Source: Nitrospira sp.
GTDB lineage: Bacteria; Nitrospirota; Nitrospiria; Nitrospirales; Nitrospiraceae
Direction of reading: 5' to 3'
Assembly (NCBI GenBank): GCA_035968315.1
Contig: JAVYIN010000006.1
Location: 62,001 to 126,000, forward strand
DNA: 64,000 nucleotides
Numbering within the stretch: the first letter of the stretch is position 1; the number at the start of each line of letters is the position of its first letter. Made by a program: the position numbers and the translations under genes. This document shows, one piece after another, positions 1 to 64,000 of this stretch. The notes under the pieces are model-generated. The model was given only the letters and a program-made list of their open reading frames with translations, was not told where the DNA came from and did not search any database.

Positions 1-12
1 AGAGATGATCCG

Positions 13-960
13 ATGACTATTCAGGCACAATTTCCCGGCGAGCAAAACACCGAGGGCGCCTTTACCAGGCAACCGGACGCGTTTCGTCACTGGGTCACCG
101 CCGACGGCAGCTCCGGCTTTCCTGCCGCCTCAAGCCGCTACCATCTTTATGTGTCCTGGGCCTGCCCCTGGGCTCACCGAACGATCATCGTGCGCAAGCT
201 CAAGAAGCTGGAATCTGTGATCGGCATGACCGCCGTCGATCCGATCCGTGACGAGCGGGGCTGGGCCTTTCGCGAAGGGCCAGGGCATTCACGCGATCCC
301 ATTAACGGATTTCAGTTCTTGAGCGAGGCCTACAGCGCCACCGACCCGCAGTATAAGGGGCGCGTCACGGTCCCCGTCCTCTGGGACACCGTCACCGCAC
401 GCATGGTCACCAATTCCGACGACGATCTCATGCGAATGTTGAACAGCGCCTTCAACCGCTTCACGGACAGCAGCCTGGACCTCTATCCCGAGCCACTCAG
501 AAAGGACATCGACGACCTGAACGGCTTTCTGTATGAGAACGTGAACGACGGGGTCTATCGCGCAGGCTTCGCGACTTCGCAGCAGGTCTATGAGCGGGCC
601 GTCCGCCGCCTCTTCGATGCGCTCGATCAACTGGACGCACGCCTCAAGGACCGTCGCTATTTATTTGGGGCACAGTTCGTCGAAAGCGATTGGCGGTTAT
701 TCGTCACGCTGGTGCGGTTCGATGCGGTGTATCACGGCCACTTCAAGTGCAACCTCCGGCGGATCATCGATTACCCGAACCTCTTCGGCTATCTCAAGGA
801 TTTGTACCAGACCAAGGGTATCGCCGAAACCGTGAACTTCGACCACATCAAACGCCACTACTACGTCACGCACGACGACATCAATCCTACCCGCATCGTG
901 CCCCTCGGCCCCGATCAAGATCTGACCGCACCGCACGGACGCGAACGCCTCTCGTCATAG
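13..960 (+). CDS. yqjG: Glutathionyl-hydroquinone reductase, xi-class glutathione S-transferase
   Basis: Cytosolic thiol enzyme of the YqjG/ECM4 (xi) class, which reduces glutathionyl-hydroquinones or other glutathione adducts. The thioredoxin-fold N-terminal domain has the catalytic CPWA motif (Cys51) in the context VSWACPWAHRT. A VPVLWD segment near residue 120 holds the cis-proline, followed by an all-helical C-terminal domain. The 315-residue length is normal for the family. The glutathione-binding segment after VPVLWD usually reads N-E-S; here it reads NSDDDL, so the glutamyl-recognition pair is altered and the thiol cofactor might not be glutathione. The ATG at 13 lies near the window edge, so the promoter is not visible. 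Class assignment is secure; substrate is inferred. Confidence 0.88.
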   Translation: MTIQAQFPGEQNTEGAFTRQPDAFRHWVTADGSSGFPAASSRYHLYVSWACPWAHRTIIVRKLKKLESVIGMTAVDPIRDERGWAFREGPGHSRDPINGFQFLSEAYSATDPQYKGRVTVPVLWDTVTARMVTNSDDDLMRMLNSAFNRFTDSSLDLYPEPLRKDIDDLNGFLYENVNDGVYRAGFATSQQVYERAVRRLFDALDQLDARLKDRRYLFGAQFVESDWRLFVTLVRFDAVYHGHFKCNLRRIIDYPNLFGYLKDLYQTKGIAETVNFDHIKRHYYVTHDDINPTRIVPLGPDQDLTAPHGRERLSS

Positions 961-1011
961 CCCGACACGTCACCGCTCCCGCTCCGTTGAAACCGGCACA
1001 TCCAACAATCC

Positions 1012-1040
1012 TTGCGTCCCTCCTCCATCCGTGTTAGATT
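1012..1040 (+). promoter_or_regulatory. Possible sigma70-type promoter for the 1207 gene
   Basis: A TTGCGT hexamer (1012-1017) and a TAGATT hexamer (1035-1040) are separated by exactly 17 bases, in the gap between the glutathione transferase gene and the following membrane protein gene. Transcription would start near 1047 and leave a leader of about 160-190 nt. It is a sequence match only. Confidence 0.3.
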
Positions 1041-1206
1041 GACTCCAGATCGCGTAAGACCTTCCGGTTCGGGGGCCGCAGTTCCCCGGTAGAGACCGAG
1101 TCTGACGCGATCGTGTTGTATCTGCACGCAGCGTCCTGCATCTGCTGAGCATACCCCGTAGGCATTACCGCCCATCGCTCGCTCGCACGTCCAGCCCGAC
1201 CAAGTC

Positions 1207-2252
1207 GTGAGGATCGTTCTACCCATTTCAAGAGGTGTGTCCTTGTTCTATGCATTTTCGTCAACCGTTCGAGCCTTCCTCCGCAATGCGTCGGGAAGCC
1301 TCTATCACATCATCGTCGTCGCCCTCAGTGCGGGCATTGCCCTCCTGCTCCCGGCAGGCGCCAAGCAATTCCTGGCGTTCTGGTCCCATGTGGAGCATGA
1401 CAAGCTGTCGCTCATCGCTGTGGAAATGACCGTGGCCGTCCTGATCATCGCCGGCCTCAACTACATCCATCGCAGCACCCGGGACCGGGCGCTCGCCTCC
1501 GTGGCGGCCGGTGCCGGCCTGGTCTCATTTTTCCCGCGCCGCGCACGCCGCGCCCAGCAATGCGTCGCAGAGCTGAAAGAAGAGCATGGCACCGGCCGGA
1601 CCATCAAGGTGATGGGATCCAGCGGGTGCAGCACGTTTGTCGATCATGTCGGGGACCTTGCCTCGGTGCTCGATAAATGTCTCGGCGCCCAGATTCTGCT
1701 GGTCAACCCGTATAGCGTCGAGGCCAGCCAGCGCATCCGGGCGCTCGATCATCCCGAATATACCCTGGCTGTTTTCAGGCAGGAAGTCCGGCAAAGCATC
1801 GCGCTGCTCAAACGGCTCAAAGCCATGGGGAAAGCCGTCAAGCTGAAGCTCTATGCCGACCAGCCCTTGATGAAAATGGTGATCCTCGGCGATTACCTCT
1901 GGCTGCAGCATTACCACGCCGATCTGGCCGTCGAGACCATGCCGGAGTATGTCCTGCGCCACAATCGCAAGGACCACGGTCTGTACACGCTCTACGCGCA
2001 TTATTTTGAGCAGCGTTGGGAGAGTGCGGAGATTCCCGAATATGATCTGGAGACGGACGAGCTGATCTACCGCAATCGAACGGGCCAAGAGATCAAACGC
2101 GAGCGGTTTGAACAGCAGGCGATGCCCGGACACATCGGCACGCTCACAGACAGGCTGGATTTCCTGAATGAACCGGGACGACCTAACCAAGCCCATGGAT
2201 ACAGGCTCGACAGGAGCGCCCACTCCATGGACCTTCCGTCCTTAAGCAGCCG

Positions 2253-2256
<4 letters not shown>
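1207..2256 (+). CDS. Membrane-anchored protein with phospholipase D-like cytoplasmic domain, function unknown
   Basis: Two hydrophobic segments near residues 33-58 and 68-85 are followed by a soluble region of about 250 residues. That region has the alternating beta/alpha pattern of PLD-like proteins and ends in a stretch (YHADLAVETMPEYVLRH, then YFEQRWES near residue 280) similar to the tail of phospholipase D-like domains. No complete HxK(x)4D catalytic motif is visible, so enzymatic activity is doubtful. The start is uncertain: GTG at 1207 has no ribosome binding site, whereas an in-frame TTG at 1243 has AAGAGG seven bases upstream. The stop overlaps the stop of the convergent P-type ATPase gene by 4 bases. 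I do not recognise a named family. Confidence 0.7.
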
Positions 2257-4955
<2,699 letters not shown>

Positions 4956-5023
4956 ACTGTTCCATCCTCCACGTTACTGGAAATACACGATGGCGACCGC
5001 ATAATACTCACAACCACCCCATA

Positions 5024-5066
5024 TTAAAAAGCCGGACTCCGAGCGATCAATGCTCCGGAGTCCGGC
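5024..5066 (-). terminator. Rho-independent terminator after the small secreted protein gene
   Basis: Read on the minus strand, a 14-15 bp GC-rich stem (arms 5052-5066 and 5031-5044, containing CGGAGTCCGGC and its complement) encloses a 7-base loop and runs straight into TTTTTAA. It follows the stop at 5092 and precedes the start of the P-type ATPase gene at 4955, so it separates these two co-directional genes. Confidence 0.85.
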
Positions 5067-5091
5067 AGGCCGTTCCTCGCGCATCTCCCCC

Positions 5092-5454
5092 CTATGGAGC
5101 CGGAGTCATCTTCGTGCCTTCTTTAACAGGAGGCTCGATTTTGATATCCGGTCCCTGCACTTTTGGCAGCAGCCCGGCGCCGGGTTTCTCCAGCACCCGC
5201 TGATTATTCTGATTAATCGACAAGCTCTGCGTCACATGTGGATCGTCGAACGCCGCGGCCTCCAGCAACGATTTCTCACCGGTTGCATTGGTCTGCCCGG
5301 GATCATTCGCCAACGGCTGTCCGTTGACCGGATCGACCGCCTTTCCCATGGGATACCCATGATGTTGCGGCAGCATGGCCGGATTGGCGGCAGCCTCAGA
5401 GACGGCCCCAGTCACAAATACGAGCGTCGCGAATATGAGATGTGAGGTCTTCAT
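5092..5454 (-). CDS. Small secreted or periplasmic protein of unknown function
   Basis: This 120-residue protein starts with a Sec signal peptide (MKTSHLIFATLVFVTGAVSE, cleavage probably near AAAN). The mature part is hydrophilic and rich in Pro, Gln and Asn, without cysteines or a recognisable domain. I chose the ATG at 5454 because AGGAGG lies just upstream and the signal peptide starts there; an open frame extends further upstream but has no ribosome binding site. A strong terminator follows. Function is unknown. Confidence 0.65.
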   Translation of the reverse strand: MKTSHLIFATLVFVTGAVSEAAANPAMLPQHHGYPMGKAVDPVNGQPLANDPGQTNATGEKSLLEAAAFDDPHVTQSLSINQNNQRVLEKPGAGLLPKVQGPDIKIEPPVKEGTKMTPAP

Positions 5455-5730
5455 ACACAACCTCCTGGCTGAGCGTGGGAAAAGCAACAACGCCCCCGCA
5501 GCACAGGGCCGGCGAGGGCGCACAACGCGGACAGGAACAACGGAGCGCGTGAACGGCGGAATGAGGCCTGCCCCGGTTTCATAGCGACCTCCGGGTGATG
5601 CTTCAGCAAACACCCAACGTCATCGATGAGTCAAGGCGGCGGAAACGGGCCTCCGAAGCGGCACGACAGGGACGTTGCGCCCCAGGTCCCTGCTTGTCGT
5701 GTTCAGCGGGGCGGGAAATCCGCAGCCGCC

Positions 5731-6576
5731 TCACGTTCTGCGCAAGAACTCCGGCCGATCTCGGATGGACACCATCTTGATCAAATCCCGGATGGAGAGT
5801 ACCCCGACAATCCTGGCATTCTCCGTCACCGCCAGGTGCCGCACGCGCTTCCGAGCCATGAGATCGCTGGCATCGCGAATCGTGCGGTTGATATCGATGT
5901 CGAGCAGCGGGGAGTTCATCAACGCTCCCACGCGAATTGTCTTGGCATCCAGCTGATAGGCAAGCCCCTTCCGGACCAGATCGCTTTCCGTGACAATCCC
6001 CACCATCTCGCCGGCCTCGATCACAAACAGGGAGCCGATATGCTTCTCCACCATGCGCGTCGCTGCCGCCGCCACAGTCTCACGGCTCTCCATCGTCTCA
6101 AGCGCGGTCTGCATCAGCACACTCAAGGGGCGATACACATTGTCCAATTCGCGGGCCGGACCGGTTTCCGCTTCGACAAAATGCCGGACGAGATCGCGTG
6201 CGGAGATCAACCCCACCACCTCACTCCCGTCGGAGACCGCCAGGTGCCGAACCTTGTGGGTTTCCATCAGATGACTGGCATCCAGCATCGGACGGTCCGG
6301 CGCAATCGTCAGGAGCGGACTGGCCATCACCTGCCCGGCGGTTGTCCGCGCCGGATCGAGCCCTTGCGCCAGCACTTTGCGCACGAGGTCCGTCTCCGTA
6401 ATGATGCCGACCAGACGACACTCCTTCCCCTGACGGTCAAGCGATTCCACCAGAATGGAGCTCAGACTCTGCGCCCGCATCCGCTCCGCCGTCGCCACCA
6501 CCGTGGCCTCCTGCGGCACCGCTTCCAACTGACGATGCATGTATTCGCTGACACGCTGCCCTCCCGCTCCTGTCAT
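5731..6576 (-). CDS. Four-CBS-domain protein (two Bateman modules)
   Basis: The 281-residue protein consists almost entirely of four CBS repeats, at about residues 8-72, 75-140, 150-210 and 215-278. Each ends in a typical G-(I/L)-(I/V/S)-x-R/T-D-L signature (GIITETDLVRK, GLISARDLVRH, GIVTESDLVRK, GVLSIRDLIKM). CBS pairs bind adenosine nucleotides and usually act as energy-state sensors; no effector domain is attached, so it may act in trans. The start at 6576 is supported by AAAGGAG five bases upstream. Stand-alone CBS proteins are common members of universal-stress/low-oxygen gene sets, which fits the neighbourhood. Confidence 0.85.
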   Translation of the reverse strand: MTGAGGQRVSEYMHRQLEAVPQEATVVATAERMRAQSLSSILVESLDRQGKECRLVGIITETDLVRKVLAQGLDPARTTAGQVMASPLLTIAPDRPMLDASHLMETHKVRHLAVSDGSEVVGLISARDLVRHFVEAETGPARELDNVYRPLSVLMQTALETMESRETVAAAATRMVEKHIGSLFVIEAGEMVGIVTESDLVRKGLAYQLDAKTIRVGALMNSPLLDIDINRTIRDASDLMARKRVRHLAVTENARIVGVLSIRDLIKMVSIRDRPEFLRRT

Positions 6577-6927
6577 ACCGTCTCCTTTCATCGGGACAGA
6601 TCCATAAGTACGATCATTCTTCATCACGCACGATTTTCCCTGCCATCTCATTTATGGGCGCGGCTCGGCAGCCCTTCACTGCGCCCCTTTTTCTCCCCCC
6701 TCACACTCACTCAGGCGGCTGGATGAGCGGCGGCGCGGACTGGTTTCGCGCCATGACGGAGACTGCCACAAGGAAAGCCCCAATGACGCCGATGTGCGCC
6801 GACATTGCGATACTTCATCGCAGCTTCAGAGGCGCACTCGGCGGACAAACCCATGCCCTCACAGCCACTATGCCACCTGCGCATCATGGCGCATCCAGAC
6901 CGGGCACCGCTCAACCAGCCGGCCCTC
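6577..6927. other. Gene-free stretch between the CBS gene and zwf
   Basis: About 350 bases between two minus-strand genes. It should contain the promoter of the CBS gene. I see no convincing coding frame, no hairpin terminator and no sigma54-type element. Confidence 0.4.
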
Positions 6928-8391
6928 TCACCACCCCAATTGCCACTGATGCCCATGCCGCTCCACCAGCGCGTCCGCCTCGCGCGGCCCCCAAGTGCCG
7001 GCGGTGTAGCGATGCACCGCGCGATCGCCCGTCAACAGCGGATCGTAGAGCCGCCAGGCCGTTTCGGTAAAATCCGCGCTGACAAAAAGCGTCTGATCGC
7101 CGATCATCACGTCACGCAACAGCGTCTCGTAGGCTTCGGGCAACTGGCCGAGGGATTTCTGATAGTCGAATTGCAACGCATGATCGCTCAGTTGAAAGGG
7201 CCGCCCCGGGCTCTTCACGGAAAAACAGAGCGAAAATCCTTCGCTCGGCTGCAGGGTGATGAGCAGCTTGTTGGAGGCGATGCTCCCCGGATCAAGCGAC
7301 CGAAACACTTGCGTGGGGGCCTCGCGAAAGATGACCGCCACCTGCGTCAGCTTTCTGGGAAAGCGCTTCCCGGTCCTGAGATAAAACGGCACGCCCTTCC
7401 AGCGCCAATTCTGAATCTCCGCTTTCAGCGCGACATAGGTCTCCGTGGCCGAATCAGCCGGCACGCCAGGTTCCTCCCGATAACCGGGGATCGTCTGGCC
7501 CGCAAGCTGCCAGGCGGTATATTGCCCGAACACCGCATCCTCGTGCGTAATCGGCGCGATGGAATGAAGCACTTTGAGTTTTTCGCTCTGGATCGCCCCC
7601 GCATCGAACGACACCGGCACTTCCATCGCGACGACCGTCATCAGTTGGGTCAAATGGTTCTGGACCATGTCGCGCAAGGCCCCGGCCTGCTGGTAATAGG
7701 CCCCGCGATGCTCGACTCCGAGATCTTCGGCCACCGTGATCTGCACATTCTCGATGCGATCGCGGTTCCAGAGCGATTCGAAGATCGGGTTGGCAAAGCG
7801 AAATGCCAGGAGGTTCTGCACCGTTTCCTTGCCGAGATAATGATCGATGCGATAGATCTGGGATTCGTCGATATAATGATGCAGGGTCGTATTCAGATGC
7901 CGGGCCGAGGGAAAGTCGTGGCCGAAGGGTTTCTCGAACACGACGCGAACCCACCCCTGGCTCTTGAGCAGCCCCGCCTGATTGAGCCGCTCCATTGCGA
8001 TCGGCACCGTGTCAGGGGGCAAGGCCAGATAGAACACCCGATTTTCCGGCATATTGTGGGTGCGCTCCAATCGGCGGATGTACCCGGCGAGCGCCTCGTA
8101 ATCCTGCACACCCCCTTCATGCACGGTCTGGTAGTGGAGACAGTCGTCACACCAGGCACGGAGTTCCGCTTCATTGTGCCAGCCGGCTTTATGCAGGCCT
8201 TCGAACGCCCACAGCCGGAACCCCTCTTCGCCCATCTCCGGCAGCGCCGCCCCGACGATCAGCGTATTGCGCGTTTCCAGCACCCCCTGATCCCGCAGAT
8301 GATACAGCGCCGGCAGCAGTTTCCGGCGCGTCAAATCGCCGGTTGCCCCGATGATCACAAACACATGTGGATCAACTTGCTGGAGCGACAT
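6928..8391 (-). CDS. zwf: Glucose-6-phosphate 1-dehydrogenase
   Basis: Oxidises glucose-6-phosphate to 6-phosphogluconolactone in the oxidative pentose phosphate pathway, yielding reduced nicotinamide cofactor. The Rossmann motif is GATGDL at residues 15-20, and the substrate/catalytic signature RIDHYLGKE starts at 181 with the conserved His of the DHY segment. The 487-residue length is typical. The neighbouring genes gnd and pgl are absent, so zwf stands alone here; the gap of 270 bases to the RND gene suggests its own promoter. Confidence 0.95.
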
Positions 8392-8556
8392 GCCTAGACT
8401 TCTCCCTCTTCTATACCTCTTCGATCCATCCTACCCCTCTCTCCCTCTTCGGCGGCTGAAAGGGATGGGCAGCGTCGGTGGCGACATCGCGCCTCGCGAG
8501 CTACAACGACGCCGATGTGCACCGGCTTTGCATACCCCATCCTGCTTCACCACGAC

Positions 8557-8648
8557 AAGCGGCAGGGGGTGGGCCCTTACCGCGCGCATTGAGGGAGCAC
8601 ATTCCGATGTGCGACCTCAGCGAGCGCAGGGACTATCCCCTGCCGCTT
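8557..8648. repeat. Nested inverted-repeat element
   Basis: Outer arms AAGCGGCAGGGG (8557-8568) and CCCCTGCCGCTT (8637-8648) are perfect 12 bp complements. Inside them TGAGGGAGCACAT (8590-8602) pairs with ATGTGCGACCTCA (8607-8619) with two mismatches. The element lies between zwf and the RND pump gene, just downstream of the latter. There is no T-tract, so it is more likely a dispersed palindromic repeat or an RNA-stabilising structure than a simple terminator. Confidence 0.55.
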
Positions 8649-8663
8649 GCCTCTTCCTCCCCC

Positions 8664-11600
8664 TCACACCCATTCCGGCGCATGTTCCTTCACAACTTCT
8701 CGCTCGGCAAACTGATGATACAGGGCCGGCAAGACCACCAGCGTCAGGAGAGTCGAGGTAAACAGCCCGCCGATCACCACCGTCGCGAGCGGCCGCTGCA
8801 CTTCCGCCCCGATTCCCTGCGCGAGCGCCAACGGCAACAGACCGAGCAGCGTCGTCATCATCGTCATGACCACCGGCCGCAGCCGCAAACTGCACCCCGT
8901 CACGATCGCCTCATCCGTCTGTGTCCCTTCATGGCGCAGCTGGTTGATATAGGACACCAGTACGATCCCGTTCCCCACGGCAAGACCGAACAGCTCGATG
9001 AACCCGATCGACGCCGGCACACTCAAGTACTGGCCGGAAAGCCAGAGTGATACCACGCCACCGATCAAGGCGAAGGGCAGGTTCAGGATAATCAGAGTCG
9101 CGTACCGCAGCGAGTGAAAGGCCCAGAAGAGCAGAAAGAACACGAGCCCCAGCGTGATCGGCACGACAATCAACAGCCGCGCGTTGGCCCGTTCCATGTT
9201 TTCGAAGGCCCCGCCCCATGTCACGCGATACCCTTCCGGCAGACGAATCTGGGCCGCCAATTTCTTGCGCCCTTCATCCACGACGCTCCCGATATCCCGC
9301 CCGACCACGTTAAATCCGATGTAGATGCGCCGTGTCACCTGTTCGCGGCTGATCCGGAGCGGGCCTTCGCGCATCTCGATCGTCGCGAGCTCGCTCATCG
9401 GGATCAGCGCGCCGGACGCCGCCTTCACCCGAATCTCCCCGATAGTCACGACACTGTTGCGTTGCGCTTCCGGGAACCGGAGCGTGAGCTGAAACCTCCG
9501 CTCCCCTTCATACACGTGAGTCGCCGCCTTGCCGCCGATGGCGGTGGTAATAATTTCCTGGACGTCGGCTATGTTGATGCCGAAACGGGCAATCTTCTGC
9601 CGATCGATGTCGACGGTGAGATAAGGCTGGCCGGCGATCTGCTCGACTTTGATATCCTTGACGCCCTTGATCTGCTGCATCAATGCGGCAATCTCCTCCG
9701 CCTTATCATGCAGCACGTCGAGATCCTCCCCGTAGAGCTTGATCGCACACTCCGTCCTGATGCCGGAGATCAGCTCGTCCACCCGCTCTTGAATCGGCTG
9801 GCTCATGAGCACGGAGATGCCGGGAATCTCCGCCAGCTTGTTTCGGATGGCGTCGGTCAATTGCGGTTGCGTTGCCGCTGTCGTCCAGGTACTTCGGCCG
9901 CTCAGCGACACAATCGGATCGCTCTCATTCGGCTCTTCCGGTCCATAGGCGATATCGGGCCGCCCGATCTTGCTCACCGCCATCCGCACTTCCGGAAACT
10001 CCAGCATGGCCTTATGGGCCTGCTTCTCCATTTCGATGGACTCCGGCAGCGAGACGCTCGGCAGGCGCACGATCTGCGGCGTGAGCGCGCCTTCCTCAAG
10101 AAGCGGGATGAACTCGCGTCCGACAAACGGCACCAGCGCAAGGCTGCCGGCCACGATCGCCGTCGAACCGGTCAGGACCAGGCCCCGGCGCCGGAGCGCC
10201 CATTGCAGCACCGGCACATAGCGCTGCTTCATCCAGCGCGTGAGGCGCGTTTCTTCCGGGTGGTCTCCGCGCAGCATGACCGAGGCCAGAACAGGCGACA
10301 GCGTGAGCGTCACCACCACGGAGGCCAGGAGCGCGATCACCAGCGTATACGCGAGCGGCGCGAACATCTTTCCCTCCATGCCATGCAGCGTCATGAGCGG
10401 CAGAAACACCACGCTGATGATCAGAATGCCGAACAGAATCGGGCGGCCCACTTCTTTCGTGGCATGGAGGATGACTTCAAGCTTGCTTTTCCTCGCCTCG
10501 CCATTGTTTTGCGCCAGATGGCGATAGACGTTTTCGACGACGACCAGCGACCCGTCGGCGATCTCGCCGATCGCGATCGCGAGGCCGCCAAGCGTCATCA
10601 AGTTAGCCGAGAGCCCAAACCGTTCCATCACAATAAAGGTGACGAGCGGGGTGACGATCAAGGTGGCCGTCACGACGACGGCGCTGCGAACGTGGCCCAG
10701 AAAGAAAAAGAACACGAACACCACCAGCACGATTCCTTCGATCAAGGCATCACGCACGGTGTCGATGGCCGCCGTGACCAGCTCGATGCGATCGTAGAAC
10801 GGAAGAATCTTCGTCCCCGCGGGGAGAAGGTGATTCTCCTGCAGGTCCTCCACCTTGGCCTTGACCGCTTCGACCACCTGGCGCGCATTGCCTCCGCGAA
10901 TCATGAGCACCGTGCCGGTGACCACCTCCCGTTCGCCGTTGAGCACCACCGCGCCATGGCGCACGGCGTGGCCGATGCGGACTTCGGCGACATCGCGCAC
11001 GAATACCGGCGTGCCACCGGACTCTTTCACGATGATCGATTCGATATCGGGCAGACCCTTGATCAGCCCCAGGCCCCGGACGATCGCGCGTTTGGCATGC
11101 CGCTCCAGCACATTCCCGCCGGCATTGGCATTGTTTTTCGCCACCGCCTCGTAAATGTCGTGGAGCGTCAAGTCGAACTTGCGCAGTTTGGCCGGATCGA
11201 CCAGGACTTGATACTGTTTGACGAACCCGCCCATGCCGTTTACATCGATCACGCCCGGCACGCTCTTGAGCAACGGGCGCAGCACCCAGTCCTGAAGCGT
11301 CCGCTGGTCCGTGAGCTCCGCCTCGGCGATCTTCGGATCGGTCGTGGCCGCATGGGGCCCTTCGACGTAGTATTGATAGACCTCGCCCAACCCTGTACTG
11401 ACTGGGGCCATCACCGGATCGAGCCCTTCCGGCAACCGCTCTTTCGCTGCCATCATCCGTTCGAGCACCAACTGGCGGGCGAAGTAAATATCGACGTCGT
11501 CCTTGAACACGACCGTGATCTGAGAAAGGGCGAATTTTGAGAGGGACCGGATCTCTGCCAAACCCGGCAGACCCGTCATCTGGAGTTCGAGGGGATAGGT

Positions 11601-11795
11601 GATGAATCGCTCGACCTCGACCGGCGAGAGTCCCGGCGCGTCGGTCAAGACCTGCACCTGGATGTTCGTCACATCGGGATAGGCATCGATGGGAATAGAC
11701 TGAAACGCAAACAGCCCGAGGACAGACAGCAGGCAGGCCAACCCCAGGACCAAAATCCGTTGCCGCAACGAAAATTCCAGCAGAGACGCGATCAT
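8664..11795 (-). CDS. HME-RND heavy-metal efflux pump, CusA/CzcA family
   Basis: Inner-membrane proton-driven transporter of the heavy-metal efflux RND class. The 1043-residue length, the N-terminal TM helix followed by a porter domain (IDAYPDVTNIQVQV), the TM4 acidic segment IGEIADGSLVVVEN and the second half-repeat are characteristic. The TM4 motif resembles CusA-like members more than CzcA (DFGxIVDGAVV), but the metal cannot be assigned. Its ATG overlaps the stop of the adaptor gene by 4 bases (11792-11795), so the two are translationally coupled. No TolC/CusC outer-membrane gene is adjacent. Confidence 0.92.
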   Translation of the reverse strand: MIASLLEFSLRQRILVLGLACLLSVLGLFAFQSIPIDAYPDVTNIQVQVLTDAPGLSPVEVERFITYPLELQMTGLPGLAEIRSLSKFALSQITVVFKDDVDIYFARQLVLERMMAAKERLPEGLDPVMAPVSTGLGEVYQYYVEGPHAATTDPKIAEAELTDQRTLQDWVLRPLLKSVPGVIDVNGMGGFVKQYQVLVDPAKLRKFDLTLHDIYEAVAKNNANAGGNVLERHAKRAIVRGLGLIKGLPDIESIIVKESGGTPVFVRDVAEVRIGHAVRHGAVVLNGEREVVTGTVLMIRGGNARQVVEAVKAKVEDLQENHLLPAGTKILPFYDRIELVTAAIDTVRDALIEGIVLVVFVFFFFLGHVRSAVVVTATLIVTPLVTFIVMERFGLSANLMTLGGLAIAIGEIADGSLVVVENVYRHLAQNNGEARKSKLEVILHATKEVGRPILFGILIISVVFLPLMTLHGMEGKMFAPLAYTLVIALLASVVVTLTLSPVLASVMLRGDHPEETRLTRWMKQRYVPVLQWALRRRGLVLTGSTAIVAGSLALVPFVGREFIPLLEEGALTPQIVRLPSVSLPESIEMEKQAHKAMLEFPEVRMAVSKIGRPDIAYGPEEPNESDPIVSLSGRSTWTTAATQPQLTDAIRNKLAEIPGISVLMSQPIQERVDELISGIRTECAIKLYGEDLDVLHDKAEEIAALMQQIKGVKDIKVEQIAGQPYLTVDIDRQKIARFGINIADVQEIITTAIGGKAATHVYEGERRFQLTLRFPEAQRNSVVTIGEIRVKAASGALIPMSELATIEMREGPLRISREQVTRRIYIGFNVVGRDIGSVVDEGRKKLAAQIRLPEGYRVTWGGAFENMERANARLLIVVPITLGLVFFLLFWAFHSLRYATLIILNLPFALIGGVVSLWLSGQYLSVPASIGFIELFGLAVGNGIVLVSYINQLRHEGTQTDEAIVTGCSLRLRPVVMTMMTTLLGLLPLALAQGIGAEVQRPLATVVIGGLFTSTLLTLVVLPALYHQFAEREVVKEHAPEWV

Positions 11796-13000
11796 GGTGC
11801 TGGCTCGATCTTGTGCCGTTCCATCTCGGACTTGAGGACGAACGACCCCTTCGTCACCACCTGTTCCCCCTCGCGTAGCCCCTCCACCACCGTCGCCGTG
11901 TCTCCCTGCTCGCTGCCCACTTTGACCGCCCGCACTTCGAATTCGTACGCGCCCCGCTGCACGAAGACCATCTTGCCGCTCGGCCCGTTTTGGACCGCTG
12001 AGAGCGGTACGGTCAGGGCATCCGGAGCCGGCGCGGCATAGACGCGGACAGTCGCGAACATTTCCGGCTTCAGCAGCCGGTCAGGGTTGGGGACCGTCAC
12101 CCGCAACCGCATCGTGCGGGTCGCCGGATCGAGCACATCGCTGATATACGTAATCGTTCCCGGAAAGATGCCGTGGGGATAGGCCGACACAATGACATCG
12201 ACGGTTTGCTCCTTGCGGATATACTGGACGTCTTTCTCGGGCACGTTCCCGACCACCCAGACATCCGACAGATCCGCGACGGTGAAGAACTTCTGATTCG
12301 TTTCGACCACTTCCCCTCTGGTGATATTGCGCATGATGACCCGGCCGTCGAATGGCGCGCGCAACGGCACGTCGGCCTTGATCGTGTGCTCGCGGTCCAG
12401 CCGTTCGATCTCCTGACTGGGGACGCCCAGCAATTCCAGGCGATTCTGCATTTCACGCACTTCGGCCCTGGCCGTCTTCATTTCAGCCTCACGCCGCTGC
12501 AGTTCGGCCAGACTCACAGCCTTGTGTTCATGCAGGTCTTTGGCCCGCTCGTACGCGAGTTCCGCTTCCTGCAGCCTGGCCCTGGCCTTCAGATAAGCCC
12601 CTTCGGCCACACCGAGGTCTGTGCTGTGGAGCATGGCCAGCAACGTGTCTTTCTTGACGTCCTGACCGACATCCACGTAGACCTTCACCACCCGGCCCCT
12701 GATCAGCGTGGTCACCTCGGCCAATTCATTTTCGTTGGATTGCACGGTGGCGGGAAACTCCCGCGGGACCAGCACCTGGCCGCGGACAACCGGCGCGACC
12801 TCAATCGCTGTCCGGGCGAGTTCTTCCGGGGTCAGACGTAGGACCCCCTGTTTTTCTGTGACCGCAGGTGTCTTGGCCTCAGGCGTGGGGTCGGGAGGCC
12901 GTTCGCAGGCCATCAATCCAAAAAACGTAAAGACGCTAAGGGCAACGATCCCGGCAATGTGTTTCAGCATCGTGTGAACATCACATACTTTTCCAGCCAT
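11792..13000 (-). CDS. RND efflux periplasmic adaptor (CusB/HlyD family), probable lipoprotein
   Basis: Membrane-fusion protein that bridges the RND pump and an outer-membrane channel. A hydrophobic leader ends in a lipobox-like LMAC, followed by a linker, a barrel-sandwich (lipoyl) domain, a long alpha-helical hairpin (about residues 130-200) and beta-barrel domains (TITYISDVLDPATRTMRLRV). The start at 13000 has GGTGGAG a few bases upstream; an internal ATG at 12970 would give a more compact lipoprotein signal but lacks a ribosome binding site. First gene of the two-gene metal efflux operon. Confidence 0.88.
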   Translation of the reverse strand: MAGKVCDVHTMLKHIAGIVALSVFTFFGLMACERPPDPTPEAKTPAVTEKQGVLRLTPEELARTAIEVAPVVRGQVLVPREFPATVQSNENELAEVTTLIRGRVVKVYVDVGQDVKKDTLLAMLHSTDLGVAEGAYLKARARLQEAELAYERAKDLHEHKAVSLAELQRREAEMKTARAEVREMQNRLELLGVPSQEIERLDREHTIKADVPLRAPFDGRVIMRNITRGEVVETNQKFFTVADLSDVWVVGNVPEKDVQYIRKEQTVDVIVSAYPHGIFPGTITYISDVLDPATRTMRLRVTVPNPDRLLKPEMFATVRVYAAPAPDALTVPLSAVQNGPSGKMVFVQRGAYEFEVRAVKVGSEQGDTATVVEGLREGEQVVTKGSFVLKSEMERHKIEPAP

Positions 13001-13154
13001 AAGACTCCACCGTAGTACCAGCAGGAGGTATGCCTGAGAAAACCCCTCGTTTTTATGGGGGAATCGAGCGGCCTAGAGGCGTTTTGCTACGTCACTCTCA
13101 ATAAGAGCGGGGTGAAATGCGACAGCGGAAAGCCCGACAACTGGAAATCAAGGG

Positions 13155-13811
13155 TCAGCGAGAGCCGGCCATTGCCCCGGCGCTTGAAAAGCGGGCAGCC
13201 ACAAAGGTGACAGCCATCGCGAAGAACGCGCCGACCAAGGCCGCAGCCATGTCCTTTTGCGCATCCCACTCATCCCCTTGGGTGCCTAAATACAGGTTCC
13301 CCAATTCAGGGCTGACAAGCACTGCGACCACCGCTTCAATTATTTCAAACAGACTGCTCTGAGCTAGAATGGCGCTCATGGGCAGATAATACGACCAGGC
13401 CCCCTCCACCTTGGCGAGACGCACCAGCCATTCACGCACGGGATAGGCCAGCAGCAGGCCAAAGGCAAAATGGACCAAGCGGTCAAATGGGTTCCGGCTC
13501 AAGGCCAGCACATCTTTGAGCCAGTAGCCGAAGGGGACTTCAGCGTAGGTGTAGTGCGCGCCGATGGCATGCAGCGTCAGGAAGAAGGCGATCAAGCAAT
13601 AGGAGAGGCGTGAGAACTGAAACCGCCGGTACGTCACCAGCAAGAGCGTGAAGCCGGCAAGAGGCAGGAGATTCTCCAGGAGCCAATCTCTCCGATTGAC
13701 CGGGTCAACGGCGAGCCAGATCCAGACAATCCCATACGCCAACAACAATCCGTGAATAAGACGACCGGGTGCCTGTCCCGCCTCGCTCCGGTCTGTTGCC
13801 CCGTCACCCAT
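13155..13811 (-). CDS. DUF2238 (YjdF-like) integral membrane protein, copy B
   Basis: 218 residues with about six hydrophobic segments. The DUF2238 signatures are clear: HAIGAHYTYAEVPFG, NPFDRLVHFAFGLLLAYP and LGTQGDEWDAQKDM. Its function is unknown in the family. It is a diverged tandem paralogue of the gene 11 bases upstream. An Asp/His-rich membrane core (D-R-x-x-H-F, W-D-A-Q-K-D) could bind a metal or protons, but this is speculation. Probably co-transcribed with its paralogue. Confidence 0.82.
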   Translation of the reverse strand: MGDGATDRSEAGQAPGRLIHGLLLAYGIVWIWLAVDPVNRRDWLLENLLPLAGFTLLLVTYRRFQFSRLSYCLIAFFLTLHAIGAHYTYAEVPFGYWLKDVLALSRNPFDRLVHFAFGLLLAYPVREWLVRLAKVEGAWSYYLPMSAILAQSSLFEIIEAVVAVLVSPELGNLYLGTQGDEWDAQKDMAAALVGAFFAMAVTFVAARFSSAGAMAGSR

Positions 13812-13822
13812 ATCCTGCGAGA

Positions 13823-14461
13823 TTATTCCGGCACCACCGGCTCAGGGTGCAGCAGCGGCTGCGCCCCTCGCATACGACGCGCGAGCGCGAGCAACGCCAC
13901 GCACAGCATGGCTCCGTAGAGCGCCGCAGCCATATCTTTCTGGGCATCCCAGATATCTCCCTGAGAGCCGAGGTAGGTCACTCCCAGCTCAGGATGCACC
14001 GCACTCGCCACCCATGATTCAATGATTTCCCAGAGGCCGCTCAGCCCCAAGACGGTCATCACCGGCAAATAGTACAGCACCCACCCCCGCGCGTGAGCCA
14101 GCAGCCGGAAGGCCTCTTCCATCGGATAGGCCAGAAGAAAACCGAAACTAAAGTGTACGACGCGGTCGAAATGATTCCGCCCAAGATGCAGGGCCTGATC
14201 CGCCCACGATCCCAGCGGCACCTGCGCATAGGTGTAATGCACCCCGACGGTATGGAGGCTGAGAAAGACCGTAATCAACACATAGGACAGCGGTGACAAT
14301 GGCAGCCACCGATGCGCGGCCATCAATCCGGCCACGAGGCAGGCGGGAAGAATACTGGCAATAGCCCAGAACTCTCGATCCACAGGGCCATACGCGGTCC
14401 ATCCTGACAAGGCTACATACCAGGCCAACAGGCCCCACAGCAGCCATTTATTTCGATCCAT
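13823..14461 (-). CDS. DUF2238 (YjdF-like) integral membrane protein, copy A
   Basis: 212 residues with the same architecture and motifs as the following gene (HTVGVHYTYAQVPLG, NHFDRVVHFSFGFLLAYP, LGSQGDIWDAQKDM). The 11-base spacing and shared strand indicate tandem duplication and one transcript. It starts with an ATG at 14461. Substrate or role is unknown for the family. Confidence 0.82.
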   Translation of the reverse strand: MDRNKWLLWGLLAWYVALSGWTAYGPVDREFWAIASILPACLVAGLMAAHRWLPLSPLSYVLITVFLSLHTVGVHYTYAQVPLGSWADQALHLGRNHFDRVVHFSFGFLLAYPMEEAFRLLAHARGWVLYYLPVMTVLGLSGLWEIIESWVASAVHPELGVTYLGSQGDIWDAQKDMAAALYGAMLCVALLALARRMRGAQPLLHPEPVVPE

Positions 14462-14818
14462 CGCGCGGGCCTCCTGACTCAGCGTACATTACCGTAAAGG
14501 AGCGATCCCCCCTCCCAACACCTGTTCACTGTACAAGGGAACGGCCCTCCGTTCAAGCAGCAGGGCTGAGTGCCTTGAACGGCTCCCGCACGACCTCGCA
14601 CCCGTCCACACGTTCAAGAATCCCCCTTGGTTACTGTCGCGCTTTGCGTCAGTAGGCAGGTCTGACGTGGGGACTTCTGCCCGCCATCGGAGAATAGATC
14701 GAGCCGCGCCTCCTCATCGAAAAATCGCAACCCTTTGTATGACCTTCATCTTTTCCAAGAGACCGCCCACAACTCCACCGGCATAAGAAGGCATACGGTT
14801 TGCTCATTAGGCGGAATT
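14462..14818. promoter_or_regulatory. Divergent intergenic region with a perfect inverted repeat
   Basis: This 357-base gap separates the minus-strand DUF2238 pair from the plus-strand zinc-ribbon/mlaC pair and must carry promoters for both. The main visible feature is CCGTTCAAG (14549-14557) and its complement CTTGAACGG (14574-14582), 9 bp arms around 16 bases. They could form an operator or a hairpin. No coding frame is convincing. Confidence 0.45.
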
Positions 14819-15172
14819 ATGACGGACCTATTCATGAACCTTAAAAAGCACGCCGGGCTGGCACTGAAGCATCGGCGTCCAGAGCCTACTTCTCAGACAC
14901 CGGCTAACGCCGATGGTGCGCCTTTCGTGACGCCCCCTCTACTCCCGGTTTGTTGCGTCTGCGGACTTGTGCGGGATGAGATCAGTGCGGCCCCTAACCA
15001 TATCTCCTGGATCCCGTTAAAAATCTATCGGAAAGCTCACAAGACGCAGGCGGCGAGTCTTCTCTTTACGCATACCTATTGCCCCGCCTGCCTTGGGCAA
15101 GCCCGCATAAAAATGTTGCAGTTCTTCAGCTCGCAACAACACCAGGGGCATCGCTCAGGGGCAACGCCCTGA
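14819..15172 (+). CDS. Small zinc-ribbon protein resembling the C-terminal CxxC module of signalling proteins
   Basis: 117 residues. Two cysteine clusters (C45-C46-V-C48-G and C88-P-A-C91-L) lie about 40 residues apart. The pattern (C-x2-C-G-x-V-R-D ... H-T-x-C-P-x-C-L) matches the treble-clef/zinc-ribbon tail often found at the end of PAS or response-regulator proteins in Nitrospira and relatives. Here it is an independent protein, so it may bind Zn or act as a redox switch. The ATG at 14819 is preferred over an upstream in-frame ATG because the upstream part looks like leader sequence. It lies 17 bases before mlaC. Confidence 0.55.
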   Translation: MTDLFMNLKKHAGLALKHRRPEPTSQTPANADGAPFVTPPLLPVCCVCGLVRDEISAAPNHISWIPLKIYRKAHKTQAASLLFTHTYCPACLGQARIKMLQFFSSQQHQGHRSGATP

Positions 15173-15188
15173 CTTCAGGCAAATACGA

Positions 15189-15839
15189 ATGACAGCTCCT
15201 AAAAGATTTTTCTTATTGCACACCGTAGCTTCCTTCGCTCTTTGGCTTGCCACAGTGACTCTTTCGATCGCGTCAGGGGCAACGCCACAGCCCACAGAGG
15301 CCCCCACCGAAGTCGTTCGGACGACGCTCTCAGAAGTGTTTCACATCCTGGAGGACCCCAAGCTCAAAGACCCCGCCAAGCTCATGCCGCGCCGCCATCT
15401 GCTGGAGGACGTGATCGCGGCCCGCTTCGACTACGCTGAAATGTCGAAACGGGCGCTGGCCGCTCACTGGACCCCCTTGACGAATGATCAGCGGGCGGAG
15501 TTTGTGGAGCTGTTCAAAGCCTTTCTGTCCGACCGCTATGCGGGGAAAATCGAGGGCTATTCCGGGGAGCAGGTGGAGTATCTCAGCGAGCGGCTGGAAG
15601 GCGAGTATGCGGAGGTCCGCACCAAACTCGTCTCCACGAAAGTGGAAATCCCGATGGATTACCGGCTCATCAACAAGGCCGGCCGGTGGTATGCCTACGA
15701 CATCATCGCCGATGGCGTCAGCCTGGTGAAAAACTACCGCAGCCAGTTCGACAAAATCATCCGCTCCGACTCCTACGAAGAGCTCGTGACACGCTTGCGC
15801 AACCGGGCGGTGGGTGAGGAAAAGAAGGAGAAGAAGTAA
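15189..15839 (+). CDS. mlaC: MlaC/Ttg2D-family periplasmic phospholipid-binding protein
   Basis: A 216-residue secreted protein with a signal peptide (about residues 1-29, ending SIASGA) and a tolerance_Ttg2/MlaC domain. Recognisable segments are ARFDYAEMSKRALAAHW, FVELFKAFLSDRYAGKIEGYSG and NKAGRWYAYDIIADGVSLVKNYRSQF. MlaC shuttles phospholipids between the outer-membrane MlaA and the inner-membrane MlaFEDB transporter. No other mla gene is present here, so it is an orphan copy. The C-terminus is a lysine/glutamate-rich tail. Confidence 0.88.
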   Translation: MTAPKRFFLLHTVASFALWLATVTLSIASGATPQPTEAPTEVVRTTLSEVFHILEDPKLKDPAKLMPRRHLLEDVIAARFDYAEMSKRALAAHWTPLTNDQRAEFVELFKAFLSDRYAGKIEGYSGEQVEYLSERLEGEYAEVRTKLVSTKVEIPMDYRLINKAGRWYAYDIIADGVSLVKNYRSQFDKIIRSDSYEELVTRLRNRAVGEEKKEKK

Positions 15840-15849
15840 CCCGGGATGG

Positions 15850-18800
15850 TCATCCGGCGCCCGGGGCGAGCAGAAACTCGAAGTCGGCTTTGGTCAACAC
15901 CCCCTGTCCTGAGCCACGCACCGCGCCTGCCATCACCGCATCGTATAAATCGAGCTTCCGCTGCTTGAGCGCCATCATCTTTTCCTCGATGCTGTGGCGC
16001 ATGAGAATCCGCACGATCGAGACGGTCCGCTGCTGCCCGATCCGGTGCGCGCGGTCCGAGGCCTGATTCTCCACCGCCGGATTCCACCAGGGATCCAGAT
16101 GAAACACATAGGTCGCTTTGGTCAGATTCAGTCCCTGCCCTCCTGCCTTGAGACTGAGGAGAAAGACGCTCGGCCGTTCGCCGCCCTGAAAGGCCGCCAC
16201 CCGGTCCTTGCGCGCGGCCGAGGCGGTGGAACCATCCAATCGCTGATAGGGCAGCCCATGCCGGACACAGGCTTCCTGCACAAGATCCAGAAAACTGGTG
16301 AACTGGGAAAAGACCAGGGCACTGTGCCCCTCCTCCAACAACACCTGCAGCCGCTCGACCAGAAAGCTGAGCTTGGGCGAAGCTTCGTTGTCTTGCTTCG
16401 TCAGGAGACGAGGCGACAGGCAGACCTGGCGCAGCTTGAGAATGGCCGTGAGCGCGATAAACTGCGCCTGCCCCGCCGTCTTAGTCGCATAGGCCTCGTC
16501 AATCGTCGAGCGGACTTGGGCGACCGTCTGCTGGTAAAGCGCCTTTTGCCGGTCGGTCAAATCGAGGAACACCTCGCTCTCGATTTTCGGCGGCAGGTCA
16601 TGGAGGATCTCGGCCTTGGTCCGCCGCAAGATAAACGGCCTGGTCCGTCGCAGCAGCCGGTCCAAGACGGGCCCCTCGGCGCGTTTCAATTGCGGCTTGA
16701 TCCGGTCATAGTCCCCCAGCAAGCCCGGCAAGCAGAGATCGATGACGGAAAAGTATTCGCCGAGATGGTTTTCGAGCGGCGTGCCGGACAGCGCGAGCGT
16801 GAAGCGCCCCCGGAGCCGGCGGACGGCGCTTGTCGTATCCGCCAGGATGTTCTTCACCGCCTGCGCCTCATCGAACACGATGACGTGGAACGGCATGCGC
16901 TCCAATCGCTCGATATCACGCCGAACCAGCCCATAGGTCGTGAGCACGACCTCCCCATCCTTGGCCTCGAGCGTCCGGTCGCCGCCACTGTAGGTATGGA
17001 CGGTCAAGCCCGGCGCAAAGCGCGCCAGTTCCTGCTCCCAATTAAAAAGCAGACTCGTTGGCACGACGACCAGATGCGGCCCAGGCACCCCGCGCGACGA
17101 GTGAATCCGCCCTTCCTGAATCGCCGCCAAGAGGCAGATGGCCTGCAGCGTCTTCCCCAACCCCATATCGTCCGCCAAGCAGGCGCCGAACCGGTGCTCA
17201 TAGAGAAAGGCCAGCCAGGCATAGCCCTCTTGCTGATACGGGCGCAGCGTGGCCTGCAAATCTTTTGGCAGCGGTTTCGCCGCGATCTTCGTGAACCCCA
17301 GCAGCCGCGCGAGCACGGCCTCGTCTTCCGCTGGCAGCGTCACGGCGATGCCCTGCTCCCGCAGGGCCAGCCAATCGAGCATCTGGAGCCGGGGCACACG
17401 CACGATCTTCGACGCATCCCGGCCCGGGGGTCCCTCCCCGGTGAGCGCAAGGATGGCGCGCAACCGCTCCAGCGTCTGACGGTCCAATACGCGCAAGCCC
17501 CGTTCGCCGTCGATCAGACCGCCTTGCAGCAGCGCCGCCCGCCACTCCGCCTCATTCAAAGCGACGCCGTCGCACCGGATCTCCGGCCGGATTTCAAACC
17601 AGTCGATCCCGGGTCCCTCCCCCGTGCCACGCTCCACTTGCACCGCACAATCCCACCGGGCCGTGCGGAGCGGCTTGTCCTCATAGAGCAATTCAATTCC
17701 CACGGCGGTCAGCCGATCCAAGAGCTCCGGCAGACGCTGAAACAATGCCAGCGCCTCAACCGTCAGTTCATCACTGCGCCGCATGCCCCGGAAGGCCTCC
17801 GGGCCGAGCACCTCGAACAGAAGACTGTACAGCAACGCTTCCTGCGCCTTCTCGACCGGCTGCAACTCCCATCTTCCGGCGCGAATCCGCAGCCGCACAT
17901 CAGGACGGGCGTAGGCCGCCAGCTGCGCGCGAAGCCAGCGAGCGCCCTCGTCACTGACCGCACGCGGCCACCCCTCCAACGCGAGCACCGTTTTGACGCG
18001 TTGATCCCGCTCCTTGGCCGCGCGCACCCCGCGCAAGTGGAAGAACGCCTCGTAGAGCACCGCCTTGCGCTTGTGTGCGCGCAACGAACCAGAGACCGCG
18101 CGCCCCTGCTCCAGCGCCGAAAGACAGCCAAACGCAGACAGGCTCGGCGCACAGCGGGTCTCTCCCTGGCACGATTGCACTTGCAGCGTCCAGGCTGTCG
18201 GCGAACGTCCCTCGGCACCGGAGGGCGGTCTCAGGACCACGGCGCAGGAGGACCTCTCGGTCTTTGCCGAAGAAACCGCACGCTGAACGGAAACCTCTGC
18301 CCCCTCCACCTTCAACAAGAGATCGCGCAGAATCCGGTCTGCTTGCCCCTGCGGGAGATCGACTTGAGCGGCATGAAACTCATCCGGCGAGAGCGTAAAC
18401 TCCATCTCCCGATTGATCCCGGTCCATCGCCCGGTCCACGTCTCGCCCGGCAACAGGACGGCACGAGTCCGCCCTTCACGATCGTCCGAGGGAGACTCGG
18501 CGTCCAGAAAACAGTGCCGCAGGGAGCGGAACGAAGTCCATCCGCGTTCATCCTCCAGATAGAGCAGCCGCCCGCCGTTCAGATCGACCACAAAACTTCT
18601 CACCCGCGCCATCCGTTCGAGCGGCACCCCGCCGGCAAGACAACGCGCGCGAATCCTGACCCGGCCCTCGACGAGATCGATCTCCGTCTTGCTCCGGCAC
18701 TTGACTGACGGACACCAGCGCAGCGGCATAGGCCCCTGGCCGGATTCCAGCACGATCGGATAGGGCCGGTCACGGAGTCTGAGGTAGCGACGCAGGGGAT

Positions 18801-19488
18801 CTTCCCCGAACCCGGATAAGAAGCGGGAGGCATTGAAGAGCGGTACCAGCTCGGGCGGCAACACCGGCGCCCAGCTCGCAGCCAGCGGCACCCCGTTCCG
18901 GTGAATCACGATCTGCGGATATCCCTGCCGAAGATCGAGAACAATCTCATACCGCGGCTCTGCACGGACAGACTCATTGCGAGTTGAATCAGCAGGCGCC
19001 GGACGCGGACGCTCATTCAGCGCAGGCCCATCGCCGAACAGCTCGGTCCGGAGCGCCTGCACCCGGCTCGGCTGCCAATCCGGCATCCGGAACAGCTCCG
19101 GCGATAACAGATGCTTCGTCGTAAAACAGACGCAGAGAATGTGTTTACACAGCCAGCGGGGATCCCAGGCCGGACAATCGCAAAAAGCGGCCAGGAACCC
19201 CTCGTCGCAGGAAAAGGTGACCGTATAGAGCCGAGCCCCCTGGACCTGCGCAATCAGCGTGGTGCGGTCCTCATTCCAGTGATAATGCTGCAGCCGCTGC
19301 TGCCGGGCATAGTCATAGCCCCGCTCGACCGCCTCCTTCGGCGCCATCGTATAGACATCGTTGGCGGATAAAGCGCGAAACGCCGCGAGCAGCGCAAACG
19401 GCTCTCCGGCGAGGCTGGACGGCACAATTCCCCTCCCAGGCAAGGAACGGCCTCCCAGCCCGGAATACGATGGCATCTTTTTACGCAT
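15850..19488 (-). CDS. SNF2-family ATPase/helicase with N-terminal SWIM zinc finger
   Basis: A 1212-residue DNA translocase of the bacterial HepA/SNF2 type. A SWIM zinc finger (C103-x-C105-x8-C114-x-H116) lies near the N-terminus. A long, poorly conserved middle follows, then the helicase core from about residue 740: motif I DDMGLGKT, motif II DEAQ, and a C-terminal RecA lobe ending in HLDPWWNPAVENQASDRAHRIGQ. Such proteins remodel protein-DNA complexes or assist transcription and repair. No methylase or nuclease partner is adjacent, so there is no sign of a defence system here. It stands alone, convergent with mlaC. Confidence 0.88.
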   Translation of the reverse strand: MRKKMPSYSGLGGRSLPGRGIVPSSLAGEPFALLAAFRALSANDVYTMAPKEAVERGYDYARQQRLQHYHWNEDRTTLIAQVQGARLYTVTFSCDEGFLAAFCDCPAWDPRWLCKHILCVCFTTKHLLSPELFRMPDWQPSRVQALRTELFGDGPALNERPRPAPADSTRNESVRAEPRYEIVLDLRQGYPQIVIHRNGVPLAASWAPVLPPELVPLFNASRFLSGFGEDPLRRYLRLRDRPYPIVLESGQGPMPLRWCPSVKCRSKTEIDLVEGRVRIRARCLAGGVPLERMARVRSFVVDLNGGRLLYLEDERGWTSFRSLRHCFLDAESPSDDREGRTRAVLLPGETWTGRWTGINREMEFTLSPDEFHAAQVDLPQGQADRILRDLLLKVEGAEVSVQRAVSSAKTERSSCAVVLRPPSGAEGRSPTAWTLQVQSCQGETRCAPSLSAFGCLSALEQGRAVSGSLRAHKRKAVLYEAFFHLRGVRAAKERDQRVKTVLALEGWPRAVSDEGARWLRAQLAAYARPDVRLRIRAGRWELQPVEKAQEALLYSLLFEVLGPEAFRGMRRSDELTVEALALFQRLPELLDRLTAVGIELLYEDKPLRTARWDCAVQVERGTGEGPGIDWFEIRPEIRCDGVALNEAEWRAALLQGGLIDGERGLRVLDRQTLERLRAILALTGEGPPGRDASKIVRVPRLQMLDWLALREQGIAVTLPAEDEAVLARLLGFTKIAAKPLPKDLQATLRPYQQEGYAWLAFLYEHRFGACLADDMGLGKTLQAICLLAAIQEGRIHSSRGVPGPHLVVVPTSLLFNWEQELARFAPGLTVHTYSGGDRTLEAKDGEVVLTTYGLVRRDIERLERMPFHVIVFDEAQAVKNILADTTSAVRRLRGRFTLALSGTPLENHLGEYFSVIDLCLPGLLGDYDRIKPQLKRAEGPVLDRLLRRTRPFILRRTKAEILHDLPPKIESEVFLDLTDRQKALYQQTVAQVRSTIDEAYATKTAGQAQFIALTAILKLRQVCLSPRLLTKQDNEASPKLSFLVERLQVLLEEGHSALVFSQFTSFLDLVQEACVRHGLPYQRLDGSTASAARKDRVAAFQGGERPSVFLLSLKAGGQGLNLTKATYVFHLDPWWNPAVENQASDRAHRIGQQRTVSIVRILMRHSIEEKMMALKQRKLDLYDAVMAGAVRGSGQGVLTKADFEFLLAPGAG

Positions 19489-19846
19489 AACAGATCACTA
19501 TAGCGGGGGAAGACACACAGCGGCAAGGCGCAGCGCCGAATGTGTCGCGCGCTCTTCATTGATCTCTCGTAGATGACGGTTATCTGAGAAGCGAGCGGAG
19601 GCCTCGGTGAGAGGGACACTCAAGGGGGGTTGAGGTCACGCGCAGGGGTGGTGTGCAGGCCCACCGGAGAGTGGGAAGCCTAAAGCCCCTCCAAGATCTC
19701 CATATGTGACACAGCGCTCTCTGGACCCGCCTCCGCTTCGCTGTGTTGACTTTCCGGCAACACCCACTCGCGAGGTCTCGAGAAGGCGAGAAGCAATGTG
19801 TGAGAGATGAGGCAGTTTTTCCGCAGGCCAGCAGGCGAAACGGCCA
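19489..19846. other. Gene-free stretch between malic enzyme and the SNF2 gene
   Basis: About 358 bases, downstream of the malic enzyme gene and upstream of the SNF2 gene, both on the minus strand. It presumably holds the SNF2 promoter. I found no convincing gene, strong hairpin or repeat. Confidence 0.4.
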
Positions 19847-21184
19847 TTACGGCATTGGCGGTCGTAGAATGATTCCTTCGCCCGTCAGCACAGCTAGGGC
19901 CTTCCGGGCTTCTCTGATCTTCTCCTCCGCAGACCGGTGCAGCTCTTCAGCGGTTTTCACGAGCCTCGCCACGCCGTGCATTTGCGCGTTCATTGCCGTC
20001 GCCACCGCCACTCGCGGGACCACTTCCCATTCATCCATCGTCGGCAAAATGTAGCCCTCGTGAAGGCCCCTCGCGGCAGCGCAACGCGCCAGTTCATGTG
20101 CCGCAGCTATCGCCATCTCGTCGGTAATAGTCCTGGCCCGCACATCCAGCGCGCCACGAAAAATGGCGGGAAACACCAGCGAGTTGTTGACCTGATTCGG
20201 AAAATCCGACCGTCCAGTTGCCACAATGCGCGCCCCGGCCGCTTTCGCCTCCCACGGCCAGATCTCGGGCACCGGGTTCGCGCAGGCGAACACGATGGCA
20301 TCTCGGGCCATCGTCCGCACCCACTCCGGCTTGATAATCCCGCCGGCTGAAAAAGCCACACAGACATCCGCCCCGGCCAGCGCCGCGGCAATCCCCCCTT
20401 GCCGTTGCTCTCGATTCGATTCCATGCACACCGCCCATTGCTCGCTATAGTCCGGATTCGACTCATATTCATGACGCGACCGCCTCAGAATCCCCCCCAC
20501 ATCGCAGGCCACGATCCTCCCAGGGTCCGCGCCGCTGGCCTTCAGATACCGGTAGGTCGGGATATTGGCCGCGCCCATGCCGATCATGGCAATCCGCACC
20601 CGGCCGATGTCTTTGCCGACCACGTTCAGCGCGTTCAGCAGCGCGGCGAGCAGAACGGTGCCCGTGCCCTGCTGATCGTCGTGCCATACCGGGATGGAAC
20701 TGGCCCTTCGGCATTCCCGAAGCACTTGGAAACACTTGGGCATCGCAATATCTTCCAGATTGATCCCACCGAAGGAGGGCTCCAGAATTTTGACGGTCCG
20801 GATGATCTCCGCCGGATCCTTCGTGCCCAAACAAATCGGCACCGCATCCACTCCGCCCAGATATTTGAAGAGCAGCGCTTTGCCCTCCATCACGGGCAAA
20901 CCGGCTTCCGGGCCGATGTCGCCCAGGCCCAGCACTCTCGTGCCGTCGGACACCACTGCGATGGTATTGGCCTTGTTCGTGTACTCGTACACCAAGTCCG
21001 GCTGAGCTTGAATCGCGCGGCAGGGCGCGGCGACACCCGGTGTATACCAGATGGAAAAATCCTCCATGCCCCGAATGGGACACTTGGGCGCCGTTTGGAT
21101 CTTGCCTTTGTAGTAGGCGTGGAGCCGCAGCGCCTCTTCGGCTGGCTTCTGGGCTTTGGCGAGAAGTTCTTCAGGTGTGGGCAT
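19847..21184 (-). CDS. Malic enzyme (oxaloacetate-decarboxylating malate dehydrogenase)
   Basis: A 445-residue cytosolic enzyme converting malate to pyruvate and CO2 with NAD(P)+. The N-terminal malic domain contains YTPGVAAPC and the metal-site run PVWHDDQQGTGT; the NAD-binding domain has IGMGAANI and later CANPVPEIWPWE. No phosphotransacetylase domain follows, so it is the short bacterial type. I start it at 21184, where AGAGG precedes the ATG (MPTPEELLAKAQ); the open frame extends 36 codons further but without a ribosome binding site or family similarity. It could supply pyruvate for the ferredoxin oxidoreductase encoded at 36-40 kb. Confidence 0.9.
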   Translation of the reverse strand: MPTPEELLAKAQKPAEEALRLHAYYKGKIQTAPKCPIRGMEDFSIWYTPGVAAPCRAIQAQPDLVYEYTNKANTIAVVSDGTRVLGLGDIGPEAGLPVMEGKALLFKYLGGVDAVPICLGTKDPAEIIRTVKILEPSFGGINLEDIAMPKCFQVLRECRRASSIPVWHDDQQGTGTVLLAALLNALNVVGKDIGRVRIAMIGMGAANIPTYRYLKASGADPGRIVACDVGGILRRSRHEYESNPDYSEQWAVCMESNREQRQGGIAAALAGADVCVAFSAGGIIKPEWVRTMARDAIVFACANPVPEIWPWEAKAAGARIVATGRSDFPNQVNNSLVFPAIFRGALDVRARTITDEMAIAAAHELARCAAARGLHEGYILPTMDEWEVVPRVAVATAMNAQMHGVARLVKTAEELHRSAEEKIREARKALAVLTGEGIILRPPMP

Positions 21185-21369
21185 CGCAGCCTCTCGTGTC
21201 GCGCACAATGAGGGCCGAACAAGGAGCGTGAATCCGAACGCTCTCGGACGAGCGGCCGGACCGGTGATCGCGCAGTGTCCGCCTGGCGGCACCTACCTCT
21301 GGGCACCAACGCCACCACGTGAAATGTTTCTCTCTGGAAGCGGACTGACTGGAGGGCTGACTCCGCCTG

Positions 21370-21396
21370 AATAGGGGGCGGTAACGCCCCCCTATT
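21370..21396 (-). terminator. Stem-loop downstream of the 21413 zinc-ribbon gene
   Basis: AATAGGGGGCG (21370-21380), loop GTAA, then CGCCCCCCTATT (21385-21396): an 11 bp stem with one bulged C, starting 17 bases after the minus-strand stop. There is no T-tract on either side, so terminator function is likely but not textbook. Confidence 0.55.
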
Positions 21397-21412
21397 CCAG
21401 CGAGAACGGAGG

Positions 21413-21649
21413 CTAACTGAAACGGGAACCGTGGCTGGCGTACACGTTCTCGGATTCGGGACGCACAACGTCTTGCCGGCGATGAGCAAGAATGACCGGA
21501 TCGACCCGTTCCCCGCAACTGACGCAGCGCCATTCGAACGACGCGAGCTCGTGCACCTGCTCCGGCACCATAAGACCGCCGCAGCGGTGACAGCAATCCA
21601 CCGGACGCGTCCGGCCGAGAGCCCCCTTTGATACTGATACCTTGGTCAT
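21413..21649 (-). CDS. Small zinc-ribbon protein, function unknown
   Basis: 78 residues with two CxxC knuckles (C20-x2-C23-G-G and C42-x2-C45-G), typical of a single zinc ribbon, and no other domain. I chose the ATG at 21649 because GGGAGG lies 8 bases upstream; an ATG two codons earlier is too close to that site. It follows the cyclic diphosphoglycerate synthetase-like gene on the same strand (67-base gap) and ends in a stem-loop. It may be a nucleic-acid or protein-binding zinc ribbon. Confidence 0.65.
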   Translation of the reverse strand: MTKVSVSKGALGRTRPVDCCHRCGGLMVPEQVHELASFEWRCVSCGERVDPVILAHRRQDVVRPESENVYASHGSRFS

Positions 21650-21715
21650 ACGCATTCCCTCCCTTCCTGGAGTACTGTTGGACTACCCATGTGAGCCACA
21701 ATCGCCCCAAAGGAT

Positions 21716-23062
21716 TCATCCCGCTGATCCCTTCCGAAGCGCAGCCGCAAGCACATCGTTGAGCACCGCCCCGTCGCAGGGTTCAAATTCATAGCTGACC
21801 CGGCAGGCCGGCTGCCGGATCGACAGCAGCCGCCGCAGGTCCATCGGCGTGGCGATGAGCACCACGTCACAATCCACTCGGTTGATCGTCTGCTCCAAAT
21901 CCCGAATCTGCTCAGGTCCATACCCCATCGCGGGAAGGACACAATCCAGATGGGGGTTCGACCGGAAGGTGTCGCAGAGGCTGCCGGTTGCCGCCGGCCG
22001 CGGATCAACGATCTCCGCCGCGCCATACCGTTTCGCGGCAATCACTCCCGCTCCATAGGCCATTCCCCCGTGGGTGAGCGTCGGCCCGTCTTCCACCACG
22101 AGCACGCGCTTGCCTGCGACCAAGGCCGGATCGTCAAGGGTGATCGGCATCCTCGATGCAAGAATCTTCGCCTGCGGATTGGCGGCGGCGATCGCCCGGC
22201 GAACCGCCTCGACCATCTGCGGATCGGCGGTCTCCACCTTGGTGATGATGACCAGATCGGCCCGTAGCAAATTCACCTCGCCGGGAAAGTAGCGACCTTC
22301 ATGGCCGGCCCGGTGAGGGTCTACCAGCACGATCTCCACATCCGGCTCAAAAAACGGCAGATCGTTGTTCCCGCCATCCCAGAGGATCACATCGGCTTCG
22401 GCCTCGGCCCGGCGAAGAATCCGTTCGTAGTCCACCCCGGCAAAGACGACCGTCCCCTCTCTGAGATGGGGCTCGTACTCTTCCCGTTCTTCGATGGTGC
22501 AGCGGGCGTCCCGGAGATCGTCGAGCGTGGCAAACCGCTGAACCGCCTGTTTCGCCAGGTCTCCGTAGGGCATCGGATGGCGGACCACCGCGACCCGCAG
22601 GCCCCGCGCCCGCAACAAGGCCGCGATCTTCCGCGCCGCGGGACTCTTGCCCGCTCCTGTCCGGACCGCGCAGACGGACACCACCGGCCGCTTCGACCGC
22701 AGCATCGTGGAACGAGGCCCCAGGAAGCGGAACCCTGCTCCAGCCGCCAGCGCCCGCGACGCCTTCTGCATCACCTCGTCATAGGACACATCACTGTACG
22801 CAAAGACGACCTCATCGACCGCATGAGCGGCGATCACCGTTTCCAGATCCTCTTCCGGCACAATCGGAATCCCTTTCGGATAGAAATCTCCCGCCAACTC
22901 AGAGGGGTAGGTCCGTCCTGCAATGGTGGGAATCTGCGTGGCCGTGAAGGCCACCACCTGATAGTCGGGATTCTTTCGAAAGACGACATTGAAGTTGTGA
23001 AAGTCGCGGCCAGCCGCCCCCATGATCACCACGTGCATCTTCCGACTGACGCGATTTGCCAC
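21716..23062 (-). CDS. Cyclic 2,3-diphosphoglycerate synthetase-like GTPase/ATPase
   Basis: A cytosolic protein of about 448 residues resembling archaeal cyclic 2,3-diphosphoglycerate synthetase, which closes 2,3-bisphosphoglycerate to a cyclic pyrophosphate using ATP. An N-terminal nucleotide-binding fold (MGAAGRDFHNFNVVFR) is followed by a P-loop-like CAVRTGAGKS and a G3E-type GTPase half with DVILWDGGNNDLPFF and DLVIITKVE. GTG at 23062 is preceded by GAGGGAAG at good spacing; an ATG at 23038 is the alternative. In bacteria these homologues are poorly characterised, so substrate is inferred. It is divergent from the SnoaL-like gene. Confidence 0.75.
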   Translation of the reverse strand: MANRVSRKMHVVIMGAAGRDFHNFNVVFRKNPDYQVVAFTATQIPTIAGRTYPSELAGDFYPKGIPIVPEEDLETVIAAHAVDEVVFAYSDVSYDEVMQKASRALAAGAGFRFLGPRSTMLRSKRPVVSVCAVRTGAGKSPAARKIAALLRARGLRVAVVRHPMPYGDLAKQAVQRFATLDDLRDARCTIEEREEYEPHLREGTVVFAGVDYERILRRAEAEADVILWDGGNNDLPFFEPDVEIVLVDPHRAGHEGRYFPGEVNLLRADLVIITKVETADPQMVEAVRRAIAAANPQAKILASRMPITLDDPALVAGKRVLVVEDGPTLTHGGMAYGAGVIAAKRYGAAEIVDPRPAATGSLCDTFRSNPHLDCVLPAMGYGPEQIRDLEQTINRVDCDVVLIATPMDLRRLLSIRQPACRVSYEFEPCDGAVLNDVLAAALRKGSAG

Positions 23063-23178
23063 GGGTCTTCCCTCGCTCTGGTGATTTCTGCAACAGACCG
23101 CGATACCCCTTCCGATCTTCCCCGCGCTGGAATCTCTGGATTCACAAGAAGATCGGATCATTCGAGAGTCCCCTCTCC

Positions 23179-23194
23179 TGGTCTCTACCTTGCA
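23179..23194 (+). promoter_or_regulatory. Possible sigma54 promoter for the SnoaL-like gene
   Basis: TGGTCTCTACCTTGCA has GG and GC separated by exactly 10 bases, with a perfect TTGCA at the -12 element but a poor -24 element (TGGT instead of TGGCAC). It lies 50 bases upstream of the ATG at 23245. Weaker than the other sigma54 candidates in the window. Confidence 0.35.
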
Positions 23195-23244
23195 GATCTC
23201 ATGCTCGACATTGAGAATGCACCGCTCACAGGAGGATGGCGTTC

Positions 23245-23790
23245 ATGAAGGGGCAATCCGTTTCGATCTTGCGCGCAGTCTGTGCCGGGCTGGTACTCTG
23301 GGCTTCATCATCTGCAGTGGTCAGCGCCAAAACCCAGGTCACGCCAAGCACCATTCAGGAAGTAGAAGCGCAGACAGCCAAAGAGCTGCTGGCCACGTTT
23401 GAGCTCGCTGAACTCGCTCTGCAGGCCCGCGACCTCGATGGAATCATGGCGCTCTATTCCGATGAGTACTACTACCACGGGCTCAAGAAGGCGGACATCC
23501 GAAAGGTCTGGCATCAGCTCTTCGAACACTATCAAGACCTCGAGAGCTTCCACACCTTTTCGGTGATGAGGACCGTGGGGAGCGGCAGCAAGCTGACTGC
23601 CGAGATGACCTGTACAGGAGTCGTCTGGGGCACAGCAAAAGATACGAAACTCCGCGCCCCCGTCGATAGCTGGTATGAAGAGGTCCACTACCTGCGCAAG
23701 GAAAACGGCCGCTGGCGCATCGTCGGCAACGTGGGCGGAGAAGCCCAACCGGTCCTGCAATTCGGAATCGCGCCACACCCGCTCTTTTAA
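23245..23790 (+). CDS. Secreted SnoaL/NTF2-like protein, copy 1
   Basis: A 181-residue protein with a Sec signal peptide (about 28 residues, ending VVSAK) and an NTF2-like cone fold: a helix (ELLATFELAELALQARDLDGIMALYSDEYYYHG) followed by beta strands (FSVMRTVGSGSKL, WYEEVHYLRKENGRWRIVGN). The family includes ligand-binding and small enzymatic proteins; no catalytic set is evident. The ATG at 23245 has AGGAGG nine bases upstream; an in-frame ATG at 23236 abuts that site. A paralogue, here a lipoprotein, is encoded at 34434-35006. Both end in a conserved HP(L/F)F tail. Confidence 0.75.
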   Translation: MKGQSVSILRAVCAGLVLWASSSAVVSAKTQVTPSTIQEVEAQTAKELLATFELAELALQARDLDGIMALYSDEYYYHGLKKADIRKVWHQLFEHYQDLESFHTFSVMRTVGSGSKLTAEMTCTGVVWGTAKDTKLRAPVDSWYEEVHYLRKENGRWRIVGNVGGEAQPVLQFGIAPHPLF

Positions 23791-24376
23791 TAACAGGCCG
23801 CCGCGGCACTCCGCATTGCCCTTTTGCCTCGCGCGAGCGGAATAGAGAACGGAAGCCCGAACTCCCCCTCCTCGCACAACGGAAACCCGCCCTTGTGTGA
23901 GGATCCATCCTGCCTGCTGTCCGAGAACAACCCGAACGATCCAGCGATCCACTTCCGCCTGACCGTCCCGCACCCCCCATTCATCGGGCTCTCCTGAGAG
24001 CCGTGCCTCCTACTGGCACCGAGATGGGAGTGCGTCCCTTCGGACCATTCTCTCAACCCGGCACAGGATCGATACCCTTTCACTGCGCGGCACAAGAGCG
24101 GGGACATTCACTTATCCTGGCTCCACCTCCCTTCCTGCTTCTTTAATAACACGCCGAACGGCACAATCAATGTCGAACAACTCCACAGCCCCGCCTCTGG
24201 CACAGTCCTGAAACGCTACAGCAGGCCCGGCTGTCGCAGAGGGAATAGGTCCACATGATGATCGAACCCCTTGAATCTCAACAGCTCTGACCGGCTGATT
24301 GCCTCGGCCTTTGGCCTGGCACCATCAGTGCACAGTAAGGGAGATAAGAGGGCAGGCGAACGTCAGGAGGACCGCG
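23791..24376. promoter_or_regulatory. Long leader region of the stress operon
   Basis: A 586-base gap between two plus-strand genes. Apart from the sigma54-type element at 24317-24332, I see no gene and no clear dyad that could serve as an activator site. The length leaves ample room for upstream activator binding. Confidence 0.4.
24317..24332 (+). promoter_or_regulatory. Probable sigma54 promoter of the Hsp20-Usp stress operon
   Basis: TGGCACCATCAGTGCA matches the -24/-12 consensus (TGGCAC and TGCA, GG-N10-GC spacing exact; one mismatch at the first T pair of the -12 box). Transcription would begin near 24341, 36 bases before the ATG of the winged-helix gene at 24377. Confidence 0.65.
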
Positions 24377-24619
24377 ATGGCAACGATCGAAGATCTCAGC
24401 TCCCGAGTATTGAAAATCGTGCGGCACACTTCTGGCTGTGCTGTTGATGAGCTGGCCGCGCAATGTTCTGACGTGACGTGGAATCAGGTGTTTCTCGCAC
24501 TGGACCGGCTCAGCCGGAGCGGACAGATCGTGCTCAGGCAACAAGGGCCCGGTCATTACCGCGTGACGGCGCTGGCGGAGCAGCCGTCCAATCAGCCGCA
24601 GGTCAGTCACTACTCATAG
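24377..24619 (+). CDS. Small winged-helix DNA-binding protein
   Basis: 80 residues that read as a single winged helix-turn-helix: helix SSRVLKIVRH, recognition region VDELAAQCSDVTWNQVFLALDRLSRSGQI, and wing VLRQQGPGHYRVT. AGGAGG lies 6 bases before the ATG at 24377. It is the first gene of a closely spaced stress operon and may be its local regulator or a small chromatin-associated protein. No metal or ligand site is visible. Confidence 0.7.
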   Translation: MATIEDLSSRVLKIVRHTSGCAVDELAAQCSDVTWNQVFLALDRLSRSGQIVLRQQGPGHYRVTALAEQPSNQPQVSHYS

Positions 24620-24643
24620 CGCCACAGAGGCGAGAAGGAGGCC

Positions 24644-25120
24644 ATGATGAGCAGTCTGATGAGATGGGATCCCGTGACCCGCTGGAACCCGATGAAAGAA
24701 ATTGAGGAACTCGACAAACGCCTGTCGGCTCTTATTGGGCGAGGCGTGCCCTCGCCAGGCAGCGACAAGAAGGAGGCCATCACCGTCGCCGAATGGTCGC
24801 CGCTCGTCGATATTACAGAGGACGAGAAGGAATATGTCATCAAGGCCGAACTGCCGGAAGTCAAAAAAGAAGACATCAAGCTCAACGTGCAGGACGATGT
24901 GCTGACCATCACCGGCGAACGGAAATATGAGAAAGAGGAAAAAGGGAAAAAGTATCACCGCGTGGAACGATCCTACGGCAGTTTTTTGCGGAGCTTCACT
25001 CTGCCGGAAAACGCCGATGGCACGAAAGTCTCCGCGGAATACAAGGACGGCTTGCTGATGGTGCGGTTGCCGAAATCGGAACAAGCCAAGCCAAAATCTA
25101 TCGAAGTGAAAGTGTCATAA
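24644..25120 (+). CDS. Hsp20 small heat-shock protein
   Basis: A 158-residue ATP-independent holdase chaperone. The alpha-crystallin domain runs from about residue 48 (EWSPLVDITEDEKEYVIKAELPEV) to the end, with the conserved DGLLMVRLPK and LPENADGTKVSAEY segments, and a variable N-terminal arm (DPVTRWNPMKEIEELDKRL). Two ATGs at 24644 and 24647 follow AAGGAGG; either may be used. It sits second in the stress operon. Confidence 0.95.
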   Translation: MMSSLMRWDPVTRWNPMKEIEELDKRLSALIGRGVPSPGSDKKEAITVAEWSPLVDITEDEKEYVIKAELPEVKKEDIKLNVQDDVLTITGERKYEKEEKGKKYHRVERSYGSFLRSFTLPENADGTKVSAEYKDGLLMVRLPKSEQAKPKSIEVKVS

Positions 25121-25139
25121 TTTCAAGAAGGAGGCGGCC

Positions 25140-25295
25140 ATGTTTCGCCATCCCCATTACTTGGACATTCCCTGGGAGATCCACTGGCAGCCGGAATCCG
25201 CGAAGCCTCACCGTCACCTCTGGTGGCTCATCGCGGCCCTGGTGCTCATGGCGATGTTTATCATCGGGATTGGCGTGACGAGCGGATTGGTGTAG
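25140..25295 (+). CDS. 51-residue single-pass membrane peptide
   Basis: This short gene encodes MFRHPHYLDIPWEIHWQPES followed by a His/Trp-rich linker and one hydrophobic helix (LWWLIAALVLMAMFIIGIGV). AAGGAGG lies 6-7 bases before the ATG. It fills the gap between hsp20 and the phosphoribosyltransferase gene, whose ATG comes 5 bases after its stop, so it is well supported as a translated gene. I know of no function; its place in the operon suggests a membrane-associated stress role. Confidence 0.65.
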   Translation: MFRHPHYLDIPWEIHWQPESAKPHRHLWWLIAALVLMAMFIIGIGVTSGLV

Positions 25296-25300
25296 GACAC

Positions 25301-25981
25301 ATGATGTTCCAAAACCGTGAAGAGGCAGGGCGTCAGCTGGCAGCTAAACTGCAGGCGTATCGAGAACAGCCGGAGGGAGTGATTCTGGCCCTTCCGCGCG
25401 GAGGGGTCGCCGTCGGCTATGAAGTGAGCGTGGCCCTCCACCTGCCGCTTGATGTCTTCATCACCCGCAAGATCGGCGCGCCGGGCAATCCCGAATATGC
25501 GCTGGGCGCCGTCAGCGAAGGCGGAAACATCTATATGAACCCCGAGGCCATGGCCGCGTTTCGCCTGGCCGTCGACGATCTTCAAGAACTCGCCGCCGTG
25601 CAGCGGCAGGAGATCGCACGCCGCCAGACGCTCTACCGGCAAGGGCGGCATCCGCTGCCGCTCAAGGATCGCGTCGTGATCGTGGTGGACGATGGCATCG
25701 CCACGGGCGCAACGTTTTTTGCCTCCGTGGAGGCGATCCGGCAACAGTCGCCTGCGCGTCTGATTGCAGCCATCCCAGTTGGCCCCCCGGACACGATCCG
25801 GAAAGCACGGGCGGCGGTCGATGAACTGGTGGTGCTGGCCACCCCGGAGCCGTTCTGGGCCGTCGGTAGCCATTATGTTCATTTCGAGCAAGTCGAGGAT
25901 CGCGAGGTCTTGGAATATTTGAATCTGGCAGACGAATCACTGCGTGAGCGGGCGACACGCGCCCCCTCTTCACGGGTATAA
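25301..25981 (+). CDS. Phosphoribosyltransferase-family protein (COG1926 type)
   Basis: 226 residues with a type I phosphoribosyltransferase fold and the PRPP-binding motif VVIVVDDGIATGAT at about residues 125-138. Upstream is the FITRKIGAPGNPEYALGAVSEGG segment typical of the stress-associated PRTase group often encoded with Hsp20, Usp proteins and ATPases. The acceptor base is unknown, and these proteins may have non-salvage roles. The ATG at 25301 follows the preceding small gene immediately. Confidence 0.85.
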   Translation: MMFQNREEAGRQLAAKLQAYREQPEGVILALPRGGVAVGYEVSVALHLPLDVFITRKIGAPGNPEYALGAVSEGGNIYMNPEAMAAFRLAVDDLQELAAVQRQEIARRQTLYRQGRHPLPLKDRVVIVVDDGIATGATFFASVEAIRQQSPARLIAAIPVGPPDTIRKARAAVDELVVLATPEPFWAVGSHYVHFEQVEDREVLEYLNLADESLRERATRAPSSRV

Positions 25982-26003
25982 CCGGTCACACAAAGGAGAT
26001 TTC

Positions 26004-26501
26004 ATGGCATCGAAGCTGAAGATGACAGGACAAGGGCCGCGACGGGACCGCATTGTTCAGGAGCACCGGCACGACACGTACCGGCTGAGCGGGAAGCTGA
26101 AGGAGCCGACCGTCTGCAGCGGCTGCGGCGCGCTCTTTCACAAAGGGCGATGGACCTGGGGGGCCGCGCCGAAGGGGGCGAAGACGGCCACCTGTCCGGC
26201 TTGCCATCGCCTGCACGATAAATATCCCATGGGGGTGCTCACCATCGCAGGCAGCTTCAAAGAAACACAGCGCGAGCAGGTCATGGGAGTCATTCACAAC
26301 GCCGCCGCCCAGGAAAAGAAGGAACACCCGCTGTCCCGCATCATGGCGGTGGAACGGCGGCCCGAAGGCCTCGTGATCTCAACGACGGATACGCATCTGC
26401 CTCGCCGGATCGGCGAAGCGCTCACGCATGCCTATCGGGGAGAATTGGACTTCCATTACGATCAAGACGAAGAGTTTATCCGCGTCAATTGGACGCGCTG
26501 A
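26004..26501 (+). CDS. BCAM0308-family zinc-ribbon protein
   Basis: A 165-residue protein with two CxxC pairs (C38/C41 and C64/C67) in an N-terminal zinc ribbon and an alpha/beta C-terminal part (EGLVISTTDTHLPRRIGEALTHAYRGELDFHY) resembling a ribosome- or RNA-binding domain (NMD3-like N-terminal features). The family name comes from a gene in the low-oxygen-activated locus of Burkholderia cenocepacia. AAAGGAG precedes the ATG at 26004. Its position among Hsp20, PRTase and Usp genes matches that of family members elsewhere. Function unknown. Confidence 0.75.
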   Translation: MASKLKMTGQGPRRDRIVQEHRHDTYRLSGKLKEPTVCSGCGALFHKGRWTWGAAPKGAKTATCPACHRLHDKYPMGVLTIAGSFKETQREQVMGVIHNAAAQEKKEHPLSRIMAVERRPEGLVISTTDTHLPRRIGEALTHAYRGELDFHYDQDEEFIRVNWTR

Positions 26502-26511
26502 GGGCGCGTCG

Positions 26512-26528
26512 CGCCATGAATCATGGCG
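26512..26528. promoter_or_regulatory. 17-bp palindrome upstream of the Usp gene
   Basis: CGCCATGA-A-TCATGGCG is a perfect 8-1-8 dyad, starting 11 bases after the previous stop and ending 29 bases before the Usp ATG. The loop is too small for a stable hairpin, so a dimeric regulator operator is the more natural reading. Confidence 0.35.
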
Positions 26529-26557
26529 TGGCGGTCGATCGGTAACACGAGGATGTT

Positions 26558-27415
26558 ATGAAAATTGTGGTCGGCGTCGATTGGTCCGAACAAGCGTTCG
26601 CGACAGTGCAGCAAATTCTCCACCTGTACCGGCCGTCGGAATTGACGCTGGTGCACGGCGTCGATCTCGGGGTCTTCGAATATCCCGTCGTCGCGCAGGC
26701 GGCCAATCTGCAAGGCTATGACGATTTCCGCAACGCCCTCTTTGAGGCGGGACGGCAGGTCTTGACCCGCGCCGCCAATATGCTGCCCGCCGACTCGGAC
26801 GCCCTCCGGCAGGTCAACGAAATCGGCAGCCCCGCCGAGATCATCCTGAAGACGGCGGACGCCGTCGGGGCCGATCTCATCGCGGTTGGGGCCCGGGGAC
26901 AGAATCGAGTGGCGGAACTTGTCCTGGGGAGCGTGTCCCATCGGGTCCTGATGCATGCCACACGCCCCACCCTGATCGTCAAGTCGGACGCCAAACCGGT
27001 CCAACGGGTGGTAGTCGCGGTCGAAGGACGGCCGGATGCGGAGCGGATCAAGCAATGGCTGCTGGTTCATCCCTTCGTCAACCCGGTCGAACTCCTGATC
27101 CTGAGCGTCGTGGTCCCGCTCCGGCTGGCTGATCCCTACAATCTGGTCGGATTTGAAGCCTGGGAAGACCGGGCTATGTCGTATGCGGAAGATCTCGTCA
27201 AAACCGTGGGCTCGGAACTGATGGGCAGCCGCTATAGCATCGGCACCCGTGTCGTCACGGGGGATGTCGCCGCAGCCGTGGCGGAACAGGCCAAAGACAA
27301 GGATCTCGTGGTGGTGGCGTCGCACGGACGCAAGGGGCTTGAGCGCTTTCTGCTGGGCAGCGCCTCCCATGCGATCGTCCATCGAGTGCACTGCCCTATT
27401 CTGGTCGTACGCTGA
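26558..27415 (+). CDS. Universal stress protein with two UspA domains
   Basis: 285 residues made of two tandem UspA folds (about 1-140 and 145-285). Each has the ATP-binding signature G-x2-G-x9-G-S: GARGQNRVAELVLGS in the first, SHGRKGLERFLLGS in the second, so both may bind ATP. Proteins of this type support survival during energy or oxygen limitation. A cytochrome gene follows 12 bases after its stop, consistent with one transcript. Confidence 0.93.
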   Translation: MKIVVGVDWSEQAFATVQQILHLYRPSELTLVHGVDLGVFEYPVVAQAANLQGYDDFRNALFEAGRQVLTRAANMLPADSDALRQVNEIGSPAEIILKTADAVGADLIAVGARGQNRVAELVLGSVSHRVLMHATRPTLIVKSDAKPVQRVVVAVEGRPDAERIKQWLLVHPFVNPVELLILSVVVPLRLADPYNLVGFEAWEDRAMSYAEDLVKTVGSELMGSRYSIGTRVVTGDVAAAVAEQAKDKDLVVVASHGRKGLERFLLGSASHAIVHRVHCPILVVR

Positions 27416-27427
27416 AAGGAACTACGC

Positions 27428-27787
27428 ATGAAAACCGTCTTCACCACCGTCGTCGTCCTGATGTTCCTCGCCACGTCCTGGGTCTCGGCACAGGTGCTCC
27501 GTGGCAATCCCAAAGAAGGGCAAGCCCTGTACGAAAAGAACTGTCTCCGTTGCCATGGCAATACATTGGACGGCAACGGGCCGGATAGCCGGGATTTGAT
27601 CGTACGGCCGGCCAACCTCCAGTCCCCGCTCATCCGATCCAAGACCGATTGGGAATTGCTCGTGACGATCTCGAACGGCGTGCTCTTCAGCCCCATGCAC
27701 GGCTTCCGCGGAAAATTGACCGATCAGCAAATGCTGGATGTGCTGTCGTATATTCGCTCGGTCGCACCGCCTGACATGATCAGCTAA
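27428..27787 (+). CDS. Monoheme class I cytochrome c
   Basis: A 119-residue periplasmic electron carrier. The signal peptide (about residues 1-21, ending VSAQ) is followed by the heme-attachment site CLRCH and a C-terminal methionine ligand candidate in the SPMHGF segment. It is embedded in the stress operon between the Usp and acyl-CoA synthetase genes, which suggests a need for respiratory electron transfer when the operon is expressed. Confidence 0.9.
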   Translation: MKTVFTTVVVLMFLATSWVSAQVLRGNPKEGQALYEKNCLRCHGNTLDGNGPDSRDLIVRPANLQSPLIRSKTDWELLVTISNGVLFSPMHGFRGKLTDQQMLDVLSYIRSVAPPDMIS

Positions 27788-27814
27788 GAGAGCCTTTATC
27801 CGACGACGCGCACC

Positions 27815-29983
27815 ATGGCGGCACGCCACGATTTGTCCACGGCGCACTCCCTGACACCATTGTTCCGTCCTCGATCCGTCGCCGTCGTCGGGGCGTCCCG
27901 AGATCCAGCCCATATCGGGCACCGGCTGCTCGAATCCCTCTTGGGCGGAGGCTTTACCGGAACGATTATCCCGGTGAATCCGCTGGCGGCCGAGATTGCG
28001 GGACTTCACGCCGTCCCCTCGCTGAAAGCCATTCCCGGCCCTGTCGATCTCGCCGTCATCGCGGTGCCGCCCCGGCTTGTCCTTGCCGTCATCGACGACT
28101 GCGCCGCCAAGCAGGTTCCGGCCGTCATCCTCATCACCGCAGGCTTTGCCGAGACCGGCGGCGCGGGAATCTCACTCGAGCGTCAACTCCTGGAGAAAGT
28201 CCGTCAGCACGGCATCCGTCTCATTGGGCCGAATTGCTTCGGGCTCATGAATCTCGATCCCGCCGTCCGGCTGAACGCCACCTATACACCGATCGTCCCG
28301 CCCGCCGGCCGAGTCGCCATCGCCTCCGAAAGCGGCGGACTGGGACTGGCCGTGGTGACGGCGGCCAGGCGATTGAACCTTGGCCTCTCCAGCTTCGTCA
28401 GCGTCGGCAATCACACCGATGTGTCGGTGCTCGATCTGCTCGAATACTGGGAGCAGGACCAGACCACCAATGTGATTCTCCTGTATCTTGAAACCATCGT
28501 CGAACCTCAACAATTCAAGCAGATCGCCGAGCGGGTGGGGAAACAGAAACCCATCGTCGTCTTGAAAGCAGGCCGGACATCGGCAGGCCAATCCGCAGCC
28601 GGCTCCCACACCGCCGCCCTTGCCACGAACGAGACGGCGGTGAATGCCTTGTTCACCCAATGCGGCGTCATCCGCGCAACGTCGCTGGAAGATTTTTTGG
28701 CCTTGGCAACCGGCCTCTCCACCCAGCCAATGCCGCAAGGCCGCCGTGTGGGGATCCTGACGAATTCCGGCGGCCCCGGCGTGCTCTGCGCCGACAGTTG
28801 CGCAACCGAGGGACTCACCCTGCCGGAATGTTCCAAGGAGACACAATCCCTCCTCGCCTCATTTCTCCCCCCCACAGCCGCGCTCAGGAATCCGGTCGAT
28901 GTGATTGGCTTTGCCACAGAGGACCAACATGCGCGGGCCGTCGAAACCATGCTCAAGGCCGATGAGCTCGATGCCCTCATCATCGTCCACGTCTCGGTCA
29001 GGGCACAGGACAATGACCCGGTCGCAGCAGGGATCCTCCGTGGCATTCGTGCAGCCCGACAGACGATCGGGAAAAACAAGCCGGTCTTTATCTGCTGGAT
29101 GGCGGAAGAAGACTTGGACAGAACGTTCACCGTCGAAGGAGAAGCCATTCCGACCTCCCGGCACCCTGAGATCCCTGCTCGCATCATCAGCCACGCACTC
29201 ACCTATGAAGCCTGGCGGCAGCAGCCGTCCGGTCAGGTGCCGGACTGCTCCGATGCAGATCTGCCGAAGGCCAAGGCTATTTGCGCGAGAGCCCTAATGG
29301 AGCGCGGAGGCGGCTGGCTCAGCACTGAAGAAACCCATGCCCTTCTGACAGCCATGAAGCTCCCTCTCGTCCAAAGCTCTGTGGCAACCAGCGCAGAGGA
29401 AGCCGTCACGCTGGCGCGCACGGTGGGATTCCCTGTCGCGGTGAAGCTCGTCTCCCGTCAGATCCTGCACAAGACCGAGATGGGCGGGGTGTATCTGAAC
29501 CTGGCCGATGAGCAAGCCGTGCGTCACGCGTTCGAGGCGATCAGAAGCAGGCTTGCACAGGATAATCGACTGGATGCGATGGAAGGTGTGCTCGTTCAGC
29601 CGATGCTGTCAGGCGGCGTGGAGGCGATGGCGGGCATGGCCCGCGATCCGTTGTTTGGACCATTGATCGCGTTCGGCCTAGGCGGTATTCACGTGGAAAT
29701 CCTCGGCGACATACAGTTCCGGCTTGCGCCGCTGACCGCTCACGATGCAGAAGAGATGGTGCGAGCGCTCAAAGGCTACCGGCTGCTCCAAGGCTACAGA
29801 GGCCATCCCGCTGCTGATGTGAACGCCATCGAAGAAGTGCTGCTGCGTCTTTCTCAGCTCGTCGAAGCAATTCCCGAGATCAGCGAACTCGACCTGAATC
29901 CGATTTTCTCGCGACCAGAGGGACAAGGATGCAGGATTGTGGATGCGAGAATCCGCGTTGAAAAGACTTTACCTGCTGATTAA
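27815..29983 (+). CDS. ADP-forming acetyl/acyl-CoA synthetase (fused alpha-beta)
   Basis: A 722-residue enzyme that interconverts acyl-CoA, ADP and phosphate with acid, CoA and ATP. Domains in order: CoA-binding Rossmann (VAVVGASRDPAHIGHRLL), succinyl-CoA ligase-like half with the phosphohistidine loop GSHTAALA (His265), and a C-terminal ATP-grasp domain (EMGGVYLNL; GLGGIHVEILGDIQFRLAPL). There is no GNAT domain, so it is not a protein acetyltransferase of the Pat type. It would allow substrate-level phosphorylation from acetyl-CoA made by the ferredoxin oxidoreductase. Last gene of the stress operon; convergent with the restriction gene. Confidence 0.9.
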   Translation: MAARHDLSTAHSLTPLFRPRSVAVVGASRDPAHIGHRLLESLLGGGFTGTIIPVNPLAAEIAGLHAVPSLKAIPGPVDLAVIAVPPRLVLAVIDDCAAKQVPAVILITAGFAETGGAGISLERQLLEKVRQHGIRLIGPNCFGLMNLDPAVRLNATYTPIVPPAGRVAIASESGGLGLAVVTAARRLNLGLSSFVSVGNHTDVSVLDLLEYWEQDQTTNVILLYLETIVEPQQFKQIAERVGKQKPIVVLKAGRTSAGQSAAGSHTAALATNETAVNALFTQCGVIRATSLEDFLALATGLSTQPMPQGRRVGILTNSGGPGVLCADSCATEGLTLPECSKETQSLLASFLPPTAALRNPVDVIGFATEDQHARAVETMLKADELDALIIVHVSVRAQDNDPVAAGILRGIRAARQTIGKNKPVFICWMAEEDLDRTFTVEGEAIPTSRHPEIPARIISHALTYEAWRQQPSGQVPDCSDADLPKAKAICARALMERGGGWLSTEETHALLTAMKLPLVQSSVATSAEEAVTLARTVGFPVAVKLVSRQILHKTEMGGVYLNLADEQAVRHAFEAIRSRLAQDNRLDAMEGVLVQPMLSGGVEAMAGMARDPLFGPLIAFGLGGIHVEILGDIQFRLAPLTAHDAEEMVRALKGYRLLQGYRGHPAADVNAIEEVLLRLSQLVEAIPEISELDLNPIFSRPEGQGCRIVDARIRVEKTLPAD

Positions 29984-30062
29984 GAAATGGACGGGAGAGC
30001 ACGAGCCGCAGATCTAACTTTTTTTGGAGAAGACGCCTGACGCGCAGCGTTAAGCTGGCTGC

Positions 30063-31019
30063 TTACGACTCACAGTATGGGCCAAGGAATCGAACTCCAT
30101 TGAAATGAATCAGGTGCGACGGCGTATCCGCAACCCACACCTCGGTTTCCCATGCAATCTCACCGAGATACCGGCTCATAACCATGCGACTAGGGAACGC
30201 CGTTACATAGACCAGTCCGGCTTTTGATCGAGCAAATAGCTTGGCCAGCTCGGCGTGTCGCTTGCCGTCAACCGGCCCATGACTTGTCACGGACTCCACC
30301 AGTAACAGCCAGTTGCGTTTGGTAAAGTGAAGCACCACATCGGGCATCTTTCCGTGAGAGTCCAGCGCAACACCAAGTTCGGCCAGTCGCGCCGCATCGA
30401 AATACCCCCACTTATCGCCCGTGTCCCCGGCATAAACAAGAATGCTGCCCGGCGCAAAGCGAGGCCCAAACTCCTCAATGACGGCACGAATCAATTCGCT
30501 ATGTTCGCCTGGGCTAAGAGTAATGGTTTTGCCCTGCGCGACCCGCACCGGAATGCGATTCTGCTCGCGTTCATTGGCGTACTTGGCTGCCAGGGTCTCC
30601 CGCTGAGCTAGGTAGGCGGTCAGGTTATCGTGCCACGCGCCGGTCCCGAAACTGCGAAGAAGCCGCAGAGTCGCAGATTCAATTTTATAAACCGCCTTCG
30701 GACTGTTCACCGGACGATCCAGACGATCCGGATTGTAGAGTGCAATCCCGGCATCCACGAATTGGTGCATCGTCTGACGGCGCACGGTTTCACGAGTATT
30801 GGGGGCATACCGTTTTTTATAGTGTTGCCGAGCCCACTCCATGATGGGCGTGATCCCGACAAGCGGGTCTTCCGACTGCGCCCACTTCTTTCCCGGTGTG
30901 AGGTTCACCAGCGCCAGTAAGCACAACGCGGACCGCTCATTCTGCTGCGCGCGTGGCAAACCGAGGGAAGCCAGAATGGTTTTGGCATCCTTGATGTGAG
31001 GCGGGCTCTTCCTGGTCAT
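30063..31019 (-). CDS. BsuBI/PstI-family type II restriction endonuclease
   Basis: 318 residues. The N-terminal half is helical (PIMEWARQHYKKRYAPNTRETVRRQTMHQF) and the C-terminal half is a PD-(D/E)xK-type fold with GDKWGYFD, MPDVVLHFTKRNWLLLVESVTSHGPVDGKRH and EIAWETEVWVAD, as in the BsuBI/PstI family. Family members cut CTGCAG; that specificity here is inferred. The ATG at 31019 overlaps the stop of the methyltransferase (ATGA at 31016-31019), so methylase is made first and restriction is translationally coupled. Base composition is visibly more AT-rich than the flanks, which points to horizontal acquisition. Confidence 0.87.
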   Translation of the reverse strand: MTRKSPPHIKDAKTILASLGLPRAQQNERSALCLLALVNLTPGKKWAQSEDPLVGITPIMEWARQHYKKRYAPNTRETVRRQTMHQFVDAGIALYNPDRLDRPVNSPKAVYKIESATLRLLRSFGTGAWHDNLTAYLAQRETLAAKYANEREQNRIPVRVAQGKTITLSPGEHSELIRAVIEEFGPRFAPGSILVYAGDTGDKWGYFDAARLAELGVALDSHGKMPDVVLHFTKRNWLLLVESVTSHGPVDGKRHAELAKLFARSKAGLVYVTAFPSRMVMSRYLGEIAWETEVWVADTPSHLIHFNGVRFLGPYCES

Positions 31020-32491
31020 GCGCAAAGCCCCATGAGCTTTTCGTCGATCATCCCCTGCGAAAGATCGCCCGACGCGATCGCCCATTTGCCTAGCGCCATG
31101 AGAATCTGGCGGCTTGGATACTTGATCGCCCTCAGATCAGCGGCATTCACTTGCGTATGGCCATTGAAACGCCGGAAATGTTCATCGACCGCGGTTGCAT
31201 TGAGAAAGACGGACAACCCACGAGCAAGCGTGCCAGGCAATCCCTGCCTGTTCTGGTGAAAGACATTAAGGTGATTCTCAAAGCCCAGCGCATCGGCGCC
31301 GTCAAACAAGTCCGGACACACGACGCTCGCCACGATCCTTCGCTTCTCCTCCTTCGATGAAAAACGGCGCACCACGCAATAATGTCCGTTTGGGAACAGC
31401 CATTTCTCCGTTTCATCGTTGCGACGAATGGCGTTGGGCTTCTTCAGGCCCGCTTTCGGCCACTCTAAGGCTGCGCCGCTAAAATGCCCCGGATAGAGCA
31501 AGGGAATTGTATCTTCATCGGGCATCTCACGCAGATGCGTTTTTAGACGAAAATCGACCACGGGGCCCGTCGATACTTTTATGCCAATATCTTCCAGCGA
31601 GTACCGGATTTGCGTCGATCGTTCAAAGGCGTTGCTGCCAGGCGACGTTGGAATATGAATGAACCGGTCCAAGTCGCCCGGGTATACAATGCGATCGAAG
31701 GGATGCGTATGCGCTGAAAGGTCTGAAAAGCTGTCATCTGTCGAAGTTGACACCGTCACCGCGCCTTGCTGACCGCCTGCCTCAAGCATGATAATGACGT
31801 TCTCTTGCAGCACATCATCATCCTTGAACGCGTTCTTCCGAGACTCAAACAAATGCACATGCCTGATCGCGGCGCGCTCCAGCATGAAATTGCGAAAGGG
31901 GCGGTAGTAGGGCCCGTTGCAGAAGCTCCTCGGGATGATCGCCACTACCTGTCCGGCTGGATCCATCAGCGCCAGCACCAGTGCAACAAAAGCCGAATAG
32001 AGATTGACCGTCTCAATTTCAACCTGCCGAAGCAGCGAACGGTGGCGCGAGCTGCTGTTAATTTTCTTGTACGGGGGATTTAAAATAGCGTGCGTAAAAG
32101 AGTGGCCATATTGAAACTGAATTCTATTGACCGCTTCTTCGATAAAGTCGTCGCCAAGGACTTCATATTTAAGCGGCACTCGTCCGGCATAACTGGACAT
32201 TGAGCCGTGCAGGTTTTCGTGAAGCAGCGCGTCCAATTCAAACGCCGTGGCTTCTATTTTTTCGAAGTGCAGCCGGCCAGAAGCGCATTGTTCAAGAAAG
32301 GCGCTCGAAAGCGAACCAATGCCCGCTCCTGGATCGAGCAACCGGCATACATTTCCGGTCATAGGCGTAAACAGGCCCGCCATAAACTGAGCTATGGTCG
32401 CGGGCGTGAGAAACTGCCCGAACTGCGACTTTCTCTTCGCCTCGGTACTCTTCGATACCTTCACTCTTTGCTGGTCTATTATTGAAAGCAC
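31016..32491 (-). CDS. Type II adenine-N6 DNA methyltransferase (BsuBI/PstI type)
   Basis: 491 residues. The SAM-binding motif I is DPGAGIG (53-59) and the catalytic motif IV is NPPY (138-141), typical of gamma-class N6-adenine methylases. The N-terminal FGQFLTPATIAQFMAGLF is the usual lead-in of PstI-type methylases, and a target-recognition region occupies the C-terminal half. It protects host DNA against the endonuclease encoded directly downstream. No controller (C) protein gene is visible. Confidence 0.88.
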   Translation of the reverse strand: MLSIIDQQRVKVSKSTEAKRKSQFGQFLTPATIAQFMAGLFTPMTGNVCRLLDPGAGIGSLSSAFLEQCASGRLHFEKIEATAFELDALLHENLHGSMSSYAGRVPLKYEVLGDDFIEEAVNRIQFQYGHSFTHAILNPPYKKINSSSRHRSLLRQVEIETVNLYSAFVALVLALMDPAGQVVAIIPRSFCNGPYYRPFRNFMLERAAIRHVHLFESRKNAFKDDDVLQENVIIMLEAGGQQGAVTVSTSTDDSFSDLSAHTHPFDRIVYPGDLDRFIHIPTSPGSNAFERSTQIRYSLEDIGIKVSTGPVVDFRLKTHLREMPDEDTIPLLYPGHFSGAALEWPKAGLKKPNAIRRNDETEKWLFPNGHYCVVRRFSSKEEKRRIVASVVCPDLFDGADALGFENHLNVFHQNRQGLPGTLARGLSVFLNATAVDEHFRRFNGHTQVNAADLRAIKYPSRQILMALGKWAIASGDLSQGMIDEKLMGLCA

Positions 32492-32847
32492 CGGTTCGCC
32501 CCTTGATATGCAGCCAGCTCAAAATCCGTGTGCCCGCTCGTAGAATGCCGCATGTCAGTCCGACAGGCCCAATGGAAGGCAAGTCTACTGGGATTCCAAC
32601 ACTTGTTCAATAACGTAACGGCGCATCCGGCGTGAGGTTCAACAAAAACAGGATTCAACCCGTATTGATTTGAGTGCGGCAGTCCCCTTTATCGCACCCA
32701 GACATAAACGACCAGAACGTTCTATCCCGCCAAATCAAGCACCGCGACATTACGCTCCACCGCCATGCCGCCCTCCCGGCGAGCGGCGGCCAACCCATAC
32801 CGCCGGGTGAATAGGCGGTAGCCGTTTCTTGCGCATGGCCGTTGTCC
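32492..32847. other. Gene-poor stretch between BrnA and the methyltransferase
   Basis: 356 bases of mixed composition. A stem-loop lies next to brnA. A minus-strand reading just after the brnA stop starts MRKKRLPPIHP, which resembles the beginning of HigA-like antitoxins, but the similarity ends there; it may be a decayed fragment. The rest presumably carries the promoter of the restriction-modification operon. Confidence 0.35.
32798..32820 (-). terminator. Stem-loop downstream of brnA
   Basis: TACCGCC (32798-32804) and GGCGGTA (32814-32820) form a perfect 7 bp stem with a 9-base loop, 27 bases after the brnA stop. No T-run follows, so termination is only a possibility. Confidence 0.35.
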
Positions 32848-33066
32848 TTAAGACGCCCACTTCATTTGTAGCTTGCGGTGATTCACCACGCAGTCGCGCA
32901 GGTAGAGATTGATCAAGCTCTGATACGGAATCCCCATTTCCTCGGCAATAGTTTTGAAGTAGGCGACCGTATCGCGATCCAGCCGCATCGTGACCGGCTG
33001 CTTCAAGTATTTGACAAACGGGTTCTTACGCCCTTTCATCTTGGAGAAATCGTAATGGTCTCTCAT
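32848..33066 (-). CDS. brnA: BrnA-type antitoxin
   Basis: A 72-residue protein with a basic N-terminus (MRDHYDFSKMKGRKNPFVKY) and a ribbon-helix-helix (QPVTMRLDRDTVAYFKTIAEEMGIPYQSLINLYLRD), the layout of BrnA antitoxins. It binds and neutralises BrnT and usually represses the shared promoter. GGAGG lies 8 bases before the ATG. Its start overlaps the toxin stop (ATGA), and the order toxin first, antitoxin second is typical for brnTA. Confidence 0.85.
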   Translation of the reverse strand: MRDHYDFSKMKGRKNPFVKYLKQPVTMRLDRDTVAYFKTIAEEMGIPYQSLINLYLRDCVVNHRKLQMKWAS

Positions 33067-33356
33067 CGTCTTCGCCTCCAATATTCACGCTCCTCATCTT
33101 TATCCGCTTTTCGTGCTGAGAATAACCTTACAACAGTATCGCTTTCTCGATAGCAATGACACACGACGAGCACCCGCAGCTTGAAACTCATCCCCAGCAA
33201 AATAAATCGGTCTTCTTCGTCCGAGTGGTCAGGGTCAAAGAATTGAACAGCCCTTTCATCACAAAATGCCGTCCGTGCCTCATCGAAGGTGATGCCATGC
33301 TTTTTGAGATTGGCCTTTTCTTTCGCGGCGTCCCACTCGAATCGAAGCGCTTTCAT
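33063..33356 (-). CDS. brnT: BrnT-type ribonuclease toxin
   Basis: A 97-residue toxin of the RelE-like BrnT family, which cleaves RNA and slows growth. Family hallmarks are the start FEWDAAKEKANLKKHGITFDEA, the middle DEEDRFILLGMSF and the basic end LFSARKADKDEEREYW. The ATG at 33356 matches the family start; two in-frame codons further upstream (33371, 33377) overlap a short repeat and are less likely. No clear ribosome binding site is seen, which may keep toxin levels low. Confidence 0.87.
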   Translation of the reverse strand: MKALRFEWDAAKEKANLKKHGITFDEARTAFCDERAVQFFDPDHSDEEDRFILLGMSFKLRVLVVCHCYRESDTVVRLFSARKADKDEEREYWRRRR

Positions 33357-33375
33357 ACGTACAACGTACATACAC
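33350..33375 (-). promoter_or_regulatory. Repeat at the brnT start, possible operator
   Basis: Read on the minus strand, the toxin start is preceded by TGTACGT-TGTACGT, a direct 7 bp repeat that also forms the dyad GTAC-GTT-GTAC. Autorepression by the antitoxin is usual in brnTA systems, so this is a plausible operator. Confidence 0.35.
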
Positions 33376-33474
33376 AATAGGCAGACGTCAAGAGACTTCT
33401 ATGCTGCATGTGCTTGAACCATGGGACAGATCCCGATTCTGCAGCAGCCTCTATACCATCTCAGCGAGACAGGC

Positions 33475-33912
33475 TCACGCCTCGCAGCATCGCTCACTCT
33501 CAGGCGATGGTGCATCCGTTGAAACATCCAACACGTGAGCGGCGGCAATCAACGCCGCTTTGAGAAAGAGTTTTTCTGGAATCGCCTCGAATGTGGCGGC
33601 CCCTACCTCTACCGTTCTGCACTCCGAATCCCCGCAGACGGAACAGCAGCGGCTGCTGCCGACGCTCGCGCCAATCCATTCCTCCATGGGTCTTCCGGCA
33701 ATCCAAATGCGGTTGGACTCCGAGGGGTTCGCCTTGAACACTCGCTCGCCGATCTCTCGGGTTTCGAGACTCGGCTCAATCCCGATGGGGCGCAATGCTT
33801 CCTTGAGCATCCTGACAGCTTGCTCAATTGCCTGGTGCGTGGCGTCGCAGCGATCGCACGTCTTCCCGTCTGCGCTCACAAGTCTCTGCCAAACTATGGG
33901 GAGCAATATCAC
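33475..33912 (-). CDS. DUF2703 family cysteine-containing protein
   Basis: 145 residues beginning with the family signature PIVWQRLVSADGKTCDRC and continuing with VRMLKEALRPIGIEPSLE. Further cysteines (SSRCCSVCGDSEC) suggest metal or thiol chemistry; related proteins are often linked to arsenic or mercury genes, though none are adjacent here. It starts with GTG at 33912, with GGAGG 9 bases upstream. It is the last gene in the long minus-strand run that begins with the ferredoxin oxidoreductase genes. Confidence 0.7.
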   Translation of the reverse strand: MILLPIVWQRLVSADGKTCDRCDATHQAIEQAVRMLKEALRPIGIEPSLETREIGERVFKANPSESNRIWIAGRPMEEWIGASVGSSRCCSVCGDSECRTVEVGAATFEAIPEKLFLKAALIAAAHVLDVSTDAPSPESERCCEA

Positions 33913-33969
33913 GCAGATAATCCTCCTTGAAAGTTATGGCCTGATCGGCGGACAGCGGCGCCGTCACAA

Positions 33970-34356
33970 TCACCGCAAGGTCTTTAGCCAGGCCTGGATA
34001 TCGGCCATCTGCTGCTCGGTCACGGCCCCCTTCAACGGCGGCATGACGTGCCGCCCTTCGTAGACGACCTTCCAAAATGCCGGCTCGTTGAAAAGCACGG
34101 GATTGCCGGTCAACCGGGGACCGATGCCGCCGGTGGCTTGCGGGCCATGACACACAACGCAACTGGCGTTGTAGAGCTTCTCTCCTCTGGTACCGTCGCC
34201 CATAGGATGCGCCGCGGCATTCCCGCTTACACGACTCTGTTCGGCGTTCTGTCGAACACCGTCGTTCGCCAGCACCGGATGGCCGTTCATCTGGCTCGCG
34301 GCGCCCAGGATAACCAGAGTGAGGGCGCCGCGAATTAACCGCTGGTTCATCGACAT
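33970..34356 (-). CDS. Monoheme cytochrome c
   Basis: A 128-residue secreted cytochrome. The signal peptide (about residues 1-30, ending VLAN) precedes the heme site CVVCH. GPRLTGNPVLF and the methionine-containing RHVMPPLKGAVTEQQMADIQAWLKTL form the C-terminal part with the likely axial Met. GGAGGAG precedes the ATG pair at 34356/34350. The second heme domain of the diheme protein at 59074-59703 has the same pattern (GMGPKLAKNPIL, HGRGPMPAWGSVLSHQDIADVQAWL), so the two are related. Confidence 0.88.
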   Translation of the reverse strand: MSMNQRLIRGALTLVILGAASQMNGHPVLANDGVRQNAEQSRVSGNAAAHPMGDGTRGEKLYNASCVVCHGPQATGGIGPRLTGNPVLFNEPAFWKVVYEGRHVMPPLKGAVTEQQMADIQAWLKTLR

Positions 34357-34433
34357 CTTCTCCTCCCGTGATCGTAGAAACGCCGGAGCCCCGCCATCAC
34401 TGAACGGGTCTCGGATTCCCGCCCGCCGTTCGA

Positions 34434-35006
34434 CTAAAAGAAGGGATGGGGCAGGAACGCAGGGCGCGACTCCTTGGCGCGCGGAATTTCCCAAAACGTT
34501 CCGGCCAGATGCCAGGCCCCATGGTCGAACGTCACGTGATGCACCTCGCCATACCAGCTGTCGATATTCACCCGTTGCCCCGTCTCATCGGACACAGCCC
34601 ACAGACCGCCTGTGCAAGTCACATGGGCCAGTGGAATCGGCTTGCCGCTATCCACCGTGATCTTTGAGAAAATATGGGCTCCCGCAAAATCACGATGACG
34701 GGCGAACAACTCGCTCCACACCGCCCGTACGGCGTCCTTGTTATACCCGCCATGCTGGTAGTTGTCCGCATAGAGCGACATTAAGGCCTCCAGATCCTTG
34801 TGCTGCACCGCCTCCTCCGCCTTGGCAAACATCGCGAAGATGGCCTGTATCTGTTTGGGATCGCCTTGAAGATCAGCTCCTTGGGACAGATGCGTCCCCG
34901 TGGTATCAGGCAACAAGACTGGACCGGAGGCCTGACATCCCTGGGACAAGACGGCCAGACCGAGCACCAGCACGCCACACGCAAGTCTTGAATAATTGCC
35001 GTCCAT
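34434..35006 (-). CDS. SnoaL/NTF2-like lipoprotein, copy 2
   Basis: 190 residues with a lipoprotein signal (LAVLSQGC, lipid-modified Cys24) and an NTF2-like domain: EEAVQHKDLEALMSLYADNYQHGGYNKDAVRAVWSELF and DSWYGEVHHVTFDHGAWHLAG. It is a clear paralogue of the secreted protein at 23245-23790 (shared DSWYxEVHx and HPxF end). GGGAGG precedes the ATG. It lies between two cytochrome c genes, suggesting a periplasmic role linked to respiration or to binding a small molecule. Confidence 0.77.
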   Translation of the reverse strand: MDGNYSRLACGVLVLGLAVLSQGCQASGPVLLPDTTGTHLSQGADLQGDPKQIQAIFAMFAKAEEAVQHKDLEALMSLYADNYQHGGYNKDAVRAVWSELFARHRDFAGAHIFSKITVDSGKPIPLAHVTCTGGLWAVSDETGQRVNIDSWYGEVHHVTFDHGAWHLAGTFWEIPRAKESRPAFLPHPFF

Positions 35007-35073
35007 AACATCCTCCCTCAGTGGTTAAATCCGAACCGACTCGCTCCCCGGCATGTGCCCGCAGAGCACCAGA

Positions 35074-35535
35074 TCATTTCGACACGTGCTGCCTCAATAC
35101 GGCCAGATAAGCCAATGTATCCGTGAGTTCCTGCGCCGTCATCGCCGTATCCGGAAACATCCCCGTTCCAGGATGGCCTTCGCGGATGGCATTGAACCGG
35201 GCCTTGTCGCTGGTCAACCGGAGCGTCTTGCGATTCCGGAGGTCAGGCGGAGGGGGATCGAGTCCCGCGATGAGCGCGGCGGTGTCGGCTTCGAGTTGAG
35301 GCATCCGATCCCGATACCCATCCACACCGTGGCAGTACGAGCAGACGCCCTTTCCGTTGAAGATGGCGCGGCCCCGCTCGGGATCGCCCTGAACATTCGC
35401 GCTCTTGTTCGAGGGCCTGGAGCCGGCCCAGGCATTCATCCCCGACAGGTCCATGAACTGGATTGCCGCCCAGCCCATGAGCAGCAGACCGGCAAGGGAA
35501 ATTCCTCTGAGCGTCCCGCGCCTTGCACTCATCAT
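35074..35535 (-). CDS. Monoheme cytochrome c
   Basis: A 153-residue secreted or membrane-anchored cytochrome: the hydrophobic leader RGISLAGLLLMGWAAIQFM may remain as an anchor, and the heme site is CSYCH near residue 65. The C-terminal HPGTGMFPDTAMTAQELTDTLAYLAVL supplies a Met ligand candidate. It follows the hemerythrin gene by 25 bases, so it is co-transcribed. Redox partner unknown. Confidence 0.88.
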   Translation of the reverse strand: MMSARRGTLRGISLAGLLLMGWAAIQFMDLSGMNAWAGSRPSNKSANVQGDPERGRAIFNGKGVCSYCHGVDGYRDRMPQLEADTAALIAGLDPPPPDLRNRKTLRLTSDKARFNAIREGHPGTGMFPDTAMTAQELTDTLAYLAVLRQHVSK

Positions 35536-35560
35536 CGGCTCACCTTTCTCCCGTTCTCCC

Positions 35561-36040
35561 TCAATGCTGTCCGCAACAGACCTTGTACCGGTCCTCCGGA
35601 ATGGTCTTCATGTTCTGAAACACGATGGCACGCTCCTCGGCACTCGTCACCTGGTCGATGGAGGGATACAGCACCCGCTCCTCTTTCATATTGTGAGCCC
35701 CCAGCAGGCTCAACAACCCCTGTTCCTCCTGATCGCTCTCGGGATTCTGCTCGGCCACCTTGTCATGAATCGCGTCGAGCTGCTGTCCGATCTGGCGATG
35801 TTCGTTCCGCATCACAAACGTGGGCCCGCCTTCCGACATGCCGGTTTTCTCTTCCCAGAGAGGAAAGAGCAGATCCTCTTCCCACACGATATGCCGCTGC
35901 AAACCAAACTTGAACTCTTTAAAGGCCTCCTTCGCCTTGGGAAAGTCCGACCGCTTCAGTTTCTGAAAGGTCTTGAACAATTCGTCCAACCGGTCGTGAT
36001 CCTGCTCGAAGAATGCACTGATGGTCTGATCCTCACTCAT
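35561..36040 (-). CDS. Hemerythrin-domain protein
   Basis: A 159-residue four-helix bundle with a di-iron site that can bind O2 or NO or sense redox state. Candidate ligands are His15, His50, Glu54 (HIVWEED), His81 (NEHRQ), His116 and Glu120 (HNMKEE). No signal peptide, so cytosolic. It ends in VCCGQH, with two extra cysteines. Encoded a few genes after an oxygen-sensitive ferredoxin oxidoreductase, it may scavenge or sense oxygen for that enzyme. Confidence 0.87.
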   Translation of the reverse strand: MSEDQTISAFFEQDHDRLDELFKTFQKLKRSDFPKAKEAFKEFKFGLQRHIVWEEDLLFPLWEEKTGMSEGGPTFVMRNEHRQIGQQLDAIHDKVAEQNPESDQEEQGLLSLLGAHNMKEERVLYPSIDQVTSAEERAIVFQNMKTIPEDRYKVCCGQH

Positions 36041-36065
36041 CGGCTCCTCCTATACGTTTCACCAG

Positions 36066-36536
36066 TTACGATCCACTGGTGACTTTAAACTCCAGATGAC
36101 AGGCCACGCAGGCCTTCAGCACGTGATTGAACTGCGGCAAGATTTGTTTCAGATCTTTGGTGGGCATGATACGAGCCAACTCTTCCGCCGCCGCGTGATG
36201 CGCCATGGCCAAGTCGTGATAGGCGGGCGGAAACTTTTCCGGCTGCTGGCTCGCCATCGCCTGGCGATGCATAAAGAAACCCAAGTGCGTTTCAGTCAGC
36301 CCCTTCGCCAATTCATAGTCCTCTTCAACCAGCGCATTCATGATGACTTGAATCGTCTCCAGATGCTGCAACATCACCGCGCGATGTTCTTTCCCGGCTG
36401 GCGGCGGCAGCGGAATAGGCTGTCTGGTATCGGACGTCAAATAGGGGTTGGGCCGCTGTTCCCCGTGGCGATGTTCAACCTCAGTGCAACCGGTCCAAAA
36501 CCCAACGCACAGCACGGCCACAACGACACCTTTCAT
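36066..36536 (-). CDS. Cytochrome c'-like (class II) lipoprotein
   Basis: 156 residues. The lipobox is FWTGC (Cys17), and a C-terminal heme site C143-V-A-C146-H147 follows a mostly helical body (MLQHLETIQVIMNALVEEDYELAKGL), which is the layout of class II cytochromes c'. Such proteins bind NO or act as electron carriers. The ATG at 36536 fits the signal sequence; the longer open frame upstream lacks one. It lies 82 bases after the beta subunit gene. Confidence 0.78.
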   Translation of the reverse strand: MKGVVVAVLCVGFWTGCTEVEHRHGEQRPNPYLTSDTRQPIPLPPPAGKEHRAVMLQHLETIQVIMNALVEEDYELAKGLTETHLGFFMHRQAMASQQPEKFPPAYHDLAMAHHAAAEELARIMPTKDLKQILPQFNHVLKACVACHLEFKVTSGS

Positions 36537-36618
36537 ACACACCTGCTCCCCTCTCCATAATGAACGGCCCATTCCCAACAGGATGCTGAACCTCATCCAA
36601 TCCATTCCATCAACTCCC

Positions 36619-37566
36619 TCAAGGCGCGGCTTCTGTCTTATTCACGTGCTGCCAGTAGGCATTCACCCGCGCCTGAATGTGGGTAATGGCTTCCGTCTGC
36701 ACCACCGGCTCGAAGAGATGGCGGAACCGGCCTTGGAGCTTGAGATAGTCTTCCACCGGCTGCAGCCTGGGCCTGTAGGTATGGACCACGTTGCCGTTGA
36801 TCGCCTCCTTGAGCGGCCAGAGCCCGCACTCGACGGCCAACCGTGCCACATCCGGGGTAGAGGCCGGATCAAACAGCCAGCCGGTCGGGCAGGCGGCAAA
36901 GGCCAGAAACAATTTCGGCCCCGGATAGTCTGCCGCGCGCGCAAATTTTTCTTCGAGGTCGAGCGGAAACCGCGGCGACACGGTCGCGAGATACGGCGGT
37001 TTGTGAGCCCGCCAGATCTCAAAGATGTCTTTCTTCTCCTGCACGGTGCCGGTCGGATGCTGCACGGCACAAGGCGAGGTCGTGGTGCGCGCCCCATAGG
37101 GGGTGGCGGGACTGAGCTGGACGCCGGTGTTGCCGTAGGCTTCGTTGTCATAACACAGGTAATAGAAGTCCAGATTTCTGGTGATGGCCCCGGATGTCGA
37201 GGAGAGCGCCATGTCGTAGGTCGAGCCGTCACCGCCCAGGACGACAACTTTGACATCCTCCTCTTTCGGCAGGCGGCCTTTGGCGATCAGCACGTCGAGC
37301 GCATCCCGCACGCCTTGCGCGCCGGCCGGCGCCGAGCCCATGGTGGTGTAGAGCCAGGAGGCATCGAGCGGCGTAAATGGGAAAGCCGCCAGATTGGTGA
37401 AGCAGCCTGCCGCGTTCACATACACGACATGGCTGCCGAGCACTTTGGACGCCAGCCGCAAGGATTCGAGCCCCCCGCACCCGGCACAGAGCGGCGTCCC
37501 AGGGAACACATGTTCCTCGCGCGGGATCTGATGCAGGTCTGTAAAGATGTGCGGTTCCCAGGCCAT
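36619..37566 (-). CDS. porB: 2-oxoacid:ferredoxin oxidoreductase, beta (thiamine diphosphate) subunit
   Basis: A 315-residue catalytic subunit that holds thiamine diphosphate and one [4Fe-4S] cluster. The TPP/Mg motif is GDGSTYDMA (from 112) with the matching Asn in NLDFYYLCYDNEAYGNTG, and cysteines C27, C30 (CAGCG) and C55 (NAAGC) are cluster ligands. YxNTGxQxSxxTPxG is the substrate-site loop of pyruvate-type enzymes. Together with the alpha and gamma/delta subunits it makes or consumes acetyl-CoA (or another acyl-CoA) with ferredoxin. ATG at 37566, 8 bases after the alpha gene stop. Confidence 0.92.
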   Translation of the reverse strand: MAWEPHIFTDLHQIPREEHVFPGTPLCAGCGGLESLRLASKVLGSHVVYVNAAGCFTNLAAFPFTPLDASWLYTTMGSAPAGAQGVRDALDVLIAKGRLPKEEDVKVVVLGGDGSTYDMALSSTSGAITRNLDFYYLCYDNEAYGNTGVQLSPATPYGARTTTSPCAVQHPTGTVQEKKDIFEIWRAHKPPYLATVSPRFPLDLEEKFARAADYPGPKLFLAFAACPTGWLFDPASTPDVARLAVECGLWPLKEAINGNVVHTYRPRLQPVEDYLKLQGRFRHLFEPVVQTEAITHIQARVNAYWQHVNKTEAAP

Positions 37567-37574
37567 GCCGTCTC

Positions 37575-38819
37575 TCACTTGCCCGTCTTGAGATCGTGCG
37601 CAAGATACTGCAACTGCTCGATCTCGCAATATTCACGTTCGGTATACAGCAGAACCGGTCCGATCCCTTTTCCGCGCACTCCGGCTTCGGCCGTCTGCTC
37701 GAAGATCGCCCGAAACTCGCCTTCCGAGATATTCTTTCCGCCGAGGCCGCCGATGAAGGAACAGAGCGCCCGTGGCCGCAGGGCCTCGTCATACAGACTG
37801 GTGGCAATCTCCTGAAAGAGAATGCCCCCCTGCCCCGGAGACAGATTCTGGTCCAAGACGGCGACGGCCCGGCGGCCTTGCAGGGCCTGACGAATAGCCT
37901 CGGCCGGCCAGGGGCGGATCATGCGCAGCCGCAGCAGGCCCACAGGCCGGCCCTCCGCCCTGGCGGCATCGACCGCAGCTTTGCCTTTGCTCGCAAAGGC
38001 GTTGGTCATGATGAGCACATCCTCCGCGTCGTCGAGACGGTACCCCTCCACGACGCCATAGCGCCGGCCACAGAGCCGTTCAAACTCCACGGCCGCTTCT
38101 TCGTGAACTTGCAGGGCATTCAACGACGCAAGATGCATTTGATGCCGGAAGTAACTGTAGGTGGCGCCGCCGAACACCGCCGGGCCGAGCGCCTGAGGAG
38201 CCGAGGCCTTAAACCCGAGATGGGTGGGACGGAACGGAGGCAGGAAGGCGTGCGCCATCGTCTGGCCCGGCAGGAGCACCGGCTCGCGGGTGAATGACAG
38301 ATAAAACCCATCGAGATTCACCATGACCGGCAGACACACGCGCGGATCTTCAGCAATGCGATAGGCCATGAGAATGGAATCCACGACCTCCTGGCAGGTC
38401 TCCGCATGGATCTGCACAAACCCGGAATCGCGCGCCGCCAGCACATCGTTGTGATCCGGCTCCAGCGTGATGGGAGAGGCCAGCGCCCGTGAAACATTGA
38501 CCAGCACCAGCGGCACCCGCCAGCCGGCAACGGTGTACAGCACTTCAAACGCATGCAGGAGCCCCTGGCTCGATGTCGCCGTGAACACGCGCGCGCCGGC
38601 CGCCGCCGCGGCGCCCGCGGCCGTCATCATCGAATGCTCCGAGTCCAGTGTGACGAAGCGGGCGTTCACGGCGCCATTGCCGCACCACTTCGCCAGCGTC
38701 TCGACGATTTCCGTTTGGGGGGTGATCGGAAACGCCGGCACATAATCCACATCGGCCAGGCGAGCGCCCCAGGCTGCGGCGAGATTGCCGGTCATCATCA
38801 TCTGGTCTATCTGGTCCAT
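37575..38819 (-). CDS. porA: 2-oxoacid:ferredoxin oxidoreductase, alpha subunit
   Basis: A 414-residue (or slightly shorter) alpha subunit with domain I (VPAFPITPQTEIVETLAKW), the TPP-pairing region (SEHSMMTAAGAAAAAGARVFTATSSQGL), and a transketolase-like C-terminal domain (GAGGxNISEGEF). The start is uncertain. The ATG at 38819 lies inside a GGTCTATCT repeat, giving the repeat-encoded start MDQIDQ; the run of ATGs at 38801-38795 (MMMTGN) begins where family similarity begins and may be the true start. Function as for the beta subunit. Confidence 0.9.
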   Translation of the reverse strand: MDQIDQMMMTGNLAAAWGARLADVDYVPAFPITPQTEIVETLAKWCGNGAVNARFVTLDSEHSMMTAAGAAAAAGARVFTATSSQGLLHAFEVLYTVAGWRVPLVLVNVSRALASPITLEPDHNDVLAARDSGFVQIHAETCQEVVDSILMAYRIAEDPRVCLPVMVNLDGFYLSFTREPVLLPGQTMAHAFLPPFRPTHLGFKASAPQALGPAVFGGATYSYFRHQMHLASLNALQVHEEAAVEFERLCGRRYGVVEGYRLDDAEDVLIMTNAFASKGKAAVDAARAEGRPVGLLRLRMIRPWPAEAIRQALQGRRAVAVLDQNLSPGQGGILFQEIATSLYDEALRPRALCSFIGGLGGKNISEGEFRAIFEQTAEAGVRGKGIGPVLLYTEREYCEIEQLQYLAHDLKTGK

Positions 38820-38937
38820 TTGGTCTCTCTCGTCCGTCCGGTCTGTCTAGTCTATCTCGTATATTCGGTCTATCTGGTCTAGGCCGTCCTCGGCCATACC
38901 AGAAAGACTAGATAGACCAGACAGACCCAATAGACCC
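38795..38937. repeat. Intercistronic degenerate GGTCTATCT repeats forming a long inverted repeat
   Basis: About 140 bases between the gamma/delta and alpha genes consist of imperfect copies of (T/C)GGTCTATCT on the plus strand up to 38881, then the complementary AGATAGACCAGACAGACC from 38908. The centre is a perfect GGCCG-TCCT-CGGCC hairpin (38882-38895). The whole could fold into one long stem inside the operon mRNA. The first codons of the alpha gene may be part of the repeat. Confidence 0.75.
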
Positions 38938-38938
38938 T

Positions 38939-39838
38939 TCATCCGACTTCCGTTTCCCGCGCCACCGTCATGGCATCGGTCGGGCAGACTTCGACGCAGT
39001 CGAGGCAGCCTTTGCAGTGCGGATAGTAGATGGCGGGCTTGCCGTCCGGCTTGATCGTGATCGCGCCCTCCGGGCAATTGGCAAAGCAGAGCCAGCACCC
39101 GTTGCACAGGTCCGGACGCAGGACCGGGCGGAAGGTCCGCCATCCGCTCACGGAACGGATCGCGGAATTGGGACCGGCCGTGATGCTGGCGGTTCCCCTG
39201 GTGGGTGGCTCATACGTCGGCGTGCGAAGCGTGGCCGGCGCCGCCGGTTGCCGGGAGGCCGATTCGATAGCCACGATCTGCACCAGCTCGTAACAGCGGA
39301 ATGCCACAGCTTGATTGCGCTCGATGACGGCAGCGGCCAGCCCGAGCTCGGCCAGCTCCCGTGCGATGGCCTCGCGAAGGGAGTCCTGTTTCAGCCCGGC
39401 CAGCCGTCCGGCCACGGCACCAAGCAACGCGCTGATCGCGCCCCGCTTGCCAATCTGCTGCATGGCGATGCCGGTCAGATCCAGGGTCGTGAGCCGGCCC
39501 GGAATCGGGACCTCGGCACGGAGTCGCTCGCCCGTGAGCGGTGAGTTCACAAAGATGGCCGTTCGCTCCTCCACACCTTCGAGTACGCGGGCGGATGGAT
39601 CACGAATGAGCGACGCATCGGCAATGACGACGAGATCCGGCCTGGCAATCAGGCCCCGCTCGCGAATCGGCTCGTTGGCAATCCGCGTATAGGCGGCCAC
39701 CGGCGCCCCGCGACGCTCGGCCCCGTAAATCGGCGAGTCCTGCGCCACGAACCCTTCCAGAAACGCCGCCGTGCCCAGAATGCGGCTGGCGGTCTTCGCG
39801 CCCTGCCCCCCTCGGCCATGGAAGCGGATGGCGATCAC
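38939..39838 (-). CDS. 2-oxoacid:ferredoxin oxidoreductase, fused gamma-delta subunit
   Basis: 299 residues combining a gamma domain (1-185; GRGGQGAKTASRIL, and AERRGAPVAAYTRI) with a C-terminal delta-type ferredoxin domain (240-299) holding two [4Fe-4S] clusters: C245/248/251/255 and C275/278/281/285, each C-x2-C-x2-C-x3-C-P. The linker of about 50 residues is Pro/Thr-rich. Separate gamma and delta subunits are common; here they are fused. It passes electrons from the TPP site to ferredoxin. Second gene of the operon, 9 bases after the YtxH gene. Confidence 0.9.
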   Translation of the reverse strand: MIAIRFHGRGGQGAKTASRILGTAAFLEGFVAQDSPIYGAERRGAPVAAYTRIANEPIRERGLIARPDLVVIADASLIRDPSARVLEGVEERTAIFVNSPLTGERLRAEVPIPGRLTTLDLTGIAMQQIGKRGAISALLGAVAGRLAGLKQDSLREAIARELAELGLAAAVIERNQAVAFRCYELVQIVAIESASRQPAAPATLRTPTYEPPTRGTASITAGPNSAIRSVSGWRTFRPVLRPDLCNGCWLCFANCPEGAITIKPDGKPAIYYPHCKGCLDCVEVCPTDAMTVARETEVG

Positions 39839-39847
39839 AGCGTCTCC

Positions 39848-40159
39848 TCAGCTACAGCACTTTTCCATCTTCTCTTTCATCGTCTCTCGGCCGGCCTTCA
39901 CGGCCGCTTCGACCGTGGCCTGCTTCTCCGCCATGAAGTGCTTGCCCCGCTCGATCACCTCATCGAGGGCCGCTCGCGCCTCTTTGGCCTTCTCCAAGAC
40001 CTCATCCTCCGCCCTCCTGGCGAACTCCTTCAAATCCTGCCTGGTTTCTCGCCCGGATTTGGGGGCAAGCAGAAGACCGGCCACCACTCCTGCAACGGCA
40101 CCGCCTACAAACGCGAGCGCGACGGCTTGCGCCGAACAACTTTTGTCCTGATTCTCCAT
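39848..40159 (-). CDS. YtxH-domain protein
   Basis: A 103-residue protein with one TM helix (ALAFVGGAVAGVVAGLLLAP) followed by a charged coiled-coil (EDEVLEKAKEARAALDEVIERGKHFMAEKQATVEAAVKAGRE), the YtxH layout. Unusually it has a Cys before the helix (KSCSAQ) and ends in KCCS. First gene of the ferredoxin oxidoreductase operon, 41 bases downstream of the sigma54-type promoter. YtxH proteins are stress-related with no known activity; here it may anchor or protect the enzyme at the membrane. Confidence 0.8.
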   Translation of the reverse strand: MENQDKSCSAQAVALAFVGGAVAGVVAGLLLAPKSGRETRQDLKEFARRAEDEVLEKAKEARAALDEVIERGKHFMAEKQATVEAAVKAGRETMKEKMEKCCS

Positions 40160-40561
40160 AGCTCTCCCTCCTGGTCAACGACGTTCTATCATCAAGAAAA
40201 GCGAAGGGCGTGCCACAGACGAGACCTGCACAATGCCTCCACGGTCTCAATTTATCAGTAGCTTAGAATGGCGATAGCCGCGAGAAGCGATTGCGCTGGG
40301 GCATTCCAGGGCTGCGAGAACGAGACCACTGTCGCGAAAGGCAACAGGCCTGATGCCCCCTCAACACAACGGATTGCAGATACTTCTGAATCAGAGCATT
40401 TATTTGTGGATCGGCCCCGCCACTGCTAAAATCCCCTCCTTAAGCAAACACCAGAGGCGTCTCCCCGATTCTGAGCGCGCCGCTCCGCATCGAAGACACC
40501 ACGATATGTCCCACGTCGTCGCAACCGGACAGCCGACTAGTCGCACTGGATTCACGAGCCG
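40160..40561. promoter_or_regulatory. Divergent regulatory region between the oxidoreductase operon and the hybrid kinase gene
   Basis: 402 bases without a gene. It holds the sigma54-type promoter at 40200-40215 and, about 125 bases further upstream, GGCAACAGG-CCTGATGCC (40340-40357), an 18-bp dyad with one mismatched pair that could bind an activator. The promoter of the kinase gene must lie at the right end but is not obvious. Confidence 0.45.
40200..40215 (-). promoter_or_regulatory. Probable sigma54 promoter of the ferredoxin oxidoreductase operon
   Basis: On the minus strand the sequence reads TGGCACGCCCTTCGCT: a perfect -24 box (TGGCACG), exact GG-N10-GC spacing, and TCGCT at -12 (one mismatch to TTGCT). 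Transcription would begin near 40189, 30 bases before the YtxH ATG at 40159. Confidence 0.7.
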
Positions 40562-43500
40562 ATGGATAGAGAAGCCACGCTACCGCCAGACGAACGGCAC
40601 AATGCTCCCACAGACGGACACAGCCCCACTCCCTCTGGAGACGCGGTTTCATCGGCCATCACCCGCGACATCGTCACACAGCTCTACGCGAATTCGACCA
40701 GCGGCCTGATCGCCAGCGCGGCATTTGCCAGCGTCCTCGTCGCTACGCACTGGTCATTGATCGCTCACCCCGTGCTGCTCGCCTGGTGGAACGGCATGGC
40801 CCTGCTGACCATACCCCGGGCGTTCTTGATCAGCCGATTCAAGACCGCAGGCGCCGGCACAGCGCCACCCACATGGCACACAAGGCACCTGGCAGGGGTG
40901 GCGCTCTCCGGCATCGGGTGGGGTGCCGCCGGCATCCTGCTCTTCACGCCGGCCTCCGTCGAACACCAGGCGTTCCTCAGCCTGATTCTGACCGGCATGG
41001 TCGCCGGCGCCGCGCCCATCTTTGCCGCCAGCCGCCGCACCTTTCTCGCCTTCGCCCTGCCGGCCTGCCTCCCCATCATCGGCCAATTTCTCCTCATGGG
41101 CGACTCGATCCACGTAGCGATCGGCGTCGCAGGCCTTCTCTTCCTGGGGATCATGACCGGGCTGGTCTGGACCATTAACAAAAGCCTGGTGCGTACGTTC
41201 GAACTCAGCGCCGAACGCACCCAGGCTGAGACGCAACTCATCGACTTGTTTGAACACACCCACGATCTCATACAAAGCGTCGCGCCGGACGGGCGGCTCC
41301 TCTTCGTCAACCGGGCCTGGCGGGAAACCCTGGGGTATTCATCCGGCGAAGTCGAAATGCTGAACATCTTCGACGTGCTCCATCCCGATGGCCACGACCA
41401 TTGCCGCCACTTCATGCGGCGCATCCTCGCCGGTGAAGACATCGGGTTGATGGAAGTGATCTTCCTGACAAAGGACGGCCGCACCGTGATTGCGGAAGGC
41501 CAGATAGACCTGCGCGTTGAGGATGGCCGGCCAATCGCCACACGAGGCATCTTCCGCGACATCACCGGGCGCAAAGTGGCCGAAACCCGCCTCCGCGCGG
41601 TCAACCAGAATCTCGAACTCCTCGTGACCGAACGCACCGGCAAGCTGCGCGAGAGCGAAGCGCTGCATCGGAATCTGGTGGCCACCGTGCCGGGCGCGGT
41701 CTACGAATTTCAGATCGATGCCGCCGGCCGGCGCGCTTTTCCCTTCATGAGCCAGGGCATCACCGAATTAATTGGGCTCTCGCCCGACGAATGCATGGCC
41801 GATGCCGACGCCGCCTTCCAGCGGATTCTCCCCGAGGCGCTGCCGGCCGTGGAAGCCTCCATTAGCCAGTCCCTCGAAAGCCTGTCGCCCTGGCTCCACG
41901 AATTCCCCGCGACCACCCCCTCCGGCGAAACCAAATGGCTGCGCGGCCATTCGGTGCCGACCCGGGACAGCGATGGCACCACCCGCTGGCAAGGCGTCTT
42001 GACCGATATCACCGCGCGCAAGCAGGCGGAAGAGGCGCTCCGGGCCAGCGAAGAGCGCTTCCGGGCCGCCTACTACAATGCCGCCATCGGCATGTCCATT
42101 TGCGATCTGGACGGCCGGCTACAGGAAGTGAACCAGGCGCTCTGCCACATCCTCGGCTATTCCAAGCAGGAGTTGCTTGCCAAAGATTTTCAGTCGCTCA
42201 CCCATCCCAAGGATCTGCCCGGCAACATGGACCGGATTCGCCGGCTCTTGGCCGGCCTGGATGCGCACCAAGTCTTCGAGAAGCGGTATGTCAGAAAAGA
42301 TGGCGGCATCGTCTGGGCCCAGGTGGGGCTCTCCGTCATCCGCGACCATAACAATGCCCCTTCCCATCTGCTGGCCATGGTCCAAGACATCACCGAACGC
42401 AAACAGGCGGAAAGCCGGCTGCGGACGACGCAATACGCCATCGACCAGGCAACGGACTGCATTTTTGTCATCGGCAGCGACAGCTATTTTCTCGACGTCA
42501 ACGAATCGGCCTGCCGCCGCCTGGGCTACAGCAAGCAGGAACTCCTCACCAAATCGGTGCTGGACATCGATCCGGACTTTTCACCGGCGGTCTGGGAGAC
42601 GTTCTGGAGCACATTCACGCAACAAAAGCAGCTGCGCATCGAAACCAGACACCGCAGCAAGTCCGGGGAAATCTATCCGGTCGAAGTCGTAGCCAACTAC
42701 ATCGAACATGAAGGCAAAGAGCTGGACTATGCCTTTGTCCGCGACATCACCGAACGCAAGCGGGCGGAAGAGGCCTTGCGCGAGAGCGAGGCTCTTACCA
42801 AAACCGTCTTAAACACCCTCTCGCCCCATATTGCCGTGCTTGACAAACAGGGCCTCATCATCGCCGTCAACGAATCTTGGACCCGCTTTGCGCGGGAAAA
42901 CGGAGGGGAGAAGGCCGGCTCGCTTTCCGTCGGAGCGAATTATCTTGCCGCCTGCCTCCCTGCATCCACCACGAAGGACGATACGACCGCGCAGGAAGCG
43001 CGGGATGGCATTCAGGCTGTCCTAAACGGATCGCTCGCGAAGTATGCCCTGGAATACACCTGCGACGCGCCCGATACGAAACGCTGGTTTGTGATGACCG
43101 TGCTCCCCATGACGGGAGCGCACCAGGGCGTGGTCATCTCCCACGAGAACATCACCGAACGCAAGCAGGTCGAACTCGCGTTGCAGTTCCTCTCGTCGGG
43201 AATCGGCCATCTCAGCCTGGACGAATTCTTTCAACACATGGCGAGGCACATCGCCCAAGCCATCGGAGCGGAGATCGGTTTTGTGGGCAAACTCCTGCCC
43301 ACGGATGCGCCGTGCATCCGGACGATCGGCTTTTCCATCGATGGGCAGATGCAGCCGCCAATGGAGTACGATCTGCGCCACACGCCCTGCGAACAAGTCA
43401 TCGGCAAGCACACGGCCATTTTCCCGGACGGAGTGCAGCATCTGTTCCCGCAAGACCAAATGCTCACGGACCTGGGCATCGCCAGCTATGCGGCGGTCCC

Positions 43501-45190
43501 GCTCTTCGACACGAACGGCCGCCCCATTGGCCATGTGGGCATCATGGGCCGCGCCCCCCTGCGCAACACGAAGCAGGTGGAGGATCTCCTCCGGCTGTTC
43601 GCCGTGTCCGCAGCCGTGGAGTTGGAACGCCAGCGCACGGAAGCGAAATTCCACGACCTGTTCGAATTCTCGCCGGATGCCGTCATCATGGTGAATCAGC
43701 AGGGGCTCATCACGCTCGCCAACCGGCAAGCGGAAACGCTGTTCGGCTATCGCCAAGAGGAGCTGACCGCCCTGCCGGTGGAACGGCTGATGCCGGAATC
43801 AGGCCGCCATGGGCACATCGGACTCCGGGAACGGTTTCTCGCCACCGCCACCCCGCGCCTGATGGGGGCAGGACGGCCAGACTTGCAGGCGCAAAGAAAA
43901 GACGGCACGGTCTTCCCCGTTGACATCGGCCTCAGCCCCATCGACACGGAAGAGGGCCGGATGGTCGTGGCCACCATCCGCGACATTACCGCGCGCAAAC
44001 AGGCGGAAGCGGCGCTAAAAGACTCGCAGGACCAGATCCAGCAAATGCAGAAGATGGAGGCCCTCGGCCAGCTGGCCGGCGGCGTCGCCCACGACTTCAA
44101 TAACATCCTCACCGCCATTCTCGGCAATGCCGAAATCGCCCTTCTCAAGAGCGAGGCCGAGCATCCCGCCAAACAGAACCTGGCGCGGATTCTCGAAGCC
44201 GGGCAGCGGGCCTCCCACGTCGTGCAGCAAATTCTCACCTTTACCCGCCGGCAGGATGTCTCGCGATCGGTCCTGACACTGGCCCCCGTCGTTCAGGAAG
44301 CCGTCACCCTGCTGCGGGCCACCTTGCCCGCGGGCATCGAGCTGACCGCCACCTGCGAGGCCGATACCCCGCACGTACTGGCCAATACGACGCAGCTCCA
44401 TCAAGTGCTGATGAACCTCTGCACCAACGCTTGGCATGCACTGGAAGACCAGCCTGGCCGCATCACCGTGGCCCTCGCTCCCGTGACCCTGTCGGAGCCC
44501 CTCCACAGCCTGCATGCGACGGTGCTGCCGGGACACTATGCCCGGCTCTCGGTGCGCGACACTGGCTGCGGCATGCCGCCGGAGACCCTGGCGCGCATCT
44601 TCGATCCTTTTTTTACTACCAAGCCGCTCGGGCAAGGCACGGGCCTCGGATTGAGCGTCGTCCACGGAATCATGGAGGGCCATCACGGCGCGGTCCTCGT
44701 GGAAAGCGCCCCCGGCCAGGGCACGGCCTTCCATCTCTACTTTCCCGCGGCAGAGGCGCCGGCCCAGGCGAGTGAACCCCGCACCACTCCGCAGACAAAC
44801 ATGCCCCAGCGCCCCTGCCGCGTGCTGTATCTGGATGACGAGGAGATGCTGGTGGAACTGGTGCGGGCGCTGTTTGAACCGCTGGGCTACCGGATCACCG
44901 GCTGCACCAAACCGGCCGAGGCGCTGGCGCTGGTGCGCGCCGACCCGGACGGATTCGATGCCGTGGTAACGGATTACAATATGCCGGAACGGTCCGGCCT
45001 CGATGTGGCGCGGGAACTGGCACAGATTCGCCGCACGTTGCCTGTGGTGCTGGTCTCGGGGTATCTGACGCCGGAAGACCAGGCCGCGGCCCTTGACGCC
45101 CAGGTCAAAGAGATTATTTACAAACCCACCATGTTGCAGGAATTGGGCACCGTCTTGTCTCGCCTCCTCGACCGCCCGCCGGCAGCCTAG
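40562..45190 (+). CDS. Multi-PAS hybrid sensor histidine kinase
   Basis: A 1542-residue membrane sensor. The N-terminus carries about six hydrophobic segments (residues 47-205). Then come six PAS/PAC units (about 225-335, 370-490, 495-615, 625-735, 745-865 and 1030-1148), with a GAF domain at 885-1020 before the last. The HisKA domain has phospho-acceptor His1177 (LAGGVAHDFNN), followed by an HATPase domain (DTGCGMPP; GTGLGLSVV). The C-terminal receiver has Asp1471 (VVTDYNMP). The output is phosphotransfer only, with no DNA-binding domain, so a separate regulator must exist. It is divergent from the ferredoxin oxidoreductase operon and may sense redox or energy state for it. Confidence 0.93.
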   Translation: MDREATLPPDERHNAPTDGHSPTPSGDAVSSAITRDIVTQLYANSTSGLIASAAFASVLVATHWSLIAHPVLLAWWNGMALLTIPRAFLISRFKTAGAGTAPPTWHTRHLAGVALSGIGWGAAGILLFTPASVEHQAFLSLILTGMVAGAAPIFAASRRTFLAFALPACLPIIGQFLLMGDSIHVAIGVAGLLFLGIMTGLVWTINKSLVRTFELSAERTQAETQLIDLFEHTHDLIQSVAPDGRLLFVNRAWRETLGYSSGEVEMLNIFDVLHPDGHDHCRHFMRRILAGEDIGLMEVIFLTKDGRTVIAEGQIDLRVEDGRPIATRGIFRDITGRKVAETRLRAVNQNLELLVTERTGKLRESEALHRNLVATVPGAVYEFQIDAAGRRAFPFMSQGITELIGLSPDECMADADAAFQRILPEALPAVEASISQSLESLSPWLHEFPATTPSGETKWLRGHSVPTRDSDGTTRWQGVLTDITARKQAEEALRASEERFRAAYYNAAIGMSICDLDGRLQEVNQALCHILGYSKQELLAKDFQSLTHPKDLPGNMDRIRRLLAGLDAHQVFEKRYVRKDGGIVWAQVGLSVIRDHNNAPSHLLAMVQDITERKQAESRLRTTQYAIDQATDCIFVIGSDSYFLDVNESACRRLGYSKQELLTKSVLDIDPDFSPAVWETFWSTFTQQKQLRIETRHRSKSGEIYPVEVVANYIEHEGKELDYAFVRDITERKRAEEALRESEALTKTVLNTLSPHIAVLDKQGLIIAVNESWTRFARENGGEKAGSLSVGANYLAACLPASTTKDDTTAQEARDGIQAVLNGSLAKYALEYTCDAPDTKRWFVMTVLPMTGAHQGVVISHENITERKQVELALQFLSSGIGHLSLDEFFQHMARHIAQAIGAEIGFVGKLLPTDAPCIRTIGFSIDGQMQPPMEYDLRHTPCEQVIGKHTAIFPDGVQHLFPQDQMLTDLGIASYAAVPLFDTNGRPIGHVGIMGRAPLRNTKQVEDLLRLFAVSAAVELERQRTEAKFHDLFEFSPDAVIMVNQQGLITLANRQAETLFGYRQEELTALPVERLMPESGRHGHIGLRERFLATATPRLMGAGRPDLQAQRKDGTVFPVDIGLSPIDTEEGRMVVATIRDITARKQAEAALKDSQDQIQQMQKMEALGQLAGGVAHDFNNILTAILGNAEIALLKSEAEHPAKQNLARILEAGQRASHVVQQILTFTRRQDVSRSVLTLAPVVQEAVTLLRATLPAGIELTATCEADTPHVLANTTQLHQVLMNLCTNAWHALEDQPGRITVALAPVTLSEPLHSLHATVLPGHYARLSVRDTGCGMPPETLARIFDPFFTTKPLGQGTGLGLSVVHGIMEGHHGAVLVESAPGQGTAFHLYFPAAEAPAQASEPRTTPQTNMPQRPCRVLYLDDEEMLVELVRALFEPLGYRITGCTKPAEALALVRADPDGFDAVVTDYNMPERSGLDVARELAQIRRTLPVVLVSGYLTPEDQAAALDAQVKEIIYKPTMLQELGTVLSRLLDRPPAA

Positions 45191-45261
45191 CCATTCCCAC
45201 CGGCCATGTTCCGCCCGCGCGGCATGGCGAAGCAGATCGCTAGCCGCCTATTGAAGTACAG

Positions 45262-45771
45262 CTACACTTCATCCTGGCGCAATTCTGAAAGAGTCCTGAG
45301 AATCTCTGCCGGGCGCGGCGGACAACCGGGAATGCGGAGATCAACAGGGATGTGGCGCTCCACAGGGCCGCTCACGGCATAGCTCCCTTTGAATATCCCG
45401 CAGTGAATGGCGCAGTCGCCGAGGGCAATCACCAGCTTCGGATCCGGCGTCTGCCTATAGACATCCTTCAGGGCCTTCTCCATGTTGACGGTAACGGGAC
45501 CCGTCACCACGAGCGCATCGGCGTGGCGCGGAGACGCGGCGATATGCAGCCCGGTCCGCTCGGCGTCATAGACGGGATTCATCAAGGCATTCAGCTCCAT
45601 CTCGCAGGCGTTGCATGAGCCGGTGTCCACTTCACGGATGGCCAGCGACTTTCTGAACGGCAGGGCTTTTGCGCGGCACTCCGGTGTTGGCGGAGCAATG
45701 GCCTCAGTGGGCTCCGGATGCCGGCCTGTCACGATTCCCGTCTTCAGACTCTTTTTGAGGATACGAAACAT
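45262..45771 (-). CDS. hyfI: Hydrogenase-4-type small subunit (NuoB-like)
   Basis: A 169-residue NuoB/HycG-like subunit with the N2 [4Fe-4S] cluster ligands C53, C56, C120 and C150 (GSCNACEME, GDCAIHC, GCPPRP). In complex I and group 4 hydrogenases this cluster passes electrons to the quinone or NiFe site. Last gene of the hyfBCEFGI operon. No HyfH/NuoI-type ferredoxin subunit is encoded next to it, so its upstream electron donor is unclear. Confidence 0.92.
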   Translation of the reverse strand: MFRILKKSLKTGIVTGRHPEPTEAIAPPTPECRAKALPFRKSLAIREVDTGSCNACEMELNALMNPVYDAERTGLHIAASPRHADALVVTGPVTVNMEKALKDVYRQTPDPKLVIALGDCAIHCGIFKGSYAVSGPVERHIPVDLRIPGCPPRPAEILRTLSELRQDEV

Positions 45772-45785
45772 GATGCGCCTCCCGG

Positions 45786-47372
45786 TTACAAATCGTTACC
45801 GGCATACGAGAGATTGAAGCTTTTGTTGATGAGCGGAAAATCGGGAATGATGTTTCCCACCACCGCCCACTGGATGGCGGGCCAGTTCGCGAATGACGGG
45901 TCCCGTACCTTGCAGCGATGAATCCCTCCGTCTTCCCCGGCCATCACGAAGGAGAGAATTTCTCCCCGCCACCCTTCCACGGCCGAGATGGCCCATTCGC
46001 CAGCACGCGGCGAGTGATTCGGCGCAGCAGTGAGCGGGCCGTCCGGGATCGTTCGGCAAATCTCGCGGATCAGGCGGATCGATTCGTGGATCTCATCCAT
46101 GCGCACGCGCACACGCGCCCGGACATCTCCGTATCGGTAGCACGCAACGTTGACGGGCAATTCGTCGTAGGCCGCAAACGGCCGGTCGCGGCGGACATCC
46201 TGATCGAGCCCCGAGGCCCGGCCCACCACGCCGACAACCCCATGATCCCAGGCAATGCGTTCCGTCAGCACCCCGGTGGTTTCCAGACGATCCGTGAGCG
46301 AGGCATTCGCAGCGATTATCGCCTCAAGCTCGGAAAAGTCCTGTTCGATCCGGCTCACCTCGTCCACCGTGTCCGCGAGCAGCGTTCGCTCAACATCCTG
46401 GGCCACCCCGCCGACACAGAGAACGCCGCGCAGGAATCGCGATCCGGCCAGCCGGTCATTGAGCTGCATGACGCGTTCTTTCATACGGCTGCAGTGGGCA
46501 TGGGGCAGCGCATAGGCCGTATCGTTACAGATGGCGCCGACGTCGCCGAGATGATTGTGCAACCGCTCCAACTCCAGAAAGAACGAGCGCAGATAACGCG
46601 CGCGGCGCGGCGCGGTGAGCTGCATCAGCGTCTCGACCGCCTGGCAATAGGCAAGGCCATGCCCCACGGTGGTATCTCCCGAGATGCGCTCGGCCAGCGG
46701 CACAGCGGCCGTCAGCCGCTGTTGTTCAAAAAGCTTTTCGCCCCCTCGGTGTTTCCAGAAGTGGCGCACTTCGAGTTGCAGAATCGGTTCGCCGGCGACA
46801 GAAAAGCGGAAGTGTCCCGGCTCAATGATGCCGGCATGGATCGGCCCGACCGGAATTTCAAACACGCCTTCGCCGTCGATACGGCGAAACCGATATTCCC
46901 CCTGCTGCCGCCCCATGACGGCATCCCAGGCAAAGTCTTTTTTCAGCGGGTGCGCGCCCTTTGGCCAATGCTCGTGCCGGATCAAGCGGCGGAGATCCGG
47001 GTGCCCGTGCGGGATGAGGCCGAACAGATCCCGGATTTCCCGTTCGTACCACTGCGCCGCATGCACAGAGGGCGTGATCGACGGAAACAGACGCTCCTGC
47101 CCGGTGAGCTCCAGTGTCAGCAGAATCCAGGGCTGGCGGGATTCCTGCGCGAACAGATACTGAATGTCATAGGTCTCCGATCCGGCGGAGTGAGCGACGG
47201 CGAACAACAGCGCAAGGCGGCAGTGCAAGGTCTGATGGAGCAATCGGACGAGTCCCGGCAGCTGCGCCTGGTCCGGGCGATATCGCAGCAGATCGCCGCC
47301 GGCTGACGCGTCCGGCCTTAGGCCGGGAAACGTTTCATGAACCAGCTGTTCAACCGATGGACGATCCGGCAT
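45786..47372 (-). CDS. hyfG: Hydrogenase-4-like large subunit (NuoCD-like) lacking NiFe ligands
   Basis: 528 residues: an N-terminal NuoC-like domain (about 1-150; WYEREIRDLFGLIPHGHPDLRRLI) and a NuoD/HycE-like domain. In true NiFe subunits the N-terminal ligand motif is R-x-C-G-x-C; here the same place reads RISGDTTVGH (SGDT at 231-234). The C-terminal D-P-C-x2-C motif is also missing, the protein ending FNLSYAGNDL. It therefore cannot bind NiFe and is not a hydrogenase; it probably forms a quinone or other redox site as in complex I. Gene order and 14-base spacing to hyfI support one complex. Confidence 0.92.
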   Translation of the reverse strand: MPDRPSVEQLVHETFPGLRPDASAGGDLLRYRPDQAQLPGLVRLLHQTLHCRLALLFAVAHSAGSETYDIQYLFAQESRQPWILLTLELTGQERLFPSITPSVHAAQWYEREIRDLFGLIPHGHPDLRRLIRHEHWPKGAHPLKKDFAWDAVMGRQQGEYRFRRIDGEGVFEIPVGPIHAGIIEPGHFRFSVAGEPILQLEVRHFWKHRGGEKLFEQQRLTAAVPLAERISGDTTVGHGLAYCQAVETLMQLTAPRRARYLRSFFLELERLHNHLGDVGAICNDTAYALPHAHCSRMKERVMQLNDRLAGSRFLRGVLCVGGVAQDVERTLLADTVDEVSRIEQDFSELEAIIAANASLTDRLETTGVLTERIAWDHGVVGVVGRASGLDQDVRRDRPFAAYDELPVNVACYRYGDVRARVRVRMDEIHESIRLIREICRTIPDGPLTAAPNHSPRAGEWAISAVEGWRGEILSFVMAGEDGGIHRCKVRDPSFANWPAIQWAVVGNIIPDFPLINKSFNLSYAGNDL

Positions 47373-47387
47373 CGCGGCCTCCCAATT

Positions 47388-48902
47388 CTAGCGCGCCACC
47401 AACATGGCAGAGGCGGTTTCGAGAAGCTGGTGCAACGGAAGCGGCAGCACCCAACAGAACCCTACGAGTACCGCCGCCAGCAGGATGAGCGCCAGGTGCC
47501 CCGCAGACCATGGCTCTCCCTGCACGACCCCTTGCGGGGCCGTTCCCCAGACCATGCCGGTAATTCGAAACAGCAAACCGGCGAAGGCCACCAGGCCACA
47601 GAGCAGCAGGATCACCACCAGACCTTTCGTTCCCGGCTGCCCCCACTCTCCCGGCAGCCCGGCTGTCCCGAGCGCGGTGACAATCTGCATCTCGCTGGCA
47701 AAAAGCGAAAACGGCGGCAATGCCGCCAAGGCCAATCCGGCGACAAGCAGCGCCAGCGCAGATCCGGGCAGGGCCGTGACCAGCCCCCGCACTTCGCCGA
47801 TCTCCACCGATTTATACCGCCGGTGAATGTTGCCGGCCGCAAAGAACGCCAGGGACTTCGCGCAGGCATGATTCACCAGATGGAACAGCCCGCCGAAGGT
47901 GCCGAGGGGACCGCCGACGCCGAATCCCACCATCGCCAGCCCCATGTGTTCAATGCTGGAATAGGCCAGCATCCGCTTGTAGTTGTGCTGCAGGAGCATA
48001 AAGAACGCGGCGATGGCAAAGGACACGAGTCCGAACAACGCCAGCAAGCCGCCGGTGAATTCGGGAGAGACCGCCTGATCGACAATCCCCCTGCTCCGCA
48101 GAATCGCATAGACCGCGACCGTTTCCAGGACGCCCGCCAGCATCGCCGCAACCGGGGCGGGCGCTTCCGTGTAGGCATCGGGCAGCCAGCTATGCATGGG
48201 CACGAGCCCGACCTTGGTGCCGTATCCGACAAACAGGAAGACGAACGCCAGTTTCAATATGTGAGGATCCAGTTGCGCGGCCACCTGCTGAAGCTGAGTG
48301 ATGTTCAGCGCTGAACTGACGTCGCCTAAGACGCGCAGAGAGGAATAGTACATCAGCACCACGCCGAACAGCGCCAGCGAGATGCCGACGGAACAGAGAA
48401 TCAAATATTTCCATCCGGCCTCCAGTGACTCGCGCCGGCGCCAGAACGCAATGAGAAACGTCGTGGCCAGGGTCGTCGCTTCGATCGCCACCCATTGCAC
48501 GCCGAGGCTGTTGGCGGCGGTTGCCAGAACCATGGCGAAGAGAAACATATGGAAGAGGAAAAAGAACAGATTGAGCCGGTTGGGCGCAATCACGCCGCGC
48601 GCCACCTGATCGTCCATGTAGGAGCGCATATACAACGAACAGGCGAGGCCGACGAGGCCGATAATGAACAAAATCACCGAAGAGAGGGCATCGATATAGA
48701 CGATCTCGCCGAGGGCGGTGAGCGAGCCCTGCGCCAAGACGATTCGCCCGATCGCGCACTCAGCCAGGACCAGAGCGCCCATGCTCGTGAGGTTGACGAG
48801 GTGAAGCCGGCGCGACGAGGAAATGAGCAGACTCAGCCCGCCGGCCACCAGCGGCGCGATGAGGAGCAGGCTGACGGCGAGTGTGGCGGTATCCCCGGTC
48901 AT
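47388..48902 (-). CDS. hyfF: Hydrogenase-4-type antiporter-like membrane subunit (NuoN-like)
   Basis: A 504-residue integral membrane protein with about 13-14 helices of the proton-conducting transporter family. Typical elements are the TM5-region Glu (WVAIEATTLATTFLIAF), VPMHSWLPDAYTEAPAPVAAMLAG and YKRMLAYSSIEHMGLAMVGFG. It is one of two proton-pumping subunits of the complex (with HyfB). Its ATG overlaps the stop of hyfE by 4 bases, indicating coupled translation. Confidence 0.93.
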   Translation of the reverse strand: MTGDTATLAVSLLLIAPLVAGGLSLLISSSRRLHLVNLTSMGALVLAECAIGRIVLAQGSLTALGEIVYIDALSSVILFIIGLVGLACSLYMRSYMDDQVARGVIAPNRLNLFFFLFHMFLFAMVLATAANSLGVQWVAIEATTLATTFLIAFWRRRESLEAGWKYLILCSVGISLALFGVVLMYYSSLRVLGDVSSALNITQLQQVAAQLDPHILKLAFVFLFVGYGTKVGLVPMHSWLPDAYTEAPAPVAAMLAGVLETVAVYAILRSRGIVDQAVSPEFTGGLLALFGLVSFAIAAFFMLLQHNYKRMLAYSSIEHMGLAMVGFGVGGPLGTFGGLFHLVNHACAKSLAFFAAGNIHRRYKSVEIGEVRGLVTALPGSALALLVAGLALAALPPFSLFASEMQIVTALGTAGLPGEWGQPGTKGLVVILLLCGLVAFAGLLFRITGMVWGTAPQGVVQGEPWSAGHLALILLAAVLVGFCWVLPLPLHQLLETASAMLVAR

Positions 48903-49567
48903 TCCTTCAACTCGCTGAGACGGGTGGTGTCCACGCTGTCGAACGCGTCTTGCAACCGATTGGTATAGATGCCGGCGATCAAGGCGGCGACCAACACGTC
49001 GAAGAACACGCCCAGTTCCACGATCAACGGCATGCCGTAGGTCGCGGCGGTCGCCCCCAAGAAGAGGCCATTCTCCATGACGAGGAAGGCGATCATCTGG
49101 GTGACGGCCTTTTGCCGTGCGATCATGGTGAAGAAGCCGATCAGGACGATGGCCAGGGCAATGGCCAGGGAGTCACGGGTCAAGAGGTGTCCAAACGGGA
49201 TGATGGGCTGCGTGATGAAAAAGGCGATCATCACCAGCACACCGCAGATGAGCAGGCTTGCCGGCACATTGACGTTCATGACCAGTTCGCGGGTGACGTT
49301 GAGCCGCTCGATCACGCGCCGCAGGACGCGAGGGATCACGATCACCTTGACCACCACGGTCAGGACGGCCGCAACGTAAATGTGCCTCGCGCCGGTAAGA
49401 AAGGCCACCAATGCCGCGGTCATGGCCAGAAACAACGATTGCAGCGCAAAGAGATCCACGCAGGCCGAGAGCCGGCGTTGGGCCACAATGGCGAAGCAGG
49501 TGAGGAGGAGCATCGCCGAACCCAGATCCACCAGTTGAGCGCTGATATGGGGAGTCAACCAGGACAC
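48899..49567 (-). CDS. hyfE: Hydrogenase-4-type membrane subunit (NuoK-like plus)
   Basis: 222 residues, almost all hydrophobic (about seven helices). The NuoK-like core includes the buried Glu of FLVMENGLFLGATAATYGMP. I start it at GTG 49567 (VSWLTPHISAQLVDLGS), which follows the hyfC stop by 2 bases and has GAGG a few bases upstream; the open frame reaches further but overlaps hyfC and is not hydrophobic there. It forms part of the proton path between HyfC and the antiporter subunits. Confidence 0.87.
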   Translation of the reverse strand: MSWLTPHISAQLVDLGSAMLLLTCFAIVAQRRLSACVDLFALQSLFLAMTAALVAFLTGARHIYVAAVLTVVVKVIVIPRVLRRVIERLNVTRELVMNVNVPASLLICGVLVMIAFFITQPIIPFGHLLTRDSLAIALAIVLIGFFTMIARQKAVTQMIAFLVMENGLFLGATAATYGMPLIVELGVFFDVLVAALIAGIYTNRLQDAFDSVDTTRLSELKE

Positions 49568-49569
49568 CG

Positions 49570-50532
49570 TCAGCCTCGCAAAATGTAAAAGAACAACAAA
49601 CCGAGCAGCGCCAGGATGAAGGCGGCGCCGAGCAGGTCGGTGACACGGAAGAGACGCATTTTGGCGAACATGCACTCCATCGTGCCGATCACGACGGCCA
49701 GGCCGGCCACTTTCATGAGATAGACGGCCAATCCCACTGCGAGGGCCGCGGGAGTCAGCGCCGTCGCGATGCCCCAGGGCGCAAACACGTTGGCAATGAG
49801 CGTCAAAAACACCAGGAGCTTGATACCGGAGGCCCATTCGATAAGGGCCAGGTACCGGCCGGAATATTCCAGCACCATGGCCTCATGAATCATCGTGAGT
49901 TCGAGATGAGTCGCCGGATTGTCCACCGGGACACGGCTCGTTTCGGCGAGGGTCACGATAAAGAGCGCGGCCAGCGCCATCAAATGCGGGGGCGGATCGG
50001 TCACAATCCCTTCCATCAGCGCAGTCTTGTGAACGATCGTGCTGAGATTCGTGGAACCGGTGGTCAGCGCGATCGCGAAAATGGCCATGATCATCGCCGG
50101 TTCGGTCAGCGAGGCAATGATCGACTCACGGCTGCCCCCCATCCCGCCGAACGCGGAGCCGGCATCGAGTCCTGCCAGGATGAGGAAGAACGTGCCCAGC
50201 GCCAGCAGATAGACCAGTGCGATGATATTGCCCGCGAAATTGAGCGGCACCTGCGAGGCAAAGACCGGGACAAGCAGTCCGGCTGCCACTGTCGAGGCAA
50301 ACACGATGTACGGAGTGGCCGTAAAAATCCATGACGCGGTGCTGGAGACAACCGGCTGCTTGCGAAACAGTTTCGCGAGATCGGCGTAGGGCTGGAAGAG
50401 GCTCGCCCCGCAGCGGCACTGAAACCGTGCCTTCACTTTTCGGATGAGGCCGACGATGCCGGGCGCGGCAGCCAGCATGACCAGAATCTGAGCCGCGGTG
50501 ACGACGATGGCTTGAAGAAGTGTGAGCGGCAC
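49570..50532 (-). CDS. hyfC: Hydrogenase-4-type membrane subunit (NuoH-like)
   Basis: 320 residues with about eight helices, the NuoH/HycD homologue that links the redox arm to the membrane arm. Conserved parts include QPYADLAKLFRKQPV near the N-terminus, and ETSRVPVDNPATHLELTMIHEAMVLEYSG, which carries the acidic residues of the quinone/proton junction. Located between hyfB and hyfE with very short gaps. Confidence 0.93.
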   Translation of the reverse strand: MPLTLLQAIVVTAAQILVMLAAAPGIVGLIRKVKARFQCRCGASLFQPYADLAKLFRKQPVVSSTASWIFTATPYIVFASTVAAGLLVPVFASQVPLNFAGNIIALVYLLALGTFFLILAGLDAGSAFGGMGGSRESIIASLTEPAMIMAIFAIALTTGSTNLSTIVHKTALMEGIVTDPPPHLMALAALFIVTLAETSRVPVDNPATHLELTMIHEAMVLEYSGRYLALIEWASGIKLLVFLTLIANVFAPWGIATALTPAALAVGLAVYLMKVAGLAVVIGTMECMFAKMRLFRVTDLLGAAFILALLGLLFFYILRG

Positions 50533-50547
50533 CGAATTTCACCTCCG

Positions 50548-52572
50548 TTACATCGCCAAGAGCAAGAGCACGACCAGCGTCACAAATATGTAGGCCAGGT
50601 AGAGATGGAGGCTCCCCGCTTGAATGATTCGCAGCCGGTCCGCCAGCCTGGAGACACACGCGACCACGGGCGCATAGAGATACCGCTCAAACACCGGCTC
50701 GATGTGAATGGCGAAACGCCGCCGCCTGGCAAAATACTTCGACTCTTCCAGGAATTCCGTTTCAAGCTCCACGGTCGGCTGATACACCGTGCTGAACACC
50801 CGCTTGATCGGCTGCACGAATCCTGTCGCCGTATATTCCATCCGGGCGGTCAACGGAAGACCGCAGCCCCAGGTTCTGCTGTACCGCTTCTTCGGAAAGC
50901 CGCCGAACAGAGCCACGAGGGCAAGGCCGAGCGCCCCCGCCGCGACAAGGATGAGGGCGAGCCCCGGGGAAGACAGGCTCGCATACTCCGCATCGACCGG
51001 CGTCAGCATCCACCCCTCAAGCCCCAGCATCCTCTCCGCGATGGACACGCCGGCCATCGGCGCGGTGATCCGGTCCAGCATCGGCACCACAACCATGGGG
51101 GCGAGTCCCAGCAGGATACAGACGGCCGCGAGCAGCCCCATTCCGATTCGCATCGGCCAAGGGACTTCTTCGGCATGACGCGCGTGGACACTGCGGGGCA
51201 GGGCCAGGAACGAGATGCCGAACGCCTTGGCAAAGCAAGCCAAGGCCAGCACTCCGGTGAGCGCCAGCATCGCAGCGGCCAGCGGGAGCATGAATTTCAT
51301 CAGCACCGAGGGGAGCTGAACGCTCATGAAGAGGCTTTGAAAGATCAGCCATTCGCTGACAAATCCATTCGTGGGCGGGAGTGCGGCAATGGAGACGGCG
51401 CCAATGAGAAAGAAGAGCCCGGTCCAAGGCATCCGGCGCAGCAGACCGCCATATTCCTCCATGTTCCGAGTGTGGGTCGCATAGAGCAGCGACCCCGCGC
51501 CCAGAAACAGCAAGGACTTGAACATGGCATGGTTGATCGTGTGATAGAGACCCGCCACCAGCCCGAGCGCAGCCAGCTCGCGGAGCCCATAACTTTGAAA
51601 GATCATCCCCGCGCCGATGCCAAGCAGTATGATCCCGATATTCTCGACGCTGTGATAGGCCAGGAGTCGCTTGAGATCATGCTCCATCAAGGCATACATG
51701 ACGCCGAGCCATGCGGAGACGGCGCCAAGCCCCAGCACGGTGAATCCCCACCACCAGGGAAACTCTCCGCCGAGAAAGTCGAACGTGACGCGCAGCAAGC
51801 CATAGATCGCCGTCTTGATCATGACGCCCGACATGAGGGCGGAGACATGCGACGGGGCGGCTGGATGGGCATACGGCAGCCACACGTGCAGCGGCACGAC
51901 ACCCGCCTTGGCACCGAAGCCAATCAGAGCGGCCAGAAAGGCGGCCGTCCGCAGGCTGCCGGATAACGGCTGCTCAGGATGACGGAACCCCTCGAACGAG
52001 AACGTCGCCCCCTGCTGGAAGCACACAAGAAACGCCACCGTGATGAACGCCGTGCCGACATGGGTCATGATCAGATAAAAGAAACTCGCATGCCGCACGT
52101 CCGGATCCGCATGATCCGTGGCGACAAGGAAATAGGACGCCAGGGACATCAGTTCCCAGAGAAGGAGAAACAAGAACCCGTTGTCCGCGAGCACCACCAG
52201 CGTCATGGAGCCGAGGAACGCATTGAAGAGCGATCCCAGTGCGGCCACTGACACCCGGCCCTGAAAAGACCGCAGATACCCGATGGCATAGATGGACGCG
52301 GCCAACCCGGCGAGAGAAACGGTGAACACAAAGAACGCCGCGAGGGCATCGAGCCGGAAGGCGAACGTCAGCAGAGGAATCGCCGAATTGATCGAGAGCC
52401 GCATCGGGACGGAGGCCGTGAGGCCAAGCAGGCCGAGAGCGACACCTGAGCCGGTTGCCAGGATGCCGCACACGCCTGCCGCGAGGCTCTGGGCCTGCGG
52501 GCGCCGCAGGCAGAGCGGCAGCCCAATACCAGCCGCATAACAGGCCAGCAGCACCCACAATACGGTCAGCAT
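50548..52572 (-). CDS. hyfB: Hydrogenase-4-type antiporter-like membrane subunit (NuoL-like)
   Basis: A 674-residue proton-translocating subunit with the antiporter core (LLLWELMSLASYFLVAT, then VPLHVWLPYAHPAAPSHVSALMSGVMIKTAIYG and HDLKRLLAYHSVENIGIILLG) and a hydrophilic C-terminal extension typical of HyfB. The start at ATG 52572 gives an N-terminal membrane helix (MLTVLWVLLACYAAGIG); a GTG at 52620 has GGGGAGGG immediately before it but would add a hydrophilic leader. First membrane gene of the operon. Confidence 0.92.
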   Translation of the reverse strand: MLTVLWVLLACYAAGIGLPLCLRRPQAQSLAAGVCGILATGSGVALGLLGLTASVPMRLSINSAIPLLTFAFRLDALAAFFVFTVSLAGLAASIYAIGYLRSFQGRVSVAALGSLFNAFLGSMTLVVLADNGFLFLLLWELMSLASYFLVATDHADPDVRHASFFYLIMTHVGTAFITVAFLVCFQQGATFSFEGFRHPEQPLSGSLRTAAFLAALIGFGAKAGVVPLHVWLPYAHPAAPSHVSALMSGVMIKTAIYGLLRVTFDFLGGEFPWWWGFTVLGLGAVSAWLGVMYALMEHDLKRLLAYHSVENIGIILLGIGAGMIFQSYGLRELAALGLVAGLYHTINHAMFKSLLFLGAGSLLYATHTRNMEEYGGLLRRMPWTGLFFLIGAVSIAALPPTNGFVSEWLIFQSLFMSVQLPSVLMKFMLPLAAAMLALTGVLALACFAKAFGISFLALPRSVHARHAEEVPWPMRIGMGLLAAVCILLGLAPMVVVPMLDRITAPMAGVSIAERMLGLEGWMLTPVDAEYASLSSPGLALILVAAGALGLALVALFGGFPKKRYSRTWGCGLPLTARMEYTATGFVQPIKRVFSTVYQPTVELETEFLEESKYFARRRRFAIHIEPVFERYLYAPVVACVSRLADRLRIIQAGSLHLYLAYIFVTLVVLLLLAM

Positions 52573-52629
52573 CGCGTCATCCGATCGGCCAGCCCCTGTC
52601 TTCGACAGCCACGCGCGCACCCCTCCCCA

Positions 52630-52869
52630 TTAGATTCCTGACTGCAACGATCGGCCGGTCCTGGTCCTGCAGCGGCTCATGCCCTCTCTCGCTTTCAGAT
52701 TATTTGCATCGGCAGCCAGCACGGCAGTCCAGTGGGAACACGCCTCCTCATACTGGCCAAGTTCCTCCAGCAGCCTGGCCAGCTCACTTCGGGACATCAG
52801 GTCGGTCGGGCAGTCGGCCAATAGTTGCTGCAATTGCGTCAGGCGATGAATCCAAAAGGAATCGGACAT
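52630..52869 (-). CDS. Small TPR-repeat protein
   Basis: 79 residues with about one and a half tetratricopeptide units (SRSELARLLEELGQYEEACSHWTAVLAADANNLKAREG). GAGGG lies about 8 bases before the ATG. It is the first gene of the hyf operon, 105 bases downstream of the sigma54-type promoter. TPR proteins mediate protein contacts, so it may be an assembly or regulatory partner of the complex; no homologue in known hyf operons comes to mind. Confidence 0.65.
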   Translation of the reverse strand: MSDSFWIHRLTQLQQLLADCPTDLMSRSELARLLEELGQYEEACSHWTAVLAADANNLKAREGMSRCRTRTGRSLQSGI

Positions 52870-52974
52870 AAAACACCCTCACTAGATCTCCGGCACGAAC
52901 CACCACACGCGCACTCATGCGTGCCGCATCTCAACAGAGCCATGCATTAAGAAACAGCTGATACCGTCATGCTG

Positions 52975-52990
52975 TGCATGCACGATGCCA
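52975..52990 (-). promoter_or_regulatory. Probable sigma54 promoter of the hyf operon
   Basis: On the minus strand the sequence is TGGCATCGTGCATGCA: TGGCAT at -24, ATGCA at -12 (one mismatch to TTGCA), GG-N10-GC spacing exact. Transcription would start near 52963, about 95 bases before the TPR gene ATG. Confidence 0.65.
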
Positions 52991-53097
52991 CAAATACGTT
53001 CCAGGCGGTTTTCATGTCTGGGGGAATGAATCTGCGGATTTATATGGATCGGAGGATCCTTACCGAGAGGGTAGGAGACACACCATTCCCGATAGTC

Positions 53098-53110
53098 TGC
53101 AAGATTTGCA
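53098..53110. promoter_or_regulatory. Activator dyad 1, TGCAA-GAT-TTGCA
   Basis: Perfect inverted repeat, extended to a 17-bp palindrome TCTGCAAGATTTGCAGA (53096-53112). Its centre is about 115 bp upstream of the -24 box of the hyf promoter. Confidence 0.6.
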
Positions 53111-53140
53111 GATTCACCCACCGGACGAAAAAGATCGCCG

Positions 53141-53153
53141 TGCAATTCTTGCA
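53141..53153. promoter_or_regulatory. Activator dyad 2, TGCAA-TTC-TTGCA
   Basis: Perfect inverted repeat of the same half-site and spacing as dyad 1. Centre-to-centre distance to dyad 1 is 43 bp, about four helical turns, which places both on the same DNA face. Confidence 0.6.
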
Positions 53154-53201
53154 GAAACGCAACGGGTACGCGGAATTCACGGTTTTTCGATCAGCCAGGT
53201 G

Positions 53202-53214
53202 TGCAACGCTTGCG
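53202..53214. promoter_or_regulatory. Activator dyad 3, TGCAA-CGC-TTGCG
   Basis: Same dyad with one mismatch in the last base. It lies 61 bp from dyad 2, about six helical turns, and 40 bases from the end of the activator gene. Confidence 0.5.
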
Positions 53215-53254
53215 GGTTGCGAGAGAACGACGGGGAGGCGCATTTTTCTGGAGG

Positions 53255-54613
53255 TTACTCGCGAATACCGTATTCTTTGATCTTATATTGCAGCGCGCGA
53301 AGACTGATCCCGAGGAGATTGGCCGCTTTTTCTCGATGGTTGGTCACTTCCGCCAGCGTGCGCCGGATTGTTTCCCGCTCGATCTCCTTCAAGGAAGACC
53401 CCAATGCCACGACCATCGTACGGGCGTCCTCCTTGCTCGCCCGAATTTCTTCAGGGAGATGCTCCGGCTGAATGGCCGGATCTTTCACCGTAATCACGAG
53501 CCGCTCCATCAAATTCCGCAATTGGCGGATATTGCCGGGCCAGGCATAGAGCCGGAGCAGCCGCATCGCCTCGCGGGAGATCTCTTTGGGTGCGCGATGA
53601 TGCTGCGCGGCACACTCCCTCAGAAAACGGTCGGCCAGGAGCGGAATATCGTCGCCCCGCTCACGCAGCGGCGGAAGCCGGATCGGCACGACGTTAAGCC
53701 GGTAATAAAGATCTTCCCGAAACAGGCCCTGCTTGACCGCTTCCTCAAGGTTGCGGTTGGTCGCCGCGATAATCCTGGCATCGACCGTAATCACCTTCGT
53801 GCCGCCCAGGCGCCGGAATTCTTTGGTCTCCAGAACGCGCAAAAAATCGACCTGGGACTTCAACGACAATTCCCCGACCTCGTCCAGCAGCAGCGTGCCG
53901 CCATGAGCCAGCTCGAACCGCCCGGCCTTGGTCGTCACCGCGCCGGTAAACGCGCCCTTTTCATATCCGAACAGCTCGCTCTCGAAGAGGTTCTCCGGCA
54001 ATGCGCCGCAATTCATCGTCACAAACGGCCCGGCGGCCCTGGCACTTCGATGGTGAATAGCCCGGGCCACAAGCTCTTTCCCGGTGCCGCTTTCTCCCGT
54101 CAGCAAGACGGTGACTGCGCTGTCGGCGACCATGTCCACCAGGCTGTACACCCGCTGCATAGGCTCGCTCTCGCCCACCAGCTCGTCGAATCTGGTCCGT
54201 GCCTCAAGCCGCTCCCTGAGCTGTTTGTTCTCCTGCGCCAGCGCACGGCGCTCCAGGGCTTTTTCGACCACGATGTGAAACCGGTCCCGATCGATCGGCT
54301 TGGTGAGATAGTCGTACGCCCCCAGCCGCATCGCTTCGATGGCCGTATCGATGGACCCAAAGGCGGTCATCACGATGGCTTCCGTCTCTGGCCATTTCTC
54401 TTTCATGCGCCGAAGGAACTCCATGCCGCCCAGGCCGGGCATCCGTAAATCGGTGATCACCACATCCGCCTTCGTGTGTTCGAGCAGCGCGAGCGCCTCT
54501 TCCGCGGTTCCCGCCCCTTGCACCTTGTGCCCAAGCTTTTCCAGCATGGTAACGAGCGCCGACCGGATATTCACCTCATCTTCCACAATGAGGATGTGCG
54601 CGTGTCCGGTCAT
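53255..54613 (-). CDS. NtrC-family sigma54-dependent response regulator
   Basis: 452 residues: receiver domain with Asp55 (VVITDLRMPG), AAA+ ATPase (Walker A GESGTGKE 173-180; sigma54 contact loop GAFTGA 220-225; GTLLLDEVGEL), and a Fis-type helix-turn-helix at the end (REKAANLLGISLRALQYKIKEYGI). It remodels sigma54 holoenzyme from upstream dyads. It is translated together with the kinase gene (4-base overlap) and lies directly upstream of the hyf control region, so regulation of hyf is the obvious inference. This parallels HyfR/FhlA control of hyf/hyc in enterobacteria, though those lack a receiver domain. Confidence 0.93.
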   Translation of the reverse strand: MTGHAHILIVEDEVNIRSALVTMLEKLGHKVQGAGTAEEALALLEHTKADVVITDLRMPGLGGMEFLRRMKEKWPETEAIVMTAFGSIDTAIEAMRLGAYDYLTKPIDRDRFHIVVEKALERRALAQENKQLRERLEARTRFDELVGESEPMQRVYSLVDMVADSAVTVLLTGESGTGKELVARAIHHRSARAAGPFVTMNCGALPENLFESELFGYEKGAFTGAVTTKAGRFELAHGGTLLLDEVGELSLKSQVDFLRVLETKEFRRLGGTKVITVDARIIAATNRNLEEAVKQGLFREDLYYRLNVVPIRLPPLRERGDDIPLLADRFLRECAAQHHRAPKEISREAMRLLRLYAWPGNIRQLRNLMERLVITVKDPAIQPEHLPEEIRASKEDARTMVVALGSSLKEIERETIRRTLAEVTNHREKAANLLGISLRALQYKIKEYGIRE

Positions 54614-56004
54614 CGGTCACGCACCAACGCGCACGGTGTGGCCGTGACGGCGGGGAGCCTGATCACAACCGTGGTGCCTCTGCCGGTGGTGCTGGACACC
54701 TGGATCGTTCCTCCATGATCCTCGACAATGCGATAGGCGATGGCCAGACCGAGTCCGCTACCCGCAGCCTTGGTGGTGTAAAACGGCTCGAACAGCCGGG
54801 GCAGCTCGTCTTGCTTGATACCCACTCCGCTATCTTGGACCGTCAGCTCCACCCATTCCTTTTCGTCCGCCTTGCATCCCCTTGCGGCCACCTGGCAGAG
54901 GCCTCCTTCCGGCATCGCCTGGAACGCATTCACGATGACATTCACCAGCACTTGGCTGATTTCGGTCTCATCTCCCATGATCGCGGGCAAGGGATCGGAC
55001 GTGTTGGACTTAAGCTGGATATGGTGATCCTGCGCTTCATACCGCAACAGAGACATGATGTGGGAGAGTAATTGCCCGGTGTCGACCGCATGCAGACGGA
55101 GCGTGCCGGGTCGCGCGAATTTCATAAAGTTGTCGAGGATGGCTCCGAGCCGGCGGGTTTCCGCGTTCAAGACGTGCAGGTATTTATCCACTACCGCTGC
55201 GGAACGTGAGCCACCCTGCAGCTCCTGTTCTAGCAGATGAAGGTTCAAGTCGATGGCACTCAAGGGATTGCGCAGCTCATGCGCAACACCCGCTGACAGA
55301 GTATGCAGTCCCGTGAGTTTGTCTGCGACCCGCACGCGCCGCTCCAGATCCAGCAGTTCCGTGACATCCTTGAGCAGCACAATGACGCCGACCGGACGCC
55401 CATCGCCTCCCGTCAAATCCGCGGTGGTGAGGCGGATGGTGTGCGCCTGGTCGCCGGTGCGATACGGTATATCCTGATGGTCCACATGGCGGTTATTATG
55501 GAGCGCCTCATCGAGTGCCCTACGAATTAAGTCTCCCTCGGCAAACATCCGTCCATAGAACTGGCCGAGCAATTCTTCCGTCGATCGTTTCAGCGTTGCC
55601 ACGGCCGCAGGATTGACGGCGGTAATCTGGCCGCTGCGGTTAATCGTCAGCACCCCGGTCGGAATGCTGTCAAGGATGGTTCTTGCAAGCCCCTTCACTT
55701 CCTCGAGAGTCCGTCTGGTGCTGTCGTAATGGAGAACGGTGATGACCGCGGCAATCCCGATCGCGCTAACCAAGAACACAAGCAGTGTGACTGCGATCAG
55801 GTCATGCCTCGATTGCCAGAGGGCCGGGAACCACTCCGTGGGTACCGCGTGTCCTTGCGTAAGCCCTTGAAGCAAGAGTTTGTCATGCTCCAAGTTAAAC
55901 AAGAGGATGACCGAGACAACCAGGCCCAAAAGGAGGAGGACAGAGGTAATGAGACGGTACGGAATGTGCCGAAACCAGGCGGATGTGGGGATAGGCCTAA
56001 ACAT
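54610..56004 (-). CDS. Membrane sensor histidine kinase partner of the sigma54 activator
   Basis: 464 residues: two TM helices (about 18-38 and 68-92) flanking a short periplasmic loop of about 30 residues, a PAS domain (105-215; SIPTGVLTINRSGQITAVNPAA), HisKA with His242 (AGVAHELRNPLSA), and an HATPase domain (DSGVGI; GSGLGLAIA). The tiny periplasmic loop suggests that the signal is sensed in the membrane or by the cytosolic PAS domain, for example quinone redox state. The stop overlaps the regulator start by 4 bases. Confidence 0.92.
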   Translation of the reverse strand: MFRPIPTSAWFRHIPYRLITSVLLLLGLVVSVILLFNLEHDKLLLQGLTQGHAVPTEWFPALWQSRHDLIAVTLLVFLVSAIGIAAVITVLHYDSTRRTLEEVKGLARTILDSIPTGVLTINRSGQITAVNPAAVATLKRSTEELLGQFYGRMFAEGDLIRRALDEALHNNRHVDHQDIPYRTGDQAHTIRLTTADLTGGDGRPVGVIVLLKDVTELLDLERRVRVADKLTGLHTLSAGVAHELRNPLSAIDLNLHLLEQELQGGSRSAAVVDKYLHVLNAETRRLGAILDNFMKFARPGTLRLHAVDTGQLLSHIMSLLRYEAQDHHIQLKSNTSDPLPAIMGDETEISQVLVNVIVNAFQAMPEGGLCQVAARGCKADEKEWVELTVQDSGVGIKQDELPRLFEPFYTTKAAGSGLGLAIAYRIVEDHGGTIQVSSTTGRGTTVVIRLPAVTATPCALVRDR

Positions 56005-56041
56005 CGTGATAGTCGGGAACCTTTGCTTTCATGCTATCACG
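56005..56041. promoter_or_regulatory. Inverted repeat directly upstream of the kinase start
   Basis: CGTGATAG (56005-56012) and CTATCACG (56034-56041) are perfect 8 bp complements, touching the ATG of the kinase gene. On the mRNA they would form a hairpin that covers the ribosome binding region, or they could be an operator. Confidence 0.4.
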
Positions 56042-56140
56042 GGAAAGACACTCGGTATAGCCTGTCACTCTTCCGGCGGTAGGAACCATGGCGGCACAAC
56101 CCGGCACTCCATATGAGACTCCTCGTGCTTCCGCATTCCG

Positions 56141-56674
56141 CTATCGGCCACAACCTTCGCCTTCGCAGCCGCCCATTCCGCCGCCTGGTCCCATCATGGG
56201 TCCCCCGCCTCTTCCATGGCCCATCATGCCGGGGACATGGTCTCCGGCAAAGCTCCGCTCATATTGGATAATCGTCCAGATTTCGTCGTCGGTGAGCTGG
56301 TCTCCAAACCCGATCATGGACGTCCCGGGTGAGCCATATTTGATCACCCAGAAGATTTCCCCCTCGGTGCGGTGGCGCCAGAAACCGTGATGCTGGAAAT
56401 TTCTCGGCGAGGGATCGAGGCCCGCCGCCGCCATGCCATTGCCCGACCCGTCCCTCCCATGGCAATTGAAGCAGGTCCCCTTGCCATTGTAGAGGGCCTT
56501 GCCCTTCTCGACGGTCTCCGGTGAGTCCGGCAAGGGGCTGGCCAGCGCGCGCGCTTCAGCCAGCGTGCCGGCCGGCACGCGCGGCTGCATGACATGGCGC
56601 TCATCCGCCCATAAGGCCGATGCAGTCAACACACCGGCTGCGGCAAGAGCGGTCAGCATACGAGAGGGGCGCAT
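56141..56674 (-). CDS. Monoheme cytochrome c with Gly/Met-rich tail
   Basis: 177 residues. The signal peptide (about 1-23, ending ALWAD) is followed by the heme site CFNCH and a Met ligand candidate in the GTSMIGFGDQLTDDEIWTIIQY segment. The C-terminus is a 30-residue Gly/Met/His-rich tail (MMGHGRGGGPMMGPGGGMGG) ending in two cysteines, which could bind metal such as copper. It follows PPK2 by 20 bases and is probably co-transcribed with it. Confidence 0.87.
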   Translation of the reverse strand: MRPSRMLTALAAAGVLTASALWADERHVMQPRVPAGTLAEARALASPLPDSPETVEKGKALYNGKGTCFNCHGRDGSGNGMAAAGLDPSPRNFQHHGFWRHRTEGEIFWVIKYGSPGTSMIGFGDQLTDDEIWTIIQYERSFAGDHVPGMMGHGRGGGPMMGPGGGMGGCEGEGCGR

Positions 56675-56694
56675 GATTCTCCTCGTTCCATCCG

Positions 56695-57750
56695 CTAGAA
56701 ATCGAGTTCGACCATCTTGCGATGGAACCGCGTGATCACATTCGGATCCGGTGTCAGCCGGACCTGGGCCGTGTCCTTCCCTTTATACGGCAGGAGATTC
56801 AGCACATGGCGCAGGCTTTCCAGACGGGCCGCCTGCTTATCGTTCGCTTTGACGATAATCCAGGGGCTGAACGTCGTATGGGTCTTGCTGAACATTTCTT
56901 CTTTGTAGCGGGTGTACGAGTCCCAGAGCTCTTGCGCCTTCTCATCGACGGGACTCAGCTTCCATTGTTTGAGCGGATTCTGGCGTCGTGCCTCAAAACG
57001 CTTGGCCTGCTCCTCTTTGGATATGGAAAACCAGAACTTGATGATCGTCACGCCGTCTTCGTAGAGCATATGCTCGAATTCCGTAACCTGCTGCAGAAAC
57101 CGCTGATGTTCCTTCTTGCTGCAAAATCCCATCACCGGCTCGACCACCGCGCGGTTGTACCAACTGCGGTCGAAGAAGACGATTTCCCCCTTATTGGGAA
57201 GCTGGCGGATATAGCGCTGGAAATACCACTGGCCTTTCTCTTCATCCGTCGGTTTCGGCAGTGCCACGACGCGCATTGCGCGAGGGTTCAGATGTTCCGT
57301 AAAGCGGCGAATCGTGCCGCCCTTCCCGGCGGCATCGCGTCCCTCGACGAGGATCGCAATCCGCTGCCCTTCGTTCTGAACCCATCGTTGCAGCCGCACC
57401 AGCTCCACTTGCAGCGCCCGCAGCTCCTGCTCATACAGCAAGGTCTTTCGGATCTCTTCAAGATCGACCTCCTTGCTCTTCAATAATTGCAGCAGCCCTT
57501 TCCGCGTATTAATGCGGCGAAGATCGTCTTCCGTCAGGGCAAGCGCCGCCTCTCCGCTCCGCACGGCGGCCATGGCGCTCTTTCCAGCCTTCCGCTGCCG
57601 GTAGCCGTCCCCTTCCCGCGGCACGACAGTCGGAATCGTTTCCAACTCATCGGCCAGAAGCTTGCCGTCACGTCCGGCAAGCGCCTCAGCCTCCGCGTGA
57701 GATTCTTGTCGGTCTTTGGTCTTGCCGGTCGATTCTTCGTCAGATGCCAT
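56695..57750 (-). CDS. ppk2: Polyphosphate kinase 2 (PPK2 family)
   Basis: A 351-residue cytosolic enzyme that transfers phosphate between polyphosphate and nucleoside diphosphates. One PPK2 domain is present: Walker A GRDAAGKGGT (137-146), lid-module arginines in FQRYIRQLP, Walker B-type FFDRSWYNRAVVEPVMGF, and the C-terminal KANDKQAARLESLRHVLNLL. A charged N-terminal extension of about 100 residues is typical of class I. ATG at 57750 is preceded by AAAGGAA at slightly long spacing; a GTG at 57771 overlaps the stop of the small upstream frame. Confidence 0.92.
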   Translation of the reverse strand: MASDEESTGKTKDRQESHAEAEALAGRDGKLLADELETIPTVVPREGDGYRQRKAGKSAMAAVRSGEAALALTEDDLRRINTRKGLLQLLKSKEVDLEEIRKTLLYEQELRALQVELVRLQRWVQNEGQRIAILVEGRDAAGKGGTIRRFTEHLNPRAMRVVALPKPTDEEKGQWYFQRYIRQLPNKGEIVFFDRSWYNRAVVEPVMGFCSKKEHQRFLQQVTEFEHMLYEDGVTIIKFWFSISKEEQAKRFEARRQNPLKQWKLSPVDEKAQELWDSYTRYKEEMFSKTHTTFSPWIIVKANDKQAARLESLRHVLNLLPYKGKDTAQVRLTPDPNVITRFHRKMVELDF

Positions 57751-57767
57751 AGCGCTACCGTTTCCTT

Positions 57768-57899
57768 TCACAGAAACAACAGACCATCAGAATGCCACGT
57801 TCCTGCCGCGTTGATCCACTTCTTTGCTGGAATCCGGCATGCCCATGCCCTCGTCAGGTCGTCGGCACCCCGACTGCCGAAAATGGTAAATGTGGCCAT
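57768..57899 (-). CDS. Possible 43-residue small protein or leader peptide upstream of ppk2
   Basis: A short frame starting MATFTIFGSRGADDL with an excellent ribosome binding site (GGAGGAG, 6 bases before the ATG). Its stop overlaps a GTG in frame with ppk2 (GTGA), an arrangement that would allow translational coupling. The peptide has no recognisable domain. It might be a leader peptide controlling ppk2, or a chance frame. Confidence 0.35.
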   Translation of the reverse strand: MATFTIFGSRGADDLTRAWACRIPAKKWINAAGTWHSDGLLFL

Positions 57900-57929
57900 C
57901 GATTGCTCCTCCAACATCCATCAGAAGAA

Positions 57930-58025
57930 AAGAGCGTATGGCTGATAGCCGGTAGCATAGGAGCAAGACGGATATCCTTCCGGCTGCCTCCGAGCCATAC
58001 GCCATCAGCTATAGACTCCGCTCTT
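57930..58025. repeat. Imperfect inverted repeat between the triheme cytochrome and ppk2 genes
   Basis: AAGAGCG (57930-57936) pairs with CGCTCTT (58019-58025), and inside them GTATGGCTGATAGC on the left mirrors GAGCCATACGCCATCAGCTATAG on the right imperfectly. The element starts exactly at the stop of the triheme cytochrome gene. It may act as a terminator-like or RNA-processing structure and looks like a dispersed palindromic repeat. Confidence 0.5.
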
Positions 58026-59036
58026 CTACTTCGGTCCCTTGAACGTCGCTTTCACATAGGCCATGACATCGGCCACGCCCTGCTGCCCGATGGTCAACCC
58101 CCAATAGGGCATGTTGGCAGACTTGCCCATCGCCGCCCCGCCATGGTTGATCATATTGTAGAGATACTCGGTCGGGACTTCGCTGAAGTTGATATTGGCA
58201 TGAATGGCTGGCTTGGGCTCCAGGGTGGCCGCAGCCGGACCGTCGCCCTTGCCGGTCGCCCCATGGCATTGCATACAATACTCTTTATAGATCACTTTCC
58301 CTCGCCCCACGCTGGCTTTCCCAAACTCGGGTGCCGTCCAGGGTTCATAGTACGTGAAGTCCGGCACACCCTGAACAGCGAGAAATCCAAGAACCGCGCG
58401 CAATTGAGGCTCGGTCGCATCGGCCAAGAACTCGCCGCTGTGCGGCACGAAATCTTGCGGATTCAACCCAAACCGGAACAGCCAGTCCATGTTGTACCGT
58501 TGGCCGGCTTTCTCCAATGCCGCGCTCTGTTGCCCGCCGATGAGTGTCCCGTTTTCCTCAATCGTGTGACAGCCAAGGCAGGCATGCGCCTTATAGGCCA
58601 TGCCGCCGAAGGCCGCTTCGAACTTGGTCACCTTCGTCACATCATACGCGCCGACTTTCACCCGGGGATCCTTGTTGTTCTTCTCGAAGTAGTCGGCGAT
58701 GGCGCCGGCCTCCGCTTCGGTGACCACGGGATGTTTCACCGGACCTTCGCTGAGATCCCAGCGATACCCTTTCGCATAGAGCGGCGCCTCCTTCCCGGTC
58801 AGCCATCGGATCAGCCAGGGACGCTGGTACTTGCTGCCGGCCCAAATGAGATCGGGTGCGCGCAGGTTGAATCGCGAGTCGGCTTGCCCTTCCAATCGAT
58901 GGCATTGGACACAGGCCTGCTGGATCAGCTCCTTCGCCCGGGGCTGATCGGCTCCGAACAACAGACGCGGAGCGGACATCAACCCCACCAGCGTCAACAG
59001 CGCCCCGCCGGCCAGCATCCCTTTCCTCAAACTCAT
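58026..59036 (-). CDS. Triheme cytochrome c
   Basis: A 336-residue periplasmic protein with a signal peptide (about 1-28, ending LLFGAD) and three heme sites: C42-V-Q-C45-H, C153-L-G-C156-H and C254-M-Q-C257-H. Each belongs to its own class I-like domain. AAAGGAG precedes the ATG at 59036. It is the last gene of the sulfur-linked operon, 37 bases after the diheme gene, and probably carries electrons away from the sulfite-oxidase-like enzyme. Confidence 0.9.
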   Translation of the reverse strand: MSLRKGMLAGGALLTLVGLMSAPRLLFGADQPRAKELIQQACVQCHRLEGQADSRFNLRAPDLIWAGSKYQRPWLIRWLTGKEAPLYAKGYRWDLSEGPVKHPVVTEAEAGAIADYFEKNNKDPRVKVGAYDVTKVTKFEAAFGGMAYKAHACLGCHTIEENGTLIGGQQSAALEKAGQRYNMDWLFRFGLNPQDFVPHSGEFLADATEPQLRAVLGFLAVQGVPDFTYYEPWTAPEFGKASVGRGKVIYKEYCMQCHGATGKGDGPAAATLEPKPAIHANINFSEVPTEYLYNMINHGGAAMGKSANMPYWGLTIGQQGVADVMAYVKATFKGPK

Positions 59037-59073
59037 AACCGCTCCTTTCGGCTGTGGTGAGCACGGCTCACCG

Positions 59074-59703
59074 TTACTTCGATAACAACCAGGCCTGCAC
59101 ATCCGCAATATCCTGATGACTCAGCACGGAACCCCAGGCGGGCATGGGCCCGCGCCCGTGGAGCACCGTTTCCCAAAATAGATCGTCATGTTTGAGAATA
59201 GGATTCTTCGCCAGCTTCGGCCCCATCCCGCCGGTTGCACCGGCTCCATGGCACGCCTGGCAGTTGTGCTCGAAAATACCGGCGCCTCTGTCAGCCAGGC
59301 CGACGAGCGGCCCTTCCGCCACCGGTTCCTGCGTGAGCGGCTCCGCCTTCCTCAATTCCTGATCGAGCGGGGCCAGATGATCCGGCGCGCCCGGATGATA
59401 CCGCGCCGACAGATACCGCACGAGGAGCGCGGCTTCATCCTCGGACATCTCCGCGCCCCAATGTTTCATTTTGTCGACCGTCGCCAGCCAGCGCTCTCTG
59501 GGCAACCGCTGTTGAGACACGAGATCCGGGCTATGGCACACGGAACAGCGCGCGATAATCAATCCCTCGGCCCGTGGCGCCAACGCGGCGCTCACCGATG
59601 CCAGCTCGTCTTCTTGCGCCGACGTGACCACCGCCAGCCCGATGCACCCGAGGAGCAGCGCGAGCCCCACGGATCGAACACGAACGGCATCGTTTCGTTT
59701 CAC
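59074..59703 (-). CDS. Diheme cytochrome c
   Basis: 209 residues. The signal peptide ends near VVTSAQ, and the heme sites are C53-S-V-C56-H (followed by SPDLVSQQRLPRERW, a SorB-like pattern) and C148-Q-A-C151-H. The first domain resembles the cytochrome partners of bacterial sulfite dehydrogenases (SorB-like); the second resembles small class I cytochromes. It starts with GTG at 59703 inside a TTTCACG repeat, with GAGGCG upstream. It directly follows the sulfite oxidase gene, supporting an electron acceptor role. Confidence 0.87.
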   Translation of the reverse strand: MKRNDAVRVRSVGLALLLGCIGLAVVTSAQEDELASVSAALAPRAEGLIIARCSVCHSPDLVSQQRLPRERWLATVDKMKHWGAEMSEDEAALLVRYLSARYHPGAPDHLAPLDQELRKAEPLTQEPVAEGPLVGLADRGAGIFEHNCQACHGAGATGGMGPKLAKNPILKHDDLFWETVLHGRGPMPAWGSVLSHQDIADVQAWLLSK

Positions 59704-59724
59704 GTTTCACGCCTCACGTTTCAT
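59691..59724. repeat. TTTCACG-type tandem repeat at the sulfite oxidase/cytochrome junction
   Basis: The stretch CGTTTCGTTTCACGTTTCAC continues as GCCTCACGTTTCAT: four to five degenerate copies of a 7-base unit (TTTCACG). It spans the end of the sulfite oxidase gene and the GTG start of the diheme cytochrome gene. A similar array lies at 62462-62489. Confidence 0.6.
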
Positions 59725-60905
59725 GCGCCTGAGACCGTCACCGTCACGCGATCCCACCCGTTCCATAAAAACCCGCTGGGATTCCAGGGGCTGGTGTGGG
59801 GCTGCACCTCTCCGCCCGCATCCGTTGCGCGAGAGAGAATCGTCACCGAACCAGGCCCCTTGGGTTTCCACAGAAACTGCCATTGCCTCCAGGCATAGGG
59901 CTCGTCCTCACCGACCAGCCTCGCCTGCTCCCACGTCTGGCCTTCGTCAAACGACAGCTCCACGGCCGCGACGGGCGTCTCTCCGCTCCAGGCCACCCCC
60001 TGCACCGTCACCGGCCCCTGCCCGACTTGCGTCCCTTCTGGCGGTGAGGCAATGAGCGATTTCACCACCATCGCTTCCACGGGAACCATCGACGTGCCGG
60101 GCAGACCGGAGTTCGGCTGAATGGCCGTGACCGGCACACGATAGGCCGTCTGCATGTAGTAGCCCTTCGCTTCATCCGCCTGCACCGTGATGTCGGTCAG
60201 CCATTTGATGCAGGAATCCGCCATCCAGCCCGGCGTAATGACCCGCAGCGGGGCGCCGTGCAACAGCGGCAAGGGGCGCCCGTTCATCTCATAGGCGAGA
60301 AGCGTGTCCGGATGCAGGGCTTTCTCCAACGGAATACTGCGGATAAACAGCGGCACCGCTGCCACCACCGGCCGGTCGGCGCCTTGCAATTGGACATGCT
60401 TGGCCTGATGGCGGAGGCCGGCTTTGGCCAGCACATCCCGCAGCCGCACGCCGGTCCATTGCGCATTGCCGACCGCGCCCCGCTCCCATTGCACACCGGG
60501 GACTTTCGGACGATGAAAGGCCCGCCCATTGCCGCTGCATTGCACGACCGCCGTGATCGTCACCCGTTCGAACTGCGTGAGTTCCTTGAGCGTAAGCACC
60601 AACGGCTGCTCGATGAGCCCCCCGACACGGAGTCTCCAGTTGGCCTCGGCAATCAGCTCCGGCGCAGGCGGCCCAAAATGACTCCGCACAAAAAAACGAT
60701 GAGTGGGAGTGAGGAACGAGGTGAATTCGCGCACCGGCGTTTCGGCGTCATAGGGCCTGGTGACCCGTGCGATCAAGGGGCCGGACTCGTTGGATGACGG
60801 ATCGTTTCCGGCGGCTCGTGCCGCAACAGGACGATGGCTCACCATCGCACTCAGGCCAAGGCCTTGCAGGACCTTCCCCAGCCAGGCCCGCCGAGAGAGA
60901 CTCAT
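59721..60905 (-). CDS. Sulfite oxidase-family molybdenum enzyme (Tat-exported)
   Basis: A 394-residue periplasmic molybdopterin enzyme. The N-terminus has a Tat motif (SRRAWLGK) and signal (to about residue 32). The Mo-binding SUOX domain has the Mo-ligand Cys123 in VVQCSGNGR. The C-terminal Mo-co dimerisation domain includes VQGVAWSGETPVAAVELSFDEGQTW. Such enzymes oxidise sulfite to sulfate (SorA/SoxC type) and pass electrons to cytochrome c. The start at 60905 is set by the Tat signal and overlaps the OsmC stop by 4 bases. Sulfite as substrate is inferred from family and neighbours. Confidence 0.88.
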   Translation of the reverse strand: MSLSRRAWLGKVLQGLGLSAMVSHRPVAARAAGNDPSSNESGPLIARVTRPYDAETPVREFTSFLTPTHRFFVRSHFGPPAPELIAEANWRLRVGGLIEQPLVLTLKELTQFERVTITAVVQCSGNGRAFHRPKVPGVQWERGAVGNAQWTGVRLRDVLAKAGLRHQAKHVQLQGADRPVVAAVPLFIRSIPLEKALHPDTLLAYEMNGRPLPLLHGAPLRVITPGWMADSCIKWLTDITVQADEAKGYYMQTAYRVPVTAIQPNSGLPGTSMVPVEAMVVKSLIASPPEGTQVGQGPVTVQGVAWSGETPVAAVELSFDEGQTWEQARLVGEDEPYAWRQWQFLWKPKGPGSVTILSRATDAGGEVQPHTSPWNPSGFLWNGWDRVTVTVSGA

Positions 60906-61339
60906 AGCCCGGCCTTCCCTTCCGGCGGCTGGGGGAGCGCATGACCGTGCGGGTTCAACTTGATCGACACGTTCGGCGCCACGGCAACCGATTGATGGAC
61001 GGTGCAGCCATGCGCCACCTTTAACAGCCGCTCCTTTTGTTCCGGCGTAATGCGATGCGGCAGATGAATGGCCAAGGCGATCGCACCGACGCGATGCGGG
61101 CCTTCGGCCATCGTCCACTCGGCATCGACCGTCAAGCCGTCCCGGGAGATGTTGTGCCGTGCGCAGAATTGGCCGACGAAATACCCGACACAACTGGCCA
61201 CCGATCCGACAAACAGTTCAACAGGGCTCATCCCCGCATCGTGCCCGCCATCTTCAACCGGCTGATCGGTGATAATCCGATGCCGTCCGCTCGTGACGTC
61301 ATATCGCGTCCCGCCATGATAGGCCACCGTGAGCGTCAT
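60902..61339 (-). CDS. OsmC/Ohr-family protein
   Basis: 145 residues with the two reactive cysteines of the OsmC fold, Cys50 (GSVASCVGYF) and Cys112 (HGCTVHQS), on a central helix and a later loop. OsmC proteins reduce organic hydroperoxides, but homologues next to YeeE/YedE transporters probably handle sulfur or persulfide groups. Its ATG overlaps the stop of the transporter gene and its stop overlaps the start of the sulfite oxidase gene, so all three are translationally coupled. Confidence 0.88.
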   Translation of the reverse strand: MTLTVAYHGGTRYDVTSGRHRIITDQPVEDGGHDAGMSPVELFVGSVASCVGYFVGQFCARHNISRDGLTVDAEWTMAEGPHRVGAIALAIHLPHRITPEQKERLLKVAHGCTVHQSVAVAPNVSIKLNPHGHALPQPPEGKAGL

Positions 61340-61866
61340 CGCGCACCTCCCGGATCAGGAAGCCTGACCGCCAGCCAAAGACAAAGCGCACCCAGCGGAA
61401 CCGCCAGCATAACGCCCGGCATCCCGAATGATTCGTGAATGGTCACCGGCCCATACTGGCCGAGGGCCATCAACACCGTTTCCAAATCCGGAAACATGAA
61501 AGCAAACACCAGCGCGCCGAGCAACCCGCCAAAGACCGTCGCCCAGGCATCCGGTTTGCCTTCCGCCGCCGCGGCCAGCGCGGTGCCGGGACAATACCCT
61601 GTCACGGCAAAACCGACACCGAAGATCGCACCGGCCACCACCATTCCCGGGAGATACAAATCTTTCACTTTCATGTGGGCCAGTCCCAGCGCATCCAGAA
61701 GATGCACCCCGATCAACCCTACCCCGATCGCCGTCAGAATGACTTTCATGATGGTCATATCCTTGAGCCGCAACGCATTGGTAATTTTCGTATGGCTAGA
61801 GGCTCCCGACAATTGCAGCACGGCTCCGAAGGCGGCCCCCAACACCAATCCCAACAGCAGCTTCAT
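61336..61866 (-). CDS. Half-size YeeE/YedE sulfur transporter, subunit B (DUF6691-like)
   Basis: A 176-residue membrane protein with about five helices. The key pore motif is GYCPGTALAAAAEG (Cys92), the G-x-C-x2-G element of YeeE/TsuA thiosulfate transporters. It is half the length of TsuA and is paired with the preceding gene, which supplies the other half; such split pairs (PmpA/PmpB type) are known. The ATG at 61866 overlaps the preceding stop. It would import thiosulfate or another sulfur species. Confidence 0.87.
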   Translation of the reverse strand: MKLLLGLVLGAAFGAVLQLSGASSHTKITNALRLKDMTIMKVILTAIGVGLIGVHLLDALGLAHMKVKDLYLPGMVVAGAIFGVGFAVTGYCPGTALAAAAEGKPDAWATVFGGLLGALVFAFMFPDLETVLMALGQYGPVTIHESFGMPGVMLAVPLGALCLWLAVRLPDPGGAR

Positions 61867-62429
61867 TGCTTCCCCCAATCGCCATATAGCCATCGCGCCG
61901 TCAGGATCGCGCTGACAAAGAGCACCGCCGAAAAGACCAGCGAACTGACCGCAAGCTGAGATACGCCGCTGATCATGTGGCCGGACGTACAGCCTCCGCC
62001 GAATCGCGCACCGAACAGGAGCAAAAATCCCCCGATGCACGACCAGACCAGACGCCGCCCGGGAATCGGTCCAAACCGATGAGCCCACTCACCGGGCACC
62101 AGCCTAGTACTGAATCGCTTGGTGGCCCATGCAGCTAGAAAGGCCCCGATCGGAATGCCCAGCACAAAAAAGAACTCATAGGTCGCCAGCGTCCAGCCAC
62201 CTGCCGCCTCCGACAGGTAGGCGCTCTGGTCGGCGACGTCCGGCAGCACCTGATGCAGCAGCACCCCGTCCAAGACCACATACTGCGTCGAGACTCCGAT
62301 CGGCTGCACCAGCGCGACGGCCACGATCAGCACGAGACCGATCCCCAGCCCACCGGTCCACCAGGGAATGGCCGGAGCAGTCGTATGATCCGGTGAATCA
62401 GCCCTCTGGGGATTTGGGAAGTTGGTCAT
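61863..62429 (-). CDS. Half-size YeeE/YedE sulfur transporter, subunit A
   Basis: A 188-residue membrane protein with about five helices and the matching motif RFGGGCTSGHMISG (Cys147). The first 25 residues are hydrophilic. I start it at ATG 62429; a GTG five codons upstream is possible. Together with subunit B it would form a complete pore with one reactive cysteine per half, as expected for relay of thiosulfate sulfur. A short TTACGTC repeat array lies upstream. Confidence 0.87.
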   Translation of the reverse strand: MTNFPNPQRADSPDHTTAPAIPWWTGGLGIGLVLIVAVALVQPIGVSTQYVVLDGVLLHQVLPDVADQSAYLSEAAGGWTLATYEFFFVLGIPIGAFLAAWATKRFSTRLVPGEWAHRFGPIPGRRLVWSCIGGFLLLFGARFGGGCTSGHMISGVSQLAVSSLVFSAVLFVSAILTARWLYGDWGKQ

Positions 62430-62461
62430 CGTTCGCGCTTTCACTTCACCACGTCATCCTC

Positions 62462-62489
62462 TTACGTCTTACGTTTTACGTCTCACGCC
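62462..62489. repeat. TTACGTC-type tandem repeat between the TsdA-like and YeeE genes
   Basis: TTACGTC-TTACGTT (62462-62475) is followed by TTACGTC-TCACGCC (to 62489): four 7-base units with few mismatches. They abut the stop of the TsdA-like gene at 62490. Same unit length and location type as the 59691-59724 array. Confidence 0.65.
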
Positions 62490-63353
62490 CTAATACGGCA
62501 CATCCACCGGCTTCCCGCCCTTCGGCCAATCCTGCGCTTTGGCCGGGAAATCAGGACGCGGCTGCCCCAGGATAAATGCCGCCACATCAAACGCTTCGTC
62601 GTCGGTCACCGTCCATCCCCAACCGCGCGGCATATTTGCCTTGATAAACGACGCCGCCACACTCACACGCGCCATCCCTGCCGCGATATTATACGAACCC
62701 GGCCCCCATAGCGGCGGCGCGGCCATCGTCCCTTGTCCATCAGATCCATGGCAAAAGACACATTTCTTGGCAAAGACCGTCTTGCCGTTCACGGCATCCG
62801 GCGGCCGAGTAGCTGTGATGCGGGGAATCCCTCGCCAGGGAACAGCGCTTCCCTTCGGCACATTCTGTGACAGCCAATCGATATAAGCGACCACCGCCGC
62901 CAATTTCGAACTGTCGGGCGGCAAGGCTTTGCCGTTCAAACTGCGCTCAAAACACTCATTGATCCGATCGGCCAGACTCATCTGCCGATCTGCCCGAGCC
63001 CGGTATTCCGGATACAGCCGGCTGAGGCCCACAAAGGAGGCGGCATTCGGATTCAGCCCCGCATCGAGATGGCAATTGGTACAGTTCAGCTTGTTCCCCA
63101 CATAGGGCTGCCCGTATTCCTGCGTGTCGGCGACAATCTTGAAGCCCAACCGGATCTGCTCGCCGCGCTGGTCGCCCCGGATCGTCTCCGGAGACGGCGG
63201 GGCAAACAACGCATCGAACGCCGGTTCGTGTTTCTGCGAAGAATCATTGGACTCAGCCGCCTGCCCCACCCTCGGTGGAGGAATACACCCTGCGGCAACG
63301 CTTCCGGCGGCCGCCAACAGCAAACACCCCAGCGCAATACGGCGCATGACCAA
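62490..63353 (-). CDS. TsdA-like diheme cytochrome c lipoprotein (probable thiosulfate dehydrogenase)
   Basis: 287 residues. Lipobox SVAAGC (Cys23), then two class I cytochrome domains with heme sites C91-T-N-C94-H and C198-V-F-C201-H. The segment after the first heme (CHLDAGLNPNAASFVGLSRLYPEYRAR, then RINECFERSLNG) is the signature of TsdA, which oxidises thiosulfate to tetrathionate (or the reverse); Cys134 in INECF is in this conserved stretch. Heme ligation by Cys is a hallmark of TsdA active sites, but which Cys does this here cannot be told. It heads the sulfur gene run. Confidence 0.82.
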   Translation of the reverse strand: MVMRRIALGCLLLAAAGSVAAGCIPPPRVGQAAESNDSSQKHEPAFDALFAPPSPETIRGDQRGEQIRLGFKIVADTQEYGQPYVGNKLNCTNCHLDAGLNPNAASFVGLSRLYPEYRARADRQMSLADRINECFERSLNGKALPPDSSKLAAVVAYIDWLSQNVPKGSAVPWRGIPRITATRPPDAVNGKTVFAKKCVFCHGSDGQGTMAAPPLWGPGSYNIAAGMARVSVAASFIKANMPRGWGWTVTDDEAFDVAAFILGQPRPDFPAKAQDWPKGGKPVDVPY

Positions 63354-63357
63354 CCTC

Positions 63358-63576
63358 TTAATGTTTGGGACAGCAGCCCGTTGGACAGGTATTGATGCCC
63401 AGCACCGTCCACAAGGGGCAAAAACCGATGGCCCCTGTCACCAGCGCAATCGTACCCACCACGAATGCGATCCCCGTTCCCACCGGAGGCAACCCGGCAA
63501 ACGCGCCAACCCCCAGCGCCACAATCCCAACGACGATTCGGATAGGCCGTTCAATTCCTCCGACATTGCATGTCAT
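63358..63576 (-). CDS. DUF2892 small inner-membrane protein
   Basis: 72 residues beginning MTCNVGGIERPIRIVVG, with two hydrophobic helices separated by a short loop, the YgaP-tail-like DUF2892 layout often linked to rhodanese/sulfur proteins. It carries a cysteine near the N-terminus (Cys3) and a CPTGCCPKH end. It ends 4 bases before the TsdA-like gene, so it probably starts the sulfur operon. Confidence 0.8.
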   Translation of the reverse strand: MTCNVGGIERPIRIVVGIVALGVGAFAGLPPVGTGIAFVVGTIALVTGAIGFCPLWTVLGINTCPTGCCPKH

Positions 63577-63671
63577 GATGAAACCTCCCGGTTATAGACT
63601 ACGGAGCGCAATGCGTCCCTCCTTCCTTGGAGTCAAGAGATGGCAAAGAGATTCATCCTTGCCCCGACCGA

Positions 63672-64000
63672 TTAATCCTGCCGAAACGTTCGCACGTACG
63701 CCAGGACGTCCCAGATTTCATCATCGGACAACGCGGTGCTCCAGGCCCCCATCGCGGTATTGGGCTTGCCGTCATGAATGCGCTTGAACAAGCTGGCATC
63801 CAATCGCCGTTGAATCGCGTCCGAGGTGAGATCAGCCGGCTTGGGCACGAGCTGAAGACCCATCGCCCCTTTCCCATCGATTCCGTGGCACCGGATACAG
63901 GTATTGGTATAGATCTCTCGGCCCGTCACCGCATCACGTTGCGCCGCCGGCGCAGGGAGATCCTTCAACCCTCCACCGCCGCCGAACCCGGCTGAGATCA
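63672..64000 (-). CDS. Monoheme cytochrome c, 5' end cut by the window
   Basis: The C-terminal part of a cytochrome: heme site CIRCH and a likely Met ligand in NTAMGAWSTALSDDEIWDVLAYVR. The frame stays open to the window edge through a Gly-rich linker (AGFGGGGG), so the start and signal peptide lie outside. It lies 95 bases upstream of the DUF2892 gene on the same strand. Confidence 0.85.
   Translation of the reverse strand, partial: ISAGFGGGGGLKDLPAPAAQRDAVTGREIYTNTCIRCHGIDGKGAMGLQLVPKPADLTSDAIQRRLDASLFKRIHDGKPNTAMGAWSTALSDDEIWDVLAYVRTFRQD

Follow-up and report, generated by a model that had tools for sequence, protein, structure and literature searches.

A Nitrospira gene cluster with a TsdA-type enzyme, a SorA-type enzyme and a split thiosulfate-type transporter as a candidate entry for sulfur electrons

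Introduction

Does Nitrospira possess, beside nitrite oxidation, a second entry through which reduced sulfur compounds could deliver electrons? The question is raised by a gene cluster in a 64,000 nt stretch of Nitrospira sp. DNA (JAVYIN010000006.1, positions 62,001-126,000, assembly GCA_035968315.1), referred to here as the window. Part of the cluster has precedent. SorAB is already known in Nitrospira, published without a phenotype: a putative SorAB or sulfite dehydrogenase has been described in Nitrospira, Nitrospina and comammox genomes (PMC8115632, PMC10579370, PMC12342949, PMC7078480, PMC3578206), and the Nitrospira SorAB has long been listed as a possible alternative energy source to which a phenotype was never linked (PMC10579370). 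In the literature, we found no paper on the TsdA locus in Nitrospira described here. TsdA located beside SorA and tied to a thiosulfate-type transporter points to a definite second substrate and yields a prediction testable in existing cultures.

Layout of the locus

Eight genes occupy positions 58026-63576, all on the minus strand, as a sequence-only reading of the window had placed them, and Pfam assigns the same families. The three 4-base ATGA overlaps of that reading (YeeE-A/YeeE-B, YeeE-B/OsmC and OsmC/SorA) are seen directly at the junctions. Its named cysteines are all present; only the TsdA numbering shifts with the start codon, from Cys134 for TTG to Cys132 for ATG. The gene at 63358..63576 encodes a DUF2892/YgaP-like two-helix membrane protein (PF11127, 1.5e-18), in which Cys3, Cys53 and Cys64 are invariant in 27/27 sequences. 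The OsmC/Ohr-family protein (60902..61339; PF02566, 2.7e-13) likewise keeps Cys50, Cys59 and Cys112 in 35/35 sequences. The heme count is two for TsdA, two for the diheme cytochrome and three for the triheme cytochrome c (58026..59036; hemes at 42, 153 and 254), for which a four-heme version is found in relatives. The AlphaFold model of the triheme protein, with a mean pLDDT of 60.5, is too poor for a fold search.

The cluster extends beyond these eight genes on the same strand. A monoheme cytochrome c gene at 63672-64040 (Cytochrome_CBB3, 4.9e-14) lies in the window as 63672..64000, with its start codon past the window at 64040; its complete open reading frame is seen in locus L005, and it adjoins DUF2892/TsdA in relatives too. 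At the other end follow polyphosphate kinase 2 (PPK2, 56695..57771; TIGR03707, 9.8e-109, over the cut-off) and a further monoheme cytochrome c (56141..56674; Cytochrome_CBB3, 1.7e-11), which occupies the same place in a relative lacking SorA (L162:14791-15348). The downstream position of PPK2 is conserved in relatives, and the kinase is probably outside the sulfur function. The cluster flanks also encode a DsrE and a second OsmC. An Rfam search of the window gave no RNA match.

TsdA-type enzyme and split transporter

The product of 62490..63347 is recognisable as a TsdA-type diheme enzyme, with predicted activity as thiosulfate dehydrogenase/tetrathionate reductase, and is a probable lipoprotein. 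Its closest solved relative is A. vinosum TsdA (PDB 4wqc, E 2.3e-57), aligned over residues 45-270 including both heme domains, and it also matches PF21342 (2.4e-10). Numbered from the ATG at 63347, the CxxCH motifs are located at 89 and 196, with Cys132 as heme-1 ligand and Met239 as heme-2 ligand. These Cys and Met ligands are invariant in 27/27 sequences and are present in all motif variants listed for 42 Nitrospiraceae sequences.

The two YeeE genes are the halves of one YeeE/TsuA-type transporter, each predicted to contribute one essential cysteine. Both score over the Pfam cut-off. The PmpA-like YeeE-A (61863..62429; PF04143, 3.5e-22) is the C-terminal half, covering profile positions 174-309 and aligning to residues 258-326 of the TsuA structure 6leo. 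YeeE-B (61336..61866; PF04143, 1.4e-16) is PmpB-like and N-terminal, with profile positions 10-150 and residues 4-143 of 6leo (E 2e-9). YeeE-A Cys147 corresponds to TsuA Cys293 and YeeE-B Cys92 to TsuA Cys91, each kept in 6/6 sequences, and the alignment contains no third fully conserved cysteine in either half. Such a half-transporter arrangement, with PmpB as N-half and PmpA as C-half, has already been described (PMC11582611).

SorA-type enzyme and its diheme partner

The gene at 59721..60905 encodes a protein with a twin-arginine signal that is recognisable as a SorA-type sulfite dehydrogenase, an activity predicted from its homology to S. novella SorA (PDB 2blf, E 1.9e-68), its closest solved relative. 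Aligned to 2blf, the molybdenum ligand Cys123 together with Arg74, His76 and Tyr255 is invariant in 41 sequences; the latter three are the equivalents of Arg55, His57 and Tyr236 in S. novella. Among NCBIfam models, SorA scores best (7.7e-97, 324.5 bits), ahead of SorT (244), SoxC (219) and MsrP (43). The score stays below the SorA equivalog cut-off of 600, whereas proteobacterial members reach 676-703. In the tree, the Nitrospiraceae proteins form their own clade (99/96) and 2blf falls in a Proteobacteria clade (100/100), with weak support (88/84) for the deep branch between them. The sequence-only reading had called the molybdenum enzyme a sulfite oxidase and named an MsrP/YedY or nitrate reductase identity as what would overturn this. 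That identity is rejected by the tree and by 234.6 bits to SorA compared to 114.6 to nitrate reductase and 21.8 to YedY. Two same-genome relatives of the sulfite oxidase family (L002, L003) were placed by score and tree, and L004 is a further, fourth match.

The adjoining diheme cytochrome (59074..59703) carries a SorB-like N-terminal heme domain (NCBIfam SorB, 9.8e-13, residues 48-102) fused to a second cytochrome c domain (Cytochrome_CBB3, 1.2e-21, residues 137-206). It reaches 48 bits against a SorB cut-off of 93, and it adjoins SorA in 40/40 loci of relatives examined.

Conservation across Nitrospiraceae

We compared 147 Nitrospiraceae genomes, with TsdA found in 99, SorA in 71 and both in 53. 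TsdA, SorA with its SorB-like diheme cytochrome, the split transporter, OsmC and the tri/tetraheme cytochrome are encoded together, and this linkage is kept across the family. Of the 53 genomes carrying both enzymes, 48 have TsdA at most 3 kb from SorA, and the distance between YeeE-B and TsdA is 1.3 kb or less in 25/26 genomes. This clustering exceeds chance, as a single pair placed at random in 3.7 Mb of genome would be expected so close in about 0.1% of cases; the genomes are related, and the events are not independent. N. moscoviensis contains every gene in the same order, and N. defluvii every gene except YeeE.

The proposed eight-gene module resolves into two linked blocks. TsdA occurs without this SorA in 46/99 genomes and SorA without TsdA in 18/71, and one indivisible eight-gene operon is rejected as blocks are gained and lost separately. 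Block one is TsdA with the optional split YeeE, the YeeE pair being an accessory to TsdA; block two is SorA with the diheme cytochrome. This second block can be missing as a unit from its place flanked by OsmC and the tri/tetraheme cytochrome, and in some genera (L060, L063, L065, L072) it is separate from all other parts. OsmC and the multiheme cytochrome persist where SorA and its diheme partner are absent, and in several genera also where TsdA is absent, which fits components shared by both blocks. Since SorA and TsdA each occur alone, the two reactions need not form one pathway.

The genomic background delimits what the cluster could achieve. SoxB has no match anywhere in the assembly, which rules out a complete Sox pathway. 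For the same reason a path leading from tetrathionate to sulfite is lacking: the cluster is without any such step, and a complete path from thiosulfate to sulfate is not seen. A TsuB partner was not found beside YeeE, and TusA-family genes are located only elsewhere in the genome, with three matches of which two are free-standing 86-89 aa frames. Rhodanese matches occur elsewhere in four frames, one of them with two domains. The sequence-only reading is supported in part: for the TsdA- and SorA-type enzymes with their conserved catalytic residues and for the split YeeE/TsuA-type transporter. The supposition of a nitrifying host holds at the level of the genus. For the strain it rests on relatives, as the NXR beta subunit was not found in this assembly; the amoA search carries no weight here, since none of the control genomes gave a match.

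Discussion

We lean towards reading the cluster as a module with which Nitrospira handles sulfur electrons in the periplasm, auxiliary to nitrite. Its role would most likely be that of a side-entry in the periplasm, through which thiosulfate and sulfite donate electrons to the cytochrome c pool. A lipoprotein-tethered TsdA would interconvert thiosulfate and tetrathionate via its Cys-ligated heme, while Tat-exported SorA would oxidise sulfite to sulfate and pass electrons to its diheme partner. The tri/tetraheme cytochrome may take electrons from one or both enzymes and hand them to the cytochrome c pool and a terminal oxidase. Joined into a single channel, the two YeeE halves would carry thiosulfate or sulfane sulfur through the inner membrane. 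On the cytoplasmic side, TusA and rhodanese proteins could take over the sulfur and give off sulfite as a possible substrate for SorA. Strains with the module would gain an auxiliary electron source beside nitrite, not a full thiosulfate-to-sulfate pathway.

Electron transfer to cytochrome c could instead be a mere disposal route, which we consider unlikely. In E. coli, thiosulfate taken up by YeeE/TsuA proteins serves as a nutrient (PMC11582611), OsmC belongs to an Ohr-type family, and a role in sulfur assimilation is mentioned for Nitrospirales SorAB (PMC12342949). The presence of TusA and rhodanese with SoxB absent, and the patchy occurrence of SorA and YeeE among closely related genomes, also suit disposal. 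However, the tetrathionate made or used by TsdA is not an assimilation step, and several dedicated multiheme cytochromes accompany the enzymes, beyond the needs of detoxification.

Under oxygen limitation, TsdA might work as in Campylobacter, reducing tetrathionate as an electron sink that draws on the cytochrome pool; we regard this as improbable. The heme-2 motif is KxNM, with Asn at the position of A. vinosum Lys208 in nearly all Nitrospiraceae TsdA, and the tetrathionate-reducing TsdA of C. jejuni has the same Asn beside the ligating Met (PMC5146829). This residue does not decide the direction, because the A. vinosum K208N variant retains the low tetrathionate reductase activity of the wild type (PMC6879331), and sequence cannot tell thiosulfate oxidation from tetrathionate reduction. 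Oxidation is favoured by the 48 genomes in which SorA is a neighbour of TsdA, SorA being a member of an oxidative family. That TsdA, with or without YeeE, and SorA with its diheme cytochrome are two uncoupled functions sharing a genomic spot and the OsmC-cytochrome pair is the least probable explanation, as the occurrence of either block singly and the separate SorA pairs of some genera are set against their proximity in 48 of the 53 genomes with both and their common OsmC and multiheme neighbours.

A broader form of the side-entry reading is offered tentatively: terrestrial Nitrospira, including N. moscoviensis and N. defluvii, might be facultative sulfur oxidisers that form tetrathionate from thiosulfate and sulfate from sulfite, with the electrons passing via a lineage-specific hub of OsmC and multiheme cytochrome into the cytochrome c pool of nitrite oxidation. 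With the genes carried by these cultured relatives, the use of sulfur electrons by nitrifiers is now testable. Should this hold, nitrite oxidisers living where oxic meets anoxic conditions, as in biofilms, sludge and groundwater, would join the thiosulfate/tetrathionate cycle, and the coupling of nitrification to sulfur cycling would change in wastewater and aquifer models.

The individual parts resemble characterised systems. With the TsdA of A. vinosum and C. jejuni, the Nitrospira enzyme shares the two-domain diheme build, the SoxA-like first domain and the Cys heme-1 and Met heme-2 ligands. It has Asn rather than the Lys of A. vinosum beside Met, as in C. jejuni, and differs from both as a probable lipoprotein without TsdB fusion that adjoins a split YeeE transporter and a multiheme cytochrome. 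The likeness to SorAB of Starkeya novella comprises homology along the entire SorA chain, the active-site residues, the Tat signal and the adjoining SorB-like heme domain. In contrast to S. novella, the Nitrospira SorA belongs to a separate clade under the equivalog cut-off, its partner carries an extra cytochrome c domain, and it is set among TsdA, OsmC and the tri/tetraheme cytochrome. As members of the Sulf_transp family, the YeeE halves match those of TsuA including the cysteine equivalents and follow the PmpB/PmpA layout. Compared to TsuA, SoxT and PmpAB, they come from two genes that overlap, the one for the C-terminal half leading, and adjoin TsdA, not sox, TsuB or PQQ-dehydrogenase genes. 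The tsdA region of Lake Erie 'Ca. Nitrotoga' (PMC9239080), compared by description only, likewise unites tsdA, cytochromes and genes for sulfur-compound transport in a nitrite oxidiser, but belongs to another phylum, is ecotype-specific and has no published SorA-OsmC link.

Gene organization and conservation

The eight genes lie on the minus strand at 58026-63576 and are transcribed, from 63576 towards 58026, in the order DUF2892 (a YgaP-like membrane protein), TsdA-like diheme cytochrome, YeeE-A, YeeE-B, OsmC, SorA-type molybdenum enzyme, diheme cytochrome and triheme cytochrome. This agrees with the strand and families of the sequence-only reading, and its three consecutive ATGA junctions can be read in the sequence as 4-base overlaps. 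Upstream, a monoheme cytochrome c (63672-64040) is followed beyond the window by a second OsmC, a BBP2 porin-like protein, a response regulator and a histidine kinase (these two identified from translations read by eye) and a DsrE-family protein; downstream lie PPK2 and a further cytochrome c. The sulfur-carrier-like DsrE-family gene of the source genome is thus upstream of the module (L005:18701-19279); a relative without SorA has one on the downstream side (L162:13306-13665). Elsewhere in the window, translations read by eye indicate a row of hydrogenase-4/formate-hydrogenlyase-like membrane and large-subunit genes (45786-52620), clustered 2-oxoacid:ferredoxin oxidoreductase subunits that fit a reductive TCA cycle (36619-39838), and, at 30063-32491, a gene resembling adenine methyltransferases with a BsuBI/PstI-like restriction endonuclease-like gene after it.

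Among 147 Nitrospiraceae genomes, SorA orthologues occur in 71, TsdA in 99 and YeeE-B in 26. Both SorA and TsdA are found in 53 genomes, at most 3 kb apart in 48 of them, and in 25 of the 26 genomes with YeeE-B the distance from it to TsdA does not exceed 1.3 kb. The diheme gene adjoins SorA in 40/40 SorA loci, of which 35 contain OsmC and 32 a multiheme cytochrome. Genomes without SorA largely retain the order cytochrome c, DUF2892, TsdA, (YeeE pair), OsmC, multiheme cytochrome, with the diheme gene missing together with SorA. We conclude that the eight genes form two linked blocks with OsmC and the multiheme cytochrome in common. The earlier picture of one compact module changes accordingly: the genes are co-conserved, but SorA and the diheme gene can be absent as a pair. 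Across this locus and its relatives (e.g. L163:11622-13028), the multiheme cytochrome carries four hemes at each of the nine SorA-less loci that could be assessed and at about 20 of those with SorA; the three-heme form (58026-59036 here) occurs in 16 loci, only with SorA (Fisher p 0.017, uncorrected for kinship of the genomes).

The eight-gene order recurs in N. moscoviensis (NZ_CP011801.1, L109), again followed by PPK2 and with DUF2892 about 2 kb upstream of TsdA. N. defluvii (FP929003.1, L102) has all but the YeeE pair, with DUF2892 further upstream. Beyond Nitrospirota, Myxococcota, Planctomycetota and Acidobacteriota have SorA relatives that are 45-48% identical, and a weakly similar diheme gene adjoins some of these; none of the loci compared there shows the TsdA-OsmC context. 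TsdA relatives elsewhere in the phylum reach at most 48% identity.

The SorA-type enzyme and the TsdA-like cytochrome

The molybdenum enzyme matches the NCBIfam SorA model best (7.7e-97, a score below the equivalog cut-off), with SorT, SoxC and MsrP behind, and its closest solved relative is S. novella SorA (2blf, E 2e-68). Nitrate reductase and YedY both score far behind the latter, and we reject these identities. Equivalents of SorA Arg55, His57, Cys104 and Tyr236 are invariant across 41 sequences, as is the twin-arginine pair. With this active site, the enzyme should work like SorA. In the SorA tree, the Nitrospiraceae form a clade (99/96) separate from the proteobacterial clade containing 2blf; the nearest named relative is UBA6493 (Nitrospira sp., 89% identity).

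The closest solved relative of the TsdA-like protein is A. vinosum thiosulfate dehydrogenase (4wqc, E 2e-57, spanning both heme domains). The catalytic-heme cysteine of the TsdA-like protein, earlier numbered Cys134, is present as Cys132 counted from the ATG. This residue and the heme 2 Met are invariant in 27/27 aligned sequences, and a listing of motif variants from 42 sequences likewise keeps both. A cysteine at the end of the signal peptide, conserved in 25/27, suggests a lipoprotein.

The source assembly (G000; 3.1 Mb, 11 contigs) has Nitrospiraceae as relatives. Across the whole of it we found neither a type II DMSO-reductase-family beta subunit (TIGR03478, which would include NXR beta) nor a PF01568 molybdenum enzyme frame longer than 946 aa. 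Among 36 good genomes from the genus, 28 have a match to the beta subunit, including the close relatives G070 and G132. Either a gap in the assembly or a strain that does not oxidize nitrite would account for this absence. As nxr is repeated in Nitrospira, loss of NXR beta in assembly is likely.

Discussion

Earlier papers list putative SorAB or sulfite dehydrogenase for N. marina (PMC8115632), for other marine Nitrospirales, without a linked phenotype (PMC10579370), for comammox as well as three closed Nitrospira genomes (PMC7078480), and for Nitrospina (PMC3578206). A 2025 comparative study calls SorAB largely restricted to lineage IV (PMC12342949). In contrast, N. defluvii and N. moscoviensis carry SorA orthologues with SorB-like partners, which suggests that divergent SorA went uncounted there. 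In the openly licensed literature on TsdA or thiosulfate dehydrogenase in Nitrospira, we did not find the present locus described; among nitrifiers, such papers yielded a single case, the tsdA of 'Ca. Nitrotoga' from Lake Erie (PMC9239080).

The observed gene content, families, active-site residues and co-conservation are consistent with a route in which TsdA would exchange thiosulfate and tetrathionate in the periplasm, SorA and the diheme protein would oxidize sulfite, and the tri- or tetraheme cytochrome may collect the electrons. The joined YeeE halves would import sulfur for TusA and rhodanese proteins, which are encoded elsewhere in the source genome. SoxB was not found in the whole assembly, nor a tetrathionate-cleaving enzyme recognised in the cluster, so the step from tetrathionate to sulfite is missing here; sulfite could come from thiosulfate cleavage following import. 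Because of this chemical gap we retain a role in detoxification or assimilation as the main rival, and we put the supply of electrons from thiosulfate and sulfite at only slightly better than even.

Like C. jejuni TsdA, a tetrathionate reductase in vivo (PMC5146829), nearly all Nitrospiraceae TsdA sequences compared have Asn before the heme 2 Met. The K208N exchange leaves the low tetrathionate reductase activity of A. vinosum TsdA at wild-type level (PMC6879331), and Asn thus does not settle the direction. Profile matches liken the diheme protein to SorB in its first domain only; unlike SorB, it has an added second cytochrome c domain. YeeE-B aligns to the N-terminal half and YeeE-A to the C-terminal half of the solved thiosulfate transporter TsuA/YeeE. 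Two cysteines that S. thermophila TsuA cannot do without, Cys91 and Cys293 (PMC11582611), have equivalents here. For the third TsuA cysteine, no position is fully conserved among the aligned relatives of the pair. The same division into N- and C-terminal halves is found in PmpB and PmpA (PMC11582611).
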